64,000 nt of DNA from the NCBI GenBank assembly GCA_002127295.1, contig NFUV01000001.1, forward strand, positions 1,240,001-1,304,000, given 5' to 3'. Made by a program: the position numbers and the translations under genes. The notes beneath the pieces are model-generated. The model was not told the DNA's origin. It did not search any database and worked only from the letters and a program-made list of their open reading frames with translations. The stretch's first letter is position 1. Every line of letters starts with the position of its first letter. Positions 1-64,000 of this stretch are shown one piece after another. The DNA is from Chitinophagaceae bacterium IBVUCB2. Lineage in GTDB: Bacteria > Bacteroidota > Bacteroidia > Chitinophagales > Chitinophagaceae.

Positions 1-72
1 TTTATCCTTTGGCCTGTTTGGATCTTTTTTGCGGAGATAGAGATATTCTGATATTTGTTTCCAGACGCCCAT
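1..72 (-). CDS. N-terminal 24 codons of an unidentified small protein, cut by the window edge
   Basis: Reading leftward from an ATG at 72-70 the frame stays open to the edge and begins M-G-V-W-K-Q-I-S-E-Y-L-Y-L-R-K-K-D-P-N-R. The reading is low in rare codons and looks like a real protein start: amphipathic, then a basic KKDPNRPK stretch. Only the N-terminus is visible. It resembles my memory of a short Bacteroidota-specific protein family (DUF6728-like), but I cannot confirm that. It lies on the same strand as the beta-barrel gene to its right and may be co-transcribed with it. Confidence 0.45.
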   Translation of the reverse strand, partial: MGVWKQISEYLYLRKKDPNRPKDK

Positions 73-117
73 TTTTTTTTATATAACAGCAAACATGATT
101 TTTTGTTTTCAAGAAAT

Positions 118-609
118 CTATAATTTAAACTGGTATCCTGCTGCTACTCCGAACCATGTACGGTAGCCATAACGGTTGACCCTTGCAGAAATATCAAACC
201 CACTTCCATTTTTAGAGGCAAAAAGATAACCCGGGCCTCCACCGTAACTGAAGCGGGTACGACCCGAAAAATTTTCTAATCCAATACCAAAACCTCCATC
301 ACCTTGTAAATAAAAGCCAGCACCAACGAACTGACGAAAACCCAACCTTGTTAAAACCAAACCAGCTTTTCCCGAATGATTATTTCCTTTCCACGATGCA
401 ATGCCTGTAGAAAGTAAAATACTCCCTCCTTCAATTACACTATAATAGTCACTAATATAAATACCAAAGCCTGTATTAAACCCTTGTTTAAATATTCCAG
501 TGGTTATTTCAGCTCCCCCACTGATTTTTAGATGGTTTTTACTTTTTTGCGCATACGCAAATGATAAACCGAAAGTCGAAAAAACCAAGAAACACAAAAT
601 TTTTTTCAT
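118..609 (-). CDS. Small secreted outer-membrane beta-barrel-like protein
   Basis: 163 residues with a clear Sec signal peptide (MKKILCFLVFSTFGLSFAYAQ, cleavage after about residue 20). The mature part consists of alternating polar/hydrophobic strands rich in Gly, Tyr and Phe (FGIYISDYYSV, GFGIGLENFSG, GGGPGYLFA) and ends in Y-Q-F-K-L, like outer-membrane proteins that end in an aromatic-containing strand. At this size six to eight short strands would fit, as in small OmpA/OmpW-like barrels. No catalytic motif is visible. It is not part of the pectin locus: the tRNA and a terminator separate them. The barrel call is structural inference; the function is unknown. Confidence 0.6.
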   Translation of the reverse strand: MKKILCFLVFSTFGLSFAYAQKSKNHLKISGGAEITTGIFKQGFNTGFGIYISDYYSVIEGGSILLSTGIASWKGNNHSGKAGLVLTRLGFRQFVGAGFYLQGDGGFGIGLENFSGRTRFSYGGGPGYLFASKNGSGFDISARVNRYGYRTWFGVAAGYQFKL

Positions 610-648
610 AAAGTTGAGTTTTGATAAAAATTAATTTATTAGCCTAAC

Positions 649-675
649 AAAAAAGCCCCTTTTCAGGAGCTTTTT
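649..675 (-). terminator. Rho-independent terminator after tRNA-Ala
   Basis: On the minus strand AAAGCTCC, a short TGAAAA loop and GGGGCTTTTTT form a stem (one G:U pair) followed by a T run. It sits directly downstream of the tRNA and could also work in the other direction. Confidence 0.6.
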
Positions 676-677
676 AG

Positions 678-751
678 TGGAGGTTAACGGAGTCGAACCG
701 ATGACCTTTTGCATGCCATGCAAACGCTCTAGCCAGCTGAGCTAAACCCCC
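678..751 (-). tRNA. tRNA-Ala (anticodon GGC)
   Basis: A complete cloverleaf reads on the minus strand. The acceptor GGGGGTT pairs with AACCTCC and includes the G3:U70 pair that is the alanine identity element. The D arm is GCTC...GAGC. The anticodon stem TTTGC/GCAAA carries the loop ATGGCAT (anticodon GGC). The T arm contains GGTTCGACTCC. The discriminator base is A and no CCA is encoded. The LacI gene of the pectin locus ends 72 bases away. Confidence 0.95.
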
Positions 752-797
752 ATTATTGGGATTGCAAATATAGCCGCTACAACCTACTACTCAAAAT

Positions 798-823
798 AAA
801 AACCCCGGTTAACGGGGTTTAGT
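798..823 (-). terminator. Terminator of the LacI-family gene
   Basis: On the minus strand AAACCCCG, TTAAC and CGGGGTTT form an eight-pair stem followed by TTATTTTGAG. It starts right after the stop codon of the regulator and also insulates the tRNA. Confidence 0.7.
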
Positions 824-1894
824 TTACTCTTTCAGCAACGAAGCAACCGGCTTCGTTTTCGCAATTTTTTTTCGGGTAGACTCCCTGATGAGTAGCTCTG
901 TAGTCAGCACTTTGGTTTCAAAATCTGTTACCGGCCTTTTGCTTTCTATTAATTGCAATAATAAATTAGTTGCTACTTCTCCCATTTCAAATGCAGGCTG
1001 GCGAATCACCGATAATGGCGGGTCTAATAATTCTGTCAAATCGGTATTAGAAAAACCAACTAAACCAAAATCCCCAGGCACTGTATATCCTTTAGACCGT
1101 AATATGCGAAGACAACCCGTTGTTAATTTATCTGCTGAAGCAAAAATGGCATCTGGTTTATTTTTAGGTTTAAGTAATTCCTTAATTGCTTCTTCCACCT
1201 CTGTTAATATCATACCTCCATGCGCACAATACTTAATCAATGATTCGTCCACTTCCATTCCATGCTCTGTTAATGCAGCTTTGTAACCGGCTAAACGTTC
1301 TTTGGCAATAGATAAAGCAGGAGCATTGCTTACTGTGGCGATGCGTTTGTACCCGCTATTAATAAGATGGGTGGTAGCATCATAAGCTCCTTTGTAATTA
1401 TCAACAATTACTTTATGCGTTTCAATTTCATCAACAATACGATCAAAGAAAACAATGGGCATTCCCCTGTCGTGCAATTCTTTTAGATAGCTAAAGTCTT
1501 TTGTTTCGGTTGATACAGAAATGATCAATCCATCTACTGAACGGGAAGTAAGGTATTGGAGGTTTAGCATTTCCCGGTCTGCAGATTCACGGCTTTGCGA
1601 AATAATTACGTTGTAACCGTTATTGTAGGCAATGGATTCAATACCGTTGATGATCTGCGAAAAATAGCTATTCGCAATTTCACATACAATGACACCGATG
1701 GAACGGCTTCTTCTCTCTTTCAGACTAAGTGCTATCGGGTTGGGGTGATAATTGATCTTTTCTGCATATTCCAGTACCAGCTTTTTGGTTTCCGGGCTTA
1801 TTTCGTAGCTGTCCCGCAATGCTCTCGACACGGTGGAAGTGGAAAGTCCTAACGCCTTGGCGATGTCTTTTATGGTAACGGCTTCAAATTTCAT
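824..1894 (-). CDS. LacI/GalR-family transcriptional regulator, likely controller of the pectin locus
   Basis: 356 residues. Residues 7-27 form the LacI helix-turn-helix (VTIKDIAKALGLSTSTVSRAL), followed by the hinge helix around 50-60 (HPNPIALSLKERRS) and a periplasmic-binding-protein-like sensor domain from about 65 to 340 (IGVIVCEIANSYFSQI; VDGLIIS; GYKRIATVSN; PDAIFASAD; GLVGFSNTD). The length is typical. It is transcribed away from susC, with 611 bases between the two starts that hold a CCGG-centred palindrome of the kind LacI proteins bind. Position and operator make it the likely regulator of the pectin regulon; the ligand (galacturonate or a KDG-type intermediate) is inferred. Repression versus activation cannot be told from sequence. 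Confidence 0.9.
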   Translation of the reverse strand: MKFEAVTIKDIAKALGLSTSTVSRALRDSYEISPETKKLVLEYAEKINYHPNPIALSLKERRSRSIGVIVCEIANSYFSQIINGIESIAYNNGYNVIISQSRESADREMLNLQYLTSRSVDGLIISVSTETKDFSYLKELHDRGMPIVFFDRIVDEIETHKVIVDNYKGAYDATTHLINSGYKRIATVSNAPALSIAKERLAGYKAALTEHGMEVDESLIKYCAHGGMILTEVEEAIKELLKPKNKPDAIFASADKLTTGCLRILRSKGYTVPGDFGLVGFSNTDLTELLDPPLSVIRQPAFEMGEVATNLLLQLIESKRPVTDFETKVLTTELLIRESTRKKIAKTKPVASLLKE

Positions 1895-2092
1895 GGCAGA
1901 GCTTAGACTGTTTTAACCTTTGACTAAAATTAATGATTTAAACCCGGATAAAAAGCTTTACAACCATCGATTCCGACCTTTTAAAAGATCTTTATTATTG
2001 TCTTTTTGATGCTTTTGGAAAAGTTGAAAAATGATATGCATTTGTATTTTTTTGAAAGAAATACGAATTGTTGCCAATTGCCTCAAAATGAT

Positions 2093-2118
2093 ATCGTTAC
2101 CGGGAACGATTGCGTAAA
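2093..2118 (+). promoter_or_regulatory. Operator-like palindrome upstream of susC
   Basis: The site reads ATCGTT-A-CCGG-G-AACGAT followed by TGCGTAAA. The first 18 bases form a palindrome with one imperfect pair around CCGG. A second copy at 16127-16152 matches at 23 of 26 positions. A CG-centred palindrome beside a LacI gene is the expected type of operator; binding itself is inferred. Confidence 0.65.
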
Positions 2119-2158
2119 AAAATACTTCCATTTCTCTTTACTAAATGCCAGAACTGTG

Positions 2159-2167
2159 TAGACTTGT
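2159..2167 (+). promoter_or_regulatory. Candidate -7 promoter box for susC
   Basis: TAGACTTGT matches the Bacteroidota -7 consensus TAnnTTTG with one mismatch. It lies exactly 40 bases after the operator-like site, and the same nine bases occur at the same distance after the second operator copy. The start site would fall near 2173, giving a leader of about 330 bases. Confidence 0.5.
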
Positions 2168-2407
2168 TCTCGCTAAGGACGATGAAATTTCAATAATGCG
2201 AGATTCTTCGTTCTTAGAAAATGTTAAGAGAATTGCTTGCCAAAATGAAAAGATTGTCTAACCAGGAAGGTTTCGTCACTCACACGGACATGTGTACCAG
2301 CCATTGCGGCTGTTCGCTTCTTTTATTTCAGCAGGCTTCCACTATTTTTCAATTCTCTTCGCCGGTTTATTCCTTACAGAACAGAAACAGTAGTTACTGA
2401 TAAATCC

Positions 2408-2426
2408 TTGCAGTTAAAAACTGCAA
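2408..2426 (+). promoter_or_regulatory. Perfect hairpin in the susC leader
   Basis: TTGCAGTT-AAA-AACTGCAA forms eight pairs with a three-base loop about 80 bases before the susC ATG. There is only a weak T-rich stretch after it (CCCTTTTG), so it may be a structured leader element rather than a terminator. Confidence 0.4.
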
Positions 2427-2505
2427 ACCCTTTTGAGAACAGGTGGCTGACCGCTGCCAGATTTTAAAACTTAAATTTCATTCAGGTATCATCAAAAACT
2501 GCACT

Positions 2506-5500
2506 ATGATCAAAATTTTTAAACCCGCCGTGATTTGTCTTTTGATACTCACAGCACTGAGTCCCTTCAGCCAGCTATTTGGGCAGGGAAGACAAATAAC
2601 GGGTACTGTTACTTCCTCCGAAAACCAACAACCAGTAGTTGGAGCTACTGTAAATGTTAAGGGCACCAAAGTGAATACTACTACGGATGCCCAGGGCAAT
2701 TACAAAATCAATGTTGATAGTAAGGCCACTACGCTGGTTATTACTAATGCCAGTTTTGTAAGCTATGAAGCAGCCATTAACGGAAGAACTGTAATTGATG
2801 TTGAGTTGACCGCTGAAGTAAAGGCAATGGATGATGTTGTAGTAGTAGGTTATTCAACCGTTAAAAGAAAAGATCTTACCGGCTCCGTATCATCAGTCAA
2901 TTCAAAGCAACTGAAAGATTTTCCACTTTCATCAGCAGCGGAAGCTTTGCAAGGTAAACTGGCCGGGGTGCAGTTAACATCAAGTGAAGGTGCTCCGGGT
3001 GCGGATATTATTGTAAGGGTTAGAGGCGGCGGATCCATCACACAGGATAATTCGCCTTTATACATTGTGGATGGAGTACAGGTAGAAAATGCTTTATCCG
3101 TTCTATCTCCACAAGATATAGCAACGGTGGATGTATTAAAAGACGCATCAACAACAGCTATTTATGGTGCAAGAGCTGCTAACGGCGTTGTAATCATCAC
3201 TACCAAAACTGGTAAATCAGGAAAAACACAGGTAAGCTATAACGGTTCTGTTGGCTATCGTCAGTTATCTAAATTTCAAGATGTATTAAAGCCTTACGAC
3301 TTTGTAGTGTGGCAATGGGAAAGAACAAGAGATAATTCAACAGATAGTGCAAGCTTTGCGCAGACCTATGGTACAACCTGGGATACATTGTCCAATTATA
3401 AAAATGTTGAGTTTATAAATTGGCAAGACAAAGTATTCGGAAGAAAAGCGAAATTCTCAACACATAATGTTTCGGTAAATGGTGGAAACCAAAATACCAC
3501 ATTCAATCTTAGCCTTACTGCCAATAGAGAAGATGGAATACAAATCGTATCTGGTTTTGACAGAAAATTGGTGAATTTTAAATTAGATCATCGGGCTTCT
3601 GATAAATTAAGAGTGGGTTTTACAGCCCGTTATCTTGACCAGGTGATAGAAGGTGCAGGTACTACAAATAGCGGTACAAGAACAACCAACCGCCTGCGTC
3701 ATACCATCAACTACCGTCCTTTTGAATTAGAAAGACCTGGATTTGGAATAGATGATTTTGACGAAGCTTATTACCTTGCTTCGGCCGGTGCTACTAACCC
3801 GATAATTTTAACGGAAGCTGAGTATAGAAGACAATACACAAGAGCGGTTTACTTAACCGGCTATTTCAGCTACAACATTCTTAAAAATCTTACTTTCAGA
3901 TCGACTGTTGGTTTTGATAATGCAAGTGTAAGAACGGATCTTTTTTATAGCAAGATAACAGGTACAGCCCGCAACTTTGCTTCTTTACCTGTTGCATCAA
4001 TCGGTCAGCAAAATAATTACACCATTAGTAACTCTAACACACTTCAATACACCCTTAATAATTACAAACAGCACCACGATATTACGGTGTTAGCAGGACA
4101 GGAAATAGTAGATGTTCGCTCAAAGCAAAATTCTATTGAAACCCGTTATTTTCCGGGTGATATCAGTGCTGAAAAAGCTTTGGCTAACATGGGCCTTGGT
4201 TCTGCACCAACTGGTTCTGCACAACCGCTTCCTACCTCTTTTGAAGAGCCCCCTGCCCGTATTGCTTCATTCTTTGGCCGTGTAAGTTACGGTTATGATG
4301 ATAAGTACTTAGCCAACTTTAACCTGAGAGCTGATCGTTCTTCAAAATTCAATTCCGACAATGGAACATTAGTATTCCCTTCAGGTTCTATTGCATGGAG
4401 ATTTTCTAAGGAAAAATTTATGGAGAAGGCAAGTTGGTTGAATGATGGTAAAATCCGGTTTGGGTATGGTTCAGTTGGTAACAACAGAATTGGCAATCTT
4501 CTTTATCAACAATTATATGGTGTTACAGGCCAATATGCTTTCAACCATTCTATTTTACCGGGTTTTGCACCAATAGCTTTATCTAATCCAGACCTTAGGT
4601 GGGAAAAGAATACCTCCAGCAACTTTGGAGTGGACCTGTCTATGTTTAGTAACAAAGTACAATTGACAATAGATGTCTATAAAAATAAAGCGAATGATCT
4701 TTTATTGGCAGTAGCTATCCCTCCAACGACCGGTTATACTACACAGCTGCAAAATATCGGTGCAACATCTAATAAAGGTGTGGAGATACAGTTAGGTACA
4801 ACACCGATACAGAAGAAAAATTTTAGCTGGAATTCTAATTTTAATATCGCCTTTAATAAAAATAAAGTAGAAAGTCTGGGTGGAATACAATCGCAAACAA
4901 GAAATTCAGGATGGCAAGGTTCAGATGGTGTTGATGATTATATAGTAGAAGTTGGCCGGCCTGTTGGTTTAATGTATGGCTTTGTAACAGACGGCTTTTA
5001 TAAGATTGATGATTTTAACTACAATTCAACTACCGGTGTTTATACTATTAAACCAGGCATAGCTGCAAACGGTGTGTATGGTGCACCACAACCCGGCTCG
5101 CTGAAATGGAAAGACCTGAACGGTGACGGTGCTATAACAGCAGATGGTGACAGGCAAATAATTGGTAACGCTAATCCTGACTTCACCGGTGGTTGGTCTA
5201 ACCAGTTTACCTATAAGAATTTTGACCTGTCAGTATTTATGAACTTTGTTGTAGGTAATGATATTTACAATGCTAATAAACTTGAATGGACGGACGGTGC
5301 TTTTCCGAACCTGAACACTCTTGAAGTTGTAAAAAACCGGTTTACTTATATCAATTCATCGGGTGTAAGAGTAACCGATCCTACAGAGTTAGCTAAGATG
5401 AATGCAAACGCAGAAATATGGGCACCGGTAAGAGTACAACGCTGGTGGTTACATTCATGGGCTATTGAGGATGGTTCGTACTTAAGATTTAACAATATCA

Positions 5501-5718
5501 CCCTTGGTTATTCACTACCAAAAACCCTTTTAGATAAATTAAAGATTGCTAATTTCAGAGTGTTCGGTACAGTAAATAACCTGGCTACGATCACCAATTA
5601 CTCCGGTTATGATCCTGATGTTACTGCCAGAAGAAGCGACCCGCTGACTCCTGGTGTTGATTTCGCAGCATATCCAAGAGCAAGAACATGGTTATTTGGT
5701 GTAAACGTTACTTTCTAA
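2506..5718 (+). CDS. SusC-like TonB-dependent outer-membrane transporter for pectin oligosaccharides
   Basis: I choose the ATG at 2506 (1070 residues) because it opens a signal peptide (MIKIFKPAVICLLILTALSP, cleavage near residue 28); the upstream in-frame extension does not. Domains in order: carboxypeptidase-regulatory-like domain about 30-110 (GTVTSSENQQPVVGATVNVKG), the SusC-type junction VVVVGYSTVKRKDLTGSVSS, a plug domain (PLYIVDGV; VLKDASTTAIYGARAANGVV) to about 235, then a 22-strand barrel ending in L-F-G-V-N-V-T-F. It imports oligosaccharides using TonB energy, with the SusD protein encoded 20 bases downstream as its lid. Pectin specificity is inferred from the neighbouring enzymes. 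Confidence 0.96.
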   Translation: MIKIFKPAVICLLILTALSPFSQLFGQGRQITGTVTSSENQQPVVGATVNVKGTKVNTTTDAQGNYKINVDSKATTLVITNASFVSYEAAINGRTVIDVELTAEVKAMDDVVVVGYSTVKRKDLTGSVSSVNSKQLKDFPLSSAAEALQGKLAGVQLTSSEGAPGADIIVRVRGGGSITQDNSPLYIVDGVQVENALSVLSPQDIATVDVLKDASTTAIYGARAANGVVIITTKTGKSGKTQVSYNGSVGYRQLSKFQDVLKPYDFVVWQWERTRDNSTDSASFAQTYGTTWDTLSNYKNVEFINWQDKVFGRKAKFSTHNVSVNGGNQNTTFNLSLTANREDGIQIVSGFDRKLVNFKLDHRASDKLRVGFTARYLDQVIEGAGTTNSGTRTTNRLRHTINYRPFELERPGFGIDDFDEAYYLASAGATNPIILTEAEYRRQYTRAVYLTGYFSYNILKNLTFRSTVGFDNASVRTDLFYSKITGTARNFASLPVASIGQQNNYTISNSNTLQYTLNNYKQHHDITVLAGQEIVDVRSKQNSIETRYFPGDISAEKALANMGLGSAPTGSAQPLPTSFEEPPARIASFFGRVSYGYDDKYLANFNLRADRSSKFNSDNGTLVFPSGSIAWRFSKEKFMEKASWLNDGKIRFGYGSVGNNRIGNLLYQQLYGVTGQYAFNHSILPGFAPIALSNPDLRWEKNTSSNFGVDLSMFSNKVQLTIDVYKNKANDLLLAVAIPPTTGYTTQLQNIGATSNKGVEIQLGTTPIQKKNFSWNSNFNIAFNKNKVESLGGIQSQTRNSGWQGSDGVDDYIVEVGRPVGLMYGFVTDGFYKIDDFNYNSTTGVYTIKPGIAANGVYGAPQPGSLKWKDLNGDGAITADGDRQIIGNANPDFTGGWSNQFTYKNFDLSVFMNFVVGNDIYNANKLEWTDGAFPNLNTLEVVKNRFTYINSSGVRVTDPTELAKMNANAEIWAPVRVQRWWLHSWAIEDGSYLRFNNITLGYSLPKTLLDKLKIANFRVFGTVNNLATITNYSGYDPDVTARRSDPLTPGVDFAAYPRARTWLFGVNVTF

Positions 5719-5738
5719 TAATTAAAAAATTAGTTGAA

Positions 5739-7559
5739 ATGAAAAATAAGATCCTTCAATCATTAACAGGCACAGTAATGCTGCTCGCATTATTTACAAC
5801 TGTTGGATGCAAAAAATATACTGAGGTAGAACCCGTATCTCAATATAGCATAGCACAAGCTTTCTCTGATGTATCGAATGCAACTACTGCACTTGTTGGC
5901 GTATACGATGAACTACAGGGAGATAATGGGTATGGTATCCGTATCAACATGTATTATCCTTATGATTCTGATGAAGGAATTGTAAGTGGTAATATTGATA
6001 ACGGAAGAAGAGGTGTAGGCCGCTATCAGTTATTATTAACCAATTCAGAAATCAGGAACCCATTTGTTCAATTATACAGGGGAGTTGAAAAAGCAAATCT
6101 ATGTATAGAGCAAATTCCGTTGATGCCACAATATACCAACGGCTCTGCTATTGAACAGGCACAATTGAAACGTTTGCATGGAGAGGCTCTTACACTCAGA
6201 GCACAGTTCTTATTTCAACTAATGCTTAACTGGGGCGATGTTCCGGCACCTTTTATACCTGCTTATAAACAGAAAGAGCTTTTCATTCCTAAATCAAACC
6301 GTGATTCTATTTATGATGTGCTGATTGCTGACCTGGCTGTTGCCAAAGATTTGTTGCCTTGGAGAACAGATGCAGGTCCAAGAAATGAAAAAATCACCAA
6401 AGGAGTTGCAAAAGCATTGAGGGCAAGAATGGCATTGCACCGTGGCGGCTACTCGTTGCGCAGCAATGCAATAATGGAAAGAAGAGCTGATTTTCTTACC
6501 TATTATAATATAGCAAAACAAGAGTGTGAAGAATTGATGGCCCGAAGAGATCAGCACACACTTAATCCAAACTACGAGGATATTTGGAGAAAAGTAACCT
6601 CCTTTACGTATGATCCACAAGGTGAAATAATTTTCGAAGTTGGTGCTGGTGGTGGAAATGGAAACAGTGACAGTCGCATGGGAAATTATGATGGCCCCAA
6701 CTTAAATAATGCTTCCCGATATGGAGCTGGTGGTGGTGGTATTGTGATGCTTCCTAACTATTTCTATGCATTTGATTCGGTAGATACAAGAAGAGATGTT
6801 ACTCTTACTCATTATCAAGTGAATAGCTCTAATAATCTTAAAAGCCAACGTCGTTTGGGTGAATTAAATACAGGTAAATATCGTCGTGACTGGAGAGTTC
6901 CTTTATTACCCGGCACTGTTCTGAATGTAGGCTATAACTGGTCTATGATCCGGTTTTCAGATGTATTGTTGATGTATGCAGAAGCAGTAAATGAAATAAA
7001 TGGAAGTCCTACCCCTGAAGCTGTTGCTGCGTTTGAAGAAGTAAGAAAAAGAGGATACCGTGGCAATACAGGAATGATTGGCACAACTCCTTTAGACAAA
7101 GCAGGATTTTTTAATGCTATCGTTAATGAAAGATTCCTGGAGTTCGGTCATGAAGGAATTCGTAAATATGATTTATTGCGTTGGAATCTGTTAACAACAA
7201 AGTTAGCAGAGACTAGAGCACAAATTCAACAAATCAGGGACAGGGTTGCACCTTATACTTATGTACCGCAATACATTTATTGGAGGAATAACGGCGAAGA
7301 GATTCAATATTATGCTGGTGTTGGCGCCCCTGCAAATGCACAACCTTTTTGGGAACCTACACAGGTTCCATCACCAACAACGGGTTGGACAAGGGTTGAC
7401 TGGGCACAACATCTTACAACTGCCAGCGCCATTGACGGAAAACCTTTATGGCAGGGAATAGCATCCTTTTTTACGCCAGGCAAGAGTGAATTGTTTCCGT
7501 TTGACCAGGGTACAATTTCTTCTTACCAGGGAAAATTGAAACAGAACCCGAATTATTAA
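5739..7559 (+). CDS. SusD/RagB-family surface glycan-binding lipoprotein
   Basis: Start taken at the ATG at 5739 (606 residues) because it gives a lipoprotein signal: MKNKILQSLTGTVMLLALFT then TVGC, with Cys24 as lipidation site. The longer frame (from 5688) overlaps susC. The fold is the TPR-like SusD fold: VSQYSIAQAFSDVSNATTAL near the N-terminus, ALTLRAQFLFQLMLNWGDVP around 155-175, KALRARMALHRGGYS near 225, and the C-terminal RFSDVLLMYAEAVNE and RFLEFGHEGIRKYDLLRW motifs. It caps the SusC barrel at the cell surface and captures the glycan. A strong terminator follows, so susC-susD can form its own unit. Confidence 0.95.
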   Translation: MKNKILQSLTGTVMLLALFTTVGCKKYTEVEPVSQYSIAQAFSDVSNATTALVGVYDELQGDNGYGIRINMYYPYDSDEGIVSGNIDNGRRGVGRYQLLLTNSEIRNPFVQLYRGVEKANLCIEQIPLMPQYTNGSAIEQAQLKRLHGEALTLRAQFLFQLMLNWGDVPAPFIPAYKQKELFIPKSNRDSIYDVLIADLAVAKDLLPWRTDAGPRNEKITKGVAKALRARMALHRGGYSLRSNAIMERRADFLTYYNIAKQECEELMARRDQHTLNPNYEDIWRKVTSFTYDPQGEIIFEVGAGGGNGNSDSRMGNYDGPNLNNASRYGAGGGGIVMLPNYFYAFDSVDTRRDVTLTHYQVNSSNNLKSQRRLGELNTGKYRRDWRVPLLPGTVLNVGYNWSMIRFSDVLLMYAEAVNEINGSPTPEAVAAFEEVRKRGYRGNTGMIGTTPLDKAGFFNAIVNERFLEFGHEGIRKYDLLRWNLLTTKLAETRAQIQQIRDRVAPYTYVPQYIYWRNNGEEIQYYAGVGAPANAQPFWEPTQVPSPTTGWTRVDWAQHLTTASAIDGKPLWQGIASFFTPGKSELFPFDQGTISSYQGKLKQNPNY

Positions 7560-7590
7560 TTAGTTGTTTCTCATTAGTGTTTTTCATAGT

Positions 7591-7632
7591 AAGGCTGCAT
7601 ACCTGCATTTAAAAGGGTGCAGCCTTATTTTC
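7591..7632 (+). terminator. Terminator after susD
   Basis: AAGGCTGCA (7591-7599) pairs perfectly with TGCAGCCTT (7618-7626) over nine pairs and is followed by ATTTTCTT. It may let susC-susD be made in excess of the downstream enzymes. Confidence 0.8.
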
Positions 7633-7666
7633 TTGTAAACGTCTCAGTATATTAAAATAAAGTATT

Positions 7667-9091
7667 ATGAAGAGGATATCGGTGGTCATCAGTGTGCTTG
7701 GATTATTCTCATTGCAATCATGTGCACAACAAAGCAACCCGTCTGCTTCAAATACTACCAATACTTTAGCCATTGCTTTTCCAGGGGCAGAAGGTTTTGG
7801 AAAATTTACTACCGGTGGTCGTGGAGGAAAAGTTTATATCGTATCTAATCTGAACGATGATGGAGAAGGAAGTTTTAGAAAAGCAGCCACTGCAAAAGAG
7901 CCAAGAATAATTGTATTTGCTGTTTCCGGAACCATTCATCTCAATTCACCACTGGCTATTAAAGGTGACGCTACTATTGCAGGACAAACCGCACCAGGCG
8001 ATGGAATTTGTATTGCAGATTATCCGGTAGGGTTAAGTGGCAATAATATTATTCTCCGTTATCTGCGTTTTCGCCTGGGTGATAAAAATCAAAATAAAGG
8101 AATGGTACCGGGCAGTGGTCATGATGATGCATTGAGTGCATCAAGGAGGAGCAATATAATCATCGATCATTGCAGTATCAGTTGGAGTACCGATGAATGT
8201 TTTTCTGTGTATGGTGGCGATAGTACCACGTTGCAATGGAATTTAATTTCCGAGCCACTCAATTACTCCTATCATTTTGAAGAAGGTGATAAAGATTTTG
8301 AAAGGCATGGTTATGGTGGAATCTGGGGCGGCAGCCGTTTGTCAGCACATCACAATTTATTTGCGCATTGCGTTAACCGCAATCCCCGCTTCAACGGAAC
8401 AAGGCTTGGTGCTACACAAGAATTGGCTGATTACAGAAACAATGTTATCTATAACTGGGGAGGTAATAATGTATATGGCGGTGAAGCCGGCCATTATAAC
8501 ATTGTAAACAACTATTATAAATACGGACCTTCTACCAGTAAAAATGTAAAATTCAGAATAGTAAATCCATCAAAAACTGAAGATATCCCTTTTGGAAAAT
8601 GGTATGTAAATGGGAATTATGTGGACGAAGCAAAAGATATTACAAAAAACAATTGGGAAGGGGTACATATGGGTAACGGTGGAACAGAAGCTGATAAAAA
8701 AGAAGCTGTAGTTGATAAAGAATTTACAACTGAAGAAATTTCTGCCCAATCGGCAATTGATGCCTACGAAGCAATACTGAAATATGTTGGAGCCAGTTAC
8801 AAAAGAGATACATTGGATGCTAGAATTATTAATGATGTAAAAAATAGAACCGGAGGATTTATTGATGTGCAAGGGGGTTATCCTCATGGTACTCCCTACG
8901 AACAAACTATAAATGCATGGCCTGCATTAAAATCTCTTCCGGCACCTGCTGATACTGACAAAGACGGCATTGCGGATGAATGGGAAAAACAAAATAACTT
9001 AAACCCTTCGGATGCAAAAGATGCAGCACAAATCAAACTGCATAAATTTTATACGAATATTGAAGTGTATATAAATAGTTTGCTAAAATGA
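7667..9091 (+). CDS. Secreted pectate lyase, polysaccharide lyase family 1-like
   Basis: 474 residues with a lipoprotein signal (LFSLQSC, Cys19) pointing to the outer or inner membrane surface. The mature enzyme opens AFPGAEGFGKFTTGGRGGKVYIVSNLND, the usual start of Bacteroidota PL1 enzymes. A right-handed beta-helix follows with ATIAGQTAPGDGICI, NIILRYLRFRLGD, HDDALSASRRSNIIIDHCSISW and LFAHCVNRNPRFNGTR (Asp ligands for calcium and the catalytic Arg region). Residues 429-447 (DTDKDGIADEWEKQNNLNP) resemble a calcium-binding type-3-repeat motif. It cleaves de-esterified homogalacturonan by beta-elimination, leaving unsaturated ends. It overlaps the next gene by four bases. Confidence 0.9.
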   Translation: MKRISVVISVLGLFSLQSCAQQSNPSASNTTNTLAIAFPGAEGFGKFTTGGRGGKVYIVSNLNDDGEGSFRKAATAKEPRIIVFAVSGTIHLNSPLAIKGDATIAGQTAPGDGICIADYPVGLSGNNIILRYLRFRLGDKNQNKGMVPGSGHDDALSASRRSNIIIDHCSISWSTDECFSVYGGDSTTLQWNLISEPLNYSYHFEEGDKDFERHGYGGIWGGSRLSAHHNLFAHCVNRNPRFNGTRLGATQELADYRNNVIYNWGGNNVYGGEAGHYNIVNNYYKYGPSTSKNVKFRIVNPSKTEDIPFGKWYVNGNYVDEAKDITKNNWEGVHMGNGGTEADKKEAVVDKEFTTEEISAQSAIDAYEAILKYVGASYKRDTLDARIINDVKNRTGGFIDVQGGYPHGTPYEQTINAWPALKSLPAPADTDKDGIADEWEKQNNLNPSDAKDAAQIKLHKFYTNIEVYINSLLK

Positions 9092-9840
9092 AAAAATTAA
9101 TTCTGCTTCCAATACTGATAACTGCAATAGCTTTTACTTTACCGGGAAAAAAGAAAATAAAAATATTCCTGGCTGGAGATTCTACTATTGCCATTAAAGA
9201 AACCAGGGCTTATCCTGAAACAGGTTGGGGAATGCCTTTTGTAAACTTTTGGGATTCCACTGTAACTGTTGTTAATAGGGCAAAGAACGGTCGCAGCACT
9301 AAAACATTCTTAAGTGAGGGACTTTGGAAATCTATTATGGATGAAGCGAAAGAAGGCGATTATGTAATTATACAGTTTGGACACAATGATGAATCAAAAA
9401 GTAAACAAGAACGATACGCAACTCCTGATACATTTAAAATGAATCTAACAAGATTTATAACTGAAACAAGAGCTAAAAAAGCTACGCCAATTTTATTTAC
9501 CCCGGTATCGAGAAGAAAATTTGATAAAGAAGGCAAAGCAGTTGATACACACCTGGAATATTCTGCCTTAACAAGAGAAGTAGCCAAAGAACAGAATGTT
9601 TTATTTATTGATCTTGATGAAAAAAGTAAAGCACTGTATCAAAAATTTGGCGATGAAAATTCCAAACTATTGTTTTTGCAATTAAAACCCGGCGAACATC
9701 CTAATTATCCGGAAGGAAAAGAGGATAACACCCATTTTAACGAATTAGGAGCAAGATTGATTGCACAATTAGTTTTGACAGAGTTAAAAAGCCTGAACCT
9801 GGAATTGAATGAAAGAATTGTGATACCGATAAAGAAATAA
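9088..9840 (+). CDS. Rhamnogalacturonan acetylesterase-like SGNH hydrolase, copy 1
   Basis: 250 residues with a short signal peptide or membrane anchor (LILLPILITAIAFTLPG). SGNH blocks are intact: GDST with Ser32 as nucleophile, the block II glycine region NRAKNGRSTKTF, QFGHND with Asn100, and DNTHF with Asp213 and His216. This is the CE12/YesT type that removes acetyl groups from galacturonate in rhamnogalacturonan. The ATG lies inside the stop region of the lyase gene (ATGA overlap), so translation is probably coupled. It is followed 15 bases later by a close paralogue. Confidence 0.9.
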   Translation: MKKLILLPILITAIAFTLPGKKKIKIFLAGDSTIAIKETRAYPETGWGMPFVNFWDSTVTVVNRAKNGRSTKTFLSEGLWKSIMDEAKEGDYVIIQFGHNDESKSKQERYATPDTFKMNLTRFITETRAKKATPILFTPVSRRKFDKEGKAVDTHLEYSALTREVAKEQNVLFIDLDEKSKALYQKFGDENSKLLFLQLKPGEHPNYPEGKEDNTHFNELGARLIAQLVLTELKSLNLELNERIVIPIKK

Positions 9841-9855
9841 TTACACTTTTTCGAT

Positions 9856-10626
9856 ATGAAGAAATATTTTCTTTTTATACTAACCGTAATAACCACTCTC
9901 TTCATTTCCTTTTCCTTTATTCAAAAGAAAAAGAAAATAAAAGTATGGATGATTGGAGATTCCACCATGTGCAACTATGAAGCTAGACGGTATCCTGTTA
10001 CAGGTTGGGGTATGCCATTTGTTCATTTTTTCGATTCATCGGTTGTAATTGATAACCGTGCAAGAGGTGGAAGAAGCACCAGAACTTTTATCAGCGAAGG
10101 AAAATGGCAACCAATTGCCGATAGTATGCAGGAAGGTGATTATGTATTAATGCAGTTTGGACATAACGATGAGGCGAAAGAAGAACGATATAAGGACAGG
10201 TACACTCCTGTTCCTGATTACAAAATCAACCTGATAAAATTTATTACAGAAACAAAAAACAAAAAAGCAACTCCTGTATTGATAACACCTGTTACCCGGA
10301 TGCGATTCGACAAACAAGGTAATATGCTAGAAACACACAAAGAGTATAGTGATGCCGTCTTAGAAATCGCCAAAGAGTATAATACTCCTGTTATAGACCT
10401 CGATTTAAAAAGCAGGGAGCTCCTGCAAAAAATGGGCCCTGTGTATTCAAAATATCTATTCATGCAGCTAGACTCGCTGGAACATCCCAACTATCCTGCC
10501 GGGCAAAAAGACAACACCCATTTTAATGACTACGGGGCAAGAATGATTGCACAACTAGTTTTAACAGAAATAAAAAAACTGAATTTAGAACTGTCTGAAA
10601 GAATTGTGGCGCCCATAAAAAAATAA
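9856..10626 (+). CDS. Rhamnogalacturonan acetylesterase-like SGNH hydrolase, copy 2
   Basis: 256 residues, clearly a tandem duplicate of the preceding gene: shared blocks include GDST, TGWGMPFV, the glycine-block region, QFGHNDE, ITETK/RxKKATPxL and DNTHFN, with the same C-terminal rhythm. The nucleophile is Ser36 and the catalytic dyad is Asp219/His222. An N-terminal hydrophobic stretch (YFLFILTVITTLFISFSFI) gives export or anchoring. Both copies keep all catalytic residues, so they have probably split the substrate range (position or chain length of acetylated galacturonate), although this is inference. Its stop overlaps the next start as TAATG. Confidence 0.9.
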   Translation: MKKYFLFILTVITTLFISFSFIQKKKKIKVWMIGDSTMCNYEARRYPVTGWGMPFVHFFDSSVVIDNRARGGRSTRTFISEGKWQPIADSMQEGDYVLMQFGHNDEAKEERYKDRYTPVPDYKINLIKFITETKNKKATPVLITPVTRMRFDKQGNMLETHKEYSDAVLEIAKEYNTPVIDLDLKSRELLQKMGPVYSKYLFMQLDSLEHPNYPAGQKDNTHFNDYGARMIAQLVLTEIKKLNLELSERIVAPIKK

Positions 10627-12512
10627 TGAAAAAATTTCTTTTAATATTATTCCTATCGGTAGCCGTGTTAAAGTCGGGGTCTCAAATGACGATCGGTTTA
10701 ACAGGTGTTAGAGACACTTCTTACAACATAACAAACGAATACAATAAGCATCTGAAGAACTATCCCCACATCCAGATCGCAAAAGAAAAGGCATACGAAT
10801 ACATTACTGCAGAAAAAAATATTCCTTTCTGCAAAACCAAAGAAAGGGAATTAAAGCTGGACGTATTTTATCCAAAAGAAAAGGCAGAAACAAAAAGAAC
10901 CGCCATCCTCTTTATTCATGGTGGGGGATGGAGAAGTGGCAACAAAGCCATGCATTATTCATTGTTACAAGAGTTAGCTGCACTTGGGTATGTTTGTATT
11001 ACTCCTGAATATCGACTTTCCACAGAAGCTTTGTATCCGGCGGCTATTCATGATATTAAATCAGCAATTCGCTGGGTTAGAAAAAATGCAGCTAAATATA
11101 ATATAGATCCAAATAAAATTGTTGCAGCAGGTCATTCGGCCGGCGGAGAATTAGCTGCCTTTATGGGAGCAACAAATGGAATGAAACAATTTGAAGGTGA
11201 AGGATGCTTTAAAGATGTATCCAGCAAAGTAAATGCAGTCATTGATTTGGATGGCACATTAGCTTTCATTCATCCTGAGTCCGGGGAAGGCGATGATAGC
11301 AAAAGAATTTCGGCTGCGACTTACTGGTTTGGCTATTCTAAAACAGAAAACCCGGCAATATGGAAACAAGCAGCACCACTAACACATGTAGGAAAACATA
11401 CACCACCCACTCAATTCATCAATAGCGGTGTAGCAAGAATGCATGCGGGAAGAGAAGATTTTATTACTGTGCTAAAGCAAAACAAAATTTATTCCGAAAC
11501 AAGAACTTTGGAAGGCTCACCTCATTCATTTCTTTTATTCAATCCATGGTTTGATACCACAATTGTTTACATGGATAAATTTATCAGAAAGATTTTCCCT
11601 GCAGAACAAAAAAAATTTGCCAAAGAAATTACAGTAGCACAAGATGGTAGTGGTGATTATACAACAGTACAAGCTGCTATTAATGCGGTACCAGCAAATA
11701 ATAAAAAGCCTGTTGCAATAATTATTAAAAAAGGAATTTATAAAGAGAAAATTCTGATTGATTCACTCCGGCCATTCATTTCAATAATTGGGGAAGACAA
11801 ACTCAATACTATTCTTACATATAATGACCATACAGGGAAAATTGCTCCCAATGGAGATACGATCAACACACGGACTTCCTGGAGTTTTAAAATACTGGCA
11901 GATAATTTTACCGCTACAGATATTACCTTTCAAAACGATGCTGGATTTACAGCAGGACAAGCAGTTGCCGTTGAATCAAGTGGAGATAAAGCTATTTTTA
12001 AGGACTGCCGCTTTATTGGCAACCAGGATGTATTATTTACAAACAGTGACAGAAGCCGCCAATATTATGAAAACTGCTACATAGAGGGAACAACAGATTT
12101 TATATTCGGCTCTTCTACCGTTTGGTTTCAGAAATGCCGCATCTATAGTAAAAAGAATTCGCATATTACAGCTGCCTCCACACCCAAAGAAAAAGAATTC
12201 GGCTATGTTTTTAATTGGTGTGAGTTAGACGGTGATAGTTCATTGCGTAGTGTTTCGCTTGGTCGACCCTGGAGACCTTATTCTGCTGTTGCTTATCTGC
12301 ATTGTTATATTGGTCAACATATAAAAGCAGAAGGCTGGAGTGTTTGGAATAATAACAACAATCATTTGAACAGTCGCTATGCAGAGTTTAGCAATTTTGG
12401 TCCTTCGTCCAAACCAGAAGGCAGATTGAAATGGGCTAAACAACTGACAGAAGAAGAAGTAAAAAAATATACACTACTAAATGTTCTGAGTGGATGGAAC
12501 CCATTGAAATGA
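10626..12512 (+). CDS. Two-domain esterase: alpha/beta-hydrolase (acetylesterase-like) fused to pectin methylesterase (CE8)
   Basis: 628 residues with an N-terminal signal (LLILFLSVAVLKSGSQ). Residues 60-325 form an alpha/beta-hydrolase: oxyanion motif HGGGW at 98-102, nucleophile Ser171 in GHSAGG, and His300 in SPHSF. Residues 334-625 form a CE8 beta-helix: VAQDGSGDYTTVQAAI, GQAVA (444-448), Gln467-Asp468, Asp491 in DFIFG, and Arg547 in LGRPW, so all catalytic positions are present. The protein should remove two kinds of ester from pectin, opening it for the lyase and polygalacturonase. The hydrolase specificity (acetyl or other) is inferred from the lipase/BD-FAE-like motif only. No frameshift or internal start separates the halves. 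Confidence 0.92.
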   Translation: MKKFLLILFLSVAVLKSGSQMTIGLTGVRDTSYNITNEYNKHLKNYPHIQIAKEKAYEYITAEKNIPFCKTKERELKLDVFYPKEKAETKRTAILFIHGGGWRSGNKAMHYSLLQELAALGYVCITPEYRLSTEALYPAAIHDIKSAIRWVRKNAAKYNIDPNKIVAAGHSAGGELAAFMGATNGMKQFEGEGCFKDVSSKVNAVIDLDGTLAFIHPESGEGDDSKRISAATYWFGYSKTENPAIWKQAAPLTHVGKHTPPTQFINSGVARMHAGREDFITVLKQNKIYSETRTLEGSPHSFLLFNPWFDTTIVYMDKFIRKIFPAEQKKFAKEITVAQDGSGDYTTVQAAINAVPANNKKPVAIIIKKGIYKEKILIDSLRPFISIIGEDKLNTILTYNDHTGKIAPNGDTINTRTSWSFKILADNFTATDITFQNDAGFTAGQAVAVESSGDKAIFKDCRFIGNQDVLFTNSDRSRQYYENCYIEGTTDFIFGSSTVWFQKCRIYSKKNSHITAASTPKEKEFGYVFNWCELDGDSSLRSVSLGRPWRPYSAVAYLHCYIGQHIKAEGWSVWNNNNNHLNSRYAEFSNFGPSSKPEGRLKWAKQLTEEEVKKYTLLNVLSGWNPLK

Positions 12513-14116
12513 AAAAATTTTTATTCATACTATTATTGAGTGCTGTTTATACTGCCAACTCCCAAACCATTTCCAAAGCATGGGTAGCTGACAATGGCAA
12601 CGGAACCTACAAAAATCCAGTTATCAATGCTGATTACAGCGACCCCGATGCAATAAGAGTGGGTGATGATTATTATATGATCTCCTCCAGTTTTAATCAT
12701 GCGCCGGGTTTACCAATTCTTCATTCAAAAGATTTGGTGAACTGGACGTTAATTGGCCATGCATTAAAAACTCAAATCCCCGTTGAGCATTTTAATAAAG
12801 TACAGCATGGCGGTGGTGTATGGGCTCCAAGTATCCGCTATCACAACAATGAATTTTATATTTATTACCCTGACCCCGATTTTGGTATCTATTTAACCAA
12901 AGCAAAAAATATTACCGGACCATGGACTGAACCTCTTATGGTGGAAGCAGGAAAAGGATTGATTGACCCCTGCCCTCTTTGGGATGAGAATGGAAAAGTT
13001 TATCTCACTCATGCCTATGCGGGAAGCCGTGCAGGATTTAAATCAATTATTGTAGTTAAAGAATTAAACTCAGCCGGAACAAAAGTTATTGGTGATGCAG
13101 TGATGGTATATGATGGCCATGATAATGATGCAACGATTGAAGGGCCGAAGTTTTATAAACGCAATGGCTATTATTACATATTTGCCCCGGCAGGTGGTGT
13201 AAGCACAGGTTGGCAAACAATTCTTCGTTCAAAAAATATTTATGGCCCTTATGAAAGAAAAGTTGCGCTTGATCAGGGCAGCACAACCATCAACGGACCG
13301 CACCAGGGAGCCTGGGTTGATACAAAAACTGGTGAACATTGGTTTTTGCATTTTCAGGATATAGATGTGTATGGAAGAGTGGTGCATTTACAACCAATGA
13401 AATGGATAAATGATTGGCCAGTGATTGGCATAGATAAAGATGGTGATGGTAAAGGCGAACCGGTAATGGTTTATAAAAAACCAACTATTGGAAAAACATA
13501 TCCTATTAAAACAGTTGCAGATAGTGATGAGTTTAATGAACCTAAACTTGGGATGCAATGGCAATGGCAGGCTAATCCAAAAGAAGGATGGGCTTTTGCT
13601 ACTCCATCAGGTTCATTGAGAATGTTTTCAGTTTATCAAGCTGATTCTATAAATAATTTATGGAACACAGCCAATATATTAGGACAGAAAACACCTGCGG
13701 ATGAATTTACGGCTACGGTGAAACTTACATTCAAGCCGAAGTTTAAAAATGAAAAATTTGGTTTAGTAATGTTTGGAAGCGACTATGCCTATATAGCTGT
13801 AGAAAAAGAAGGCGATGATATTAATATCGTTTGCAATGAAAATATCAAAGCAGATAAAAACGGAAAAGAAAAAGAAATGGCTTCTTTCGCTGAAAAAGGA
13901 AATACTTTTTATTTAAGAATACAAGTGGGGAAAGGTGGCGTTTGTCGTTTCTCGTTTAGCGATACCGGCGAAAAATTTACTGCTGTTGAAAAAACATTTA
14001 CTGCCAAACCAGGAAGATGGGTTGGTGCTAAGCTGGGTATGTTTTGTTTGAGAAATAATATTACGAATGATGCAGGGTATGCTGATGTAGATTGGTTTCG
14101 TATTGAGAACAACTAA
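12509..14116 (+). CDS. Glycoside hydrolase family 43 (arabinofuranosidase or xylosidase type) with C-terminal jelly-roll domain
   Basis: Start taken at 12509 (535 residues) because MKKFLFILLLSAVYTANSQ is a signal peptide; the frame opens five codons earlier inside the previous gene. The catalytic five-bladed propeller covers about 33-330: base Asp45 in SDPD, pKa-modulating Asp153 in IDPCPLWD, general acid Glu211 in ATIEGPKF. Residues 345-535 resemble the beta-xylosidase C-terminal concanavalin-like domain (SDEFNEPKLGMQWQWQANP). In a pectin locus it probably removes arabinose or xylose side chains; the exact linkage is not decided. It overlaps the upstream gene by four bases (ATGA) and ends the first enzyme cluster. 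Confidence 0.9.
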   Translation: MKKFLFILLLSAVYTANSQTISKAWVADNGNGTYKNPVINADYSDPDAIRVGDDYYMISSSFNHAPGLPILHSKDLVNWTLIGHALKTQIPVEHFNKVQHGGGVWAPSIRYHNNEFYIYYPDPDFGIYLTKAKNITGPWTEPLMVEAGKGLIDPCPLWDENGKVYLTHAYAGSRAGFKSIIVVKELNSAGTKVIGDAVMVYDGHDNDATIEGPKFYKRNGYYYIFAPAGGVSTGWQTILRSKNIYGPYERKVALDQGSTTINGPHQGAWVDTKTGEHWFLHFQDIDVYGRVVHLQPMKWINDWPVIGIDKDGDGKGEPVMVYKKPTIGKTYPIKTVADSDEFNEPKLGMQWQWQANPKEGWAFATPSGSLRMFSVYQADSINNLWNTANILGQKTPADEFTATVKLTFKPKFKNEKFGLVMFGSDYAYIAVEKEGDDINIVCNENIKADKNGKEKEMASFAEKGNTFYLRIQVGKGGVCRFSFSDTGEKFTAVEKTFTAKPGRWVGAKLGMFCLRNNITNDAGYADVDWFRIENN

Positions 14117-14256
14117 TACTATAATTAATACTTGACTACTATCCGTCTAATCGCAAATGCTGAGTAGCGAACCGAACGATGAAGAGTGCGACGCAACAGG
14201 CGATGATAATAGCAAGGACGATGACAACATAATTCTTATAACTTAAAATAACGATC

Positions 14257-15651
14257 ATGGAACGCCGTAAATTTTTAGGTTACACTGCCGCCGCAGGTGC
14301 TGCATTAATGTTAAATCCATTTGAAGGATTTGCATTTACCCCCGGTAAAAAAATCAGGTTGGCTTTAGTAGGCACCGGCCACCGTGGTTCTTCTTTTTGG
14401 GGAAGTAATCTTATAAAATCATTTGGCGAGGTAATAGAATTTGTTGGCCTTTGTGATATCAATCCCGGCAGACTGGCCTATGTAAAAGATGCTATGAAAG
14501 TAAGTTGCCCCGCATTTACTGATTATAAAAAAATGTTGACCGATACCAACCCTGATTATGTAATTGTAACAACAGTGGATTCAGAACATGATAACCAAAT
14601 TGTAACAGCATTGGAAATGGGTTGCGATGTCATTACTGAAAAGCCAATGACGACGGATGAAATAAAATGTAAACGAATTTTAGAAGCCGAGAAAAAAACT
14701 GGTAAAAAAGTAATTGTTGCATTTAATTATCGCCATAGTGTGCATGCCATGCAATTAAAAGAATTGCTGGCGCAACAAAGAGTAGGCAAAGTAACATCGG
14801 TTGATTTCAACTGGTATTTAAATGTATATCATGGTGCGGATTATTTTAGAAGATGGCATGGCCGGATGAATAAAGGAGGTTCGCTGTGGGTGCATAAGGC
14901 CACGCATCATTTCGATCTGCTGAACTGGTGGCTGAACAGTGAGCCGGTTGAAGTAAGTGCTTATGGAAGTTTGGAACACTATGGAAAAAACAATTCTTTC
15001 CGGGGAACAAAATGCAGGGGTTGTGAGTACAAAGACAAATGCAAATTCTTTTGGGATATCACTAAAGATGAACGATTAAATAATTTATATCCGAAGAATG
15101 AACAGCATGATGGTTATTTAAGGGACGGTTGTGTATGGAGCAATGAAATTGATATTTATGATAAGATGTCGGCGCAAATTATTTATGCCAATGGAGTAAC
15201 AGTAAATTATTCGCTGACTACTTATTCTCCTTATGAAGGATGGCAAATAGCGTTTAACGGAACAAGTGGAAGAATAGAAACATGGGAAGATATTCCTTAC
15301 TTACAAAAAACAGCAGATGACCAGGCCAATCGTCATGCTATGGAAATGAGCAATGCAGATGATGCGATACCGGGTGAGTTTAGGGAGATACTCGTTATGG
15401 ATAATTTCAAAAAAGACTATGAAATTTTTACCACGCCGAAAATAAAAGGTGGTCATGGTGGCGGAGATATAAGAATGCAAAGACGAATGTTCGTTGATAA
15501 AAATGATAACCCACACCATGTGATGGCGGGAACAAGAGAAGGTGCGATGTCTATTCTCATCGGTATAGCCGCCCGAAAAAGTATTGAACTAAAAAGACCA
15601 GTAAAAATTTCAGAATTAACCGACCTTGTACCAATGTCTAAACGTTTTTAA
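14257..15651 (+). CDS. Tat-exported Gfo/Idh/MocA-family oxidoreductase
   Basis: 464 residues. The N-terminus ERRKFLGYTAAAGAALML is a twin-arginine signal, so the protein should fold with its cofactor in the cytoplasm before export; a tatA gene lies at 58218. The Rossmann domain starts IRLALVGTGHRG and has VIVTTVDSEHD, EKPMTTDEIKCKRIL and NYRHSV; the C-terminal alpha/beta domain contains GGSLWVHKATHHFDLLNWWL, the region of the active-site Lys and His. A Cys cluster CRGCEYKDKC lies near residues 252-261. Related exported enzymes act on glycosides or sugar acids by oxidation-elimination, but substrate and role here are not known. The next gene follows after two bases. Confidence 0.85.
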   Translation: MERRKFLGYTAAAGAALMLNPFEGFAFTPGKKIRLALVGTGHRGSSFWGSNLIKSFGEVIEFVGLCDINPGRLAYVKDAMKVSCPAFTDYKKMLTDTNPDYVIVTTVDSEHDNQIVTALEMGCDVITEKPMTTDEIKCKRILEAEKKTGKKVIVAFNYRHSVHAMQLKELLAQQRVGKVTSVDFNWYLNVYHGADYFRRWHGRMNKGGSLWVHKATHHFDLLNWWLNSEPVEVSAYGSLEHYGKNNSFRGTKCRGCEYKDKCKFFWDITKDERLNNLYPKNEQHDGYLRDGCVWSNEIDIYDKMSAQIIYANGVTVNYSLTTYSPYEGWQIAFNGTSGRIETWEDIPYLQKTADDQANRHAMEMSNADDAIPGEFREILVMDNFKKDYEIFTTPKIKGGHGGGDIRMQRRMFVDKNDNPHHVMAGTREGAMSILIGIAARKSIELKRPVKISELTDLVPMSKRF

Positions 15652-15653
15652 GT

Positions 15654-16082
15654 ATGAAGCAAATAATTCTATCGATAACATTGATCTTAACTGTATCAGT
15701 TGCTATTGCACAAAGCAAACAAGAAAAAGCCGTAGCAGCGGTTGTTGAACAATTACGTACTGCAATGGTGGATGGAAATAAAACACAATTGGAAAAGCTG
15801 GTAACAGATAAACTTAGTTACGGACACAGTGGCGGAAAAATTGAAGACAAAAATTCATTTGTAACGAATATTGCTAATGGCAACTCCGATTTTGTATCGA
15901 TTGACCTATCAGAACAAACCATTAGCGTAAGTGGCAAGACAGCTATTGTTCGTCATATACTCAAAGCAAAAACCAATGATGGCGGTAAACCCGGCGACGT
16001 ACATTTAAGAATCTTACTGATTTGGCAAAAACAGGGAGGCCAATGGAAAATGATAGCCCGCCAGGCAGTAAAAATCGTCTAA
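15654..16082 (+). CDS. Secreted NTF2-like (DUF4440/SnoaL-type) small protein
   Basis: 142 residues with a signal peptide (QIILSITLILTVSVAIAQ). The mature 120 residues show the cone-shaped NTF2 pattern: a long N-terminal helix (KAVAAVVEQLRTAMVDGNKTQLEKLV), then strands SYGHSGGKIEDKNSFV, TISVSGKTAIVRHIL and the DUF4440-like end LLIWQKQGGQWKMIARQAVKI. It follows the exported oxidoreductase by two bases, so the two are likely co-translated and may work together in the periplasm. Similar proteins are often ligand-binding or small enzymes; no catalytic residue can be assigned. Confidence 0.75.
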   Translation: MKQIILSITLILTVSVAIAQSKQEKAVAAVVEQLRTAMVDGNKTQLEKLVTDKLSYGHSGGKIEDKNSFVTNIANGNSDFVSIDLSEQTISVSGKTAIVRHILKAKTNDGGKPGDVHLRILLIWQKQGGQWKMIARQAVKIV

Positions 16083-16126
16083 AATCCCCTTCAAAACAGT
16101 CTTAAAAAAATCGCCAAAATTCCGAT

Positions 16127-16152
16127 ACCGTTCCCGGTAACGATTGCGTAAA
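16127..16152 (+). promoter_or_regulatory. Second operator-like palindrome, upstream of the GH28 gene
   Basis: The site reads ACCGTT-C-CCGG-T-AACGAT followed by TGCGTAAA. It differs from the susC copy at only three of 26 positions, and two of those differences swap symmetrically around the CCGG centre. This supports recognition by a dimeric regulator. Confidence 0.65.
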
Positions 16153-16192
16153 TAAAGAAACGCAATTCGTTGATTAGCAGCTAATATCTGGT

Positions 16193-16201
16193 TAGACTTG
16201 T
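16193..16201 (+). promoter_or_regulatory. Candidate -7 box for the GH28-uxaC transcript
   Basis: TAGACTTGT, identical to the susC box and again exactly 40 bases after the operator-like site. A TTG lies 20 bases upstream as a possible -33 element. The ATG of the GH28 gene follows at 16238. Confidence 0.5.
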
Positions 16202-16237
16202 ATAACGAAAATCTCCTCGTCAGGAGTCTCATTGCCA

Positions 16238-17902
16238 ATGAAAAAAATACTACTCATACTAAGCGCCTGTGCTATTGCTATCAGCTCTTTAGCACAACAA
16301 AATTTGTCTACTGGTTGGAAGGAAAAATTACCGGTGGTCATCGCTCCAAAATTTAAAAAAGACACGACAAACATTGTAAAATTTGGAGCGGTTGTTGATG
16401 GACATACATTAAATACAAAAAGTATTGCTGCTGCAATTGATGCGCAAACAAAAAAAGGTGGCGGTGTTGTATTTATTCCTGCAGGATTATGGTTAACAGG
16501 GCCAATCGTTTTAAAAAGCAATATCAATCTTCATCTTGCTACGGGAGCTACCCTCCTATTCACAAAAGATTTTGATCAGTATCCGTTAGTTGCTGCTAAT
16601 TGGGAAGGATTACCGCAGATGCGCAACCAATCTCCTATTTCTGCCACTGGAGCAACCAACATTGCTATTACTGGTAAAGGAATTGTTGATGGCAATGGTG
16701 ATGCGTGGAGAATGGTGAAAAAAGATAAGTTGAATGAAACACAATGGAAAAAATTAGTGGCGAGTGGTGGTATATTGAGTGATGATAAAAAAACATGGTA
16801 TCCATCAGAGCAATCATTGAAAGGTGCAAAAATGCCTGCAAACCCCGGGCAAATAATGGCTGGCCGTGATGCTGCCTATTATGAAGGGATCAAAGATTTT
16901 TTTCGACCCAATATGGTACTGCTTACCAATTGCAAATACATTTTATTGGAAGGTGTTACATTCCAGAACTCTGCAGCCTGGTGTTTACATCCATTAATGA
17001 GTGAACATTTAACGGTAAGAAATATTACGGTTAAAAACCCCTGGTATGCACAAAATGGAGATGGTATAGATGTAGAGAGTTGCAAAAATGTATTGATCGA
17101 AAATTCCATCTTCGATGTGGGAGATGATGCTTTATGTATGAAAAGTGGCCGTGATGCAGAAGGAAGAAAAAGAGCAATGCCCACCGAAAATGTAATTATT
17201 CGTGGTTGTACCGTGTACGCATCGCATGGTGGTTTTGTTATTGGCAGTGAGATGAGTGGCGGTGCCAGGAATATTTATGTTAGCAATTGCACATTTATAG
17301 GAACTGATATAGGCCTTCGTTTTAAAACAACAAGGGGTCGTGGTGGTGTGGTGGAGAATATTTTCATTAAAGATATTTACATGAAAGATATTCCGGGTGA
17401 AGCCATCTTGTTTGACATGTATTATGCCGCAAAAGATCCTATCCCTTTAGCTGGAGAAAAAAGAGAATTGCCAAAAGTGGAATTTAAACCGGTGGATGAA
17501 ACAACTCCTGTTTTCAAAAACTTCCACATCAGCAATGTGTATTGCAATGGTGCGGAGAAAGGGATATTCATTCGTGGATTACCAGAGATGCATATCAAAG
17601 ACATCTTCTTAGAAAATATGGTGTTGCAAGCACATAAAGGAATTGATGTGCAGGAAGCTTCTAACATCAGTTTCAAAAACATTAAAATTATTAGTGAAGA
17701 AACTAATCCTGTGATTGATGTAGTACATAGTGATAAAATAGTTTTTGACAACATTACTTATAAAGAAGGAACAAAGCTTCTCTTTCGTATCAATGGAGAA
17801 AGAAGCAACAACATTACTATTAAGAACACAGATGCTTCCAAAGCAAAAGAAAAGATCACCTATGAATTGGGAGCAACTGAAAAAAGCCTGACCAATAAAT
17901 GA
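16238..17902 (+). CDS. Glycoside hydrolase family 28 polygalacturonase, exported
   Basis: 554 residues from the ATG at 16238; the frame also offers a TTG two codons earlier, but the ATG gives the signal peptide MKKILLILSACAIAISSLAQ. The right-handed beta-helix carries all GH28 signatures: NGDGID (273-278), DVGDDALC with Asp296/Asp297, SHGG with His330, and IGLRFKTT in place of the usual R-I-K. It hydrolyses alpha-1,4-galacturonan, probably in exo mode on imported oligosaccharides in the periplasm (inferred from the insertions PMPANPGQIMAG and RDAAYYEG). It heads a tightly packed run with GH105, CE8 and the uxa genes and overlaps the next gene by four bases. Confidence 0.92.
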   Translation: MKKILLILSACAIAISSLAQQNLSTGWKEKLPVVIAPKFKKDTTNIVKFGAVVDGHTLNTKSIAAAIDAQTKKGGGVVFIPAGLWLTGPIVLKSNINLHLATGATLLFTKDFDQYPLVAANWEGLPQMRNQSPISATGATNIAITGKGIVDGNGDAWRMVKKDKLNETQWKKLVASGGILSDDKKTWYPSEQSLKGAKMPANPGQIMAGRDAAYYEGIKDFFRPNMVLLTNCKYILLEGVTFQNSAAWCLHPLMSEHLTVRNITVKNPWYAQNGDGIDVESCKNVLIENSIFDVGDDALCMKSGRDAEGRKRAMPTENVIIRGCTVYASHGGFVIGSEMSGGARNIYVSNCTFIGTDIGLRFKTTRGRGGVVENIFIKDIYMKDIPGEAILFDMYYAAKDPIPLAGEKRELPKVEFKPVDETTPVFKNFHISNVYCNGAEKGIFIRGLPEMHIKDIFLENMVLQAHKGIDVQEASNISFKNIKIISEETNPVIDVVHSDKIVFDNITYKEGTKLLFRINGERSNNITIKNTDASKAKEKITYELGATEKSLTNK

Positions 17903-19821
17903 AGAAATTCAAACGAATAGCCATTTGCATCTCCTTGTCTCTTTCTGTGCTTGGCACAAGTGCGCAGGAAGTTCCATTGTCGGAGCAAATGATCGCAACC
18001 AGCATGAAGATGTGGGCTGATTCTTTTGCGCTGGGGGGCAAAGCTGCCCGCTGGAGTTATGATATGGGAGTGATATTAAAAGGTTGTGAAAGAGTATGGC
18101 AAAACACTGGCAATGTAAAATACTTTAACTACATACAACGGTTAATGGACTTTTATGTAAAAGAAGATGGAAGCATTAAAGATTACAAACCTGACGAATA
18201 TAATATTGACCACATCAATAATGGCAAACTGGTGCTGCTACTCTATCGTGTGACAGGAAAAGAAAAATACCTTAAGGCCGCTAATTTATTAAGACAGCAA
18301 TTACGTACACATCCCCGCACCAATGAAGGTGGCTTCTGGCACAAAAAAATATATCCTTATCAAATGTGGCTGGATGGTTTGTACATGGGTGCGCCTTTTT
18401 ATGCGGAATATGCCAACCTGATGCAGGAGGATACAGCCTTTAATGATATTACTAACCAATTTGTTTGGATGGAGCAACATGCAAGAGATCCAAAAACTGG
18501 TCTATTATATCATGCATGGGATGAAAGCAAGCAACAACAATGGGCCAATAAAACTACCGGGCAATCGCCACATTTTTGGGCAAGAGCTATCGGCTGGTAT
18601 TCCAATGCAATTGTTGATGCGTTGGATTGGTATCCGCCAAATCACCCAGGAAGAAAAAAACTGATTGATATTTTAAACAGACTGGTAACCGCTGTTGAAA
18701 AAGTACAGGACAAACAAACCGGTTTGTGGTACGACATACTGAATTATAACGGGCCGGGTAAAGAAAAAAATTATTTCGAAGCTTCAGCAAGTTGCCAGTT
18801 AACATATGCCATTGCAAAAGGAGTTCGTAAAGATTATTTGCCTGCTTCAAAATTTTCTATTGCAAAAAGGGCATATGCTGGTATTGTCAAACAATTCATT
18901 AAAGTTGAAGACGGGCAAACAAATTTACACGGCACTGTATCTGTTTCTGGATTGGGTGGTAATCCTTACCGTGATGGAAGCTTTGAATATTATATGCGGG
19001 AAAAAGTAATTGTGAATGATCCAAAAGGTATGGGAGCTTTTATAAAAGCTGCTGGTGAAATGGAAATAAGCGGGTCATTACAAAATGGAAAAGGAAAAAC
19101 AATTTTACTCGATCGATGGTTCAATAGTGAAAAAAGAAAAGATGCAGCCAGCACTATGAGCTATTGGCATTATACCTGGCAGGAAAGATCACATCCGGGT
19201 TTCAATACGTTAGGATGGGTTTTTGAAAAGAATGGTACTAAATTATCTTCATTAGATATAGCTCCGACCGCAGCAAATCTTAAAGGTGCATCCGTTTATA
19301 TTATTGTTGACCCCGACCATGTAAAGGACAATCCAACTCCTAATTATGTTTCTGCAAAAGATGTAAAAGCAATCAGCGATTGGGTAAAAGCCGGTGGTGT
19401 ATTGTTAATGATGGCTAACGACAGTAACAACTGCGACCTGAAACATTTCAATCTTTTAAGCAAAGCGTTTGGTATCACCTTCACCGATAAAAGTATTAAC
19501 ATGGTGAAGAATGATACTTACCCGCAGGGAGAAGTATTGCCCGGTGCTAATAATCCGGTGTTTAAAACAACACAGAAAATGTTTTTAAAAGAGCTAAGCA
19601 CTTTAGCTATAAAAGCACCTGCAAAAGCATTAGTTACAAAAGATACTGATGTAATAATTGCAACAGCAAAATTTGGCAAAGGGACTGTGCTTGCAGTAGG
19701 CGACCCCTGGTTGTACAACGAATATGTAGATGGAAGAAAACAACTAACTCCTGATTTTGAGAATTATAAAGCTGCTGAAGACCTGGTGAAGTGGCTGATA
19801 CAACAAACAAAAAATAAGTGA
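17899..19821 (+). CDS. GH105 unsaturated rhamnogalacturonyl/galacturonyl hydrolase with extra C-terminal domain
   Basis: 640 residues with signal peptide (RIAICISLSLSVLGTSAQ). Residues 25-375 form an (alpha/alpha)6 barrel of the YteR type: WSYDMGVILKGCERVW, YNIDHINNGKLVLLLY, and the catalytic Asp159 in YQMWLDGLYMGAPFYAEY. It removes the unsaturated uronic acid that lyases leave at the non-reducing end. About 260 extra residues follow: a linker (STMSYWHYTWQERSHPGFNT) and a Rossmann-like domain (GASVYIIVDPDHV; AISDWVKAGGVLLMMAND; GTVLAVGDPWLYNEY) similar to DUF4350/class I glutamine-amidotransferase-like folds. The role of that domain is unknown; it may bind glycan. GH105 alone is usually 350-380 residues. 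Confidence 0.9.
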   Translation: MKKFKRIAICISLSLSVLGTSAQEVPLSEQMIATSMKMWADSFALGGKAARWSYDMGVILKGCERVWQNTGNVKYFNYIQRLMDFYVKEDGSIKDYKPDEYNIDHINNGKLVLLLYRVTGKEKYLKAANLLRQQLRTHPRTNEGGFWHKKIYPYQMWLDGLYMGAPFYAEYANLMQEDTAFNDITNQFVWMEQHARDPKTGLLYHAWDESKQQQWANKTTGQSPHFWARAIGWYSNAIVDALDWYPPNHPGRKKLIDILNRLVTAVEKVQDKQTGLWYDILNYNGPGKEKNYFEASASCQLTYAIAKGVRKDYLPASKFSIAKRAYAGIVKQFIKVEDGQTNLHGTVSVSGLGGNPYRDGSFEYYMREKVIVNDPKGMGAFIKAAGEMEISGSLQNGKGKTILLDRWFNSEKRKDAASTMSYWHYTWQERSHPGFNTLGWVFEKNGTKLSSLDIAPTAANLKGASVYIIVDPDHVKDNPTPNYVSAKDVKAISDWVKAGGVLLMMANDSNNCDLKHFNLLSKAFGITFTDKSINMVKNDTYPQGEVLPGANNPVFKTTQKMFLKELSTLAIKAPAKALVTKDTDVIIATAKFGKGTVLAVGDPWLYNEYVDGRKQLTPDFENYKAAEDLVKWLIQQTKNK

Positions 19822-20861
19822 AACGCAATAATACCATATTGATACTTTCGTTATCCGGATTATTCCTGATGCTGTCATGTGCCGTGGCACACGGTAATGC
19901 AATTATCAATAAAAAAATTATAGTAGCGGCTGATGGCAGTGGTGATTTTAAAACAATTCAGGGAGCGTTAAATAGTTTACCTGACTCATCTGCCACCGCA
20001 AGAACTATTTATATTAAGAAAGGAACATACGCAGAGAAAATTTATATCGAAAAAGGAAATATCATTTTTGAAGGGGAAGACAGAGCTAAAACAATTATCA
20101 TCGCCAGTATTGCAAGAGATGAATGGCGTTGCGGACATACGGATGATTGGGGTGTAGCTACATTGAACGTAGGCGCCAATGATATCACCTTAAAAAATCT
20201 GACCATCACCAATAACTATGGTTTTGATTTTAAAGAACGAACGATCTGGTGTGCCTCAGATACAGCAGCCAATAAAGAAAAGAAATTGAGAAAAGATGGT
20301 CACCAGATGGCATTGCGTACTATGAATATGGCCACGAGAATGAAGGCTATCAATTGCCATTTCCGTTCTTTTGGTGGTGATACGGTTAGTCCCTGGGAAG
20401 TGAATAATGGCATGTGGTATTTTAAAGACTGCATTATGGAAGGTGGTGTTGATTTCTATTGTCCGAGAGGATGGGCTTATGCAGAGAATTGTGAGTTCAT
20501 TACTCATTCCGGACCGGCGGCTATCTGGCATGATGGATCTGGTAATGAAGATTCAAAAACCGTATTGGTGAATTGTAAGTTCAAAGGCATTGATAATTTT
20601 TTATTGGGCCGGTATCATCGGGATGCACAATTCTATTTGGTGAATTGTGAATTTGCGAAGAACATGAGAGACTCAGCTATTTATATTGTTCCAACGGCCA
20701 ATAACCTTAAATGGGGCAAACGAATTTATTATTATAACTGTCACCGGGAAGGTGGCAATGATTTTAGCTGGTACAACAACAATCTTCCAGCGGGAGTAAA
20801 AGCAAGTGATATAAATGTAAAATGGGTTTTTGGCGACCGCTGGAATCCCGCAACAAATTAA
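19818..20861 (+). CDS. Divergent pectinesterase (CE8-like) lipoprotein
   Basis: 347 residues. The start is GTG inside a GTGA overlap with the previous stop; no upstream ATG is in frame, and the GTG gives a lipoprotein signal ending LMLSC (Cys21). The beta-helix begins IIVAADGSGDFKTIQGALNS, typical of CE8. Catalytic positions are kept in altered surroundings: GHQMALRT for GQAVA, GGDTVSP for QDTL, VDFYCPRG for DFIFG and LLGRYHRDA for LGRPW. Both Asp residues and the Arg survive, so activity is likely, but the Gln pair is changed. The upstream fusion protein is a canonical CE8, so this one may serve short or otherwise decorated oligogalacturonides. Confidence 0.85.
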   Translation: MKRNNTILILSLSGLFLMLSCAVAHGNAIINKKIIVAADGSGDFKTIQGALNSLPDSSATARTIYIKKGTYAEKIYIEKGNIIFEGEDRAKTIIIASIARDEWRCGHTDDWGVATLNVGANDITLKNLTITNNYGFDFKERTIWCASDTAANKEKKLRKDGHQMALRTMNMATRMKAINCHFRSFGGDTVSPWEVNNGMWYFKDCIMEGGVDFYCPRGWAYAENCEFITHSGPAAIWHDGSGNEDSKTVLVNCKFKGIDNFLLGRYHRDAQFYLVNCEFAKNMRDSAIYIVPTANNLKWGKRIYYYNCHREGGNDFSWYNNNLPAGVKASDINVKWVFGDRWNPATN

Positions 20862-20863
20862 CT

Positions 20864-22381
20864 ATGCAATTATCAAAACATACGTTAGAACAAATTGCAT
20901 CCCAACCGGGATTAGAAATACCGAACACAACCATTTTTGAACTGCCGGAGAAAGTATTGCAATTTGGAACCGGTGTACTGCTGCGGGGCTTGCCAGATTA
21001 TTTTATAGACAAAGCCAATAAACAAGGCATATTTAATGGACGGGTGGTGGTGGTTAAATCAACAGACAGTGATAGCAGTGCTTTTGATAAACAAGATGGT
21101 CTTTATACCATTTGTGTTCGGGGCGTAGAGAATGGAAAAATAGTCGAGGAAAATATTATCAATGCTTCAATAAGCCGGGTGCTGAGTGCAAAGACAGAAT
21201 GGGAAAGAATTTTAGAATGTGCTCATAATGCGCAAATGAAAATTATCATCTCCAACACTACCGAAGTAGGAATACAATTGGTACAAGATGATATTAACAG
21301 CGATCCGCCAGTTTCATTTCCAGGTAAACTATTAGCCTTTTTACATGAACGATTCAAAGCTTTTAACGGAAGTGCTGCAAGTGGAATGGTGATTGTACCT
21401 ACGGAATTGATCACTGACAATGGTTCTAAATTGGAAAGCATTGTGCTGGAGCTGGCACATCGTAATAATCTAGATTTCAAATTCTTTGAATGGCTAGAAA
21501 ATCACAATACATTTTGCAATACACTGGTTGACCGGATCGTTCCGGGTAAACCAAATACGGATGAAACAGCAAAATTAGAACAAGCATTAGGCTATAAAGA
21601 CGATTTACTAACCATGAGTGAAGTATTTCGTCTCTGGGCCATTGAAGGAAATGAAAAGGTGAAAGAAATTTTATCCTTCAGTAAGGTTGATAGCAGTGTT
21701 GTGATTGCACCTGATATTACTTTATTCAAAGAATTAAAACTGCGTTTACTTAACGGCACTCATACTTTTAATTGTGGTTTAGCATTTCTTGCTGGTTTTG
21801 ATATTACAAGAGATGCCGTACAGGATAGCTGCTTTGGCAACTTCGCTAAAAAACTGATGCATACAGAAATTGCTCCTGCTATTCCATTTGAAATTGATAC
21901 AAAGGTGAAAGAAGATTTTGCCAACAGTACGTTTGAACGTTTTTGCAATCCATTTATTAATCATCAATGGCAGAGCATCACCGTACAATACACTTCTAAA
22001 ATGAAAATGAGGAATGTGCCACTGTTGCAACGACATTATGAATTGAAAGATTCTCCTCCTCTGCGTATGGCGACTGGGTTTGCTGGCTTTTTATTATATA
22101 TGAAAGCTACCCGCAAAGCAGGCACTAAATATTATGGAGAACTGAATGGTGCGGAGTATGAAATAAAAGATGATTCGGCAGATTATTTTTATAATGCCTG
22201 GCAAAATACTACGCCAGATAAATTAGTAGAAAAGGTGTTACAGGATGAAGAACTTTGGGAAACAGACTTGAGCAAGTTACCGGGCTTTCTTCCACTGGTT
22301 CAGGAGCAACTAAATGATTGTATCAATAACGGTGCTTTGGCTACGATTGCTGAATTAGACACAAAACGAGTAACGGTTTAA
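20864..22381 (+). CDS. uxaB: Tagaturonate reductase (altronate oxidoreductase)
   Basis: Start at the ATG at 20864 (505 residues): it follows the pectinesterase stop by two bases, whereas the longer frame runs into that gene. It has the mannitol-dehydrogenase-type N-terminal Rossmann domain (LPEKVLQFGTGVLLRGLPDYFIDKAN), the SNTTEVG motif, and the C-terminal domain with CNTLVDRIVPG and LRLLNGTHTFNCGLAFLAGF (the KxxxxN-H region typical of this polyol dehydrogenase family). It reduces D-tagaturonate to D-altronate with NADH in the cytoplasm, the second step of galacturonate breakdown. uxaA starts on the next base after its stop. Confidence 0.93.
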   Translation: MQLSKHTLEQIASQPGLEIPNTTIFELPEKVLQFGTGVLLRGLPDYFIDKANKQGIFNGRVVVVKSTDSDSSAFDKQDGLYTICVRGVENGKIVEENIINASISRVLSAKTEWERILECAHNAQMKIIISNTTEVGIQLVQDDINSDPPVSFPGKLLAFLHERFKAFNGSAASGMVIVPTELITDNGSKLESIVLELAHRNNLDFKFFEWLENHNTFCNTLVDRIVPGKPNTDETAKLEQALGYKDDLLTMSEVFRLWAIEGNEKVKEILSFSKVDSSVVIAPDITLFKELKLRLLNGTHTFNCGLAFLAGFDITRDAVQDSCFGNFAKKLMHTEIAPAIPFEIDTKVKEDFANSTFERFCNPFINHQWQSITVQYTSKMKMRNVPLLQRHYELKDSPPLRMATGFAGFLLYMKATRKAGTKYYGELNGAEYEIKDDSADYFYNAWQNTTPDKLVEKVLQDEELWETDLSKLPGFLPLVQEQLNDCINNGALATIAELDTKRVTV

Positions 22382-24019
22382 ATGAAACACAGAGTTTTAA
22401 AAGTTAACAGTAAGGATAATGTAATTGTTGCATTGACCAATCTTTCAAAAGGAGAAACGATTTCTTTTGAAGGAGCTGACTATATTTTACAAGAAGATAT
22501 CCCGGCAAAGCATAAATTTTTTATGCAGGATATGAAAGCTGGTGATGAAGTAATAATGTATGGTGTGTTGGTTGGAAAAGCCCAGCTGGATATTCCGAAA
22601 GGCAGCCGCATGTCTACAGAAAATATCAAGCATGCTGCTGAGCCTTATGATTATCGCAACGCAACGTTTGAATGGCATGCCCCTGATGTTTCAAAATTCA
22701 AAGGAAGAACGTTCAATGGCTATCATAGAAAAGATGGAAAAGTAGGTACTGCTAATTATTGGCTTTTTATTCCCACTGTTTTTTGTGAGAATAGAAATTT
22801 AGATGTTATCCGTGAAGCCCTGCATAATGAACTAGGCTATGCAGTCACCGATAAATACAAACAATACACTCACCATTTGGTGAATGCTTATAAAAATGGA
22901 AGTTCGTTAGAGGAAATTGACCTTACTCCTTCTACCAATGGACAACATCGTCCATTTAAAAATGTAGATGGCATAAAATTTTTAAATCACCAGGGTGGTT
23001 GTGGTGGCATACGACAAGATGCAGCAATACTTAGTAAATTGTTAGCTGCTTATGCAGACCATCCGAATGTGGGTGGAGTAACGGTATTAAGTCTCGGTTG
23101 CCAGAATTTACAGGTAGAAGATTTCAAAGCCGATCTGAAAAAACATAACCCCAATTTTGATAAGCCTATTTATATTTTTGAGCAACAGCAGTCGCAAAGC
23201 GAAGAACAATTAATTGCTGATGCGATACGTAAAACATTTGAAGGGCTAATTGAAATAAACAAGCAGGAAAGAAAACCTTCATCTCTTGATAAACTTTGTA
23301 TTGGTGTAAAATGTGGGGGCAGTGATGGCTTCAGTGGCATATCTGCCAATCCATCTGTTGGTTATTGTTCTGATTTAGTGGTAGCATTAGGCGGCCAAAT
23401 ATTATTAGCTGAGTTTCCGGAATTATGCGGAGTGGAACAAGAATTGGTTGACCGTTCAGTAAATGAACAAACGGCCCGCAAGTTTATGTCGCTGATGAAA
23501 AGCTATGATGAGATCGTTACCAATGCAGGTTCCAGTTTCTCCATGAACCCATCTCCCGGAAATATTAAAGATGGATTAATTACAGATGCGATAAAAAGTG
23601 CCGGTGCTGCAAAAAAAGGTGGCACCTCTCCTGTTGTTGATGTATTGGATTATACAGAACCTGCTACAAAACCTGGTTTGAGTTTAGTTTGTACCCCTGG
23701 TAATGATGTGGAAGCCACAACTGGTAAAGCTGCCAGTGGTGCTACGTTAATTCTCTTTACTACTGGTTTGGGAACACCAACTGGTAATCCTGTTTGTCCA
23801 ACGATCAAAGTTTCTACGAACAGCAATCTCACTAAAAGAATGAATGATATTATAGATATTGATTGCGGACCGGTTATAGAAGGAGAAAAAACCATTCAGC
23901 AAATGGGTGAAGATATACTGGAGTATTGTATCAAAGCTGCCAGTGGTGAAGTGATTCCGAAAGCGGTGTTGCTGAACCAGGATGATTTTATTCCGTGGAA
24001 ACGGGGAGTATCTCTTTAG
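22382..24019 (+). CDS. uxaA: Altronate dehydratase
   Basis: 545 residues. The N-terminal SAF domain (about 1-95, HRVLKVNSKDNVIVALTNL) is followed by the UxaA/GarD catalytic part: GYHRKDGKVGTANYW, NHQGGCGGIRQDA, VLSLGCQNLQ, GVKCGGSDGFSGISANPSVG and FTTGLGTPTGNPVCPTIKV. Conserved Cys residues in GGCGG, LGCQN and VKCGG are expected to hold the iron centre. It dehydrates D-altronate to 2-keto-3-deoxygluconate. It is the middle gene of the uxaB-uxaA-uxaC run, and a block of inverted repeats follows its stop codon. Confidence 0.94.
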   Translation: MKHRVLKVNSKDNVIVALTNLSKGETISFEGADYILQEDIPAKHKFFMQDMKAGDEVIMYGVLVGKAQLDIPKGSRMSTENIKHAAEPYDYRNATFEWHAPDVSKFKGRTFNGYHRKDGKVGTANYWLFIPTVFCENRNLDVIREALHNELGYAVTDKYKQYTHHLVNAYKNGSSLEEIDLTPSTNGQHRPFKNVDGIKFLNHQGGCGGIRQDAAILSKLLAAYADHPNVGGVTVLSLGCQNLQVEDFKADLKKHNPNFDKPIYIFEQQQSQSEEQLIADAIRKTFEGLIEINKQERKPSSLDKLCIGVKCGGSDGFSGISANPSVGYCSDLVVALGGQILLAEFPELCGVEQELVDRSVNEQTARKFMSLMKSYDEIVTNAGSSFSMNPSPGNIKDGLITDAIKSAGAAKKGGTSPVVDVLDYTEPATKPGLSLVCTPGNDVEATTGKAASGATLILFTTGLGTPTGNPVCPTIKVSTNSNLTKRMNDIIDIDCGPVIEGEKTIQQMGEDILEYCIKAASGEVIPKAVLLNQDDFIPWKRGVSL

Positions 24020-24110
24020 TCCGAAAGTCAGGAAGACAGAAAGTCGGAAAGAAATAACCCGATAAATGAAAATGTCTTTCGGACTTATGGGCTTACCGTC
24101 TTCCGGACTT
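24018..24110. repeat. Intergenic inverted-repeat cluster of GTCCGAAAG-type words
   Basis: AGTCCGAAAG (24018-24027) is the perfect reverse complement of CTTTCGGACT (24076-24085). Related words lie at 24041-24051 (AAGTCGGAAAG) and 24100-24110 (CTTCCGGACTT). The first copy overlaps the uxaA stop codon. The block separates uxaA from uxaC and could fold into a large hairpin in the transcript. Confidence 0.6.
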
Positions 24111-24133
24111 GTATTATTATTAAAAGTGATTGT

Positions 24134-25576
24134 ATGAAACAATTTCTCGATGAAAATTTTTTGCTGTCGAATGCAACAGCACAGCGTTTGTATCATGAGT
24201 ATGCGAAAGACATGCCCATTATTGATTATCATAATCACCTGCCGCCAAATGAAGTGGCAGAAGATAAAACCTTTGAGAACATTACAAAGGTTTGGCTGAA
24301 TGGCGACCATTATAAATGGAGAGCTATGCGGGCTAATGGTGTGGAAGAAGCCTATATTACCGGTGATAAAACGGATTGGGAAAAATTCAGTGCCTGGTCG
24401 GCTACGGTTCCCTATACATTAAGAAATCCATTGTATCATTGGACGCATTTGGAACTGCAACGTTATTTTGATGTGCATGATATATTAAATGCGGATACAG
24501 CGAAGAAAGTGTATGAGGAAACTTCAGCGAAACTGCAAACAAAAGAATATAGCGTACGAGGTTTACTGGAGAAGATGAATGTAAAGCTGATCTGCACTAC
24601 AGATGACCCGGTTGACAACCTACAATATCATCAGCAAATACAAAATGATAACTGGTCAGTGAAAGTATTGCCCGCATTTCGTCCGGATAAGGCAATGAAT
24701 GTAGATGATGCGAATGGATTCAATAATTATTTGACAGGTTTAGAAAAAGCTGCTGATATTTCTATTAGTACCTATAATGATTACCTGGCTGCATTAAAAA
24801 AACGACATACTTATTTTGTAGCCAACAATTGCCGGGTAAGTGATCATGGTTTGGAAGAAATTTATGCGGAAGATTACACGGCTACTGAAATAGCAGGCAT
24901 CTTCGCTAAGATCCGTTCTGGCGGTAGTTTGTCATTGGAAGAAAACAGGAAATTCAAATCAGCCATGCTGGTTACGTTTGCTGAGTGGGACCATGAAAAA
25001 GGTTTTGTTCAACAGTATCATCTTGGCGCATTGAGAAATAATAACAACCGCATGTTGCAACAACTCGGCCCTGATACTGGCTGGGATAGCATCGGAGATT
25101 TTTCACAGGCAAAAACATTAGCCAAGTTTTTAAATCGTCTTGATACAAATAATACACTGGCGAAAACGATCATCTATAATCTAAATCCTGCAGATAATGA
25201 ATTGTTTGCTACCATGATCGGCAACTTTAATGATGGCACAGCGGCCGGAAAAATTCAATGGGGTTCTGCCTGGTGGTTTCTTGATCAGAAAGATGGAATG
25301 ACGAGGCAAATAAATGCATTGAGTAATATGGGATTGCTAAGTCGCTTTATTGGTATGTTGACGGATAGCAGAAGTTTTCTTTCTTTCCCCCGTCATGAAT
25401 ATTTCAGAAGATTGTTGTGCAATATGTTTGGTGAAGAAGTAGAAAATGGTGAATTGCCAAATGATATTGCATGGATCGGGAAAGTGATACAGGATATTTG
25501 TTTCAATAATGCAAAACAGTATTTCAACTGGCAGCTAGATGCTCAAACGGTAGCTATAGTCGCCAGCGACAAATAA
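24134..25576 (+). CDS. uxaC: Uronate isomerase
   Basis: 480 residues, the usual UxaC length. Family landmarks: MPIIDYHNHLPP (metal-binding HxH near the N-terminus), WLNGDHYKWRAMRANGV, LICTTDDPVDNLQYH, QYHLGALRNNNNRML, GSAWWFLDQKDGM and LTDSRSFLSFPRHEYFRR near the C-terminus. It isomerises D-galacturonate to D-tagaturonate (and glucuronate to fructuronate), the first cytoplasmic step. It lies 114 bases after uxaA, in the same direction, so it is probably on the same transcript. No uxuA/uxuB is present, which points to galacturonate as the main substrate. Confidence 0.95.
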   Translation: MKQFLDENFLLSNATAQRLYHEYAKDMPIIDYHNHLPPNEVAEDKTFENITKVWLNGDHYKWRAMRANGVEEAYITGDKTDWEKFSAWSATVPYTLRNPLYHWTHLELQRYFDVHDILNADTAKKVYEETSAKLQTKEYSVRGLLEKMNVKLICTTDDPVDNLQYHQQIQNDNWSVKVLPAFRPDKAMNVDDANGFNNYLTGLEKAADISISTYNDYLAALKKRHTYFVANNCRVSDHGLEEIYAEDYTATEIAGIFAKIRSGGSLSLEENRKFKSAMLVTFAEWDHEKGFVQQYHLGALRNNNNRMLQQLGPDTGWDSIGDFSQAKTLAKFLNRLDTNNTLAKTIIYNLNPADNELFATMIGNFNDGTAAGKIQWGSAWWFLDQKDGMTRQINALSNMGLLSRFIGMLTDSRSFLSFPRHEYFRRLLCNMFGEEVENGELPNDIAWIGKVIQDICFNNAKQYFNWQLDAQTVAIVASDK

Positions 25577-25599
25577 AATAAGTCGGAGAATGCGGCTGG

Positions 25600-25638
25600 C
25601 AACGATACCGGAACGACTCCGGTAACGATACCGGTAAA
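25600..25638 (+). promoter_or_regulatory. Degenerate operator-like cluster upstream of kdgK
   Basis: Two overlapping CCGG-centred units are visible: AACGATACCGGAACGA (25600-25615) and GGTAACGATACCGGTAAA (25621-25638). They share GGTAACGAT and TAAA with the two better operator copies. A TATCTTTC box follows 39 bases later (25678-25685), close to the 40-base spacing of the others. Confidence 0.4.
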
Positions 25639-25677
25639 AGAGTAGGCCACAAGGCCATTCTTTCCAATCGCATAACG

Positions 25678-25685
25678 TATCTTTC
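25678..25685 (+). promoter_or_regulatory. Candidate -7 box for kdgK
   Basis: TATCTTTC matches TAnnTTTG at all but the last base and lies 36 bases before the kdgK ATG. No clear -33 TTTG is present 19 bases upstream, which fits a promoter that needs help from a regulator. Confidence 0.35.
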
Positions 25686-25721
25686 AAGCAATTCAATAAA
25701 CAAATAATAAACTATAAGAAC

Positions 25722-26747
25722 ATGTCAAAGAAAGTTGTAACGATGGGAGAAATAATGTTGCGTTTATCAACTCCCGATTTCAAACGTTTTGTACAGGCCG
25801 ATACATTTGATATTACTTATGGCGGTGGAGAAGCCAACGTAGCTGCAGCTTTATGTAACTACGGACTTAACGGAACATTTGTAACTAAAGTGCCAAACAA
25901 TCCAATTGGCCAGGCTGCTATTAATCACCTGCGTCGTTATGGTGTAGATACACAGTTCATCGCAAGAGGTGGTGAAAGATTGGGTATTTACTTTTTGGAA
26001 ACCGGTGCTTCTATGAGAGCATCACAAGTTGTTTACGACAGAGCACATGCTTCTATTGCAGAAGTAGAAATAAGTGAATTTGATTTTGATAAAATATTAG
26101 ATGGAGCTGATTGGTTTCATACTACTGGAATTACGCCTGCACTAAGCGATAAAGCCGCTGCCCTTACGTTAGCTGCTTTAAAAGCTGCTAAAGCAAAAGG
26201 CATTACCACCAGTATAGATTTGAATTTTCGTAAAAAATTATGGACCAAAGAAAAGGCCCGTGAAGTAATGACTGGTCTTTGCGAATTTGTGGATGTATGT
26301 ATCGGTAACGAAGAAGATGCTGATCTGTGCTTAGGTTTTAAAGCAGCTAATACTGATGTAACCAAAGGTGAATTGAACCTTGATGGTTTTAAAGATGTGT
26401 TCCAGCAAATGAAAGCGAAGTTTGGTTTCAAGTTTATCGCTTCTTCATTAAGAGAAAGCCATAGTGCAAGTGATAACGGATGGAGTGCATTGGTATATGA
26501 TGGCAGCGAATATTATCATACCAAGCAATATAATGTTCGCATTGTTGACCGTGTAGGTAGCGGCGATTCATTTGCCAGTGGATTGATTTATGGATTGGTT
26601 ACTGGTATGCCAATGAATGAAGCGGCAGAATTTGGCGTAGCTGCATCAGCTATCAAACATACAATACCCGGAGATCTGAACCATGCTACATTGAGTGATG
26701 TGAAAGACCTGATGAAGGGTGATGGAAGCGGAAGAGTGCAGAGATAA
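25722..26747 (+). CDS. kdgK: 2-keto-3-deoxygluconate kinase (PfkB family)
   Basis: 341 residues. PfkB features are intact: N-terminal MGEIMLRLSTPDFKRF, the substrate-binding GGGEANVAAALCNYG, the mid-protein TTSIDLNFRKKLW and GNEEDADLCLG, and the C-terminal anion-hole/catalytic motif RVGSGDSFASGLIYGL with the general-base Asp. It phosphorylates KDG to KDPG with ATP. It begins its own transcription unit after uxaC (candidate operator and -7 box upstream) and is followed by the YhcH-type gene and eda. Its last codons run into a dispersed repeat shared with fabI. Confidence 0.93.
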   Translation: MSKKVVTMGEIMLRLSTPDFKRFVQADTFDITYGGGEANVAAALCNYGLNGTFVTKVPNNPIGQAAINHLRRYGVDTQFIARGGERLGIYFLETGASMRASQVVYDRAHASIAEVEISEFDFDKILDGADWFHTTGITPALSDKAAALTLAALKAAKAKGITTSIDLNFRKKLWTKEKAREVMTGLCEFVDVCIGNEEDADLCLGFKAANTDVTKGELNLDGFKDVFQQMKAKFGFKFIASSLRESHSASDNGWSALVYDGSEYYHTKQYNVRIVDRVGSGDSFASGLIYGLVTGMPMNEAAEFGVAASAIKHTIPGDLNHATLSDVKDLMKGDGSGRVQR

Positions 26748-26781
26748 TGCCCCTGTCCCCTAAAGGGAGACTTAGGTCAAT
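26747..26781 (+). repeat. Dispersed intergenic repeat, copy A
   Basis: This 35-base segment starts on the last base of the kdgK stop codon and contains CCCCTAAAGGG followed by ACTTAGGTCAAT. An inverted copy at 51401-51438 matches 34 of its 35 bases with three single-base insertions; similarity extends into the stop codon itself (GATAATGCCCC in both). Confidence 0.7.
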
Positions 26782-26816
26782 CATTTATTTTATTTAGCAT
26801 AAATTCTTTAAAGAAA

Positions 26817-27266
26817 ATGATAGTAGATACAATTGCAAATGCTTCTAAGTATTTTTCATTGCATCCATTGTTTGCAAATGCGTTTGAATATATTAATCAA
26901 ACAGATTTGGCAAATGCACCAGATGGGAAGTCAGATATTTCAGATGGATTGAAAGCTATTTTTTCGAATAAGCCTGGTGTTGCGGCGGAAGCGTCCGTGG
27001 CTAAGTTTGAATGTCATAATAATAATATTGATATTCAGCTTTGTATTAATGGTGTGGAAACAATTGGCTGGAAGCCAAGAGAGAAATGCAAAAACGAAAA
27101 TGCTGGTTACAACCCGGAGAAAGATGTACAGTTGTACCATGAACAGCCAGATATGTATTTTCAATTAACCAACGGGCAGTTTGCAATCTTCTTTCCGGAA
27201 GATGTGCATGCACCCATGATTGGTGAAGGAGAAATAAAGAAATTAGTAATTAAAGTAAAGATCTAA
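26817..27266 (+). CDS. YhcH/YjgK/YiaL-family (DUF386) cupin protein
   Basis: 149 residues. Family features: N-terminal MIVDTIANASKYFSLHP, VAKFECHNNNIDIQLCINGVETIGW and the C-terminal FAIFFPEDVHAPMI with the metal-binding His. The beta-sandwich/cupin fold binds a metal and the family acts on sugar acids or their anomers; members are regularly encoded in uronate, sialate and alginate loci. Between kdgK and eda it probably handles an anomer or intermediate of galacturonate breakdown. The exact reaction is not known from sequence. Confidence 0.85.
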   Translation: MIVDTIANASKYFSLHPLFANAFEYINQTDLANAPDGKSDISDGLKAIFSNKPGVAAEASVAKFECHNNNIDIQLCINGVETIGWKPREKCKNENAGYNPEKDVQLYHEQPDMYFQLTNGQFAIFFPEDVHAPMIGEGEIKKLVIKVKI

Positions 27267-27361
27267 CCACAAAGAACACTAAGATAGACCCACGAAGGAC
27301 ACAAAATCGCTTTGTGTTCTCTGTGAAAAAACTCTGAGTCCTCTGTGGTAAAAAAAAATAT
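27267..27361. repeat. Intergenic ACCACAAAG-type degenerate palindrome
   Basis: The whole 95-base gap between the YhcH-type gene and eda is an imperfect inverted repeat: it opens ACCACAAAGAACAC and closes CCTCTGTGGT, with a central AGGACACAAA...TTTGTGTTCT hairpin. It is not a classic terminator because the T run is missing on the plus strand. It looks like a decayed repeat element. Confidence 0.5.
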
Positions 27362-28024
27362 ATGAGCAAGACACAACAAATAACAGACGCCGTAGTAGCA
27401 CAGGGCATATTGCCTTTATACTTCAACCCTAGTGAAGAAGTAAGTGTTGATGTATTGAGAGCTATCTACAAAGCCGGCATCAAAGCAGTAGAATATACCA
27501 ACCGTGGTGAAGCTGCATTGAGTAATTTCAAAAAAATGGTAGAAATAAGAAATGCAGAAATGCCCGGTATATTATTGGGTGTTGGTACCATTAAGAATAT
27601 GCAACAGGCCAATGATTATATGGCTGCCGGTGCAGACTTTTTAGTGAGCCCGGGTTTTGTAAAAGAAGTAGCTGATTATGCAGTAGCCAATGATATTTTC
27701 TATGCTCCCGGTTGTATGACACCGACAGAGATCATTGCTGCAGAAAATGCCGGGTTAAAGTTCATCAAACTATTTCCGGGAAATATGCTCGGTACCGAAT
27801 TTTTGACCACTATTAAAGATATTTTTCCAAAACTATTGTTCATGCCAACGGGTGGTGTGGATACAACCAAGGAAAATATTGAAAGCTGGTACAAAGCTGG
27901 TGTATGTGCCGTAGGCATGGGAAGTAAACTGATCAGCAAAAAATTAATGGAATCAAAAGATTATACAACGATTGAAACAGAAACAAAAAAAGTGTTGGAA
28001 ACCATTGCCTCGATAAAAAAGTAA
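27362..28024 (+). CDS. eda: 2-keto-3-deoxy-6-phosphogluconate aldolase
   Basis: 220 residues, class I aldolase of the KDPG/KHG family. Visible features: the N-terminal Glu/Arg region VEYTNRGEAALSNF, LGVGTIKNMQQANDYMAAGADFLVSPGF, GCMTPTEIIAAENAGLKFIKLFPG with the Schiff-base Lys in FIKLFP, and the phosphate-binding MPTGGVDTT. It splits KDPG to pyruvate and glyceraldehyde-3-phosphate and so ends the galacturonate pathway begun by uxaC. A short hairpin follows (AAATGCTT/AAGCATTT), then the transporter gene. Confidence 0.95.
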   Translation: MSKTQQITDAVVAQGILPLYFNPSEEVSVDVLRAIYKAGIKAVEYTNRGEAALSNFKKMVEIRNAEMPGILLGVGTIKNMQQANDYMAAGADFLVSPGFVKEVADYAVANDIFYAPGCMTPTEIIAAENAGLKFIKLFPGNMLGTEFLTTIKDIFPKLLFMPTGGVDTTKENIESWYKAGVCAVGMGSKLISKKLMESKDYTTIETETKKVLETIASIKK

Positions 28025-28051
28025 ATGCTTTCTGAATTTCACTAAGCATTT
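28023..28051 (+). terminator. Weak hairpin between eda and the transporter
   Basis: AAATGCTT (28023-28030) pairs perfectly with AAGCATTT (28044-28051) but has no T run after it, so it may pause or protect the transcript rather than end it. Confidence 0.35.
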
Positions 28052-28072
28052 AAACGCCTAAATACTTGCCAA

Positions 28073-29443
28073 ATGACCCAAGCAACGATTGGAAAATACA
28101 GGTGGACGATTTGCACCCTTTTGTTTTTCGCAACTACAGTTAATTATCTTGACCGTCAGGTGTTGAGTTTATTAGCACCCGATCTATCAAAAGAATTTGG
28201 CTGGACCAATTCGGATTATGCAAATATCACTTCCGTATTCCAATTTGTATATGCCATCTCCATGCTTTTTGCAGGACGATTGATTGATAAATTAGGTACT
28301 AAGGCGGGTTTTACATGGGCCATTATTATTTGGTCCATTGGTGCCATCATGCATGCAGTAGCTGTACCGATCGGAACAGGTGTTTCAAATGTTTTTGCAT
28401 GGATCGGTATTGGTGCTGTGCCTGTTTCCATTGCAGGTTTTATGGTAGCAAGGGCTGTATTAGGTTTGGGAGAATCAGGAAACTTTCCCGCAGCTATTAA
28501 AGCCACAGCAGAATACTTTCCAAAAAAAGAAAGGTCGTTTGCTACAGGCATTTTTAATTCGGGAGCAAATGTTGGCGCCATATTAGCACCGCTTACTGTT
28601 CCCTGGATCGCTGAAACATGGAACTGGCAAACTGCATTTTTAATAATTGGTGCAATTGGATTTATCTGGCTACTATTCTGGAAAATCTATTATGCAATTC
28701 CCCGTCAGCAAAAAAGACTTTCTGCTACTGAGTTAGCCTATATTGAAATTGATAAAGAAGATGAACCCGTTAGCGAAAACACCAATGAGAAAGCAGCAAA
28801 AGTTTCTTGGGTTAAACTATTAGGCTATAAACAAACCTGGGCATTTGCTTTTGGCAAAATGATGACCGACGGTGTATGGTGGTTCTTCCTATTTTGGCTA
28901 CCAAAATATCTTGATGCCCAATATGGAATGACGGGTAAAGAGATCATGCTTCCATTAGCCGTCCTATATAGTATGACCATGTTCGGCAGTATCGGTGGTG
29001 GCTACTTCCCTACTTATTTTATCAATAAAGGATATAACCCTTACGATGGAAGAATGAAAGCAATGTTCTTGATTGCCATTATTCCATTGGTAGTATTAGC
29101 AGCACAACCATTTGGTTATATTTCCTTCTGGGTACCGGTAATATTAATTGGCATTGGCGCCTCTGCACACCAGGCATGGAGTGCAAATATATTTACAACC
29201 GTGTCTGATATGTTTCCGAAAAAAGCTGTTGCATCTGTTGTAGGTATTGGCGGCATGGCCGGTGGATTAGGTGGTGTAGCTATTTCTAAGATCGGTGGTG
29301 CTTTGTTCGATCATTACAAAGCACTCGGGCATATACAAACTGGTTATACCATTATGTTTACGTTTTGTGCTGTTGCTTACTTAATAGCATGGTTTGTTAT
29401 GAAGGCATTAGTACCGAAATATAAACCTATTACTGACTTATAA
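28073..29443 (+). CDS. exuT: Hexuronate transporter of the major facilitator superfamily (ExuT-like)
   Basis: 456 residues with 12 hydrophobic segments. The MFS signature between helices 2 and 3 reads FAGRLIDKLGTKAGF, and helix 1 contains TVNYLDRQVLSLLAPDL, the pattern of the anion:cation symporter group that holds ExuT. RAVLGLGESGNFPAAIKATAEYFP is the conserved helix 4 region. In this context it brings galacturonate, set free in the periplasm, across the inner membrane by proton symport. It is the last gene of the pectin locus; a terminator follows. Other hexuronates or KDG could also be substrates. Confidence 0.88.
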   Translation: MTQATIGKYRWTICTLLFFATTVNYLDRQVLSLLAPDLSKEFGWTNSDYANITSVFQFVYAISMLFAGRLIDKLGTKAGFTWAIIIWSIGAIMHAVAVPIGTGVSNVFAWIGIGAVPVSIAGFMVARAVLGLGESGNFPAAIKATAEYFPKKERSFATGIFNSGANVGAILAPLTVPWIAETWNWQTAFLIIGAIGFIWLLFWKIYYAIPRQQKRLSATELAYIEIDKEDEPVSENTNEKAAKVSWVKLLGYKQTWAFAFGKMMTDGVWWFFLFWLPKYLDAQYGMTGKEIMLPLAVLYSMTMFGSIGGGYFPTYFINKGYNPYDGRMKAMFLIAIIPLVVLAAQPFGYISFWVPVILIGIGASAHQAWSANIFTTVSDMFPKKAVASVVGIGGMAGGLGGVAISKIGGALFDHYKALGHIQTGYTIMFTFCAVAYLIAWFVMKALVPKYKPITDL

Positions 29444-29470
29444 AGAACCACCAACCCTCCCAATAAATAA

Positions 29471-29500
29471 GACTCCTCTTTTTGAGGAGTTCTTAATTAT
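29471..29500 (+). terminator. Terminator closing the pectin locus
   Basis: ACTCCTC (29472-29478), a five-T loop and GAGGAGT (29484-29490) followed by TCTTAATT. It can act in both directions between the converging transporter and oxygenase genes. Confidence 0.7.
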
Positions 29501-29539
29501 ATACCTGTTCAGTTTAGAGAAAGTTATGCTTGATAGTCT

Positions 29540-30304
29540 CTATTTTTTCTTCACATCCAATTCTTTTATCTGTTCTTTATAATCAGCTGGCAGCAAAATA
29601 CTTTTCAGCAACCAATCCATCTTCATCAATCGGCTGATTTTATATATCGGTACCACGGGTGTAAGTAGAGAAAAATCTTTAAACTGCAACAATTCTTTTA
29701 CCCTGTCAGGCACTACTAATTTTTGTCCTTCTATCAATACTTTAAAACGCATGGCACCGAGATGCTTTTTATATTGCTTAAAAAGATCGGCAGTGTATTC
29801 ACTTTTTTGCAGGTCTGCCATTAAATGTAAATGCCGTACCGGCAGCCATTCAATATAGGTTGCAGGCAACTCCTTCAATCGCATTCTTGTGCCAACACGA
29901 TAAAATACATTGTACACTTCTTCCTTTTCTTCGTTGCTCAATTTCTTTTCCAACAATTCGTAAGAGGCAATGGAATAATGTATCAGCATAAACAATACAT
30001 CACGGTAAGCCCAATCGGGTATGGAAGAGCCCCGATTTTTTTCAACGGCTGTATGTATCTGCCGCATTGTATCGATTGCTTTATGCGCTTCTGCTGCTGG
30101 CGAAAAAATTATCTTTCTTGCATAGCTAACTGTAGAAAACAACCGTCCTAATGGATCAGCCGGAAGTCTGCCGGTAAAATAAAGCCAGTCGACAGCTTTA
30201 TTAAGTGCAAATTCTGCCGCCGCCCCTGCAAAAATGAAAAGTACAGTATCACTCTTGCCCCAGATTTTTCTAACGATCGAATTTTCTTCTACAAAGAATT
30301 GCAT
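29540..30304 (-). CDS. DUF2236 oxygenase-like protein (MpaB/rubber oxygenase family)
   Basis: 254 residues, all-alpha. It shows the family pattern: IVRKIWGKSDTVLFIFAGAAAEFALN at the start, PLGRLFSTVSYARKIIF, AEAHKAIDTMRQIHTAV (a His of the heme site), DVLFMLIHYSIASYELL, and PVRHLHLMADLQ. The family contains the latex-clearing protein of actinomycetes and fungal MpaB and is expected to bind b-type heme. No signal peptide is seen, so it is probably cytoplasmic. It is transcribed against the pectin locus and is unlikely to belong to it. The natural substrate is unknown. Confidence 0.8.
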   Translation of the reverse strand: MQFFVEENSIVRKIWGKSDTVLFIFAGAAAEFALNKAVDWLYFTGRLPADPLGRLFSTVSYARKIIFSPAAEAHKAIDTMRQIHTAVEKNRGSSIPDWAYRDVLFMLIHYSIASYELLEKKLSNEEKEEVYNVFYRVGTRMRLKELPATYIEWLPVRHLHLMADLQKSEYTADLFKQYKKHLGAMRFKVLIEGQKLVVPDRVKELLQFKDFSLLTPVVPIYKISRLMKMDWLLKSILLPADYKEQIKELDVKKK

Positions 30305-30384
30305 AATGTCGATTTCCTTTATACTAAGTTACACATCATTCATAATCTTACCTTGTGCTATATTTATATTCCTAATTATTTAAA

Positions 30385-31227
30385 ATGAAATCAATAGTTC
30401 TAATTTCTCTGTTTGCTTTTTCTTTGGTGCAAACTTCAGCGCAGTCATACAGCAAACCATTTGTACTGGGTGTGGTTGATGAAGTACAATCAAACCTATT
30501 AAAAGAAAAAAGGACCATCAATATTTATCTTCCCGAAGGGTACAACAGCAGCGATACTGTAAAATACCCTGTCATTTATTTATTAGATGGAGGAGCTGAT
30601 GAAGATTTTATACATATTGTTGGTTTAGTGCAGTTCAATAATTTTTCATGGATCAATCGGGTTCCTAAATCAATTGTAGTTGGTATTGCCAACACCGACA
30701 GAAAAAGAGACTTTGCTTATCCAACAACTATTGAAGAAGATAAAAAACGTTATCCCAGTGCCGGTAAATCTGAGACCTTTATTGCTTTTATTGAAAAAGA
30801 ACTTCAACCCTATATCAATAAAAAGTATAACAGCAATAATATTAAAACTCTTATCGGGCAATCGCTGGGCGGTTTATTAGCAACCGAAATATTATTAAAG
30901 AAACCAACACTGTTCAATAAATATATTATTGTAAGCCCAAGCCTTTGGTGGGATGATGCTTCTTTATTAAAACAAACCTCCGCCATTTTACAAGAATCGT
31001 TTACACAAAAAACAGATGTTTACATTGGTGTTGGCAAAGAGGGTTTAGCTCCCAGTGCCATACCGCATGTTATGGAAGTTGATGCTAACCTATTAGTAGA
31101 AAAACTAAGAAGCTCAAAAAGTAAAAGCCTCGCCGTGCATTTTGATTACCTGCCCCAAGAAGATCATGCTACCATTTCTCACCAGGCGGTGTTCAATGCA
31201 TTTCGGTTATTATACCCGTCAAAATAA
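30385..31227 (+). CDS. Secreted alpha/beta-hydrolase of the esterase D/IroE type
   Basis: 280 residues with signal peptide (SIVLISLFAFSLVQTSAQS). The core reads KRTINIYLPEGYNSSD, YPVIYLLDGGADEDF, then IGQSLGGLLATEIL with the nucleophilic Ser, VSPSLWWDD and a C-terminal EDHATISH carrying the catalytic His. This is the PF00756-type esterase fold, related to enterobactin esterase and feruloyl esterases. The substrate is not predictable; it could hydrolyse siderophore or phenolic esters in the periplasm. Its own short promoter-like TACCTTGT is seen near 30352. Confidence 0.85.
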   Translation: MKSIVLISLFAFSLVQTSAQSYSKPFVLGVVDEVQSNLLKEKRTINIYLPEGYNSSDTVKYPVIYLLDGGADEDFIHIVGLVQFNNFSWINRVPKSIVVGIANTDRKRDFAYPTTIEEDKKRYPSAGKSETFIAFIEKELQPYINKKYNSNNIKTLIGQSLGGLLATEILLKKPTLFNKYIIVSPSLWWDDASLLKQTSAILQESFTQKTDVYIGVGKEGLAPSAIPHVMEVDANLLVEKLRSSKSKSLAVHFDYLPQEDHATISHQAVFNAFRLLYPSK

Positions 31228-31230
31228 AAA

Positions 31231-31256
31231 ACTCCCCGCCCAGCGAGGAGTCTATT
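31231..31256. terminator. Bidirectional terminator between esterase and citrate synthase genes
   Basis: ACTCC-C-CGC-CCA-GCG-A-GGAGT forms an eight-pair stem with one mismatch, with A-rich sequence before it and CTATTTTTA after it, so it can serve both converging genes. Confidence 0.65.
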
Positions 31257-31278
31257 TTTAAATTTATTTTTTCTTTTC

Positions 31279-32604
31279 TTACTCACCCCAAATATTATCC
31301 TTTCCATCTAACCACTGCTTCACCAGATCAGTTGTCACTGACTTTGGTCTTTCTAATGGAAAGTTTAAAGCTCTGTCCCAACACAAACTTGCTAATACAC
31401 CCAATGAACGGCTAACAGCAAATAGTACGGTGTAAAATTCAAACTCCTTCATTCCATAATGTACCAGTAATGCACCGCTATGTGCATCTACATTTGGCCA
31501 GGGGTTTTTAATTTTTCCGAGTGATTGTAAAATCGGTGGCACCGTATCATAGATATTCCAAATGGTTTGTACCAACTTATCATCCGGCATATGTTTTTTT
31601 CCAAATTCCATTTGTGCAGTAAAGCGGGGATCGGTTTTACGCAGCACGGCATGACCATACCCAGGTACCACTTTTCCTTCACTCAATGTCTGTTTTACAT
31701 AGTCCGCAATTTGTTCTTTGGTTGGCGCATCAGTTTGTAATTGCTCCTGCATTTCAAATACCCACTTAATAACTTCCTGGTTAGCTAATCCATGTAAAGG
31801 ACCGGCAAGTCCATTCATCCCGGCTGCATAACTCAAATAAGGATCGCTTAATGCAGAACCAACCAAATGTGTAGTGTGTGCAGATACGTTACCACCTTCA
31901 TGGTCGGCATGTATCGTCATATACAACCGCATCAATTCTTTAAAGCTTTCATCTTCAAAACCCATCATGTGGGCAAAGTTGCCCGCCCAATCCAATAACC
32001 CGTTGGGTTGAATATGATCTCCGAATTTGTATTTTCTTCTATAAATATAAGCTGCTACACGAGGCAATCTTGCTATCAGATCCATGCTATCATCAAACAT
32101 CGCTTCCCAATAATCCTTTTTGCTCATGCCTGCTGCATACTTTTTTGCAAACTGGCTTTCAGTTTGCAACGCCATCACCGCCACTACAAACTGTGTCATG
32201 GGATGAGTGCTTAGTGGCAACGCTTCAATTGAGGCAAAAACATGATTAGGCACATGACTTCTTCTTTGCCATACAGAACTGATATGATGCACATCATCGT
32301 CAGAAGGCAACTCTCCCACCAGCATTAAATAAAATAATCCTTCAGGCAATGGTTCCGAACCTCCGGGAGCTTTTGTCAATTTTTCTTGTAATTCAGGAAT
32401 GGAATAACCCCTGAAACGAATTCCGTCCTGGGCATCCAGCAAAGAAGTTTCGGTAATAAGGCCAGTTATACCCCGCATTCCCTGGTACACTTGCGATAGT
32501 TGTACTTCTCCAATTACTTTGTTTCCATGCTCCTTCAGCAGGTCCTTTATTTCAGCCCCTACTGTGTCAGCTTTCGCCTTGAACCGGTCTTTTATAATTC
32601 CCAT
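31279..32604 (-). CDS. gltA: Citrate synthase of the eukaryotic (mitochondrial-like) type
   Basis: 441 residues. The sequence follows the mitochondrial rather than the enterobacterial pattern: YQGMRGITGLITETSLLDA, GIRFRGYSIPELQEKL, HADHEGGNVSAHTTHLVGSA, MNGLAGPLHGLANQEVIKW, VPGYGHAVLRKTDPR and PNVDAHSGALL. These segments contain the three catalytic residues (His in LHGLANQ, His in GYGHA, Asp in VDAHSG). It condenses acetyl-CoA and oxaloacetate in the TCA cycle. It stands alone on its transcript. The bacterial hexameric type with its NADH site is replaced by the type usually dimeric in mitochondria, known from some Bacteroidota. Confidence 0.93.
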   Translation of the reverse strand: MGIIKDRFKAKADTVGAEIKDLLKEHGNKVIGEVQLSQVYQGMRGITGLITETSLLDAQDGIRFRGYSIPELQEKLTKAPGGSEPLPEGLFYLMLVGELPSDDDVHHISSVWQRRSHVPNHVFASIEALPLSTHPMTQFVVAVMALQTESQFAKKYAAGMSKKDYWEAMFDDSMDLIARLPRVAAYIYRRKYKFGDHIQPNGLLDWAGNFAHMMGFEDESFKELMRLYMTIHADHEGGNVSAHTTHLVGSALSDPYLSYAAGMNGLAGPLHGLANQEVIKWVFEMQEQLQTDAPTKEQIADYVKQTLSEGKVVPGYGHAVLRKTDPRFTAQMEFGKKHMPDDKLVQTIWNIYDTVPPILQSLGKIKNPWPNVDAHSGALLVHYGMKEFEFYTVLFAVSRSLGVLASLCWDRALNFPLERPKSVTTDLVKQWLDGKDNIWGE

Positions 32605-32728
32605 AAACCCTGATTTTACAATGCTTTCAACGAAAAAAAATTCAATATGTAAAGTTATGCAATGCCCCCTGCAGCAACAAAAATTTGAACTGATTGTTGC
32701 ATTAGGATTGTATTAATTACCTGCTTTT

Positions 32729-33826
32729 TTATTTGGGAGTGAGCCGGTATAGCCGGTATGCAACAATGGAGAAAAGAATATTGGGCATCCATGCAGCCAG
32801 CATTGGTGGAAAGTCAGCTTTGGTAGCAAATACCGTTGAGAAACGGTCGGAGATTATAAATAATGCGGCAATCGTAATGCCTAATGCAAGATGCATACCG
32901 CTACCGCCTCTTGTTTTTCGACTGGCAATTGCGGCACCAATTAAAGTTAATAGTAATACGGAAGCTGGTGTGGCAGTTCTCCTGTACCGCTCCACTTTTA
33001 CAGCATTTAACCCTTCTGATCCCCGCAGTTCTTCTTGCTTGATATAGGCAATCAACTCAGGTGTTGTTAGCTTGTCTTTTATATAATCGTCTTTTACTAA
33101 TTCTTCCGGTTTTAGATTCAGGGTGATCAGCATTGTATCTCGAAAATTTGTTCGTTCCCCCATGGAGTCAATATACCGTTCGGTAGCACTGAAGAGTTTC
33201 CATCGCCGGGTTGCGGTATCCCACTTAATAGAACCTGCCCGTAAATTATACACCAGTTTATTATTTTTTACCGTCTCCAGGAAAAAACCTTGTGCCGATT
33301 TACTTGCCGTATCAAAATTTCTGATGCCCACAAAAGTATTGGTGTCAGTCCTTTTATAGAAACAACGGGTGCAATTTCCATCAACCCGGTTTTTGGTGGG
33401 GTCACTCTTGTCTAAATAATTAGCTTTAAAACTACTTTGAATGGCATTTGCTTTTGGAATCCAATAGCGGTAGCCAACCCATAGTAATGCAGATAATAAT
33501 ATTCCACCCACTAAATACGGTCTTAAAAAACGATTATAGCTGGTACCACTGGCAAGTATGGCAATAATCTCTGACCGGGTTGCCATACGGCTAGTAAAAA
33601 ATATTACTGCAATAAAAACAAACAGAGGGAACAAAAGACTCCATATGAAAGGGACAAAGCCAAAATAATATTGCTGGATGATCTGGCTGGTGTTTAGCTT
33701 AGAACGGATAAAATCTTCGCTTTTCTCACTGCTGTCAACCGCTACGGCTACCACTGTAAATAATAGCAGGCAGAAAAAGAAAGTCACCAGCAGTTTCTTC
33801 AATATGTACCAGTCAATTTTCCGCAT
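32729..33826 (-). CDS. LptF/LptG-family lipopolysaccharide export permease
   Basis: 365 residues. Three N-terminal membrane helices (WYILKKLLVTFFFCLLLFTV; IWSLLFPLFVFIAVIFF; YLVGGILLSALLWVGY), a periplasmic beta-jelly-roll region about 120-270, and three C-terminal helices (ASVLLLTLIGAAIA; HLALGITIAALFII; PNILFSIVAYRLY) give the YjgP/YjgQ topology. The Lpt complex LptB2FG lifts LPS from the inner membrane. Only one permease gene is visible here; the partner and LptB must lie elsewhere. A -7 box (33832-33839) ends five bases before the ATG. Confidence 0.88.
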   Translation of the reverse strand: MRKIDWYILKKLLVTFFFCLLLFTVVAVAVDSSEKSEDFIRSKLNTSQIIQQYYFGFVPFIWSLLFPLFVFIAVIFFTSRMATRSEIIAILASGTSYNRFLRPYLVGGILLSALLWVGYRYWIPKANAIQSSFKANYLDKSDPTKNRVDGNCTRCFYKRTDTNTFVGIRNFDTASKSAQGFFLETVKNNKLVYNLRAGSIKWDTATRRWKLFSATERYIDSMGERTNFRDTMLITLNLKPEELVKDDYIKDKLTTPELIAYIKQEELRGSEGLNAVKVERYRRTATPASVLLLTLIGAAIASRKTRGGSGMHLALGITIAALFIISDRFSTVFATKADFPPMLAAWMPNILFSIVAYRLYRLTPK

Positions 33827-33831
33827 TCGCT

Positions 33832-33839
33832 CAAAAGTA
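33832..33839 (-). promoter_or_regulatory. -7 promoter box of the LptF/G gene, immediately before its ATG
   Basis: TACTTTTG on the minus strand matches TAnnTTTG exactly and ends five bases before the start codon (33826), so the transcript would be leaderless or nearly so. Confidence 0.45.
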
Positions 33840-33874
33840 GAAGAAAAAAAGTTGTCGGCTTGTGAAAGATATTA

Positions 33875-35014
33875 TCAGAGCTTGGTTTTTAAAACAGGTA
33901 TCATTTCAGCCTTCCAGCTATTAAAATTATTTTGCTGAATTTGCTTTCTGGCCTCACCCACCAGCCAAAGATAAAATGCCAGGTTATGTATACTGGCAAT
34001 TGTGTAACCTAAAAATTCCTTTGCTTTCATTAAATGACGTAAATAAGATTTGCTGTAATAATTACTCATCTCACAATCCAGCCCATCATCCAACGGAGAA
34101 AAATCATGTTCCCATTTTTTATTATCAATATTAATAACGCCTTTGGTAGTAAACAACATGGCATTACGGCCATTGCGGGTTGGCATTACACAATCAAACA
34201 TATCGATACCCATACCGATGCATTCTAAGATATTCCATGGCGTTCCTACACCCATTAAATAACGGGGTTTATTTATAGGCAAATGGTCGCAGCACCAATC
34301 GCATATTTCATACATCACATCTTCAGGTTCGCCTACACTTAATCCACCAATAGCATTACCCGATGCGTTTTTTGAAGTAATGTATTCGCAGGATTGCTTG
34401 CGCAAGTCTTTAAATGTGCCCCCCTGTACTATTGGAAATAAGTTTTGTGTGTAGCCATACTTTGGTTCAGTTGCATTGAACTGTGCAAAACATCTGTCGA
34501 GCCACCGATGTGTCATCTCCATAGATGGTTTTGCATATTTATATTCACTGCCGCCGGGTGGACACTCATCAAATGCCATTATGATATCGCCGCCAATCGT
34601 TCGCTGTATATCCATTACATATTCCGGGCTAAACAAATGCTTGCTTCCGTCAATATGTGATTGAAAAGTAACGCCTTCTTCTTTTATTTTCCTTGTTCCC
34701 GCTAATGAAAAAACCTGGTAGCCACCGCTATCGGTAAGAATTGGTTTATTCCACCCATTAAACTGGTGGAGTCCGCCAGCCTTTTCGAGTACTTCTAAGC
34801 CTGGACGCAAATATAAATGGTACGTATTACCAAGAATGATCTGTGCTTTTACATCTGCTACCAGTTGTTGCTGTGAAACTGCTTTTACGCTACCCACTGT
34901 ACCTACCGGCATAAATATAGGTGTCAAAATTTCACCATGATCGGTGGTTATTTTGCCTGCTCTTGCTTTTGAAGTACCGTCTGTATGTTGTAAATCGAAT
35001 TGTAATGCTGCCAT
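33875..35014 (-). CDS. tgt: Queuine tRNA-ribosyltransferase (tRNA-guanine transglycosylase)
   Basis: 379 residues. Core motifs are intact: HTDGTSKARAGKITTDHG, LGNTYHLYLRPG, KPILTDSGGYQVFSL (substrate pocket with Asp), NAIGGLSVGEP, and GVGTPWNILECIGMGIDMFDCVMPTRNGRNA with the nucleophilic Asp. The enzyme exchanges guanine for preQ1 at position 34 of Asp, Asn, His and Tyr tRNAs. The C-terminal zinc motif is degenerate: where a C-x-C-x2-C is expected the sequence reads L-D-C-E-M-S-N-Y-Y-S, keeping one Cys, while the later His in SIHN remains. It is followed on the same strand by the LptF/G gene. Confidence 0.94.
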   Translation of the reverse strand: MAALQFDLQHTDGTSKARAGKITTDHGEILTPIFMPVGTVGSVKAVSQQQLVADVKAQIILGNTYHLYLRPGLEVLEKAGGLHQFNGWNKPILTDSGGYQVFSLAGTRKIKEEGVTFQSHIDGSKHLFSPEYVMDIQRTIGGDIIMAFDECPPGGSEYKYAKPSMEMTHRWLDRCFAQFNATEPKYGYTQNLFPIVQGGTFKDLRKQSCEYITSKNASGNAIGGLSVGEPEDVMYEICDWCCDHLPINKPRYLMGVGTPWNILECIGMGIDMFDCVMPTRNGRNAMLFTTKGVINIDNKKWEHDFSPLDDGLDCEMSNYYSKSYLRHLMKAKEFLGYTIASIHNLAFYLWLVGEARKQIQQNNFNSWKAEMIPVLKTKL

Positions 35015-35157
35015 TACTGCAAAGTAAGCTGATAATGAGAAATAAGCCCGCCTGCTATCAATATTATAAATAAAAATATCGGACAGGAAATGAAAAATCA
35101 GTTAGTAGAAAGTTACCCACCTTCCATATTTCACATTCCAAATTCCTATTTCTCATT

Positions 35158-35165
35158 TACTTTTG
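35158..35165 (+). promoter_or_regulatory. -7 promoter box just before the GT2 start codon
   Basis: TACTTTTG followed by C matches the extended consensus TAnnTTTGC and lies five bases before the ATG at 35171. It supports the downstream start over the longer frame from 35090. Confidence 0.45.
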
Positions 35166-35170
35166 CCGCT

Positions 35171-36289
35171 ATGCCACCAATTAACTGGGGAGAGATTCTC
35201 TTTTATCTTTTTATTGCCGTAACCGCCGTACAGCTTTTTTATTACACTTTCTTTTTTGGACGAATTGCTTTTTATAAAGCAAAACCTAAAACAAAAACAC
35301 AGCAACATCCCGTTTCCGTTATCGTATGTGCAAGAGATGAAGATGAAAACCTGGCCCGCAACCTGCCGGGGTTATTAGTACAATCGTATCCCAGTACTTA
35401 TGAAGTAATAGCAGTTAATGATAATTCGTTAGACGATTCAAAATACATTCTCCAAGAATTAAAAAAGACATTCAAATCATTACACATAGTAGAACTTACA
35501 CAAGAAGCCGTACATATTTCCGGAAAAAAATATCCGTTATCAATCGGTATAAGAGAAGCAAAGCATGAAGTGCTGTTACTTACCGATGCAGATTGTGTTC
35601 CCGCCAGTGAACAATGGATCGAAAAAATGCAAAATGGATATGACCAGCAGACAGATATTGTATTAGGCTATGGTGCGTATCATAAAAGAAAAGGATTGCT
35701 GAACAAATTGATCCGCTTTGAAACATTCCATACAGCTTTACAATACTTATCGTATGCTTTAGCCGGATTGCCATATATGGGTGTAGGTAGAAATTTATCG
35801 TATAGAAAAAGTTTATTCTTTCAGCACAAAGGTTTTGCCTCTATCAACCATATTCCAAGTGGGGATGATGATTTGTTCATTAATAAAACAGCAACAAAAC
35901 ACAATACCGCTGTGGTAATTGACCCCGATGCTGTAACCCGATCTATTCCAAAAACAACATGGTCGGGTTGGTTAAAGCAGAAATCCAGGCATTATACAAC
36001 CGCCAAATTTTATAAGCCTCAACATAAATTTTTACTGGGTTTATATTTTATTACTCAGTTTATTTTTTATCCCTTATTCATTGCAGCTCTCCTGATGTAT
36101 GACTGGCGGCTGGTATTGCCCCTGTTTGCTTTTCGTTTACTATTACAGGCATTTGTACTCCATAAGTCCATGAAAAAAATGGGGGAAGGCGATCTATGGC
36201 CCTGGTTTATTTTGCTGGATATGTGGATGTTCTTTTATTATATCATCTTTGCTCCGGCATTATGGAAAAAGCCTAGAAAGGGTTGGTGA
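35171..36289 (+). CDS. Membrane-bound family 2 glycosyltransferase
   Basis: 372 residues from the ATG at 35171; the frame is open from 35090, but the extra 27 codons overlap a promoter-like box and lack protein character. Domains: one N-terminal membrane helix (GEILFYLFIAVTAVQLFYYTFFF), a GT-A catalytic domain about 50-290 (PVSVIVCARDEDENLARNL; EVIAVNDNSLDDS; LLLTDADCVPAS with the DxD-type metal site; a late GDDDLFINKTA; and KQKSRH for the QxxRW position), then two or three C-terminal helices. It probably adds sugars to a lipid or cell-envelope glycan. rsmG follows on the same strand. Confidence 0.85.
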   Translation: MPPINWGEILFYLFIAVTAVQLFYYTFFFGRIAFYKAKPKTKTQQHPVSVIVCARDEDENLARNLPGLLVQSYPSTYEVIAVNDNSLDDSKYILQELKKTFKSLHIVELTQEAVHISGKKYPLSIGIREAKHEVLLLTDADCVPASEQWIEKMQNGYDQQTDIVLGYGAYHKRKGLLNKLIRFETFHTALQYLSYALAGLPYMGVGRNLSYRKSLFFQHKGFASINHIPSGDDDLFINKTATKHNTAVVIDPDAVTRSIPKTTWSGWLKQKSRHYTTAKFYKPQHKFLLGLYFITQFIFYPLFIAALLMYDWRLVLPLFAFRLLLQAFVLHKSMKKMGEGDLWPWFILLDMWMFFYYIIFAPALWKKPRKGW

Positions 36290-36333
36290 TCTCTTTTACT
36301 TTCTCCTTAGCAGTCGGGAAATGGATTTTTTTT

Positions 36334-36957
36334 ATGGAAACAATTCTAAAATATTTTGCTGAATTTACCGATGAACAGATCCGGCAATTTCGATTGCTTG
36401 ATAGCTTGTATAAAGAATGGAATGAAAAGATCAATGTCATTTCCCGCAAGGATATTGAAAGCCTGTACGAAAAACATGTGCTGCATTCGCTAAGTATTGC
36501 TGCTACTTTTGAATTCCCGGATGGCTGTGAAATAATTGACCTTGGTACCGGTGGTGGTTTCCCTGGAATTCCGCTGGCTATTTTTTATCCTAATGTAAAA
36601 TTTCATTTAGTAGATAGTATTGGGAAGAAGTTGAAAGTTGTAGAAGCTGTTGCTGAAGGTGCCGGAATAAAAAACATTACCACCCAGCACAGCCGCATTG
36701 AAGATGTAAAGAACCGGAAGTTTGATTTTGTAGTTTCAAGAGCAGTTGCACCACTTAAAGACCTATGGAGATGGAGCAAGCCACTCCTAAAAATAAAAAC
36801 AGCTGCAGAATTTACTCCCGGGCTTATTTGCCTTAAAGGGGGTGATTTAGCGAAGGAAGTACAGGAAAGCTTGACCCGCCCACGGGTTATTGAGTTATCC
36901 GAAATTTTTGCAGAATCGTTCTTTAAAGAGAAGTTTCTGTTGTATGTTACCCGCTAA
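36334..36957 (+). CDS. rsmG: 16S rRNA (guanine527-N7)-methyltransferase
   Basis: 207 residues from the ATG at 36334, a start that matches the family (METILKYFAEFTDEQIRQFR). The frame is open back to 36283, overlapping the GT2 gene, but those residues are atypical. SAM-binding Rossmann motifs: IIDLGTGGGFPGIPLAI, FHLVDSIGKKLKVVEAVA and FDFVVSRAVAPLKDL. It methylates G527 in the 530 loop of 16S rRNA. Usual family length. Confidence 0.93.
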   Translation: METILKYFAEFTDEQIRQFRLLDSLYKEWNEKINVISRKDIESLYEKHVLHSLSIAATFEFPDGCEIIDLGTGGGFPGIPLAIFYPNVKFHLVDSIGKKLKVVEAVAEGAGIKNITTQHSRIEDVKNRKFDFVVSRAVAPLKDLWRWSKPLLKIKTAAEFTPGLICLKGGDLAKEVQESLTRPRVIELSEIFAESFFKEKFLLYVTR

Positions 36958-36963
36958 TAAAAT

Positions 36964-36980
36964 ATACCAGTTTGTGGTAT
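36964..36980. promoter_or_regulatory. ATACCA-N5-TGGTAT palindrome upstream of the response regulator
   Basis: A six-base perfect inverted repeat with a five-base spacer, 36 bases before the regulator ATG. The same half-sites form a longer palindrome just after the gene (37725-37742). A binding site for the regulator itself is plausible. Confidence 0.4.
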
Positions 36981-37015
36981 TGCCAAACTCTAACTTATAG
37001 CTGAACTTTAGCTTT

Positions 37016-37660
37016 ATGAAACAAATTGCAGTTTGTATAGTTGATGATAACCGGGAATTGCGCAATGCACTGGAAGAAATAATCACCATGTCTGATGGCT
37101 ATAAATGCATTGCTACCATTGCTACCGCAGAAGAGGCCGTTGTTCAAATACCAATTCTAAAACCAGATGTGGTGTTGATGGATATTAATTTGAATAGCCC
37201 GGAAAATGGTATTGATGTAGTACGGGTGTTAAAACCAAGAATACCCGATACAAATTTCATGATGTGTACGGTGTACGAAGAGAATGAAAAAATATTTGAA
37301 GCACTTAGTGCCGGGGCCAGCGGTTATATTCTAAAAAAGACAGATCCCGCCCGCATGCTTGAAGCTATCCGTGAATTATATGAAGGTGGTGCGCCCATGA
37401 GCAGCCAGATTGCCCGAAAAGTAGTTGCTGCTTTCCAGGAGCAGTCGATTAAAAACAATAACAACTCCGAAGAACTAAATATATTAAGCAACCGGGAAAA
37501 AGAAATATTAGAACTACTATCAAAGGGTTTAATGTATAAAGAAATCGCTTCTCAAACTTTCCTTTCGCCTGAAACAGTTCGTAAACATGTGTACCATATT
37601 TACGAAAAGCTCCATGTAACTAACCGGGTTGCTGCGGTCAATAAATTTTACGGCAGATAA
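37016..37660 (+). CDS. NarL/FixJ-type response regulator
   Basis: 214 residues. The receiver domain (1-120) has VDDNRELRNALEE with the acidic pocket, the phospho-acceptor Asp56 in VVLMDINLN and the Lys of ILKKTDPARML. The C-terminal LuxR-type helix-turn-helix (about 150-214) reads ILSNREKEILELLSKGLMYKEIA and SPETVRKHVYHIYEKL. No sensor kinase is encoded next to it, so the partner is elsewhere. Two ATACCA/TGGTAT palindromes flank the gene and suggest autoregulation. Confidence 0.92.
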   Translation: MKQIAVCIVDDNRELRNALEEIITMSDGYKCIATIATAEEAVVQIPILKPDVVLMDINLNSPENGIDVVRVLKPRIPDTNFMMCTVYEENEKIFEALSAGASGYILKKTDPARMLEAIRELYEGGAPMSSQIARKVVAAFQEQSIKNNNNSEELNILSNREKEILELLSKGLMYKEIASQTFLSPETVRKHVYHIYEKLHVTNRVAAVNKFYGR

Positions 37661-37724
37661 TAATAGAGATGTTCCCTTAATAATTGCAGGTTTTTGCAGC
37701 CTGCTTACTAGTTTTTTCAAAAAA

Positions 37725-37742
37725 ATACCACTAAAGTGGTAT
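37725..37742. promoter_or_regulatory. Perfect 18-base palindrome ATACCACT-AA-AGTGGTAT
   Basis: Eight-base half-sites separated by AA, 65 bases after the response regulator gene. It shares its outer six bases with the palindrome upstream of the same gene. A G4/C4 inverted repeat (37746-37763) follows directly. Confidence 0.5.
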
Positions 37743-37790
37743 TGTGGGGTATAATGGTTCCCCCTATTTTTGAATCAGCAATTTAAATAC

Positions 37791-37821
37791 CGTTAACCCC
37801 CCATAACGTTAACCATTAACC
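37791..37821. repeat. Cluster of GTTAACC words
   Basis: CGTTAACC at 37791 and 37807 (16-base period) and ATTAACC at 37815. GTTAAC is itself palindromic. The cluster lies in a 263-base gene-free stretch between two convergent genes, so it is not a promoter for either; it may belong to an unseen small transcript or be a repeat remnant. Confidence 0.35.
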
Positions 37822-37867
37822 TTACCTGAGCAAGCAAACAAAATAAAGGGGTCCTAATCGAAAATTA

Positions 37868-37900
37868 CAAAGCCCTCCGATTTAATGACGGAGGGCTTTG
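37868..37900. terminator. Strong bidirectional terminator
   Basis: CAAAGCCCTCCG and CGGAGGGCTTTG form a perfect 12-pair stem with a nine-base loop between the convergent response regulator and peptidase genes. Confidence 0.85.
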
Positions 37901-37923
37901 CTAATTATTGCAAAAGATGGTGA

Positions 37924-39768
37924 TCACCACTTCAATTCAAGTTTATTATTTTTTCTATCAACATCTGCCATTCGTTGTGATGGGTCAATTTCAACAGTTG
38001 TAAAATCCAAAAGCTTCCTGTTTGTTTCAATTATATAAGTGCTATGTGTCCATTTCCAGGCTTCATACGTTATTCGGGGAATAGCAGCATCTTCGACCGG
38101 TTTTTCGCCATACATCAGGCTCATTGGAATATAATGCAATTCTTTTGTGCCATCTTTAAAAGTCATTTGTAAATCAATTGGCATCGGCATTAATCCAATT
38201 CTGCTTAAGCGGATTTTAGTTTTGCCTCCTTCCTCCCACAAGCTATCAATATTATAGTCAATTGTTTTTATTGAGTTAATCCAATACTCCTTGTACCAAT
38301 CCAATTTCATATCACTTTGCTTTTCTGCTATTCGCATAAAATCGCTGGCATTGGGATGTTTGAATTTCCATTTTTTATAATACTCCAATAAAATTTTATC
38401 TCTTGCCGGTGCTCCAACTATATATCCTAACTGTTCTAAAAAAACTGCTCCTTTTGAATATACAGCGGGGCTATAAGCAGCATTTGTATTATAATGATCA
38501 GCATGGGTGCTAAGCGGCTCTTCCTTCCCACTCTTAGCCAATGAAAAATAACTGCCGTAAGTTCCACTAAAAGCAAAGCCGGGATAATTTTTCAAAAATG
38601 CATCGGCTCTGTCTTCTGCATAGGTAGTAAATCCTTCATCCATCCATCCATACAAAGATTCATTCGTACCTAATACTCCATGATACCAGTTATGCAACCA
38701 TTCATGCAGCCATGCACCCGGTCCAACTAATAATGTGGCCATGGGATATTCCATGCCACCATCACCTCCATGAACAAAAGAGTATTGCCTGTACGGATAC
38801 ACACCGAAAGTTTTTTCAAGCATCGGCATAACAGCCACTGCATCATCCAAAACTTTTTCCCACTCTGCCACCGTTGCGTTTGTAGGCTTATAAAAAAGAT
38901 GCAATGTTATGCTGTCCCTAATTGTTCTTGTTTTATGAATGTATTCCGGATCGGCGGCCCACATAAAATCATGAACATTCGGTGCAAGAAAACGCCAGGT
39001 TAATTTGTTCCCTGCCGGTCTGCTCACAGTGGTACCAGCTTTTTCATAGCCGTACCCAATTTGATTAGTGTTCTGTAAATAACCTGTTCCCGCTAAAATA
39101 TATTTTTTATCGATAGAGATGCTTACATCAAAATCTCCCCATACTCCATAAAATTCCCGACCAACATAGGGAGTAGGGTGCCAACCTTCATAATCATACT
39201 CACATAATTTTGGATACCACTGGCTCATGGAGTAGCGAACTTTAGATGTTGGATTGTCTCTGCCACTTCTTCTTATTTGCAAGGGTACCTGTGCTTCAAA
39301 ATCCATATCGAAAGTTACTTTCGATTTAGGAAGAATAGGTTTATCCAGCTTCACTTCTAAAATTGTTTCCAGCATTTTAAAAGATTGAGGTCTGCCATTC
39401 ATCTTTAGTGAAATAATTTTCTGATATCCTATTTCATCAGGCTTCAGGTTTAGTATTCTGTCTTTTACTCTTCCATCCCAATCAGGTCTTCCACCCGGGC
39501 CGTTCACACTTCCCTGTCTTCTGCTACGGGTATCCATCATACTTCCCGGCTGAAATGCATTAAAATAAAGATGGTAGAAAACTTTATACAATGTATCCGG
39601 GGAGTTGTTCCAATATTCCAGTTTTTGTTTTCCGGTAAACTGGTTGGTCTGCACATTCATATCAATGTTCATCACATACTTTACTCTTTGCTGCCAGCGA
39701 TCTGGTTGTGCAACTGTTGAAAGTTGGAATATTACAATCAATAAAGTAAGTGCTGTTATTTTCTTCAT
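37924..39768 (-). CDS. Secreted M1-family zinc metallopeptidase
   Basis: 614 residues with signal peptide (KITALTLLIVIFQLSTVAQ). The N-terminal beta-domain (30-260) leads to a gluzincin domain: GGMEYPM in the position of the GxMEN motif, and H355-E-W-L-H359 followed by Glu378, exactly the HEXXH-X18-E spacing of M1 enzymes. Tyr and Asp residues of the downstream DEGFTTYAEDRAD segment complete the active site. Aminopeptidase activity on peptides in the periplasm or outside the cell is expected. It stands alone and ends at a strong terminator. Confidence 0.9.
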   Translation of the reverse strand: MKKITALTLLIVIFQLSTVAQPDRWQQRVKYVMNIDMNVQTNQFTGKQKLEYWNNSPDTLYKVFYHLYFNAFQPGSMMDTRSRRQGSVNGPGGRPDWDGRVKDRILNLKPDEIGYQKIISLKMNGRPQSFKMLETILEVKLDKPILPKSKVTFDMDFEAQVPLQIRRSGRDNPTSKVRYSMSQWYPKLCEYDYEGWHPTPYVGREFYGVWGDFDVSISIDKKYILAGTGYLQNTNQIGYGYEKAGTTVSRPAGNKLTWRFLAPNVHDFMWAADPEYIHKTRTIRDSITLHLFYKPTNATVAEWEKVLDDAVAVMPMLEKTFGVYPYRQYSFVHGGDGGMEYPMATLLVGPGAWLHEWLHNWYHGVLGTNESLYGWMDEGFTTYAEDRADAFLKNYPGFAFSGTYGSYFSLAKSGKEEPLSTHADHYNTNAAYSPAVYSKGAVFLEQLGYIVGAPARDKILLEYYKKWKFKHPNASDFMRIAEKQSDMKLDWYKEYWINSIKTIDYNIDSLWEEGGKTKIRLSRIGLMPMPIDLQMTFKDGTKELHYIPMSLMYGEKPVEDAAIPRITYEAWKWTHSTYIIETNRKLLDFTTVEIDPSQRMADVDRKNNKLELKW

Positions 39769-39900
39769 ATGTGCTATTTAATAATCAGGATGGTAAATTT
39801 CGGAAAAGGATGGTTATAATAAAAAGAAAATTGACTGACGGCATTGGGAAATACCACCGGTCAATTACTCATTCTCTATTATATATAATAAGAGGAATAA

Positions 39901-40350
39901 TTATAATGTAACGCTACTTCGCATCAACCTGCCTTCTGTACTAAAGAAAAGATATTTCTTCTCTAATCCACTTTTTTCCACTTTCAGGCGATATTGAATA
40001 ACATAACCCGGCAAATACAACATTTTTACATCTGTTACTTCTCTGCCGGTAAACTTACTTTTATTATATCCTTCTTTCACATCCTCCGGCAGTTTATCAT
40101 ACGACCAGTCTTTCAGTGTATTTTTCCAAATACCCTTATTACTATATTCGGCATTCATGATACTGCTGTCCTGCTCAAACCGCACATTTACATTCACCAC
40201 ATTGTTTTCCCATTTTACATTCTTTGCATCGGGATATTGTTTAAAGAAACTCTCTTTTGCCTGTTCGGGTATAGTGGTTACCTGTGCATTTACATTCAAA
40301 GAAAGTAGGGTTAGTGCAATAAAAATTACTGGTAGGTGGGTGAACTTCAT
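39901..40350 (-). CDS. PepSY-like (beta-lactamase-inhibitor-like) periplasmic protein
   Basis: 149 residues with signal peptide (LPVIFIALTLLSLNVNAQ). Two BLIP/PepSY-like repeats are visible: FFKQYPDAKNVKWEN...VRFEQDSSIMNAEYSNKGIWKNT and LPEDVKEGYNKSKFTGREVTDVKMLY...QYRLKVEKSGLEKKYLFFSTEGRL. Such proteins are common in Bacteroidota periplasms and their function is unsettled; one idea is control of secreted peptidases. It is next to the M1 peptidase gene on the same strand with a 132-base gap, so a functional link is possible but unproven. Confidence 0.75.
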   Translation of the reverse strand: MKFTHLPVIFIALTLLSLNVNAQVTTIPEQAKESFFKQYPDAKNVKWENNVVNVNVRFEQDSSIMNAEYSNKGIWKNTLKDWSYDKLPEDVKEGYNKSKFTGREVTDVKMLYLPGYVIQYRLKVEKSGLEKKYLFFSTEGRLMRSSVTL

Positions 40351-40417
40351 AAAAGGTGGGTTTTAGTAAGTCAATTTATTTGTAAAAATAGTGCCGGATT
40401 GTTATAATGAAATGCTA

Positions 40418-41083
40418 TTAATTTTTGCCGGATACCACAATTACAATTTCTCCCTTTACGGTCTTTTCGCTGAAATGTGTGGCAACTTCTCTCAATGTGC
40501 CCTGTTTATTTTCTTCAAACATTTTGGTAAGCTCCCTGCTGACGCTGCATTGCCGGTCTTCGCCAAAATGAATTATAAAGTCTTCCAAGGTTTTTACCAG
40601 CCGCACCGGCGATTCATAAAAGAGCATGGTACGTTCTTCTTCGGCTAACTGTTTTAATAAAGTTTGTCTGCCTTTTTTTAATGGCAGAAAGCCCTCAAAG
40701 CAAAAACGATTGCTGGGAATACCACTGTTTACTAATGCGGGTACAAATGCCGTAGCACCGGGTAAGCACTCAACTTTCACTCCTACTTTCAAACACTCCC
40801 GTACCAATAAAAAAGCAGGGTCCGAAATGCCGGGAGTACCAGCATCTGTAACCACAGCCATTTTCTTTCCTTCTAATAATTGGCTCACCAAATGTTTCAG
40901 CACCTGGTGTTCATTATGCTGATGATAGGGTGATAGCTGTTTGGTGATTTGATAATGATTAAGCAGGTGCGAAGTAGTACGGGTATCCTCTGCTAATATC
41001 AAATCCACGTCTTTTAATACTTCAATAGCCCGGAGGGTAATATCTTTTAAATTGCCGATAGGTGTGGGGACAAGATATAACAT
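40418..41083 (-). CDS. rsmI: 16S rRNA (cytidine1402-2'-O)-methyltransferase
   Basis: 221 residues, a tetrapyrrole-methylase fold. Motifs: LYLVPTPIGNLKDITLRAIEVL, VDLILAEDTRTTSHLL, VVTDAGTPGISDPAFLLV (SAM binding), LPGATAFVPALVNSGIP, FEGFLPLKKGRQ, and MLFYESPVRLVKTLED. It methylates the ribose of C1402 in 16S rRNA together with RsmH. It follows purS on the same strand after a repeat-filled gap. Confidence 0.94.
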   Translation of the reverse strand: MLYLVPTPIGNLKDITLRAIEVLKDVDLILAEDTRTTSHLLNHYQITKQLSPYHQHNEHQVLKHLVSQLLEGKKMAVVTDAGTPGISDPAFLLVRECLKVGVKVECLPGATAFVPALVNSGIPSNRFCFEGFLPLKKGRQTLLKQLAEEERTMLFYESPVRLVKTLEDFIIHFGEDRQCSVSRELTKMFEENKQGTLREVATHFSEKTVKGEIVIVVSGKN

Positions 41084-41084
41084 G

Positions 41085-41157
41085 AGCTTCTAATTGCGAG
41101 CTGTGAGCTTCGGGCTAAGATTTGTAGCTCACAGCCATTAGCCCCTAGCTTCTAATT
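41085..41157. repeat. Word-repeat block between rsmI and purS
   Basis: The 11-mer AGCTTCTAATT occurs as a direct repeat at both ends (41085-41095, 41147-41157; the second runs into the purS stop codon). Inside, GCTGTGAGCT (41100-41109) is inverted as AGCTCACAGC (41126-41135) and GGGCTAA (41112-41118) as TTAGCCC (41138-41144). The order of the inverted words is kept, not reversed, so they cannot form one nested hairpin. Confidence 0.55.
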
Positions 41158-41397
41158 TACTGATACTTCAAAATATTCCATTACCGGATTGGCCAGCAAT
41201 TTTTTACTGGCTTCTTCTGCAATTTGTTTTGCTTTATCCGGGGAGTCTGCATTTACCTGCAGTGTAATATTTTTTCCAATACGAACATCTTCAACTCCTG
41301 AAAGACCGAGATTTTCCAAACCACCCATTACAGCTTTTCCCTGGGGGTCTAATAATTCTTTCAGTGGCATTACTTTTATCTGAACTGTATAGGTCAT
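41152..41397 (-). CDS. purS: Phosphoribosylformylglycinamidine synthase subunit PurS
   Basis: 81 residues, the usual PurS size. Family pattern: YTVQIKVMPLKELLDPQGKAV, LSGVEDVRIGKNITLQV and KLLANPVMEYFEVSV. PurS bridges the small PurL and PurQ in the three-part enzyme that amidates FGAR in purine synthesis. Neither purL nor purQ lies in this window. It overlaps pssA by four bases. Confidence 0.9.
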   Translation of the reverse strand: MTYTVQIKVMPLKELLDPQGKAVMGGLENLGLSGVEDVRIGKNITLQVNADSPDKAKQIAEEASKKLLANPVMEYFEVSVN

Positions 41398-42158
41398 GCG
41401 GTTTTGCTTTTAAAGAGCAAAGATATGACAACATAAGCCATCACCGTAAGGGGAATTGCCAGCCATTTCAATAAAACAAAAGACACTATTGCTATAGCAA
41501 CCAGTAGAAACTTCGGCCAATTATTTTTTATACTGAAATCTTTGAATTTTAATGCCATTAGTGGAAGTGTTGACACCATCAACCAGGAAAGAAGTAATAT
41601 GATACCATATAAAACCCAGTTGTTGAGTAATAGGTTCCTTATTGAATCTTCATTTACATTCCAATAAATTAATGGTAACGAAGCAACAAATATTCCTGCC
41701 GCAGGTACCGGCATTCCTTTAAAGGAATATGATTGACTGGTATCTAAATTAAATCTTGCTAACCTCCAGGCTGCTGCACATGGCAATAAAAATGCAGGCA
41801 TCAGCCACAATAATGAAACATCTACTCCACCTTCTTGTTGCGCAAAACTGAGACGAAGAAATTGATAAATTATCATGGCCGGAGCTACGCCAAAACTTAC
41901 TACATCTGCCAGCGAATCCAATTGTTTACCCATTTCCGAACTGGCTTTAAAAAGCCTGGCTACAAAACCATCTAAAAAATCAACCACGGCAGCAATACCA
42001 ATAAACAAAGAAGCCATCCATATTTTTTCCGGAATATAAAGCAACTCAGTGCCATTGGTATCTGCGGTAATCAAAATGCCATTCTGTAAGGTAAAAACAA
42101 TGGCAAGGCAGCCGAATACCAGATTTAATAAAGTGAAAAAATTAGGAATGTTCTTCAT
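41394..42158 (-). CDS. pssA: CDP-diacylglycerol-serine O-phosphatidyltransferase
   Basis: 254 residues with about eight membrane helices. The CDP-alcohol phosphatidyltransferase motif is complete: D-F-L-D-G-F-V-A-R, eight residues, then GKQLDSLADVV, giving the D-x2-D-G-x2-A-R-x8-G-x3-D-x3-D pattern. The N-terminus (NIPNFFTLLNLVFGCLAIVF) is typical of PssA type II. It makes phosphatidylserine, the precursor of phosphatidylethanolamine. It is the upstream partner of purS in an overlapping pair. Confidence 0.92.
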   Translation of the reverse strand: MKNIPNFFTLLNLVFGCLAIVFTLQNGILITADTNGTELLYIPEKIWMASLFIGIAAVVDFLDGFVARLFKASSEMGKQLDSLADVVSFGVAPAMIIYQFLRLSFAQQEGGVDVSLLWLMPAFLLPCAAAWRLARFNLDTSQSYSFKGMPVPAAGIFVASLPLIYWNVNEDSIRNLLLNNWVLYGIILLLSWLMVSTLPLMALKFKDFSIKNNWPKFLLVAIAIVSFVLLKWLAIPLTVMAYVVISLLFKSKTA

Positions 42159-42173
42159 GCGGGCAAGATAAAT

Positions 42174-43463
42174 TTATTTCTTCATCAACGCTTCTATGTC
42201 TTCTACCGTAATAGGAATATTTTTCATCAGGTCTTTGTTACCATTTCTTGTGATCCAAAGATTATTTTCAATACGAACTCCCATTTGCTCTTCTTCAATA
42301 TAAATACCGGGCTCCACGGTAAATACCATCCCGGCTTTGATTGGTTCGGTCCTGGTACCTAAATCATGCACATCAATACCCAAATGGTGAGAGATACCGT
42401 GGTAAAGATATTTGCGGTAAGCCCTGTTCTCAGGATCTTCGTTCTTTACATCTGATTTTTTTAGCAACCCGATTTTCAGGAATTGCTGTGTAGCTTCTTC
42501 CCCTACTTTATCTGTATAATCAAGGATACTAATGCCGGGCTTTAATATACTTTTGGCATAATCATGTAAATGGAGGCAAGCATTGTAAACGGTTTTTTGT
42601 CTGCGGCCAAATTTTCCATTAACCGGAATTGTTCTGGTCAGATCCGCACAATATCCACCATACTCCGCCCCAAAGTCCATCAATATTAATTCGCCGTCTT
42701 TACATTCTGCATTGTTACTTACATAATGCAATGTTCTTGCCCGGTCGCCACTGGCAATAATACTGCCGTATGCCTGTCCTGTTGCCCGTTGTGATAAAAA
42801 TGAATGAACTATCTCTGCTTCAATTTCATATTCCATTACACCCGGCTTAATAAATTTTAATAAGCGACGGAATGTATTATCCGTTATATCAATTGCTTTT
42901 TGAATTACTTCTACTTCTTCCGCTGTTTTTATACCACGAAGCTCTTTCATGATCTTAGCAGCCCGTAAATAATTGTGCAATGGATAACGACTTTTCATTT
43001 CATCTATAAAACGATAATCCCTGGTACGAACAAGATTTGCCTTGCGGTCATTTTCATTACTATCGAGATAAATATTATCCGCTAAATGAATCCATGGTTG
43101 CAACAAACCATCCAGTGTATCTAGCCACACAATAGTTTTAATACCACTAATCGCCTGCGCTTCATTTACCCGTAATCTTTTGCCATCCCATTTTTCTTTT
43201 AATTCATTAGGGCGAACCAACACCAATACTTCCCTGTATTTAGGATCTGGATTATCTGGAAAAAGTATCACCATACTATCTTCCTGGTTTACGCCACTTA
43301 ACCAGAATAGATCACTGTTCTGTTTAAAATGATAAATAGCATCGCCATTGGAAGCCACTTCATCATTGCTCACAAAAATGGCAATCGAGTTCTTTTGCAT
43401 CTGTCCGATAAAGCGTTTCCTGTTCTGGATAAATATTTCAGGATTGAGGGGTAAATATTTCAT
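42174..43463 (-). CDS. pepP: Xaa-Pro aminopeptidase (M24B family)
   Basis: 429 residues from the ATG at 43463 (an ATG two codons earlier is equally possible). The frame is open to 43553 but there it covers a TATCTTTA promoter-like box, so I prefer the shorter form. The N-terminal creatinase-like domain (KYLPLNPEIFIQNRKRFIGQM) precedes the pita-bread domain with five metal ligands: two Asp in LMDFGAEYGGYCADLTRTIPV, His in GISHHLGIDVHD, Glu in VEPGIYIEEE and Glu in VRIENNLWIT. It cleaves X-Pro N-termini of cytoplasmic peptides. Confidence 0.92.
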   Translation of the reverse strand: MKYLPLNPEIFIQNRKRFIGQMQKNSIAIFVSNDEVASNGDAIYHFKQNSDLFWLSGVNQEDSMVILFPDNPDPKYREVLVLVRPNELKEKWDGKRLRVNEAQAISGIKTIVWLDTLDGLLQPWIHLADNIYLDSNENDRKANLVRTRDYRFIDEMKSRYPLHNYLRAAKIMKELRGIKTAEEVEVIQKAIDITDNTFRRLLKFIKPGVMEYEIEAEIVHSFLSQRATGQAYGSIIASGDRARTLHYVSNNAECKDGELILMDFGAEYGGYCADLTRTIPVNGKFGRRQKTVYNACLHLHDYAKSILKPGISILDYTDKVGEEATQQFLKIGLLKKSDVKNEDPENRAYRKYLYHGISHHLGIDVHDLGTRTEPIKAGMVFTVEPGIYIEEEQMGVRIENNLWITRNGNKDLMKNIPITVEDIEALMKK

Positions 43464-43709
43464 AAGCATTTGGTTTTGAGGCTTAGTTCTTTTTATTAAT
43501 GGTTTTATTGAGGTGTCTAAAGATAACAAGCAAATACATCTACCAATTATCATTCATCACAAAAGTGGAAAATCACTCCTGATTTGAAAAATATTCAAGG
43601 TTTTTTTAATCTCTTTCAATTTTATCCAAAATGGATATTATTCAATGGATAACGCCCAAAAACCAGGCGTAAATTTTAGCTTCTTATTAATGTGTAGCAC
43701 TAACACTTG

Positions 43710-43742
43710 TTTGGATTTGAAGAGTTTTGTCACTTACCTTTG
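43710..43742 (+). promoter_or_regulatory. Primary-sigma promoter of pckA
   Basis: TTTG (43710-43713), a 21-base spacer and TACCTTTG (43735-43742), an exact TAnnTTTG -7 box. The start site would lie near 43748, giving a leader of about 22 bases to the ATG at 43770. Confidence 0.65.
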
Positions 43743-43769
43743 TGCCTTCAACAAATTACGATTGCACAT

Positions 43770-45374
43770 ATGTCAGTTCCAACTATTCCCTTCCCTGTGA
43801 AGAACCTTTCGAAACTCGGATTAAAAAACACCGAATCTGTTCATTATCAATCGTCCCCCGAAGAGCTAGTACAAGACTCTATTCGTATTGGCGAAGGCGT
43901 ATTAAACGATACCGGTGCCCTTGTAATTCGTACAGGTGAGTTTACAGGTCGTTCACCCAAGGATAAATTCACCGTAAAAGATGAGACTACGGCCGATTCC
44001 GTTCACTGGAATGATTTCAACATACCTCTCGAACCAAAATACTTTGATATTATTTTCGATAAAATTACCGGCTATTTAAACTCACTGCCCGAAATATGGG
44101 TACGAGATTGTTTTGCTTGTGCAGACCCCCGCTATCGTTTGAATGTCCGGGTGATTAATGAAAAGCCATGGAATAATTTGTTTGCCTATAACATGTTTTT
44201 ACGGCCTACAGAAGAAGAGTTAGAAAATTTTGAAGCGGACTGGCATGTTATTTCAGTTCCCGGATTGAAACTAGATCCAAAAGAATGCGGTACCCGTCAA
44301 CACAACGGTGCTGTTGTTTCTTTCAAACATAAAATGATATTGATTGCGGGCACTGGTTATACTGGTGAAACCAAGAAAGGCATCTTCACTATTCTTAATT
44401 ACATTTTACCACACGAAAAGAATGTATTGAGCATGCACTGCAGTGCTAATATGGGTGATGACGGTGATACAGCTATCTTCTTTGGTTTGAGTGGTACAGG
44501 AAAAACAACATTGAGTGCTGACCCCAATAGAAAATTGATCGGCGATGATGAACATGCATGGACTTCAGATAACATTTTCAACTTTGAAGGTGGTTGCTAT
44601 GCAAAAACAATTAACCTGACAGAAGAAAAAGAACCAGAAATTTTTAATGCGATCCGTCCGGGTGCATTGGTAGAAAATGTTACTTTCTTTCCCGGCACCA
44701 ATAAAATAAATTTCGACGACGCTTCTATTACTGAAAATACAAGGGTTTCTTACCCATTGCATTTTATAAGTAATGCGCTGGAACCATCAGTTGGAGGCTT
44801 ACCTAAGAATATTTTCTTTCTTACTTGTGATGCATTCGGTGTGTTGCCTCCTATTTCTAAATTAACCCCGGGTCAAGCTATGTACCAGTTTATTTCTGGT
44901 TACACCGCCAAAGTAGCTGGAACAGAATTAGGCGTAACAGAACCTAAACCAACTTTCAGCGCCTGCTTCGGTGCCCCATTCCTTCCCCTGCATCCGGGCA
45001 AATATGCGCATATGCTGGGAGACAAAATGCAAGAGCACAAAGTAGATGTGTGGATGATCAATACAGGTTGGACCGGTGGTCCTTACGGCGTTGGCAACCG
45101 TATGAAATTGAAATACACAAGGGCGATGATAACTGCTGCATTGGAAGGAAAACTTAACAATGTAAACTTCATCACAGACCCTATTTTTGGGGTGGCCATT
45201 CCTACTGAGTGCCCAGATGTACCTGCAGAAGTATTGAATCCAATAAATACATGGGCTGATAAAACTGCCTTTACGGAGAAAGCCAAATACCTGGCAGGAT
45301 TGTTTGTAAAGAATTTTGAAAAATACGCAGATGGGGTTTCGCCAGAAGTACTGGCGGCTGCACCCAAAGCTTAA
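43770..45374 (+). CDS. pckA: ATP-dependent phosphoenolpyruvate carboxykinase
   Basis: 534 residues from the ATG at 43770; the frame is open from 43707 but that segment contains the promoter. Motifs: RTGEFTGRSPKDKFTV, GTRQHNGAVVSFKHKMILIAGTGYTGE, LSMHCSANMGDDGDTAIFFGLSGTGKTTLS (P-loop and metal-binding part), LIGDDEHAWTSD and NTGWTGGPYGVGNRMKLKYTRAMI. It interconverts oxaloacetate and PEP; with citrate synthase it controls flow between TCA cycle and glycolysis. A clear terminator follows. Confidence 0.96.
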   Translation: MSVPTIPFPVKNLSKLGLKNTESVHYQSSPEELVQDSIRIGEGVLNDTGALVIRTGEFTGRSPKDKFTVKDETTADSVHWNDFNIPLEPKYFDIIFDKITGYLNSLPEIWVRDCFACADPRYRLNVRVINEKPWNNLFAYNMFLRPTEEELENFEADWHVISVPGLKLDPKECGTRQHNGAVVSFKHKMILIAGTGYTGETKKGIFTILNYILPHEKNVLSMHCSANMGDDGDTAIFFGLSGTGKTTLSADPNRKLIGDDEHAWTSDNIFNFEGGCYAKTINLTEEKEPEIFNAIRPGALVENVTFFPGTNKINFDDASITENTRVSYPLHFISNALEPSVGGLPKNIFFLTCDAFGVLPPISKLTPGQAMYQFISGYTAKVAGTELGVTEPKPTFSACFGAPFLPLHPGKYAHMLGDKMQEHKVDVWMINTGWTGGPYGVGNRMKLKYTRAMITAALEGKLNNVNFITDPIFGVAIPTECPDVPAEVLNPINTWADKTAFTEKAKYLAGLFVKNFEKYADGVSPEVLAAAPKA

Positions 45375-45401
45375 AATAACAACTTTGGACGGTTGACCGA
45401 C

Positions 45402-45437
45402 AAACCCCTAACACCATGTGTCAGGGGTTTTTTATTT
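45402..45437 (+). terminator. Terminator of pckA
   Basis: AAACCCCT-a-ACA, a five-base loop, TGT-c-AGGGGTTTTTTATTT: an 11-pair stem with one mismatch followed by a T-rich tract. Confidence 0.8.
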
Positions 45438-45483
45438 ACTTTAACGATACTGCTGACCTCCTTTATAAGTTTTTGTGCGACTT

Positions 45484-45491
45484 TACGTTTG
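45484..45491 (+). promoter_or_regulatory. -7 promoter box of the DUF922 gene
   Basis: TACGTTTG is an exact TAnnTTTG match ending ten bases before the ATG at 45502; it lies inside the longer open frame and so supports the later start. Confidence 0.45.
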
Positions 45492-45501
45492 TTTATTAGC
45501 T

Positions 45502-46047
45502 ATGAAATTTTTACTCCTTTACTTTACTTTTCTCTTTTTAGGTAGCAAGCCTGGCATGTCCCATGCCCAGGCAGCAAACGAAGAGCTGCTTGAATGGAAT
45601 AGTTCAAAAAGACTTACCTGGGCAGATTACAAAGGCAATGTTGATAGAAATAGCGATGCGGCTGCATCTACTACTACATACCTGGCAATCGAGTATCATA
45701 TCAAAAATTCAAAATTTACTTATTCGATTCAATCCCGGTTTTCAAAAACCCGGTCCTGGGGGTTGTATAAAACAGCTTATATATTAAGTCATGAACAAGG
45801 ACATTTTGATATTGCAGAAGTTTTTGCCCGTAAGCTGCATAAAAAAATGAGTGAGTATAAGTTCAATTCCAAAACCTACCAAAAAGACCTCAAAAAGATT
45901 TACGATAAAATACTGGAAGAAAAAGAAGAAACACAAAATGCTTATGATGGCGAAACCCGCCATAGCATTAATAAAACAAAGCAAGCCGAGTGGCTGAAAA
46001 AAATTGAACAGATGCTGAAAGAATATGAGGATTATGCGGATTATTGA
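45502..46047 (+). CDS. DUF922-type secreted putative zinc protease
   Basis: 181 residues from the ATG at 45502, which opens a signal peptide (KFLLLYFTFLFLGSKPG, cleavage near the AQA after residue 22). The mature domain begins LEWNSSKRLTWADYKG, the usual start of DUF922 proteins in Bacteroidota, and contains H97-E-Q-G-H101 followed by FDIAEVFARKLHK, a HExxH zinc site as in predicted secreted proteases of this family. A charged helical tail follows. Proteolytic activity is inferred from the motif only. It stands alone behind its own promoter-like box. Confidence 0.8.
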   Translation: MKFLLLYFTFLFLGSKPGMSHAQAANEELLEWNSSKRLTWADYKGNVDRNSDAAASTTTYLAIEYHIKNSKFTYSIQSRFSKTRSWGLYKTAYILSHEQGHFDIAEVFARKLHKKMSEYKFNSKTYQKDLKKIYDKILEEKEETQNAYDGETRHSINKTKQAEWLKKIEQMLKEYEDYADY

Positions 46048-46115
46048 TTTATGCTGTTTAATATATTTATCCGCTCTAAAATATATGTCTTCCTGGGCAC
46101 TTTCAAAATAACATC

Positions 46116-46676
46116 CTAGCCAGCCCTAAATTTTATTGTTTGTCTTCTGATTGTTTTCCTATATATCAATCCTTGATGATTAGGTATCTGGTTAGGAGCC
46201 TTAGCATAATATTTTGTCAATATTGGTTCCAAAAAATGCAACTCCCTAGGACATTCAATTTTAAGAACCTTTACGACCCCGTCGGGGTTTATTAAAAAAT
46301 GTGCATACACAGTATATATTCCAGATGGTACATTATACTTTGTTATTTGCTCTTGTTCAAGGGGAGGAGTCCATCGTTCTATAAATTTTCTCCACTCTTT
46401 TTGTGCGTTTTCTATTGCTAAATCACTGGTATCAACTGAAATTAATACTGTTGAATCAATAAAAATACTAAAAAGATTACTATCAAGTTCAGATCTTATT
46501 TTTCGTAGAGTATCAGAAATCTGTTTAGAAGATGTGCTATCTGCATTCTTGTTTCTTATTACAGTTCCTTTTGCTGTGTCAGCCTTAATTTTCCCTGAAA
46601 AAAGAGAATCTCTCAGCGATTGTGAAAATGCAGAGATAGAAAATAGCAAAAAAAATATTGCTAGAATAACTTTCAT
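46116..46676 (-). CDS. Secreted protein with TonB-C-terminal-like domain, function unknown
   Basis: 186 residues with signal peptide (VILAIFFLLFSISAFSQ). The middle (residues 20-75) is polar and probably disordered. The last 80 residues (GIYTVYAHFLINPDGVVKVLKIE...HFLEPILTKYYAKAPNQIP) have the strand-helix-strand rhythm of TonB C-terminal domains, with the usual FxIxxDGxV-like element. It lacks the N-terminal membrane anchor and Pro-rich spacer of true TonB. It ends the short minus-strand group with the deoxynucleoside kinase four bases upstream. The TonB-like call is a judgement from pattern only. Confidence 0.55.
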   Translation of the reverse strand: MKVILAIFFLLFSISAFSQSLRDSLFSGKIKADTAKGTVIRNKNADSTSSKQISDTLRKIRSELDSNLFSIFIDSTVLISVDTSDLAIENAQKEWRKFIERWTPPLEQEQITKYNVPSGIYTVYAHFLINPDGVVKVLKIECPRELHFLEPILTKYYAKAPNQIPNHQGLIYRKTIRRQTIKFRAG

Positions 46677-46680
46677 ATTA

Positions 46681-47319
46681 TTAAAACAAACCGTACAACT
46701 GGCTATCTACTTTACGAATGATCTCGCCAAAATCCTCATCTTTTTCTCCAAACTTATTTTTGTCAACATCAATTATTAGCAACGGACCTTCTTTGTATTC
46801 GCTGATCCATTTATTGTAGTACTCGTTGAGTTTTTTCAAATAATCCAATCGAATATTTTCTTCATACTCTCTTCCTCTTTTTTGAATTTGCCCTACCAAT
46901 GTTGGCACAGATGCATTCAGGTATATCAATAAATCGGGAGGTTGTACCAGTGTTTTTAAAGTTTGGAAAAAATGAAAATAGTTATCAAAATCTCTTTTGC
47001 TCATCAATCCCATCTCATGAAGATTGGGTGCAAAGATGTTGGCATCCTCATAGATCGTTCTGTCCTGTATAACTGTCTCGGTTCCTTTTTGAATTTCTAC
47101 CAATTGGCGAAGACGGCTGTTTAAGAAAAATATTTGCAGATTAAAACTCCAACGTGGCATATCCTCATAAAAATCCATGAGATAAGGATTGTGATCTACA
47201 TCTTCAAAATTCGGTATCCATTTGTAATGCTTGCTCAGCATTTCTGTCAATGTAGTTTTACCAGCACCAATATTACCGGCTACAGCTATATGCTTTGGTT
47301 TTGATTTTGATTTTGCCAT
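46681..47319 (-). CDS. Deoxynucleoside kinase
   Basis: 212 residues. P-loop GNIGAGKTTL at the N-terminus, the ERS/DRT-type motif VIQDRTIYEDANIFAP with catalytic acid and Arg, LKTLVQPPDLLIYLNAS, and the lid segment QKRGREYEENIRLDYLKKLNEYYNKW. It resembles the dGK/dCK type found in many Bacteroidota that lack thymidine kinase paralogues. It phosphorylates deoxynucleosides for nucleotide salvage; which base it prefers cannot be read off. The small TonB-like gene follows by four bases. Confidence 0.9.
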   Translation of the reverse strand: MAKSKSKPKHIAVAGNIGAGKTTLTEMLSKHYKWIPNFEDVDHNPYLMDFYEDMPRWSFNLQIFFLNSRLRQLVEIQKGTETVIQDRTIYEDANIFAPNLHEMGLMSKRDFDNYFHFFQTLKTLVQPPDLLIYLNASVPTLVGQIQKRGREYEENIRLDYLKKLNEYYNKWISEYKEGPLLIIDVDKNKFGEKDEDFGEIIRKVDSQLYGLF

Positions 47320-47416
47320 GTTAGAGAAATTCCAATATTATTTTCCAGGTCCCATTTGTGGGAGGGGTTCAAAGTAAAACTTCTTTTGGGAATTATGGGG
47401 TTGAATTTTGGTATTT

Positions 47417-48421
47417 TTAAAAATAATTAAGCCCCATTGCCTGTCTCACTAATTCCATCGTAGCTTTCGCACTTTTGCGGGCTTTTTCGGCCCCTTTTTC
47501 CATTACTTCTTTCAGGTAGACCGGATTATTTCGAATGGCTTCTGCTTTTTCCCGGATAGGTGATATAAACTTCACCATATCTTCTCCCAATTGCTTTTTC
47601 ATATCGCCATAGCGGATAACGCAATTATTATAATCGGTTTCAAACTTTGCAATTGTTTCCACGGAGCTTACCAGTTTCATCAATCCAAAAATATTTTCAA
47701 TATAATCGGGCTTGGGTGAATTTGCCTCCGTTGGACCACCATCCGTTTTAGCTTTCATTACTTTTTTACGAATCATCTCATCATCGTCACTCAGGTACAA
47801 AGTAGCCATTTGATTTTCACTCTTGCTCATTTTACCTGTTCCATCGAGACTTGGCACTTTTACTAATTCGTCCCCATAATTAAAAGCATGTGGTTCCGGA
47901 AATACATCACCATAACGATGATTAAAACGATTGGCAAAATTGCGGGCCATTTCCAAATGTTGTTCCTGGTCTTTACCAACAGGGACATAAGATGCCCTGT
48001 GTAAAATAATATCTGCTGTTTGCAATACCGGATATGTCAATAACCCCGCATTTACATTCTCCGGGTGCTGGCGAACTTTATCCTTAAATGTTACCGTTTT
48101 TTCTAACTCGCCTTTATAAGCCAGCATATTTAGATAGAGATACAGTTCTGAAGTTTCATACACATGGCTCTGGCAAAATAATGCTGCTTTATCAGGGTCA
48201 AGTCCGCAAGCAATGTTTTCTGACAATACCCGGTGTACATTTTCCTTTAAATCTTTTGTATCAGGATGGGTAGTAAGAGAATGTAAATCGGCTACCATAA
48301 AATAGCACTCAAATTCTTCCTGCATCCGTACATAGTTTTTTACAGCACCGAAGTAGTTGCCCAGGTGTAAAAAACCAGTGGGACGAATGCCACTCATTAC
48401 TATTTTTTTCTGCATATCCAT
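47417..48421 (-). CDS. trpS: Tryptophanyl-tRNA synthetase
   Basis: 334 residues, class I synthetase. HIGH-type motif in GIRPTGFLHLGNYFGAV, KMSKS in DGTGKMSKSENQMATLYL, VPVGKDQEQHLEMARNFANRFN and a C-terminal helical end (ETIAKF...REKAEAIRNNP). It charges tRNA-Trp. An internal ATG at codon 3 is an alternative start. It is divergent from gatC with 90 bases between the two starts; a TATCTTCG box lies close upstream on the minus strand. Confidence 0.95.
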   Translation of the reverse strand: MDMQKKIVMSGIRPTGFLHLGNYFGAVKNYVRMQEEFECYFMVADLHSLTTHPDTKDLKENVHRVLSENIACGLDPDKAALFCQSHVYETSELYLYLNMLAYKGELEKTVTFKDKVRQHPENVNAGLLTYPVLQTADIILHRASYVPVGKDQEQHLEMARNFANRFNHRYGDVFPEPHAFNYGDELVKVPSLDGTGKMSKSENQMATLYLSDDDEMIRKKVMKAKTDGGPTEANSPKPDYIENIFGLMKLVSSVETIAKFETDYNNCVIRYGDMKKQLGEDMVKFISPIREKAEAIRNNPVYLKEVMEKGAEKARKSAKATMELVRQAMGLNYF

Positions 48422-48500
48422 AAGGCGGCGAAGATAATAAAATAGTCGGGAGCCATAAGTCGTGGTTCTTGAGAATAATCTGACCTGAAAGTTTCTCGAC

Positions 48501-48509
48501 TATATTTGC
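48501..48509 (+). promoter_or_regulatory. -7 box overlapping the gatC start region
   Basis: TATATTTGC is a perfect TAnnTTTGC box ending two bases before the ATG at 48512. The transcript would begin at or just inside the reading frame, so a leaderless message or use of the ATG at 48530 is possible. Confidence 0.5.
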
Positions 48510-48511
48510 GT

Positions 48512-48802
48512 ATGGAAGTGAATGACGAAATGGTTGATAAACTGGCCCATCTTTCCCGGCTAAAATTTGATGATACAGAGAAAGCTGAAATTAAAAATGA
48601 TTTGCAGCAGATGATCGCTTTTGTAGAAAAATTAAATGAGCTGAACCTGGATGGTATAGAACCACTTTTGCATATGAGCCCGGAAATAAATGTGTTGAGA
48701 GAAGATGAAATAAAAGGTTCTATAAGCCGGGAAGAGGCATTGAAAAATGCGCCGCTGCACAACGAGCAATTTTTTATGGTTCCCAAAGTAATTAAGAAAT
48801 AA
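48512..48802 (+). CDS. gatC: Glutamyl/aspartyl-tRNA amidotransferase subunit C
   Basis: 96 residues from the ATG at 48512. Family pattern: [68 protein letters not shown] and a C-terminal [10 protein letters not shown]. It holds GatA and GatB together in the enzyme that amidates mischarged tRNA-Gln or tRNA-Asn. gatA lies 10 kb away at 58474 and gatB is not in the window. An ABC ATPase gene follows after one base. Confidence 0.92.
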
Positions 48803-48803
48803 T

Positions 48804-49502
48804 ATGGGAATTATTCATTTAGAAAATATTCTCAAAAGCTATTTTATGGGCAAGCAAGAGCTGCCCGTACTTAAGGGCATATCGTTGAACATTTTTAAAA
48901 ATGAATATGTGGCTTTGATGGGACCATCTGGTTCAGGCAAAAGCACACTGATGAACATAATTGGTTGTCTGGATACTCCAACAGGGGGGAAATATATTTT
49001 AAACAACCACGATGTAAGCCAGATGAAGGATAACGACCTGGCTGATATCCGTAATAAAGAAATTGGATTTGTATTTCAGCAATTCAACCTGCTGCCTCGT
49101 TTAACAGCTTTAGAAAATGTAGCCCTGCCGCTTGTATATGCCGGCGTTGGAAAAAAGATCCGCAATGAAAAAGCAAAACATGTGCTGGACATGGTTAATC
49201 TTTCTGACAGGAGTCATCACAAACCAAATGAATTAAGCGGGGGACAAAGTCAGCGGGTGGCAATTGCCCGGGCTTTGGTGAATGACCCTGCAATAATTTT
49301 GGCAGATGAACCTACAGGCAATCTTGATTCTATAACTTCTTATGAGATAATGGAAATTTTCCACCAGATACATTCAGCCGGGAATACCATTGTCCTGGTT
49401 ACACATGAAGAAGATATTGCGAACCATGCTCACCGGGTTGTACGATTAAGAGATGGTGTTGTGGAGAGTGATGGGAAGAGAGTTATAGTTCATAGCTCGT
49501 AG
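48804..49502 (+). CDS. ABC transporter ATP-binding protein of the MacB/LolD type
   Basis: 232 residues with a full ATPase: Walker [11 protein letters not shown]-loop [22 protein letters not shown], signature [15 protein letters not shown] (Gln to Ser at the fourth place), Walker [15 protein letters not shown]-loop VLVTHEEDI. This subgroup works with MacB- or LolE-like permeases that move lipoproteins or small molecules by mechanotransmission. No permease is adjacent; it is coupled to gatC only by position (one-base gap). Substrate unknown. Confidence 0.9.
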
Positions 49503-49552
49503 CATACTCCTATTGAGCAAATTTCCCTACCCATTTACAACCAAAGTCATTT

Positions 49553-49560
49553 TACCTTTG
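49553..49560 (+). promoter_or_regulatory. -7 box for the adenosyltransferase gene
   Basis: TACCTTTG, an exact consensus match, 65 bases before the ATG at 49626. The leader that follows carries CAATGAACCATTG-type words. Confidence 0.45.
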
Positions 49561-49625
49561 TTAAGTATCATAAACAATCAGGTTCACCAATGAACCATTG
49601 AACAATAAACAACGAACTCTCTTAC

Positions 49626-50186
49626 ATGGCAATGAAAATATATACCAAGACAGGGGATAACGGGACTACTTCTTTAATAGGAGGAACAAAAGTTTCCAAA
49701 GCACATTTGCGTATAGAATCTTACGGCACCGTGGATGAATTGAATTCTTATATTGGTTTGTGTAAAGATTTATTAACTGATGAGGCGGGTAAAAAAATCC
49801 TTCTCGAAGTACAAGACCGTTTATTTACTATTGGCTCTTCATTAGCCTGCGATCCGGTGAAAGAACCCAAGATGAAAATTCCTGATCTAAAAGAAACAGA
49901 TGTTGAATTGCTGGAAAAAGAAATAGACAGGATGAATGAAACTATTCCTCCCATGAAAAATTTTATTTTACCCGGAGGTCATCCCACTTTGTCCCATTTG
50001 CATATTGCCCGTTGTGTTTGCCGCCGTGCAGAAAGATGTTGTGTACGATTAGAAACAGAGGGTCAGGAAGTGGAAAACATCACTATTAAATATCTCAATC
50101 GCCTCAGCGATTACCTTTTTGTACTAAGCCGTTATGCAGGTCATCAAATGAAGGTGGAAGAAATTCCGTGGAAACCGAGAGTATGA
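49626..50186 (+). CDS. Cob(I)alamin adenosyltransferase, PduO type
   Basis: 186 residues, a five-helix bundle. The N-terminal ATP loop reads KIYTKTGDNGTTSLIGGTKVSK, followed by RIESYGTVDELNSYIGL, the helix MKNFILPGGHPTLSHLHIARCVCRRAERCCV with the conserved Arg/Glu, and the C-terminal YLNRLSDYLFVLSRYAGH. It transfers adenosine from ATP to cob(I)alamin to make adenosylcobalamin. No B12-dependent enzyme is nearby. A start at codon 3 is also possible. Confidence 0.93.
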   Translation: MAMKIYTKTGDNGTTSLIGGTKVSKAHLRIESYGTVDELNSYIGLCKDLLTDEAGKKILLEVQDRLFTIGSSLACDPVKEPKMKIPDLKETDVELLEKEIDRMNETIPPMKNFILPGGHPTLSHLHIARCVCRRAERCCVRLETEGQEVENITIKYLNRLSDYLFVLSRYAGHQMKVEEIPWKPRV

Positions 50187-50211
50187 TGTGCAAATTTGGT
50201 GATGCCACAAA

Positions 50212-50862
50212 TTAAACGATCTTCCCATCCCTCATATACAAAACCCTGTCACTAAGTTTAGCCAACTCTTCATTATGCGTTACGATCAAGAAGGTTTGAT
50301 TGAATTTTTTTCGCAGGTCAAAAAATAATTGGTGCAGTTCATTTGCATTGGCGGAATCCAAATTTCCGGTAGGTTCATCCGCCATTACAATATCAGGATT
50401 GTTGATCAATGCTCTTGCAACGGCTACCCGTTGCTGTTCGCCTCCGCTCATCTGGTTCGGTTTATTATCCATGCGATGAGCCAGGCCCAGCATTTTCAAT
50501 AATTCTTCCGCTCTTTCTTTTACTTCTGCTTTCTTTCTTCCCGCCAACCAACCCGGAATACAAACATTTTCCAAAGCCGTAAACTCAGGCAATAAATGAT
50601 GAAACTGGAAAACAAAACCAATATGCTTGTTGCGGAAAGCCGCCATTTTTTTAGCCGATAAAGAACTGGTAACGATATTATTCATACTCACTTCACCTAC
50701 ATCTGCCTTATCCAAGGTGCCCAAAATATGCAGCAAAGTGCTTTTGCCTGAACCAGAAGGCCCAACAATTGATACGATACCTCCTTTTTCAATGGCAATA
50801 TCCACACCTTTCAAAACTTCAACCGTGCCATACCGTTTATGAATATTTTTTCCTGTTATCAT
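50212..50862 (-). CDS. LolD-like lipoprotein-release ABC ATPase
   Basis: 216 residues: Walker [32 protein letters not shown] (typical LolD Q-loop), signature MSGGEQQRVAVARAL, Walker [15 protein letters not shown]-loop LIVTHNEEL. The FQFHHLLPEF stretch is diagnostic for LolD, which powers release of lipoproteins from the inner membrane to LolA. LolC/E permeases are not in the window. A second ATPase of the same broad subgroup lies 1.4 kb away on the other strand. Confidence 0.88.
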   Translation of the reverse strand: MITGKNIHKRYGTVEVLKGVDIAIEKGGIVSIVGPSGSGKSTLLHILGTLDKADVGEVSMNNIVTSSLSAKKMAAFRNKHIGFVFQFHHLLPEFTALENVCIPGWLAGRKKAEVKERAEELLKMLGLAHRMDNKPNQMSGGEQQRVAVARALINNPDIVMADEPTGNLDSANANELHQLFFDLRKKFNQTFLIVTHNEELAKLSDRVLYMRDGKIV

Positions 50863-50981
50863 GCAGCCAAAAGCGGGTTTAGAAAATCAAATATCAGTAA
50901 AAGAGACCCATAATCAAAAACCACAAATCAGGTTGTCCGGAATTTTTAAGAAACTCATTGAAAAGCCGTGAACAATAAGGA

Positions 50982-51012
50982 TTTGGTAAATTCCGTAATA
51001 CAACTACATTTG
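50982..51012 (+). promoter_or_regulatory. Textbook Bacteroidota promoter of the DUF2795 gene
   Basis: TTTG (50982-50985), a spacer of exactly 19 bases and TACATTTG (51005-51012) followed by C. Both elements match the -33/-7 consensus fully. The ATG is at 51073. Confidence 0.75.
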
Positions 51013-51072
51013 CGGAAAATTAAGGGTCTTTTAACCCTGAAAACCTTATTCAAATTATTTAAACCCTAGCAG

Positions 51073-51294
51073 ATGTTTTGGACTTTAGAACTAGCTTCCT
51101 ACCTCGAAGATGCACCCTGGCCAGCCACCAAAGATGAGCTGATCGATTATTCCATTCGTTCCGGCGCACCACTGGAAGTGGTTGAAAATTTGCAGGAGCT
51201 GGAAGATGAAGGCGACGTATATGAAACCATCGAAGATATCTGGCCAGACTATCCGACTACAGATGATTTTCTGTTCAATGAAGATGAATATTAG
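51073..51294 (+). CDS. Small acidic DUF2795-domain protein
   Basis: 73 residues, very acidic. The sequence MFWTLELASYLEDAPWPATK followed by DELIDYSIRSGAPLEVVENL and EDEGDVYETIEDIWPDYPT is the DUF2795 pattern found widely in Bacteroidota: a small helical domain with a winged-helix-like core. The function is unknown. It is transcribed alone from a perfect promoter and closed by a strong terminator, so it is probably highly expressed. Confidence 0.85.
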   Translation: MFWTLELASYLEDAPWPATKDELIDYSIRSGAPLEVVENLQELEDEGDVYETIEDIWPDYPTTDDFLFNEDEY

Positions 51295-51342
51295 AGAATA
51301 GCTACGAGCCGTCAGTTTCGAGCTGCGAGACCTATAATATTG

Positions 51343-51375
51343 AAAGCCTCCATAATTGGAGGCTTTATTCTTTTG
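51343..51375 (+). terminator. Terminator of the DUF2795 gene
   Basis: AAAGCCTCC and GGAGGCTTT form a perfect nine-pair stem with an ATAATT loop followed by ATTCTTTTG. Confidence 0.85.
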
Positions 51376-51400
51376 TAAAATATTCTATAGAAAATGAATT

Positions 51401-51438
51401 ATTGACCTAAGTATCCCCTTTAGGGGAACAAGGGGCAT
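51401..51438 (-). repeat. Dispersed intergenic repeat, copy B
   Basis: Read on the minus strand this 38-base segment starts on the last base of the fabI stop codon and matches copy A (26747-26781) at 34 of 35 aligned bases with three single-base gaps. It contains the perfect palindrome TCCCC-TAAA-GGGGA. Confidence 0.7.
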
Positions 51439-52256
51439 TATCCCTCCACTCCTAACTTCGTCATCACCTCATTACTTACACCAGTAGAAGAATAACCACC
51501 ATCATGGAATAAATTCTGCATCGTCACCATTCTTGTAAGATCGGAGAAAAGGGTAATACAATAGTTAGCACAATCTTCTGCACTTGCATTACCTAATGGA
51601 GCAATAGATTCAGCAAAGTCAAAGAAATCGCCGAAACCTTTAATACCTGTACCTGCTGTAGTTTTTGTAGGCGATTGAGAAACGGTATTGATACGAACTT
51701 TTTTATCTACTCCATAATGATAACCAAAACTGCGGGCAATCGATTCCAGCATGGCTTTGATATCAGCCATATCCGTATAAAATGGATAGGTACGTTGTGC
51801 TGCCATATACGTTAGTGCTACTACACTGCCCCATTCGCTTATTGCATCTAATTTTTTTGCAACCGCCAGCATTTTATGAAACGACATAGCAGAAACATCG
51901 ATCCCTTTCATGAAGTAATCGTAATTAGATTCGGTATAAGGAATCTTCTTCCTGATGTTTACACTCATACCAATTGAGTGAAGAACAAAATCAATTTTAC
52001 CTCCCAATACTTCTTGTGATTTAGTGAAAAGCGTTGTCAACTCTTCTACACTCGTAGCGTCTGCGGGAATAATTTGGGAGTTGGTTTTTTCTGCAAGTTT
52101 ATTTATTTCTCCCATCCTCATTGCAATTGGAGCATTGGTCAACACAAAAGTGGCACCTTCTTCATGTGCTTTTTCAGCTACTTTCCAGGCAATAGAATTT
52201 TCATCTAATGCACCGGTAATAATTCCCCGTTTTCCTTTTAAAAGATTATAAGCCAT
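51438..52256 (-). CDS. fabI: Enoyl-[acyl-carrier-protein] reductase (NADH)
   Basis: 272 residues, short-chain dehydrogenase fold. FabI hallmarks: GKRGIITGALDENSIAWKVA (divergent dinucleotide motif), DFVLHSIGMS, VVALTYMAAQRTYPFYTDMADIKAML with the catalytic Tyr and Lys, RINTVSQSPTKTTAGTGIKGF and NLFHDGGYSSTGV. It performs the last step of each fatty-acid elongation round. Its stop codon merges with a dispersed repeat. Confidence 0.95.
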   Translation of the reverse strand: MAYNLLKGKRGIITGALDENSIAWKVAEKAHEEGATFVLTNAPIAMRMGEINKLAEKTNSQIIPADATSVEELTTLFTKSQEVLGGKIDFVLHSIGMSVNIRKKIPYTESNYDYFMKGIDVSAMSFHKMLAVAKKLDAISEWGSVVALTYMAAQRTYPFYTDMADIKAMLESIARSFGYHYGVDKKVRINTVSQSPTKTTAGTGIKGFGDFFDFAESIAPLGNASAEDCANYCITLFSDLTRMVTMQNLFHDGGYSSTGVSNEVMTKLGVEG

Positions 52257-52380
52257 AAAGTCAATTTATAATTTTTGATTGTGGTTCGTCCGTAAAAATA
52301 AGGAGATATTTTTAAGCCTCCGGAAACAGCAAATATTACTTATCAGTAGCTATCTCCTGCAGTACTTGCTGCCTTTCCTT

Positions 52381-52389
52381 TATCTTCGC
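52381..52389 (+). promoter_or_regulatory. TATCTTCGC box before pheT
   Basis: A one-base variant of TAnnTTTGC, 25 bases before the pheT ATG. The same TATCTTCGC occurs before rny (55907) and on the minus strand before trpS (about 48436), suggesting a recurrent promoter variant for housekeeping genes. Confidence 0.45.
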
Positions 52390-52413
52390 AAGCAATAAAA
52401 GACGCTACCGGAC

Positions 52414-54840
52414 ATGACGATTTCCTACAAATGGCTCAGTGAATATCTCCCTGTAACTATTGACCCTGAAAGATTAAGCCGCATTCTTACTTCTATCGGA
52501 TTGGAAGTAGAAAGCATGGATAATTATGAAGAAGTAAAAGGTGGTTTAAAAGGCCTTGTAATTGGTGAAGTGATAAGCACCGAAAAACATCCGAATGCTG
52601 ATAAACTTACCTTGACAAAAGTAAATGTGGGCGGGGCAGAGCCATTACAAATTGTTTGTGGTGCACCCAATGTAGCAGCGGGTCAAAAAGTAGTAGTCGC
52701 TACCGTTGGCACTACCATTTACCCAAGTACCGGCGAACCGCTTACAATGAAAGTGGCGAAAATTCGTAGTGTTGAAAGTCATGGAATGATTTGTGCCGAA
52801 GATGAAATAGGTTTAGGAACATCACATGCTGGCATTATGGTATTACCGGCCGATACACCGGTAGGAAAATTGGCCGTTGATTATTTTCAACCTTACAACG
52901 ATATTATTTATGAAATAGGTCTTACCCCCAATCGTATGGACGCAATGAGCCATTGGGGAGTAGCCAGGGATGTTTGTGCTTATCTCAATCACCACGATAA
53001 AAAAGATGCCAGACCTAAACTGCCAAACGGCAATGGCTTTAAAGTGGAGAACAATTCGCTGACCATTGATGTGAAAGTGGAGAATACTACAGCTTGCCCC
53101 CGTTATTCAGGTGTAAGTATTGCAAATGTAACTATTGCCGAATCGCCAAAATGGTTGCAACAAAAATTAAAAGCCATTGGCTTACGTCCTATCAATAATA
53201 TTGTCGATATCACTAATTATATTCAGCATGAAACTGGTCAGCCTTTACATGCTTTTGATGCTGATAAAATCGGTGGTAAAAAAATAGTTGTAAAAAATCT
53301 GCCGGAAGGCACTCCGTTTATTACGCTGGATGAAAAAGAAAGAAAACTTTCTGCTGATGATTTGATGATATGTGATGCGACTGAAGGAATGTGCATTGCC
53401 GGCGTTTTTGGTGGTGTACATAGTGGTGTAACAGATAGTACAAAAAACATTTTTTTGGAAAGTGCATTTTTTGATGGCATTATGTTACGCAAAACTTCAT
53501 TCCGTCATGGGTTAAGAACGGATGCAGCCAGTCGTTTTGAAAAAGGCACGGATATTTCTGCTACCGTCAATGTATTGAAGAGAGCAGCAAACCTGATCAA
53601 AGAGATCTGCGGCGGGCAAATTGCATCTGAGATCGTGGATGTATATCCGGATCCAAGACATAAAACAGAAGTAGCCATCAAATATCATTTCTTAAAAAGA
53701 TTGAGTGGCAAAAATTACCATCCGGATGCTGTTAAAAATATCTTGAACAGTCTTGGTTTTGAAACACTCAAAGAGGGAATTGATGAACTACGGGTTGCAG
53801 TTCCTTTTCATAAACCAGATATCAGTCTTTCTGCTGATTTAGTAGAAGAAATTCTTCGGATAGACGGATTGGATAATGTGCAAATTCCTGATGCCATCAC
53901 CATCACTCCATCTGTTGAAGAAAACAATGCAAAGGAGGTGTACAGGGAAAAAGTGGCTAATTATTTAGTGGGGCAAGGCTTCAATGAAATGATGACCAAC
54001 TCCATTGTAAATGCAGCCTGGTTTTCTGAAGAAGAATTACAGACAATGGTAAAAATGATGAATAGCCTTAGTGCTGAACTAAATATTTTACGCAATTCTC
54101 TTTTTGAAACTTCCTTACAAGCTGTGGCTCATAACCTGAATCATAAAAATAATTCACTTCGGCTTTTTGAATTTGGCAAAGCATATAGTACTTCAGGCTC
54201 TGGAGAATACTCAGAAGCAGAAAAACTTTGCATCGTTATCTCCGGCAGTAAAACAGAAGATAGCTGGAAACAAAAAGGCAGTTCTTCTGATTTTTATTTA
54301 TTGAAAGGGACAGTAGATACAGTTTTAAAATCATTGGGTATTAATGCCTCTTCAATAGAAACATTGACTGTCCCTAAACTGGACAATCATATCGTTTACA
54401 AATTAAACGGCGAGATCATTGCGGGTGCCGGAGAAGTAAAGAAAAATATACTCGAAAAATTTGGTATCAAACAACCCGTTTTCTTTGCGGGTCTTAATTG
54501 GGCAGCGTTATCCCAATTGGCAACTGTACAAAATAATAAAATAAAAGAATTACCAAAGTTTCCTTCTGTACAACGAGACCTCGCTATGATCGTTTCCAAA
54601 GACCTTGCCTGGGAGCAGGTTCAGCAAACGGTACAAAAAATAAAATTGAATAAACTTGCAGATATTAAACTGTTTGACATTTTTGAAAGTGAAAAATTGG
54701 GAGCTGCCAAGAAATCAGTTGCTGTTAACTTTACCTTTTTAGATGATGAAAAAACACTGACCGACAAAGAGATCGATGCATGGATGAATAAAATTATGAC
54801 GACCCTGGAAACTGACTTACAGGCTGAAATAAGAAAATAA
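52414..54840 (+). CDS. pheT: Phenylalanyl-tRNA synthetase beta chain
   Basis: 808 residues, full length. Domain order: N-terminal MTISYKWLSEYLPVTIDPE, tRNA-binding OB domain about 45-150 (GLVIGEVISTEKHPNADKL; VCGAPNVAAGQKVVVA), B3/B4 editing domain 205-390 (RYSGVSIANVTIAESPKWL; RPINNIVDITNYIQHETGQPLHAFD), B5 domain from about 395, the catalytic-like domain 470-690 (EEILRIDGLDNV) and the C-terminal anticodon-binding FDX-ACB domain (KELPKFPSVQRDLAMIV...LTDKEIDAWMNKIM). It pairs with PheS, which is not in the window. Confidence 0.96.
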   Translation: MTISYKWLSEYLPVTIDPERLSRILTSIGLEVESMDNYEEVKGGLKGLVIGEVISTEKHPNADKLTLTKVNVGGAEPLQIVCGAPNVAAGQKVVVATVGTTIYPSTGEPLTMKVAKIRSVESHGMICAEDEIGLGTSHAGIMVLPADTPVGKLAVDYFQPYNDIIYEIGLTPNRMDAMSHWGVARDVCAYLNHHDKKDARPKLPNGNGFKVENNSLTIDVKVENTTACPRYSGVSIANVTIAESPKWLQQKLKAIGLRPINNIVDITNYIQHETGQPLHAFDADKIGGKKIVVKNLPEGTPFITLDEKERKLSADDLMICDATEGMCIAGVFGGVHSGVTDSTKNIFLESAFFDGIMLRKTSFRHGLRTDAASRFEKGTDISATVNVLKRAANLIKEICGGQIASEIVDVYPDPRHKTEVAIKYHFLKRLSGKNYHPDAVKNILNSLGFETLKEGIDELRVAVPFHKPDISLSADLVEEILRIDGLDNVQIPDAITITPSVEENNAKEVYREKVANYLVGQGFNEMMTNSIVNAAWFSEEELQTMVKMMNSLSAELNILRNSLFETSLQAVAHNLNHKNNSLRLFEFGKAYSTSGSGEYSEAEKLCIVISGSKTEDSWKQKGSSSDFYLLKGTVDTVLKSLGINASSIETLTVPKLDNHIVYKLNGEIIAGAGEVKKNILEKFGIKQPVFFAGLNWAALSQLATVQNNKIKELPKFPSVQRDLAMIVSKDLAWEQVQQTVQKIKLNKLADIKLFDIFESEKLGAAKKSVAVNFTFLDDEKTLTDKEIDAWMNKIMTTLETDLQAEIRK

Positions 54841-54847
54841 TTTTAGT

Positions 54848-55135
54848 ATGAGTACAGCAGAACAACAATTAAAAAGAATTCAAGACAAACTTCAGCAACT
54901 GCTGAAACAATATAGTGCTGTACAAAAAGAAAACATCAAACTCAACGAAGAAATTGAATCGTTGAAACAAAAAATACTTACCCAACAAAAAAATACGGAC
55001 GAATTAAAACAACAGGTGAGTGTTCTGAAATTAAATGCCGGCGAAATGGGTGAAGTAGATAAGAAGGAGTTTGAAAAACGAATCAATGCTTACGTAAAAG
55101 AAATAGATCGGTGCATTGCAATGCTGGGAAAATAG
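54848..55135 (+). CDS. Small coiled-coil protein next to ZapA
   Basis: 95 residues, almost entirely a heptad coiled coil (QLKRIQDKLQQLLKQYSAVQ; IKLNEEIESLKQKILTQQKN), ending GEVDKKEFEKRINAYVKEIDRCIAML. It starts eight bases after pheT and is followed on the same strand by zapA after a small opposed gene. The size, coiled coil and place suggest a ZapB-like partner of the division ring, but no sequence signature proves it. Confidence 0.75.
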   Translation: MSTAEQQLKRIQDKLQQLLKQYSAVQKENIKLNEEIESLKQKILTQQKNTDELKQQVSVLKLNAGEMGEVDKKEFEKRINAYVKEIDRCIAMLGK

Positions 55136-55136
55136 A

Positions 55137-55391
55137 TCAAACCCTCTTTACAAGGTTCATTTTCATTTCATCATCTCCTTGGGAAAGCTCTAATGTATAT
55201 CTGCCGTATGGCAATTCGCTTAACCCGGCCCAAATTAATTGCTCTTTTTCCGTTGCAATATCTTTTTCCATGGTACTGCAAATGCTCCCCTTATCATCCT
55301 TTAAAACACCCCGAAGACAATTACCTTTGGGACCAGCCAGTTCCAGTTGAAAGGCATCAATAAACACAAGCGACTTAATTTTGGCAAACAT
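55137..55391 (-). CDS. Small hypothetical protein on the opposite strand
   Basis: 84 residues in a gap that has no other gene. It begins MFAKIKSLVFIDAFQLELAG and ends YGRYTLELSQGDDEMKMNLVKRV, with alternating strand-like segments and conserved-looking Gly, Pro and Tyr spacing, unlike a random shadow frame. Its stop is one base from the stop of the coiled-coil gene. Function unknown; moderate doubt that it is real. Confidence 0.5.
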   Translation of the reverse strand: MFAKIKSLVFIDAFQLELAGPKGNCLRGVLKDDKGSICSTMEKDIATEKEQLIWAGLSELPYGRYTLELSQGDDEMKMNLVKRV

Positions 55392-55512
55392 GATTTATAC
55401 GTTTAGTTGGTTGTATTTCACCGGCGGACCTTTACCATAGCAGCTTTCAGCGGAACAGTTTGTTTTTAATGGGTATCTAATGTAATAAATTGATTTTGTA
55501 AATTCAAACATT

Positions 55513-55794
55513 ATGAGTGAATTAATTGCCATCTCGGCCGTAATTGGTGATAGAAACTACCGGATTAAGATAGATCCTTCCGATGAAGAGGTGGTGCGAA
55601 AGACCTTGAAAACCATCAATGATAAGATTATTGAGTACAAAACCACTTTTGCCGGCAAGGATATGCAGGATTACATTGCTATGGTACTTATTTGGTTTGC
55701 TACCGAACAACATGCCGGGGCCGCAGCCGGAATAGAGAAAGAGCACTTATCTGAACAGCTAAATGCCATTGAAAAACTGCTTGACAGCCAATAA
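55513..55794 (+). CDS. zapA: Cell division protein ZapA
   Basis: 93 residues. The ZapA fold is recognisable: N-terminal strands IAISAVIGDRNYRIKIDPSDEE, VRKTLKTINDKIIEYKTTFAGKDMQDYIAMVLIWFATEQ and a C-terminal coiled coil EHLSEQLNAIEKLL. ZapA crosslinks FtsZ filaments in the division ring. pheT, a coiled-coil gene and zapA lie together, with rny downstream, an arrangement I associate with Bacteroidota. Confidence 0.88.
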   Translation: MSELIAISAVIGDRNYRIKIDPSDEEVVRKTLKTINDKIIEYKTTFAGKDMQDYIAMVLIWFATEQHAGAAAGIEKEHLSEQLNAIEKLLDSQ

Positions 55795-55906
55795 GTCCTT
55801 GCCCGATTAATCAATCAGCTGAATTATACTCCGACCACCTCACTATTCAGCCTAAAATCGCTGAAAATCAAAATACTCAACCCTTCCGGGATTAGTCGCC
55901 GTTTTG

Positions 55907-55945
55907 TATCTTCGCCAACTACAAAACTTCGGTAAAATGAAGTTT
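55907..55945 (+). promoter_or_regulatory. Promoter variant and leader hairpin of rny
   Basis: TATCTTCGCC (55907-55916) resembles the TAnnTTTGC -7 box. It is followed by AAACTTC (55924-55930) pairing with GAAGTTT (55939-55945), a hairpin that would sit at the very 5' end of the rny message. Confidence 0.4.
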
Positions 55946-55988
55946 CTATTAAATCATAGCATTGTGCCACAATTAAACAAACACATTC

Positions 55989-57563
55989 ATGGACCCGAAT
56001 ATACTTTCCATCATCATCGGTGCAGCCGCCCTTCTTGTGGGCCTTGTACTGGGTAAACTCATTTTTGCGAAGAATACAACCAGGAAAATAGAAGAGGCTG
56101 AACTTCAATCACAAACCATTCTCAAAGAAGCAGAACTTAGGGCCGAAACTATTCGTAAAGAAAAAGAACTGGAAGCGAAGGAACGCTTTGTGCAATTAAA
56201 ATCTGTTCATGAAAAAGAGGTAAATGAACGGAATCGGAAAATGAACGATGCAGAAAACCGTGTCCGTCAGAAAGAACAGGCCATTACCCAAAAAGAAACC
56301 AGCCTGGATAAACAGATAAAGGATAATGATACTATCAAAGACAACCTTAACCGGCAGATAGAACTGGTGAATATCAAACGAACAGAACTGGAGAAACACC
56401 AGGAAGAACATATCCGGAGGCTGGAAAAAATTTCTAATCTTACTGCCGAAGACGCAAAAGCTCAATTGATAGAAAGCCTGAAGAATGAAGCTCATACACA
56501 AGCAGTAGGTATACAGCAGGAAATTATTGATGATGCAAAGCAAAAGGCTAATAAAGAAGCCCGTAAAATCATTATTCAAACTATACAACGTACTGCTGCT
56601 GAACAGGCTATTGAAAACTCTATAACTGTCTTTAATCTTGAAAGCGATGAAATAAAAGGACAAATTATCGGGAGAGAAGGTCGTAACATCCGGGCTATTG
56701 AAGCTGCAACAGGTGTTGACCTCATAGTGGATGATACGCCTGAAGCAATTCTTTTATCGTCTTTTGATCCGCTTCGCCGGGAAATTGCCCGCCTGAGTTT
56801 ACAGAGATTAGTAACAGATGGCCGTATTCACCCGGCCAGAATTGAAGAAGTAGTAGAAAAAACCAAGAAGCAGATTGAAGAGCAGGTAATGGAGATCGGC
56901 GAAAGAACTGTCATTGAATTAGGCATTCATGGTTTACATAAAGAATTAGTTAGAATGGTTGGCCGTATGCGATTCCGTTCATCTTATGGTCAAAACCTAT
57001 TGATGCATAGCCGTGAAACTGCTAACCTATGTGCAACTATGGCCGCTGAATTAGGCATGAATCAAAACATGGTTAAGCTGGCGAAAAGAGCCGGTTTGCT
57101 CCACGATATTGGAAAAGTACCGGATGAAGAAAGTGAATTGAGCCATGCACCGCTCGGTGCCAAACTGGCTGAAAAATATGGCGAGAATCCTGCGGTAGTA
57201 AATGCCATCGGTGCTCACCACGATGAAATGGAAATGCAATATGTGATCTCTCCCATCATCCAGGCTTGCGATGCCATCAGCGGTGCAAGACCCGGTGCCC
57301 GAAGGGAGATTATGCAGCAATACATTCAGCGTATTAAAGACCTTGAAAACCTTGCTATGGCATACGATGGGGTAGAAAAAGCTTATGCCATACAAGCCGG
57401 ACGGGAGCTAAGGGTGATTGTAGAGGCTGACCGTGTCTCTGACCAGGATTCAGAAAAACTATCATTTGAGATAGCTCAGAAAATACAGACCGAAATGACC
57501 TTCCCGGGGCAGATAAAAGTGACTGTAATAAGGGAAAAGAGAGCTGTAAATGTGGCCAGATAA
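55989..57563 (+). CDS. rny: Ribonuclease Y
   Basis: 524 residues, the standard length. One N-terminal membrane anchor ([21 protein letters not shown]), a long coiled coil (about 30-190, [20 protein letters not shown]), a KH domain (about 210-270, [20 protein letters not shown]) and an HD domain (about 330-430) with [16 protein letters not shown] and [11 protein letters not shown]. It starts mRNA decay by endonucleolytic cuts at the membrane. A terminator follows. Confidence 0.96.
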
Positions 57564-57592
57564 TTTATTAATAGTTTAATAATTAAGAGTTT

Positions 57593-57625
57593 AAGGTTGT
57601 CTAAAAAACAACCTTTTATTATTTT
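57593..57625 (+). terminator. Terminator of rny
   Basis: AAGGTTGT (57593-57600) pairs perfectly with ACAACCTT (57608-57615), followed by TTATTATTTT. Confidence 0.8.
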
Positions 57626-57693
57626 AGCTAATAGGCCTAGAAAAGAGAGAAACTTTTAAACTTTAAAACCTCAAACTTTAAACTGTTTTTCCT

Positions 57694-57701
57694 TACCTTT
57701 G
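57694..57701 (+). promoter_or_regulatory. -7 promoter box of rplS
   Basis: TACCTTTG followed by CC is an exact consensus -7 box, 21 bases before the ATG at 57723. It covers the upstream part of the open frame, so the later start is right. Confidence 0.6.
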
Positions 57702-57722
57702 CCGTCCCTAAAAATCAGGTTT

Positions 57723-58091
57723 ATGAACGCCATCGCATTTGTACATGAGCAGCTTACTGGAAAGAAAGATTTTCCAAAATTTAAAGCTGGTGACAACATT
57801 ACTGTTAACTACAAGATCATTGAAGGTAGCAAGGAAAGGATTCAGTCTTTTAAAGGCGATGTGATCAAAAAACAAGGTAATGGTGCCACAGCTAGCTTTA
57901 CAGTTCGTAAAATATCTGATGGTATAGGTGTGGAAAGAGTATTTCCCTTCTTTTCTCCAAATGTTGAATCAATTGTGATGAACAAAACTGGTAATGTTCG
58001 CAGGGCTAAATTGTTCTATCAGCGTAAGCGTAGTGGTAAGAGTGCAAGAATCCGTGAAAAACGCCAGGCTGTTGCAGAAGTTGCAAAGTAA
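57723..58091 (+). CDS. rplS: 50S ribosomal protein L19
   Basis: 122 residues from the ATG at 57723. L19 landmarks: FKAGDNITVNYKIIEGSKERIQ, FKGDVIKKQGNGATASFTVRK, GIGVERVFPFFSPNVESI and RRAKLFYQRKRSGKSARIREKR, the basic C-terminus. It lies at the interface of the ribosomal subunits. It is a single-gene unit with its own promoter and terminator. Confidence 0.96.
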   Translation: MNAIAFVHEQLTGKKDFPKFKAGDNITVNYKIIEGSKERIQSFKGDVIKKQGNGATASFTVRKISDGIGVERVFPFFSPNVESIVMNKTGNVRRAKLFYQRKRSGKSARIREKRQAVAEVAK

Positions 58092-58110
58092 TTTTCCTTA
58101 TAGATATTTG

Positions 58111-58146
58111 AAAAGCCCTGATAAAACATCGGGGCTTTTTATTTTA
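58111..58146 (+). terminator. Terminator of rplS
   Basis: AAAGCCCTGAT, a five-base loop and ATCGGGGCTTTTTATTTT: about 11 pairs with one T:G pair and a T tract. Confidence 0.8.
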
Positions 58147-58217
58147 CACTAAATACAGGCAATTAATGTTTCTTTATTTTTAAGTACTTAGTATCTTTAC
58201 CGTCTAATTATTTGATT

Positions 58218-58427
58218 ATGACACAACCTTTTTTATTAGGTATGCTGGGAACAAATGAGATCATTATCATCCTGGTTATCGTTTTACTATTATTCGGAGG
58301 TCGCAAAATACCTGAATTAATGCGTGGATTAGGCAAAGGCGTTCGTGAATTCAATGATGCAAAGAGCAATGTAAAGAAGGAGATTGAAGACAGTGCGAAC
58401 GACGTTAAGAATGCTACTAACAATTAA
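58218..58427 (+). CDS. tatA: Twin-arginine translocase subunit TatA/TatE
   Basis: 69 residues from the ATG at 58218. One membrane helix ([19 protein letters not shown]) is followed directly by the amphipathic hinge [20 protein letters not shown] and a charged tail, the TatA pattern. It forms the pore for folded, RR-signal proteins; the Gfo/Idh/MocA enzyme of the pectin locus is a likely client. gatA follows 46 bases later on the same strand. Confidence 0.9.
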
Positions 58428-58473
58428 TTCCCGCCACTTTCAAATAATAAATTAAACCTTAAAGCACTCACTT

Positions 58474-59898
58474 TTGTTTGAGTTCTCTTCAATTGAGCAA
58501 TACCATGCCCAATTACTGAAAGGAAGTACAACCTGTTTACAGGCAGTAGAACATTACCTGCAGGGTATAGAAGCAACTAAACATCTCAATGCATTTATTG
58601 AAATATATGCTGATGAAGCTATACATCAAGCTAAAGAATTAGATGCAAAACGAAAGTCAGGTAAACAACCTGGCAAACTGCATGGCGTTGTAGTTGGTTT
58701 AAAAGATGTGATCTGTTATAAAGGGCACAAGGTTTCTGCAGCTTCAGCAATTCTCAACAATTTTACTTCTTTGTATTCCGCCACTGCAGTTGAAAGATTG
58801 ATAGCAGAAGAAGCAATCATTATCGGCAATTTGAATTGCGATGAATTTGCGATGGGATCTACCAATGAAAATTCAGCCTATGGCAAAGTGCTAAATGCAT
58901 TGGATGAAACAAGAGTTCCCGGTGGTTCTTCCGGCGGATCAGCTGTTGCAGTACAAGCTAATCTATGTATGGTTTCTTTAGGTAGTGATACAGGTGGTTC
59001 TGTTCGTCAACCAGCAGATTTTTGTGGCATCATTGGATTAAAACCAACTTATGGTAGAATTTCCCGCTACGGTTTGATTGCGTATGCTTCTTCATTTGAC
59101 CAGATCGGTATTTTTGGAAATACCGTTGCTGATGTTTCACTTTTATTGGAAATAATGGCAGGAGCAGATGAATTTGATAGCACTGTATCCAAACATGAAG
59201 TGCCGGCTTATTCAAAGCAATTGAAAACAAGTAAAAAATTTCGCTTTGCTTATTTCAACGAAGCACTAAATCATTCGGGTATTGATAAAGAGATTGCAGA
59301 AGCAATAAAAAAACGTATCGATGAATTAAAAAATGAAGGACACACTGTTCAAGCAGTGGAATTTGATTTGCTTGATTATATAGTTCCGGCCTATTATGTT
59401 TTAACTACCGCGGAAGCTTCGTCTAATTTGTCACGGTTTGATGGTGTTAAATATGGCTACCGCACCAAGCACCCCGGAGTTGAATTAACAGAGTTTTATA
59501 AGCAGTCCAGATCGGCAGGTTTTGGCAAAGAAGTGAAGCGACGAATAATGCTTGGAACCTTTGTACTAAGTGCCGGTTATTTCGATGCCTACTTTACAAG
59601 AGCACAAAAGGTCCGTCAACTATTAAAAGATAAAACAGAACTGGTTTTCAGTCAGTTTGACTTTATATTACTCCCAACTTCACCCGTAACTGCATTTAAA
59701 GCAGTTGAAAAAATGGGCGATCCAATTGCCATGTATCTTGCTGATATTTATACCGTAATGGCCAATTTAGTAGGCATTCCCGCCATCTCCCTTCCCCTGT
59801 TTAGTCACAGTAACGGCATGCCTTTTGGCTTACAGGTTATGGCAAACGCCTTTGATGAGGTATCTTTGCTCCAGGTTTCAGATACACTGATGACCTGA
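58474..59898 (+). CDS. gatA: Glutamyl/aspartyl-tRNA amidotransferase subunit A
   Basis: 474 residues. The start is a TTG: it gives the family-like N-terminus M-F-E-F-S-S-I-E-Q-Y-H-A-Q, and between the upstream in-frame stop (58453) and this codon there is no ATG or GTG. The amidase signature is intact: catalytic Lys in VVVGLKDVICYKG, GSTNENSAYGKVLNALDETRVPGGSSGGSAVAV, and the cis-Ser/Ser pair in SLGSDTGGSVRQPADFCG. It frees ammonia from glutamine to amidate Glu-tRNA(Gln) or Asp-tRNA(Asn). gatC is 10 kb upstream. Confidence 0.93.
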   Translation: MFEFSSIEQYHAQLLKGSTTCLQAVEHYLQGIEATKHLNAFIEIYADEAIHQAKELDAKRKSGKQPGKLHGVVVGLKDVICYKGHKVSAASAILNNFTSLYSATAVERLIAEEAIIIGNLNCDEFAMGSTNENSAYGKVLNALDETRVPGGSSGGSAVAVQANLCMVSLGSDTGGSVRQPADFCGIIGLKPTYGRISRYGLIAYASSFDQIGIFGNTVADVSLLLEIMAGADEFDSTVSKHEVPAYSKQLKTSKKFRFAYFNEALNHSGIDKEIAEAIKKRIDELKNEGHTVQAVEFDLLDYIVPAYYVLTTAEASSNLSRFDGVKYGYRTKHPGVELTEFYKQSRSAGFGKEVKRRIMLGTFVLSAGYFDAYFTRAQKVRQLLKDKTELVFSQFDFILLPTSPVTAFKAVEKMGDPIAMYLADIYTVMANLVGIPAISLPLFSHSNGMPFGLQVMANAFDEVSLLQVSDTLMT

Positions 59899-59920
59899 GT
59901 TTAAGCTTGTAATTTCAATC

Positions 59921-60967
59921 TTGAAAGATTTGAGAAAAATTCCAAAAATATCATTCACATTATTTGCTGTACTGCTGGTTACAAATCTTATAGCCGGGCA
60001 ACAACAATCTATTGATACGACCTTAAAGAAAGACTCAGTTCAATTGACTGCTATTTCTGCAAACAACCCTAAACTGGGTTTCAAGAATTTATTTACTACT
60101 GCTATTACTGGTGATGGTTTAAATGGGGCAAGATTGAACCCGATGGCCATCAGTTTTGTAGAAAGTTATATCGCCAAAAACAAAAAGGGCATGCTGGCCA
60201 TGAAGGAATGGGCTTCACCCTATTTTGATATGATGGATGCTATATTGATGCAACATGGGGTGCCAAAAGAAATGAAATACCTGGCCGTGATTGAGTCCGG
60301 TCTCCGCTACAATGCAATTTCCTGGGCGGGTGCAGTTGGTCCATGGGCATTTATGCCAGCAGCTGCAAAAGAATATGGATTGAAGGTTACAAAGAACTAC
60401 GACGAGAGATTGGATTATTATAAAAGTACTCATGCTGCCGCAAGTTTTCTTACTGACTTGTATAGAAAGTATGGGGATTGGCTGTTGGTAATAGCAGCAT
60501 ACAACGGTGGACCGGGTAACGTAAACAAAGCTATAAAAAGGAGTGGCGGCAGTAAAGACTTCTGGACTTTGCAATATCATCTTCCTAATGAATCCATGAA
60601 CCACGTAAAAAAATTTATTGCAACCCATTATATTTTTGAAGGTGAAGGTGGTATAACAACCATTACCAAAAACGAAGTGAAAGATTTACTTGACGGTAGC
60701 CTGCAGTTAAAAGAAGATGAAATGGCTAATTCCACAGCTTATAATATTATAGGAAGGTTTAGTTCTGCCATAATCATTAAGCACACAGAAACTGATCTTG
60801 CAACCTTTAATAAGTATAACCCTGGTTTTGATAACGAGATTGCATTGAACGGAAAATATAATCTTCGCTTGCCTACACAAAAAATGAACATTTTTGTTGC
60901 TAAAAGATACCAGATACTGGATGAGAGTATTCAGCTGTTATTAAAATCCACAAGTGGAATTCAATAA
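59921..60967 (+). CDS. Membrane-associated lytic transglycosylase (SLT domain, MltD-like)
   Basis: 348 residues from a TTG start; the frame upstream is closed at 59891 and holds no ATG. The signal peptide is ISFTLFAVLLVTNLIAGQ. The SLT domain covers about 105-240: LAVIESGLRYNAISWAGAVGPWAFMP with the catalytic Glu, AAKEYGLKVTKNYDERLDYYKSTHAAASFLTDLYRKYGDWLLVIAAYNGGPGNV. The C-terminal 70 residues end in a LysM-like strand pattern (LATFNKYNPGFDNEIALNGKYNLRLP). It cleaves peptidoglycan with anhydromuramyl formation. Its 3' end overlaps the opposed pabB by seven bases. Confidence 0.88.
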   Translation: MKDLRKIPKISFTLFAVLLVTNLIAGQQQSIDTTLKKDSVQLTAISANNPKLGFKNLFTTAITGDGLNGARLNPMAISFVESYIAKNKKGMLAMKEWASPYFDMMDAILMQHGVPKEMKYLAVIESGLRYNAISWAGAVGPWAFMPAAAKEYGLKVTKNYDERLDYYKSTHAAASFLTDLYRKYGDWLLVIAAYNGGPGNVNKAIKRSGGSKDFWTLQYHLPNESMNHVKKFIATHYIFEGEGGITTITKNEVKDLLDGSLQLKEDEMANSTAYNIIGRFSSAIIIKHTETDLATFNKYNPGFDNEIALNGKYNLRLPTQKMNIFVAKRYQILDESIQLLLKSTSGIQ

Positions 60968-62256
60968 TTTGATTCTAACACTTTCTTGATCGCTTCTCCC
61001 TTTAATAAACATTCTTCCCATTCCATTTCAGGGTCGCTGTAAATAGTAATACCAGAACCGGTTTTAAAAGAAAGATAAGATGTAGATGCATTATACATAA
61101 TGCTTCTTATCACTACATTAAAATCAAAATCACCTTCCGGAGAAATATAACCAACTGCTCCTGAAAAAATTCCCCGCTTTGTGGTTTCGTATTGTTCAAT
61201 CAAGTCCATTACTCTTTTTTTTGGTGCGCCGGTCATTGAGCCCATAGGAAAAGTTGCTCTTATTATTTCGCTGAAAGAAATATCATCCATCAACTTACCA
61301 CTTATGGTTGAAGTCATTTGATGTACTTGCGGAAAAGAATAAATACCATACAACTCATCAACTTTTACAGTTCCTTCTTTACAAATTTTGGCGAGGTCAT
61401 TCCGCACAAGGTCAACTACCATGACATTTTCTGACCTGTCTTTGGGACTATGATAGAGATCAAGCTTATTCAACTCGTCTAATTCTGTATTTAATAATTC
61501 TCTTTTGGACGTTCCTTTAATAGGTTGCGATAAAATGCTGTTGCCTTGCTTTTTTAAAAAACGTTCCGGGCTGGCACAGATCAACCATTGATCATTATTT
61601 CTGTATAAGGCCGAAAATGGATTAGGGGAAACAATGCTTAATCTTTTATAGATACTAAGAGGATCAATATTGCAGTTTTCAGCAAAAAAATCCTGGCAAA
61701 AATTTATTTCATAACAATCTCCCCGAAGAATGTGCTCTTTCAGTTTCTTTATAACTTTTATATATTCTTCCCTGGACAGACTACTCTTTACTTTTGGTGG
61801 AGTGGTTACTTTAATAGTACGATTCCCGGCATTAATAATTTCATTAAAAATATTTTTCGCATCCGGACCTTCTATAATTATTTCCTGCTCTGTTAATCGA
61901 ATTAAAAATTCTGGTTCAAAAAAGAAGAGGTCAGGAAATCCTATTGCATCTGTATGAGAAGAATGAATATCTTCTATCTCATTTTTTAAATCATAGCCCA
62001 GATGACCGAAAAGCCAACTACGGTTATGCCCAATAAATTCATGTAATTGTTCTAGCCCATTACCTGCATTCGCTTTGATCTCCCGTTTTACTCCTGCCGC
62101 CAGCAGGCATTCCTGGGAATGTGGTAATAACTGGTATTGGTGATTATCCAAAAAACAAAAAGTGTTGAACCGTTGTACCCAGTTCAACACTTTTATTTTA
62201 ATCTCCGTAAAGTTATTTATAGTATAAGTAACTTTTGTGGCAGAAGTATGCGTCAA
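60961..62256 (-). CDS. pabB: Aminodeoxychorismate synthase component I
   Basis: 431 residues of the chorismate-binding family. C-terminal catalytic core: SREEYIKVIKKLKEHILRGDCYEINFCQ, FSALYRNNDQWLICASPERFL, QPIKGTSKRELL, ENVMVVDLVRNDLAKIC, FPMGSMTGAPKKRVMDLIEQYE and the metal-binding KTGSGITIYSDPEMEWEECLLKGEAI. The N-terminal domain (about 1-150) is shorter and variable, as usual in Bacteroidota PabB. It makes 4-amino-4-deoxychorismate for folate with PabA. TrpE is the alternative, but PIKGT and the length favour PabB. Confidence 0.88.
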   Translation of the reverse strand: MTHTSATKVTYTINNFTEIKIKVLNWVQRFNTFCFLDNHQYQLLPHSQECLLAAGVKREIKANAGNGLEQLHEFIGHNRSWLFGHLGYDLKNEIEDIHSSHTDAIGFPDLFFFEPEFLIRLTEQEIIIEGPDAKNIFNEIINAGNRTIKVTTPPKVKSSLSREEYIKVIKKLKEHILRGDCYEINFCQDFFAENCNIDPLSIYKRLSIVSPNPFSALYRNNDQWLICASPERFLKKQGNSILSQPIKGTSKRELLNTELDELNKLDLYHSPKDRSENVMVVDLVRNDLAKICKEGTVKVDELYGIYSFPQVHQMTSTISGKLMDDISFSEIIRATFPMGSMTGAPKKRVMDLIEQYETTKRGIFSGAVGYISPEGDFDFNVVIRSIMYNASTSYLSFKTGSGITIYSDPEMEWEECLLKGEAIKKVLESNY

Positions 62257-62286
62257 AATATTTTCTCCACTTTAGTATAATAAAAT

Positions 62287-62724
62287 TTAATAATCCTCCT
62301 CATCATCATCAAAGTCATCCTTATCATTAAACATGTCTTTGAATTCATCATCCAGCTTTAGATCATCGTCATCATCTGCAGCAGGTTTTTTTGCCCCGCC
62401 CACAGCTTTCTTTCCTTTAGATTTAGGAACATCGAACTCTTCAAAATCGGGATCCCACTCTTCCTCTTCTTCTGGTTTTTCCCAATCATCGGGTTCATCC
62501 TCACCGCTATCTTCATCTTCTTCATCTTCGTCTTTGCCTTTTTTGGATGTAGCAGCTTTAGCGCCTTTTTTTGCAGGTGCTACCTCTTCGTCATCATCTT
62601 CAAAATCGTCATCATCATCGTCTTCCTCTTTTTTCTTGGATTTCGGAGATGGTTTTTTTGCAGCTTCCTTTTCGGATTCGGAATTAGTTTTCCCTGCGAT
62701 CTTTTTTTCTGGTTTTGATGCCAT
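62287..62724 (-). CDS. Highly acidic, lysine-alternating disordered protein
   Basis: 145 residues made of Asp/Glu blocks and Lys/Ala/Ser blocks: KKPSPKSKKKEEDDDDDDFEDDDEE, KGKDEDEEDEDSGEDEPDDWEK, DDEFKDMFNDKDDFDDDEEDY. No fold is expected except the central PEEEEEWDPDFEEFDVP and C-terminal LKLDDEFKDMF, which could fold on binding. The reverse frame (Ser/Phe-rich) is only its shadow. It lies between purA and pabB on the same strand. Similar polyampholyte proteins occur near purA in relatives (from memory); function unknown, perhaps nucleic-acid or ribosome associated. Confidence 0.8.
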   Translation of the reverse strand: MASKPEKKIAGKTNSESEKEAAKKPSPKSKKKEEDDDDDDFEDDDEEVAPAKKGAKAATSKKGKDEDEEDEDSGEDEPDDWEKPEEEEEWDPDFEEFDVPKSKGKKAVGGAKKPAADDDDDLKLDDEFKDMFNDKDDFDDDEEDY

Positions 62725-62813
62725 ACACTTATAGGATTAATGCTGTAAAATTTCAGCGAAGTTTTTAATTCGCCAAATTTTTAAAGTGTTTTTTTCAGTA
62801 ATAATATTAACTC

Positions 62814-64000
62814 TTATTCTGCTGATACAATTTGGTCTCTTCCCGGGCCATTGGAGATATAGGAAACCTTCACTCCTAGGTATTCGTTTATGAAGTTAAC
62901 ATAGGTTTTCATAGTATCAGGCAAATCTGCATAAGATTTAGCTGCACTCGTATCAATGTTCCAACCTGGAAAAGCTTTAAACACCGGTTCAGGCTTTGCT
63001 CTCTCTAATTGAAAGGGGATTTCCCGGCTACTTTTTCCGTTTATTTTATATTCTGTACAAACCTGTAATTCTTTAAATGAGTCCAGCACATCGGCTTTTG
63101 TCATTACAATTTTGGTAACTCCGTTAATCATGCAGGCAAAGTTCAATGCTACCAGATCAACCCAACCGCAACGGCGTGGTCTTCCGGTTGTAGCACCGAA
63201 TTCGTTCCCGATCTTTCTTAACTCTTCCCCTGTTTCATTTTCCAATTCTGTAGGGAAAGGACCACTACCCACTCTTGTGCAATAAGCTTTGGTTACACCT
63301 ATTACATCCCTGATAAGCTGGGGTGCAACACCTAAGCCACTGCTTACCCCTGCAGATATAGTACTGCTCGACGTTACGTACGGGAAGGTCCCAAAATCTA
63401 TATCCAGCATACTTCCTTGTGCACCTTCAGCCAAAACTCTTTTGCCTTCTTTAATATGCTTATTTATGAAATATTCACCGTTTACAATATTCAATTCTTT
63501 TAAAAACTCAACGGCTTCAAAAAACTCTTCTTCCCAAGCCGTAATATCTTCTTGAAAATTATAATTATCCAACAAACGTTGGTGCTTCAATCTCAGCTTT
63601 ATATAAGAAGTAGTAAAGCTTTTGTCTAATAAGTCGCCTACTCTCAAACCATTACGACCCGTTTTATCCATATAGGTGGGTCCGATACCCTTCAGGGTGG
63701 AACCAATTTTCTGGCTACCTTTTGATAATTCAGCTGCTTTGTCTAAAGCTCTGTGAGTAGGCAATATAAGATGTGTTCTTTCGGCGATAAAAAGATTCTT
63801 CTTCAAATCAATGCCAAAAGAAGCAACGAGATCACACTCCTTTTTTAAAGTGACCGGATCAAGCACAACCCCATTACCAATAAGATTAATAATTCCTTCG
63901 TGGAAAACTCCGGATGGTATTTGGTGAAGTACTACTTTTTTGTCATTTACATATAAAGTGTGTCCCGCATTAGGCCCCCCCTGGAAACGGGCGACTAAAT
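62814..64000 (-). CDS. purA: Adenylosuccinate synthetase, N-terminus beyond the window edge
   Basis: The frame is open to base 64000, so the true start lies outside; about 394 of an expected 420-430 residues are visible. Reading from the edge: VARFQGGPNAGHTLYV, HQIPSGVFHEGIINLIGNGVVLDPVTL, RTHLILPTHRALD, GIGPTYMDKTGRNGLRVGDLL, LAEGAQGSMLDIDFGTFPYVTSSST, GPFPTELENETGE, TTGRPRRCGWVDLVAL and the C-terminal LGVKVSYISNGPGRDQIV. It joins IMP and aspartate with GTP in AMP synthesis. The P-loop (usually within the first 20 residues) is off the window. An internal GTG at 63866 is not the start. Confidence 0.96.
   Translation of the reverse strand, partial: LVARFQGGPNAGHTLYVNDKKVVLHQIPSGVFHEGIINLIGNGVVLDPVTLKKECDLVASFGIDLKKNLFIAERTHLILPTHRALDKAAELSKGSQKIGSTLKGIGPTYMDKTGRNGLRVGDLLDKSFTTSYIKLRLKHQRLLDNYNFQEDITAWEEEFFEAVEFLKELNIVNGEYFINKHIKEGKRVLAEGAQGSMLDIDFGTFPYVTSSSTISAGVSSGLGVAPQLIRDVIGVTKAYCTRVGSGPFPTELENETGEELRKIGNEFGATTGRPRRCGWVDLVALNFACMINGVTKIVMTKADVLDSFKELQVCTEYKINGKSSREIPFQLERAKPEPVFKAFPGWNIDTSAAKSYADLPDTMKTYVNFINEYLGVKVSYISNGPGRDQIVSAE

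Follow-up and report, generated by a model that had tools for sequence, protein, structure and literature searches.

A Predicted LacI-Type Operator at a Nearly Constant Distance Upstream of Pectin-Gene Promoters in Chitinophagaceae

Gene Content of the Locus

The window, i.e., the whole stretch of 64,000 bp analyzed (C1:1240001-1304000), belongs to a three-contig Chitinophagaceae genome of 4.0 Mb, and a predicted pectin locus fills its first 30 kb (Table 1). The susC and susD genes are followed by genes for a weakly PelZ-like protein, two GDSL esterases, an esterase-pectinesterase fusion, and GH43; then by those for an oxidoreductase, a DUF4440 protein, GH28, GH88, a pectinesterase, and tagaturonate reductase; and finally by those for an altronate dehydratase-like protein, uronate isomerase, a KdgK-like kinase, YhcH, KDPG aldolase, and an MFS transporter. 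The start codon of the GH28 unit was read from the sequence as the ATG at 16238. The protein encoded at 7667-9091 has no Pfam match and bears a weak likeness to the pectate lyase PelZ (129 bits, cut-off 840); a PelZ-like protein is also encoded directly 3' of the site described below in two other loci (L059 and L093).

The regulator P0001 was assigned to the LacI-family transcription factors, with PF00356 and PF00532/PF13377 above cut-off (56 bits for the LacI helix-turn-helix and 109 bits for the periplasmic-binding domain). CcpA chains are its closest solved structures by sequence, and it shares 98% identity over 355 residues with a LacI protein of a Chitinophagaceae metagenome assembly (L188).

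Table 1. Predicted features of the pectin locus (positions within the window).
Feature	Position	Strand	Basis
Gene for the LacI-family regulator P0001 (356 aa), transcribed divergently from susC	824..1894	-	Pfam
Operator 1, predicted; 26-bp imperfect palindrome, CG (or TG) every 6 bp	2089..2114	+	Family matrix, sequence
TAAAAAAA, conserved A-tract flanking the palindrome (TAAAWAAA across the family)	2115..2122	+	Profile positions 10-17, unanchored motif
CAGAACTG, copy of the family-wide AAWATCTG element	2149..2156	+	Promoter alignment
TAGACTTG, predicted -7 box, susC unit	2159..2166	+	Box search, spacing
susC and susD, first genes 3' of operator 1	2509..7559	+	Pfam
Operator 2, predicted; same 26-bp element	16123..16148	+	Family matrix, sequence
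TAAATAAA, A-tract of operator 2	16149..16156	+	Sequence
AATATCTG, AAWATCTG-type element before the GH28-unit box	16183..16190	+	Sequence, promoter alignment
TAGACTTG, predicted -7 box, GH28 unit; predicted start near 16205	16193..16200	+	Box search
GH28, GH88, pectinesterase, tagaturonate reductase, altronate dehydratase-like, and uronate isomerase genes, 3' of operator 2	16238..25576	+	Sequence matches
Candidate third site (weak) preceding the gene for the KdgK-like kinase, formed by 12-bp tandem repeats with CG	25608..25643	+	10.5 bits
TATCTTTC, resembling the box but not ending in G; at +40 relative to the candidate third site	25678..25685	+	Family-matrix scan

Two Copies of the Predicted Operator in the Genome

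The initial annotation had described two 26-base sites (2093-2118 and 16127-16152) lying in dissimilar flanks and followed after a fixed distance by identical boxes. This observation was confirmed and proved to be broader than first stated. The sites differ at exactly three positions, TAGACTTGT follows after 40 bases in both cases, and the surroundings match at 16 of 40 bases in the spacers, 12 of 40 before the sites, and 6 of 40 after the boxes. Scored by the family matrix, operator 1 reached 55.2 bits, the top score in the window, and operator 2 reached 47.0 bits. Each holds two LacI-type centres, here marked by a slash, at 2101/2102 (CC/GG) and 2107/2108 (AAC/GAT) in operator 1 and at 16135/16136 and 16141/16142 in operator 2.

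The 23-base core GTTNCCGGNAACGATTGCGTAAA occurs twice in the window at up to three mismatches, compared with a mean of 0.00 in 100 shuffles. Good copies are also not scattered over the genome, where the same search returned three matches, the third lying inside an ORF with three mismatches. The box TAGACTTGT alone is unremarkable (two found in the window against 0.40 expected; two were reached in 7 of 100 shuffles). When core and box were searched together at +40/+41 in this genome, allowing up to three mismatches, the exact pairs were the two known ones only; seven further pairs were found with three mismatches, and the reversed control gave one match. A chance origin was rejected on the basis of the shuffles, the genome-wide rarity, and the gap-length search reported below. 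Uronate genes, which the initial annotation expected near such sites, do stand 3' of the second copy (GH28-to-uxaC cluster).

Conservation and Association with a LacI Clade

The core was found with up to two mismatches in at least 108 of 294 genomes of the family, and the reversed-pattern control gave 0 in every row listed. Its proposed identity as a LacI-family operator was supported by co-occurrence: among the matches listed, 113 of the 294 genomes pass the LacI ortholog cut (E up to 1e-130), and the core occurs in 91 of these 113 but in 17 of the remaining 181 (p 1e-36 by Fisher's test, ignoring kinship), 22 ortholog genomes being without the core at two mismatches.

The 600 bases 5' of lacI were read in 90 ortholog loci, with counts that ignore kinship; three lacI matches (G137:C47, G144:C40, and G076:C246) were left out when 60 loci were taken in rank order. 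A site of at least 15 bits was detected in 74 of the 90 regions (66 distinct 36-mers), all of them pointing away from lacI, while the best score in shuffled upstream regions (n = 180) was -1.7 bits; the remaining 16 regions had no site at the 15-bit cut. The recognition helix STSTVSRALR is carried by 84 of the 90 orthologs. The two loci with the most altered helices (L118 and L123; SVSTISRALN and SKSTVSRALR) have no 15-bit site, an observation comprising two cases only.

Among the matches listed, three close relatives from the same genus have neither a lacI ortholog (E up to 1e-60) nor the site. In other families of the class, the layout is retained by some orthologs: TAAACTTG was found at 41 in L294, TAAACTTA at 40 in L298, and TACTCTTA at 40 in L299, and in three further loci (L292, L293, and L295) a box at 38 accompanies a weak site of 3.5-7 bits. 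No TANNNTTG was seen at 40/41 in eight distant homologs from family f36, which show 44-50% identity. That the geometry is general to LacI genes was rejected, as it was seen among 34 loci only in L124 (the window's own), L161, L167, and L168; this set covers five genomes and consists of 30 of 54 matches plus four further loci, 7 of the 34 being without a parsed LacI. One member of the LacI clade, L170, has no site and no SusC upstream.

Architecture of the Predicted Operator

Unanchored expectation-maximisation on the lacI upstream regions yielded TGNNAWCGWTNYCGGKAACGWTTGCGTAAAWAAA, and the element follows the pattern TG-NNAW-CG-WTNY-CG-GKAA-CG-WTTG-CG, with CG (TG at the left end) every 6 bp. 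Its half-site GTTMCC resembles that of GntR. The element is an imperfect 26-bp palindrome about YC/GG, in which 8 of the 13 symmetry pairs match in a majority of the 74 sites; the remaining pairs about CC/GG agree in 12-34 sites. An even palindrome with a central CG defines a LacI-family operator according to PMC4052901, and the element corresponds to this definition, albeit imperfectly, the central CG being present in 70-71 of the 74 sites. Its length of about 26 bp lies outside the 16-22 bp of LacI-family operators. Since CG recurs every 6 bp over about 26 bp, LacI-type centres AWC/GWT and AAC/GWT overlap 12 bp apart, and overlapping sites, each of ordinary length, would describe the element better.

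The CCGG palindrome of the initial annotation is of the LacI type as proposed, but constitutes only the inner part of the 26-bp palindrome. Likewise, a conserved tail does lie outside the palindrome, but it is shorter than first described: TTGCG fits the palindrome with CG every 6 bp and forms its outer arm, so that only TAAAWAAA remains outside. This A-tract is conserved as strongly as the core, both in the profile and in the unanchored motif. A second protein may be involved but is not needed.

Conservation is uneven along the element. The left arm of the palindrome is weaker, scoring below 0 in 7 of the 74 sites, and the right 22 bp reach at least 19.6 bits in all of them. The conserved core comprises the 22 bp on the promoter-proximal side and is not a symmetrical site about CCGG. 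Because the left arm is lost in these seven sites and the right 22 bp are kept, the promoter-proximal centre (AAC/GWT) is probably the essential one. As to the true centre, left-arm loss favours AAC/GWT, and palindromes near two paralogs favour CC/GG.

Spacing and Promoter Structure

The recurrence of the spacing across relatives supports the proposal of the initial annotation that the fixed distance is under selection. The exact value of 40 bases applies within the window, but is 40 or 41, rarely 39, among relatives. Counted after GTAAA in 73 of the 74 sites (one lies too close to the sequence end), TANNNTTG starts at +40 in 40 sites, at +41 in 17, and at +39 in 2, whereas all other offsets from -100 to +150 together hold 18 boxes. 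A pair search blind to lacI in 248 genomes of the order, with gaps of 22-51 (30 lengths) allowed, returned 38 pairs with three adjacent gaps only, namely 35 (2), 36 (28), and 37 (8). All of them come from the window's family, in which 27 of 60 genomes are represented; the 188 genomes from other families yielded no pair. In 80 loci from named genomes, overlapping in part with the 90-locus set, the site was found in 71, and 67 of these 71, with Mucilaginibacter, Hufsiella, and another Sphingobacteriaceae record among them, have the box at 40 or 41.

Alignment of 60 distinct promoters on TA gave AAWATCTG-NN-TAGMMTTG. The box resembles the Bacteroidota sigma-A promoter TAnnTTTG (PMC7366714, PMC9723704) in its TA and TTG and in its width of eight bases, but differs in having A or C as fifth base in 59 of the 60 promoters (TANNNTTG), a preceding AAWATCTG, and no -33 TTG. 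The AAWATCTG stretch lies 3-10 bases before the TA and is perhaps an extended -7 element. Between -40 and -11 before TA, no position carries TTG in more than 3 of the 60 promoters, and these accordingly lack the -33 TTTG. Since Flavobacterium johnsoniae promoters likewise gave no -33 motif (PMC7366714), this lack is weak evidence of activator dependence. In Flavobacterium psychrophilum, the box spans -12 to -5, with TA at -12 (PMC9723704). By this analogy, the susC unit is predicted to start near 2171, and the AAC/GWT and CC/GG centres would lie at about -63.5 and -69.5, respectively.

Genes Downstream of the Predicted Operator

The expectation that the targets are pectin and uronate genes held for most of 97 distinct downstream stretches. 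The first gene matches SusC in 62 stretches, GH28 in 19, the GDSL esterase in 5, the PelZ-like protein in 2, and the pectinesterase fusion and GH88 in 1 each; 7 stretches had no match to a window protein. The SusC share is inflated because many loci were taken for adjoining lacI; those from the core search and the lacI-blind pair search were selected without regard to gene. In three of the seven unmatched stretches, the first gene encodes a KduD-type dehydrogenase, whose 327-336 bits fall barely short of the cut-off of 338.9 bits; a KduI-type isomerase comes next in two of them. One begins with an alpha-galactosidase and has no box; of the others, one each begins with a SusC-type protein, begins with an ECF-type sigma factor and FecR pair, or is too short. 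At L113, genes for an ECF-type sigma factor and a FecR-domain protein take the place of susC after the site, possibly representing a regulatory cascade.

Weak Third Site and LacI Paralogs

Between the uronate isomerase and kinase genes (25600-25640), the window contains a 12-bp tandem repeat with the CG rhythm (AACGATACCGGA ACGACTCCGGTA ACGATACCGGTA). The candidate third site found here fits the operator/box plan, but is weak and not significant alone (10.5 bits, compared with 9.9 reached by three shuffles). Among 12 kdgK loci, a similar array with a box at +39 was detected in three and a similar array only in one more; two others have arrays without a box at the right distance.

Palindromes with five CGs in the 6-bp rhythm, composed of other letters and lacking TTGCGTAAA, were also observed upstream of two LacI paralogs, L125 of this genome (G000:C2 near 546181) and L171 of another. 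Two TGCAAYCGRTTGCA-type palindromes lie between a fourth LacI gene of this genome, L127 (G000:C2 near 333418), and a divergent SusC-like gene.

Proposed Mechanism and Alternative Explanations

The module is real, strongly conserved, and functionally coherent as judged from sequence comparison. We propose, with a probability of about 0.72, that the sites are operators of the adjacent LacI-family pectin/galacturonate regulator and serve as an activator site centred near -63. As the initial annotation had anticipated, the position fits activation, the predicted operator lying 5' of the promoter at a helix-constrained distance (57 of 73 sites; 38 of 38 pairs). Activation is suggested by this constrained upstream position, by the precedent of CcpA, and by the CcpA chains being the closest solved structures. 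A LacI dimer, switched by some galacturonate-pathway metabolite (the identity of the inducer is a guess), would occupy a fixed face of the helix, its centre lying about 63.5 bp 5' of the start (about 69.5 bp should CC/GG prove to be the true axis). It would then recruit RNA polymerase at a promoter devoid of a recognisable -33 TTG, with the C-terminal domain of the alpha subunit perhaps, as a guess, placed on the A-tract.

A more far-reaching version, which we advance tentatively and consider somewhat short of an even chance, holds that the LacI protein is a dedicated, obligatory activator of SusC/SusD pectin loci in Chitinophagaceae and some neighbouring families. It would act through a rigid module comprising two overlapping LacI-type centres spaced 12 bp apart, an A-tract contacted by the alpha subunit of polymerase, and, at the one distance allowed, a promoter AAWATCTG-NN-TAGMMTTG lacking a -33 element, with the overlap itself being functional.

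Division of the element between two factors appears unlikely. In this view, LacI would bind the inner CCGG palindrome, while the TTGCGTAAAWAAA part would be occupied by a second protein or act as an alpha-subunit element, and this second factor would set the distance. Such a division would account for an A-tract as conserved as the core and for the CCGG-centred palindromes without TTGCGTAAA near L125 and L171, but TTGCG continues the 6-bp CG rhythm of the palindrome, and the left arm required by a CCGG-centred dimer is degenerate in 7 of the 74 sites, all of which keep the right 22 bp. Somewhat less probable still is that the LacI protein binds the element and represses, through an upstream hold on polymerase or through a contact that the fixed spacing serves, induction being its release. 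Repression is the role ascribed to most LacI-family proteins that have been characterised (PMC2329647), and the adjacency of site and regulator is compatible with either sign; an element that lies wholly 5' of the promoter, separated from the box by about 41 bp and spaced to within 1-2 bp, argues against repression, as does the family-matrix scan, which detected no second operator at the start site within the window.

Ownership of the element by another regulator, e.g., a different LacI paralog or a Crp-type protein, with the neighbouring lacI being coincidental, is very improbable in view of the strong co-occurrence, the constant orientation away from lacI, and the different sequences upstream of the three other LacI genes in the genome. 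In its favour, 17 genomes have the core but no ortholog at E<=1e-130 among the matches listed; some of these 17 are incomplete assemblies or hold more distant LacI homologs. Recent duplication of a promoter block, which would render the shared distance meaningless, is suggested by the presence of both copies in one cluster, 14 kb apart. It was rejected as practically inconceivable, because the spacers match at just 16 of 40 bases and many genomes show site and box paired in this way across spacers that have diverged.

Implications and Comparison with Known Systems

LacI-family proteins are usually read as repressors. Should the geometry reflect activation, the presumed sign would be wrong for a local regulator common in soil and freshwater Bacteroidota, and the motif would predict the LacI regulon directly. 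The strict spacing represents a promoter module in a phylum with little-studied promoters. Moreover, the 12-bp overlap bears on the puzzle, stated in PMC4052901, of how overlapping LacI-family sites are bound, and the loci would provide a natural test system for such unexplained operators if the obligatory-activator reading is true. Among the listed articles of the open-licence PMC literature, no report of the motif or the spacing was found. A figure on Gramella polysaccharide utilization loci (PULs) names a lacI gene (PMC5306329), and PMC12125979 concerns an AraC-type XylR homologue.

Within the same phylum, Bacteroides UxaR (BT0824), KdgR (BT0487), and UxuR (BT1434) are LacI-family regulators of uronate genes (PMC3878776, PMC4052901). 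They share with P0001 the family and the galacturonate/glucuronate genes as targets, predicted in the case of P0001, but differ in that the relevant passages of these two sources state neither a fixed distance nor activation. The pectin PULs of B. thetaiotaomicron were assigned to hybrid two-component systems (PMC3878776). Algoriphagus UxuR2 is similar in that it belongs to the LacI family and regulates two uronate loci in a member of the Bacteroidota (PMC5507952).

Activation by a LacI-family protein from upstream at helix-face-dependent distances was described for CcpA, which in Lactococcus activates from 21 or 31 bp 5' of the -35 (PMC2329647). CcpA is a global catabolite regulator acting on other promoters, whereas the present system features a local regulator, one distance, and a Bacteroidota-type box. 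Overlapping LacI-family sites were likewise described for GntR before gntKU of E. coli, and 110 operons have LacI-family sites about 13 bp apart, the mode of dimer binding being left open in that source (PMC4052901). The sites overlap in both cases; the element studied here is distinguished by 12 bp between the centres, asymmetric conservation, the A-tract, and the fixed box. The module is thus built from known kinds of parts, namely LacI-family activation (CcpA) and overlapping LacI-family sites (GntR).
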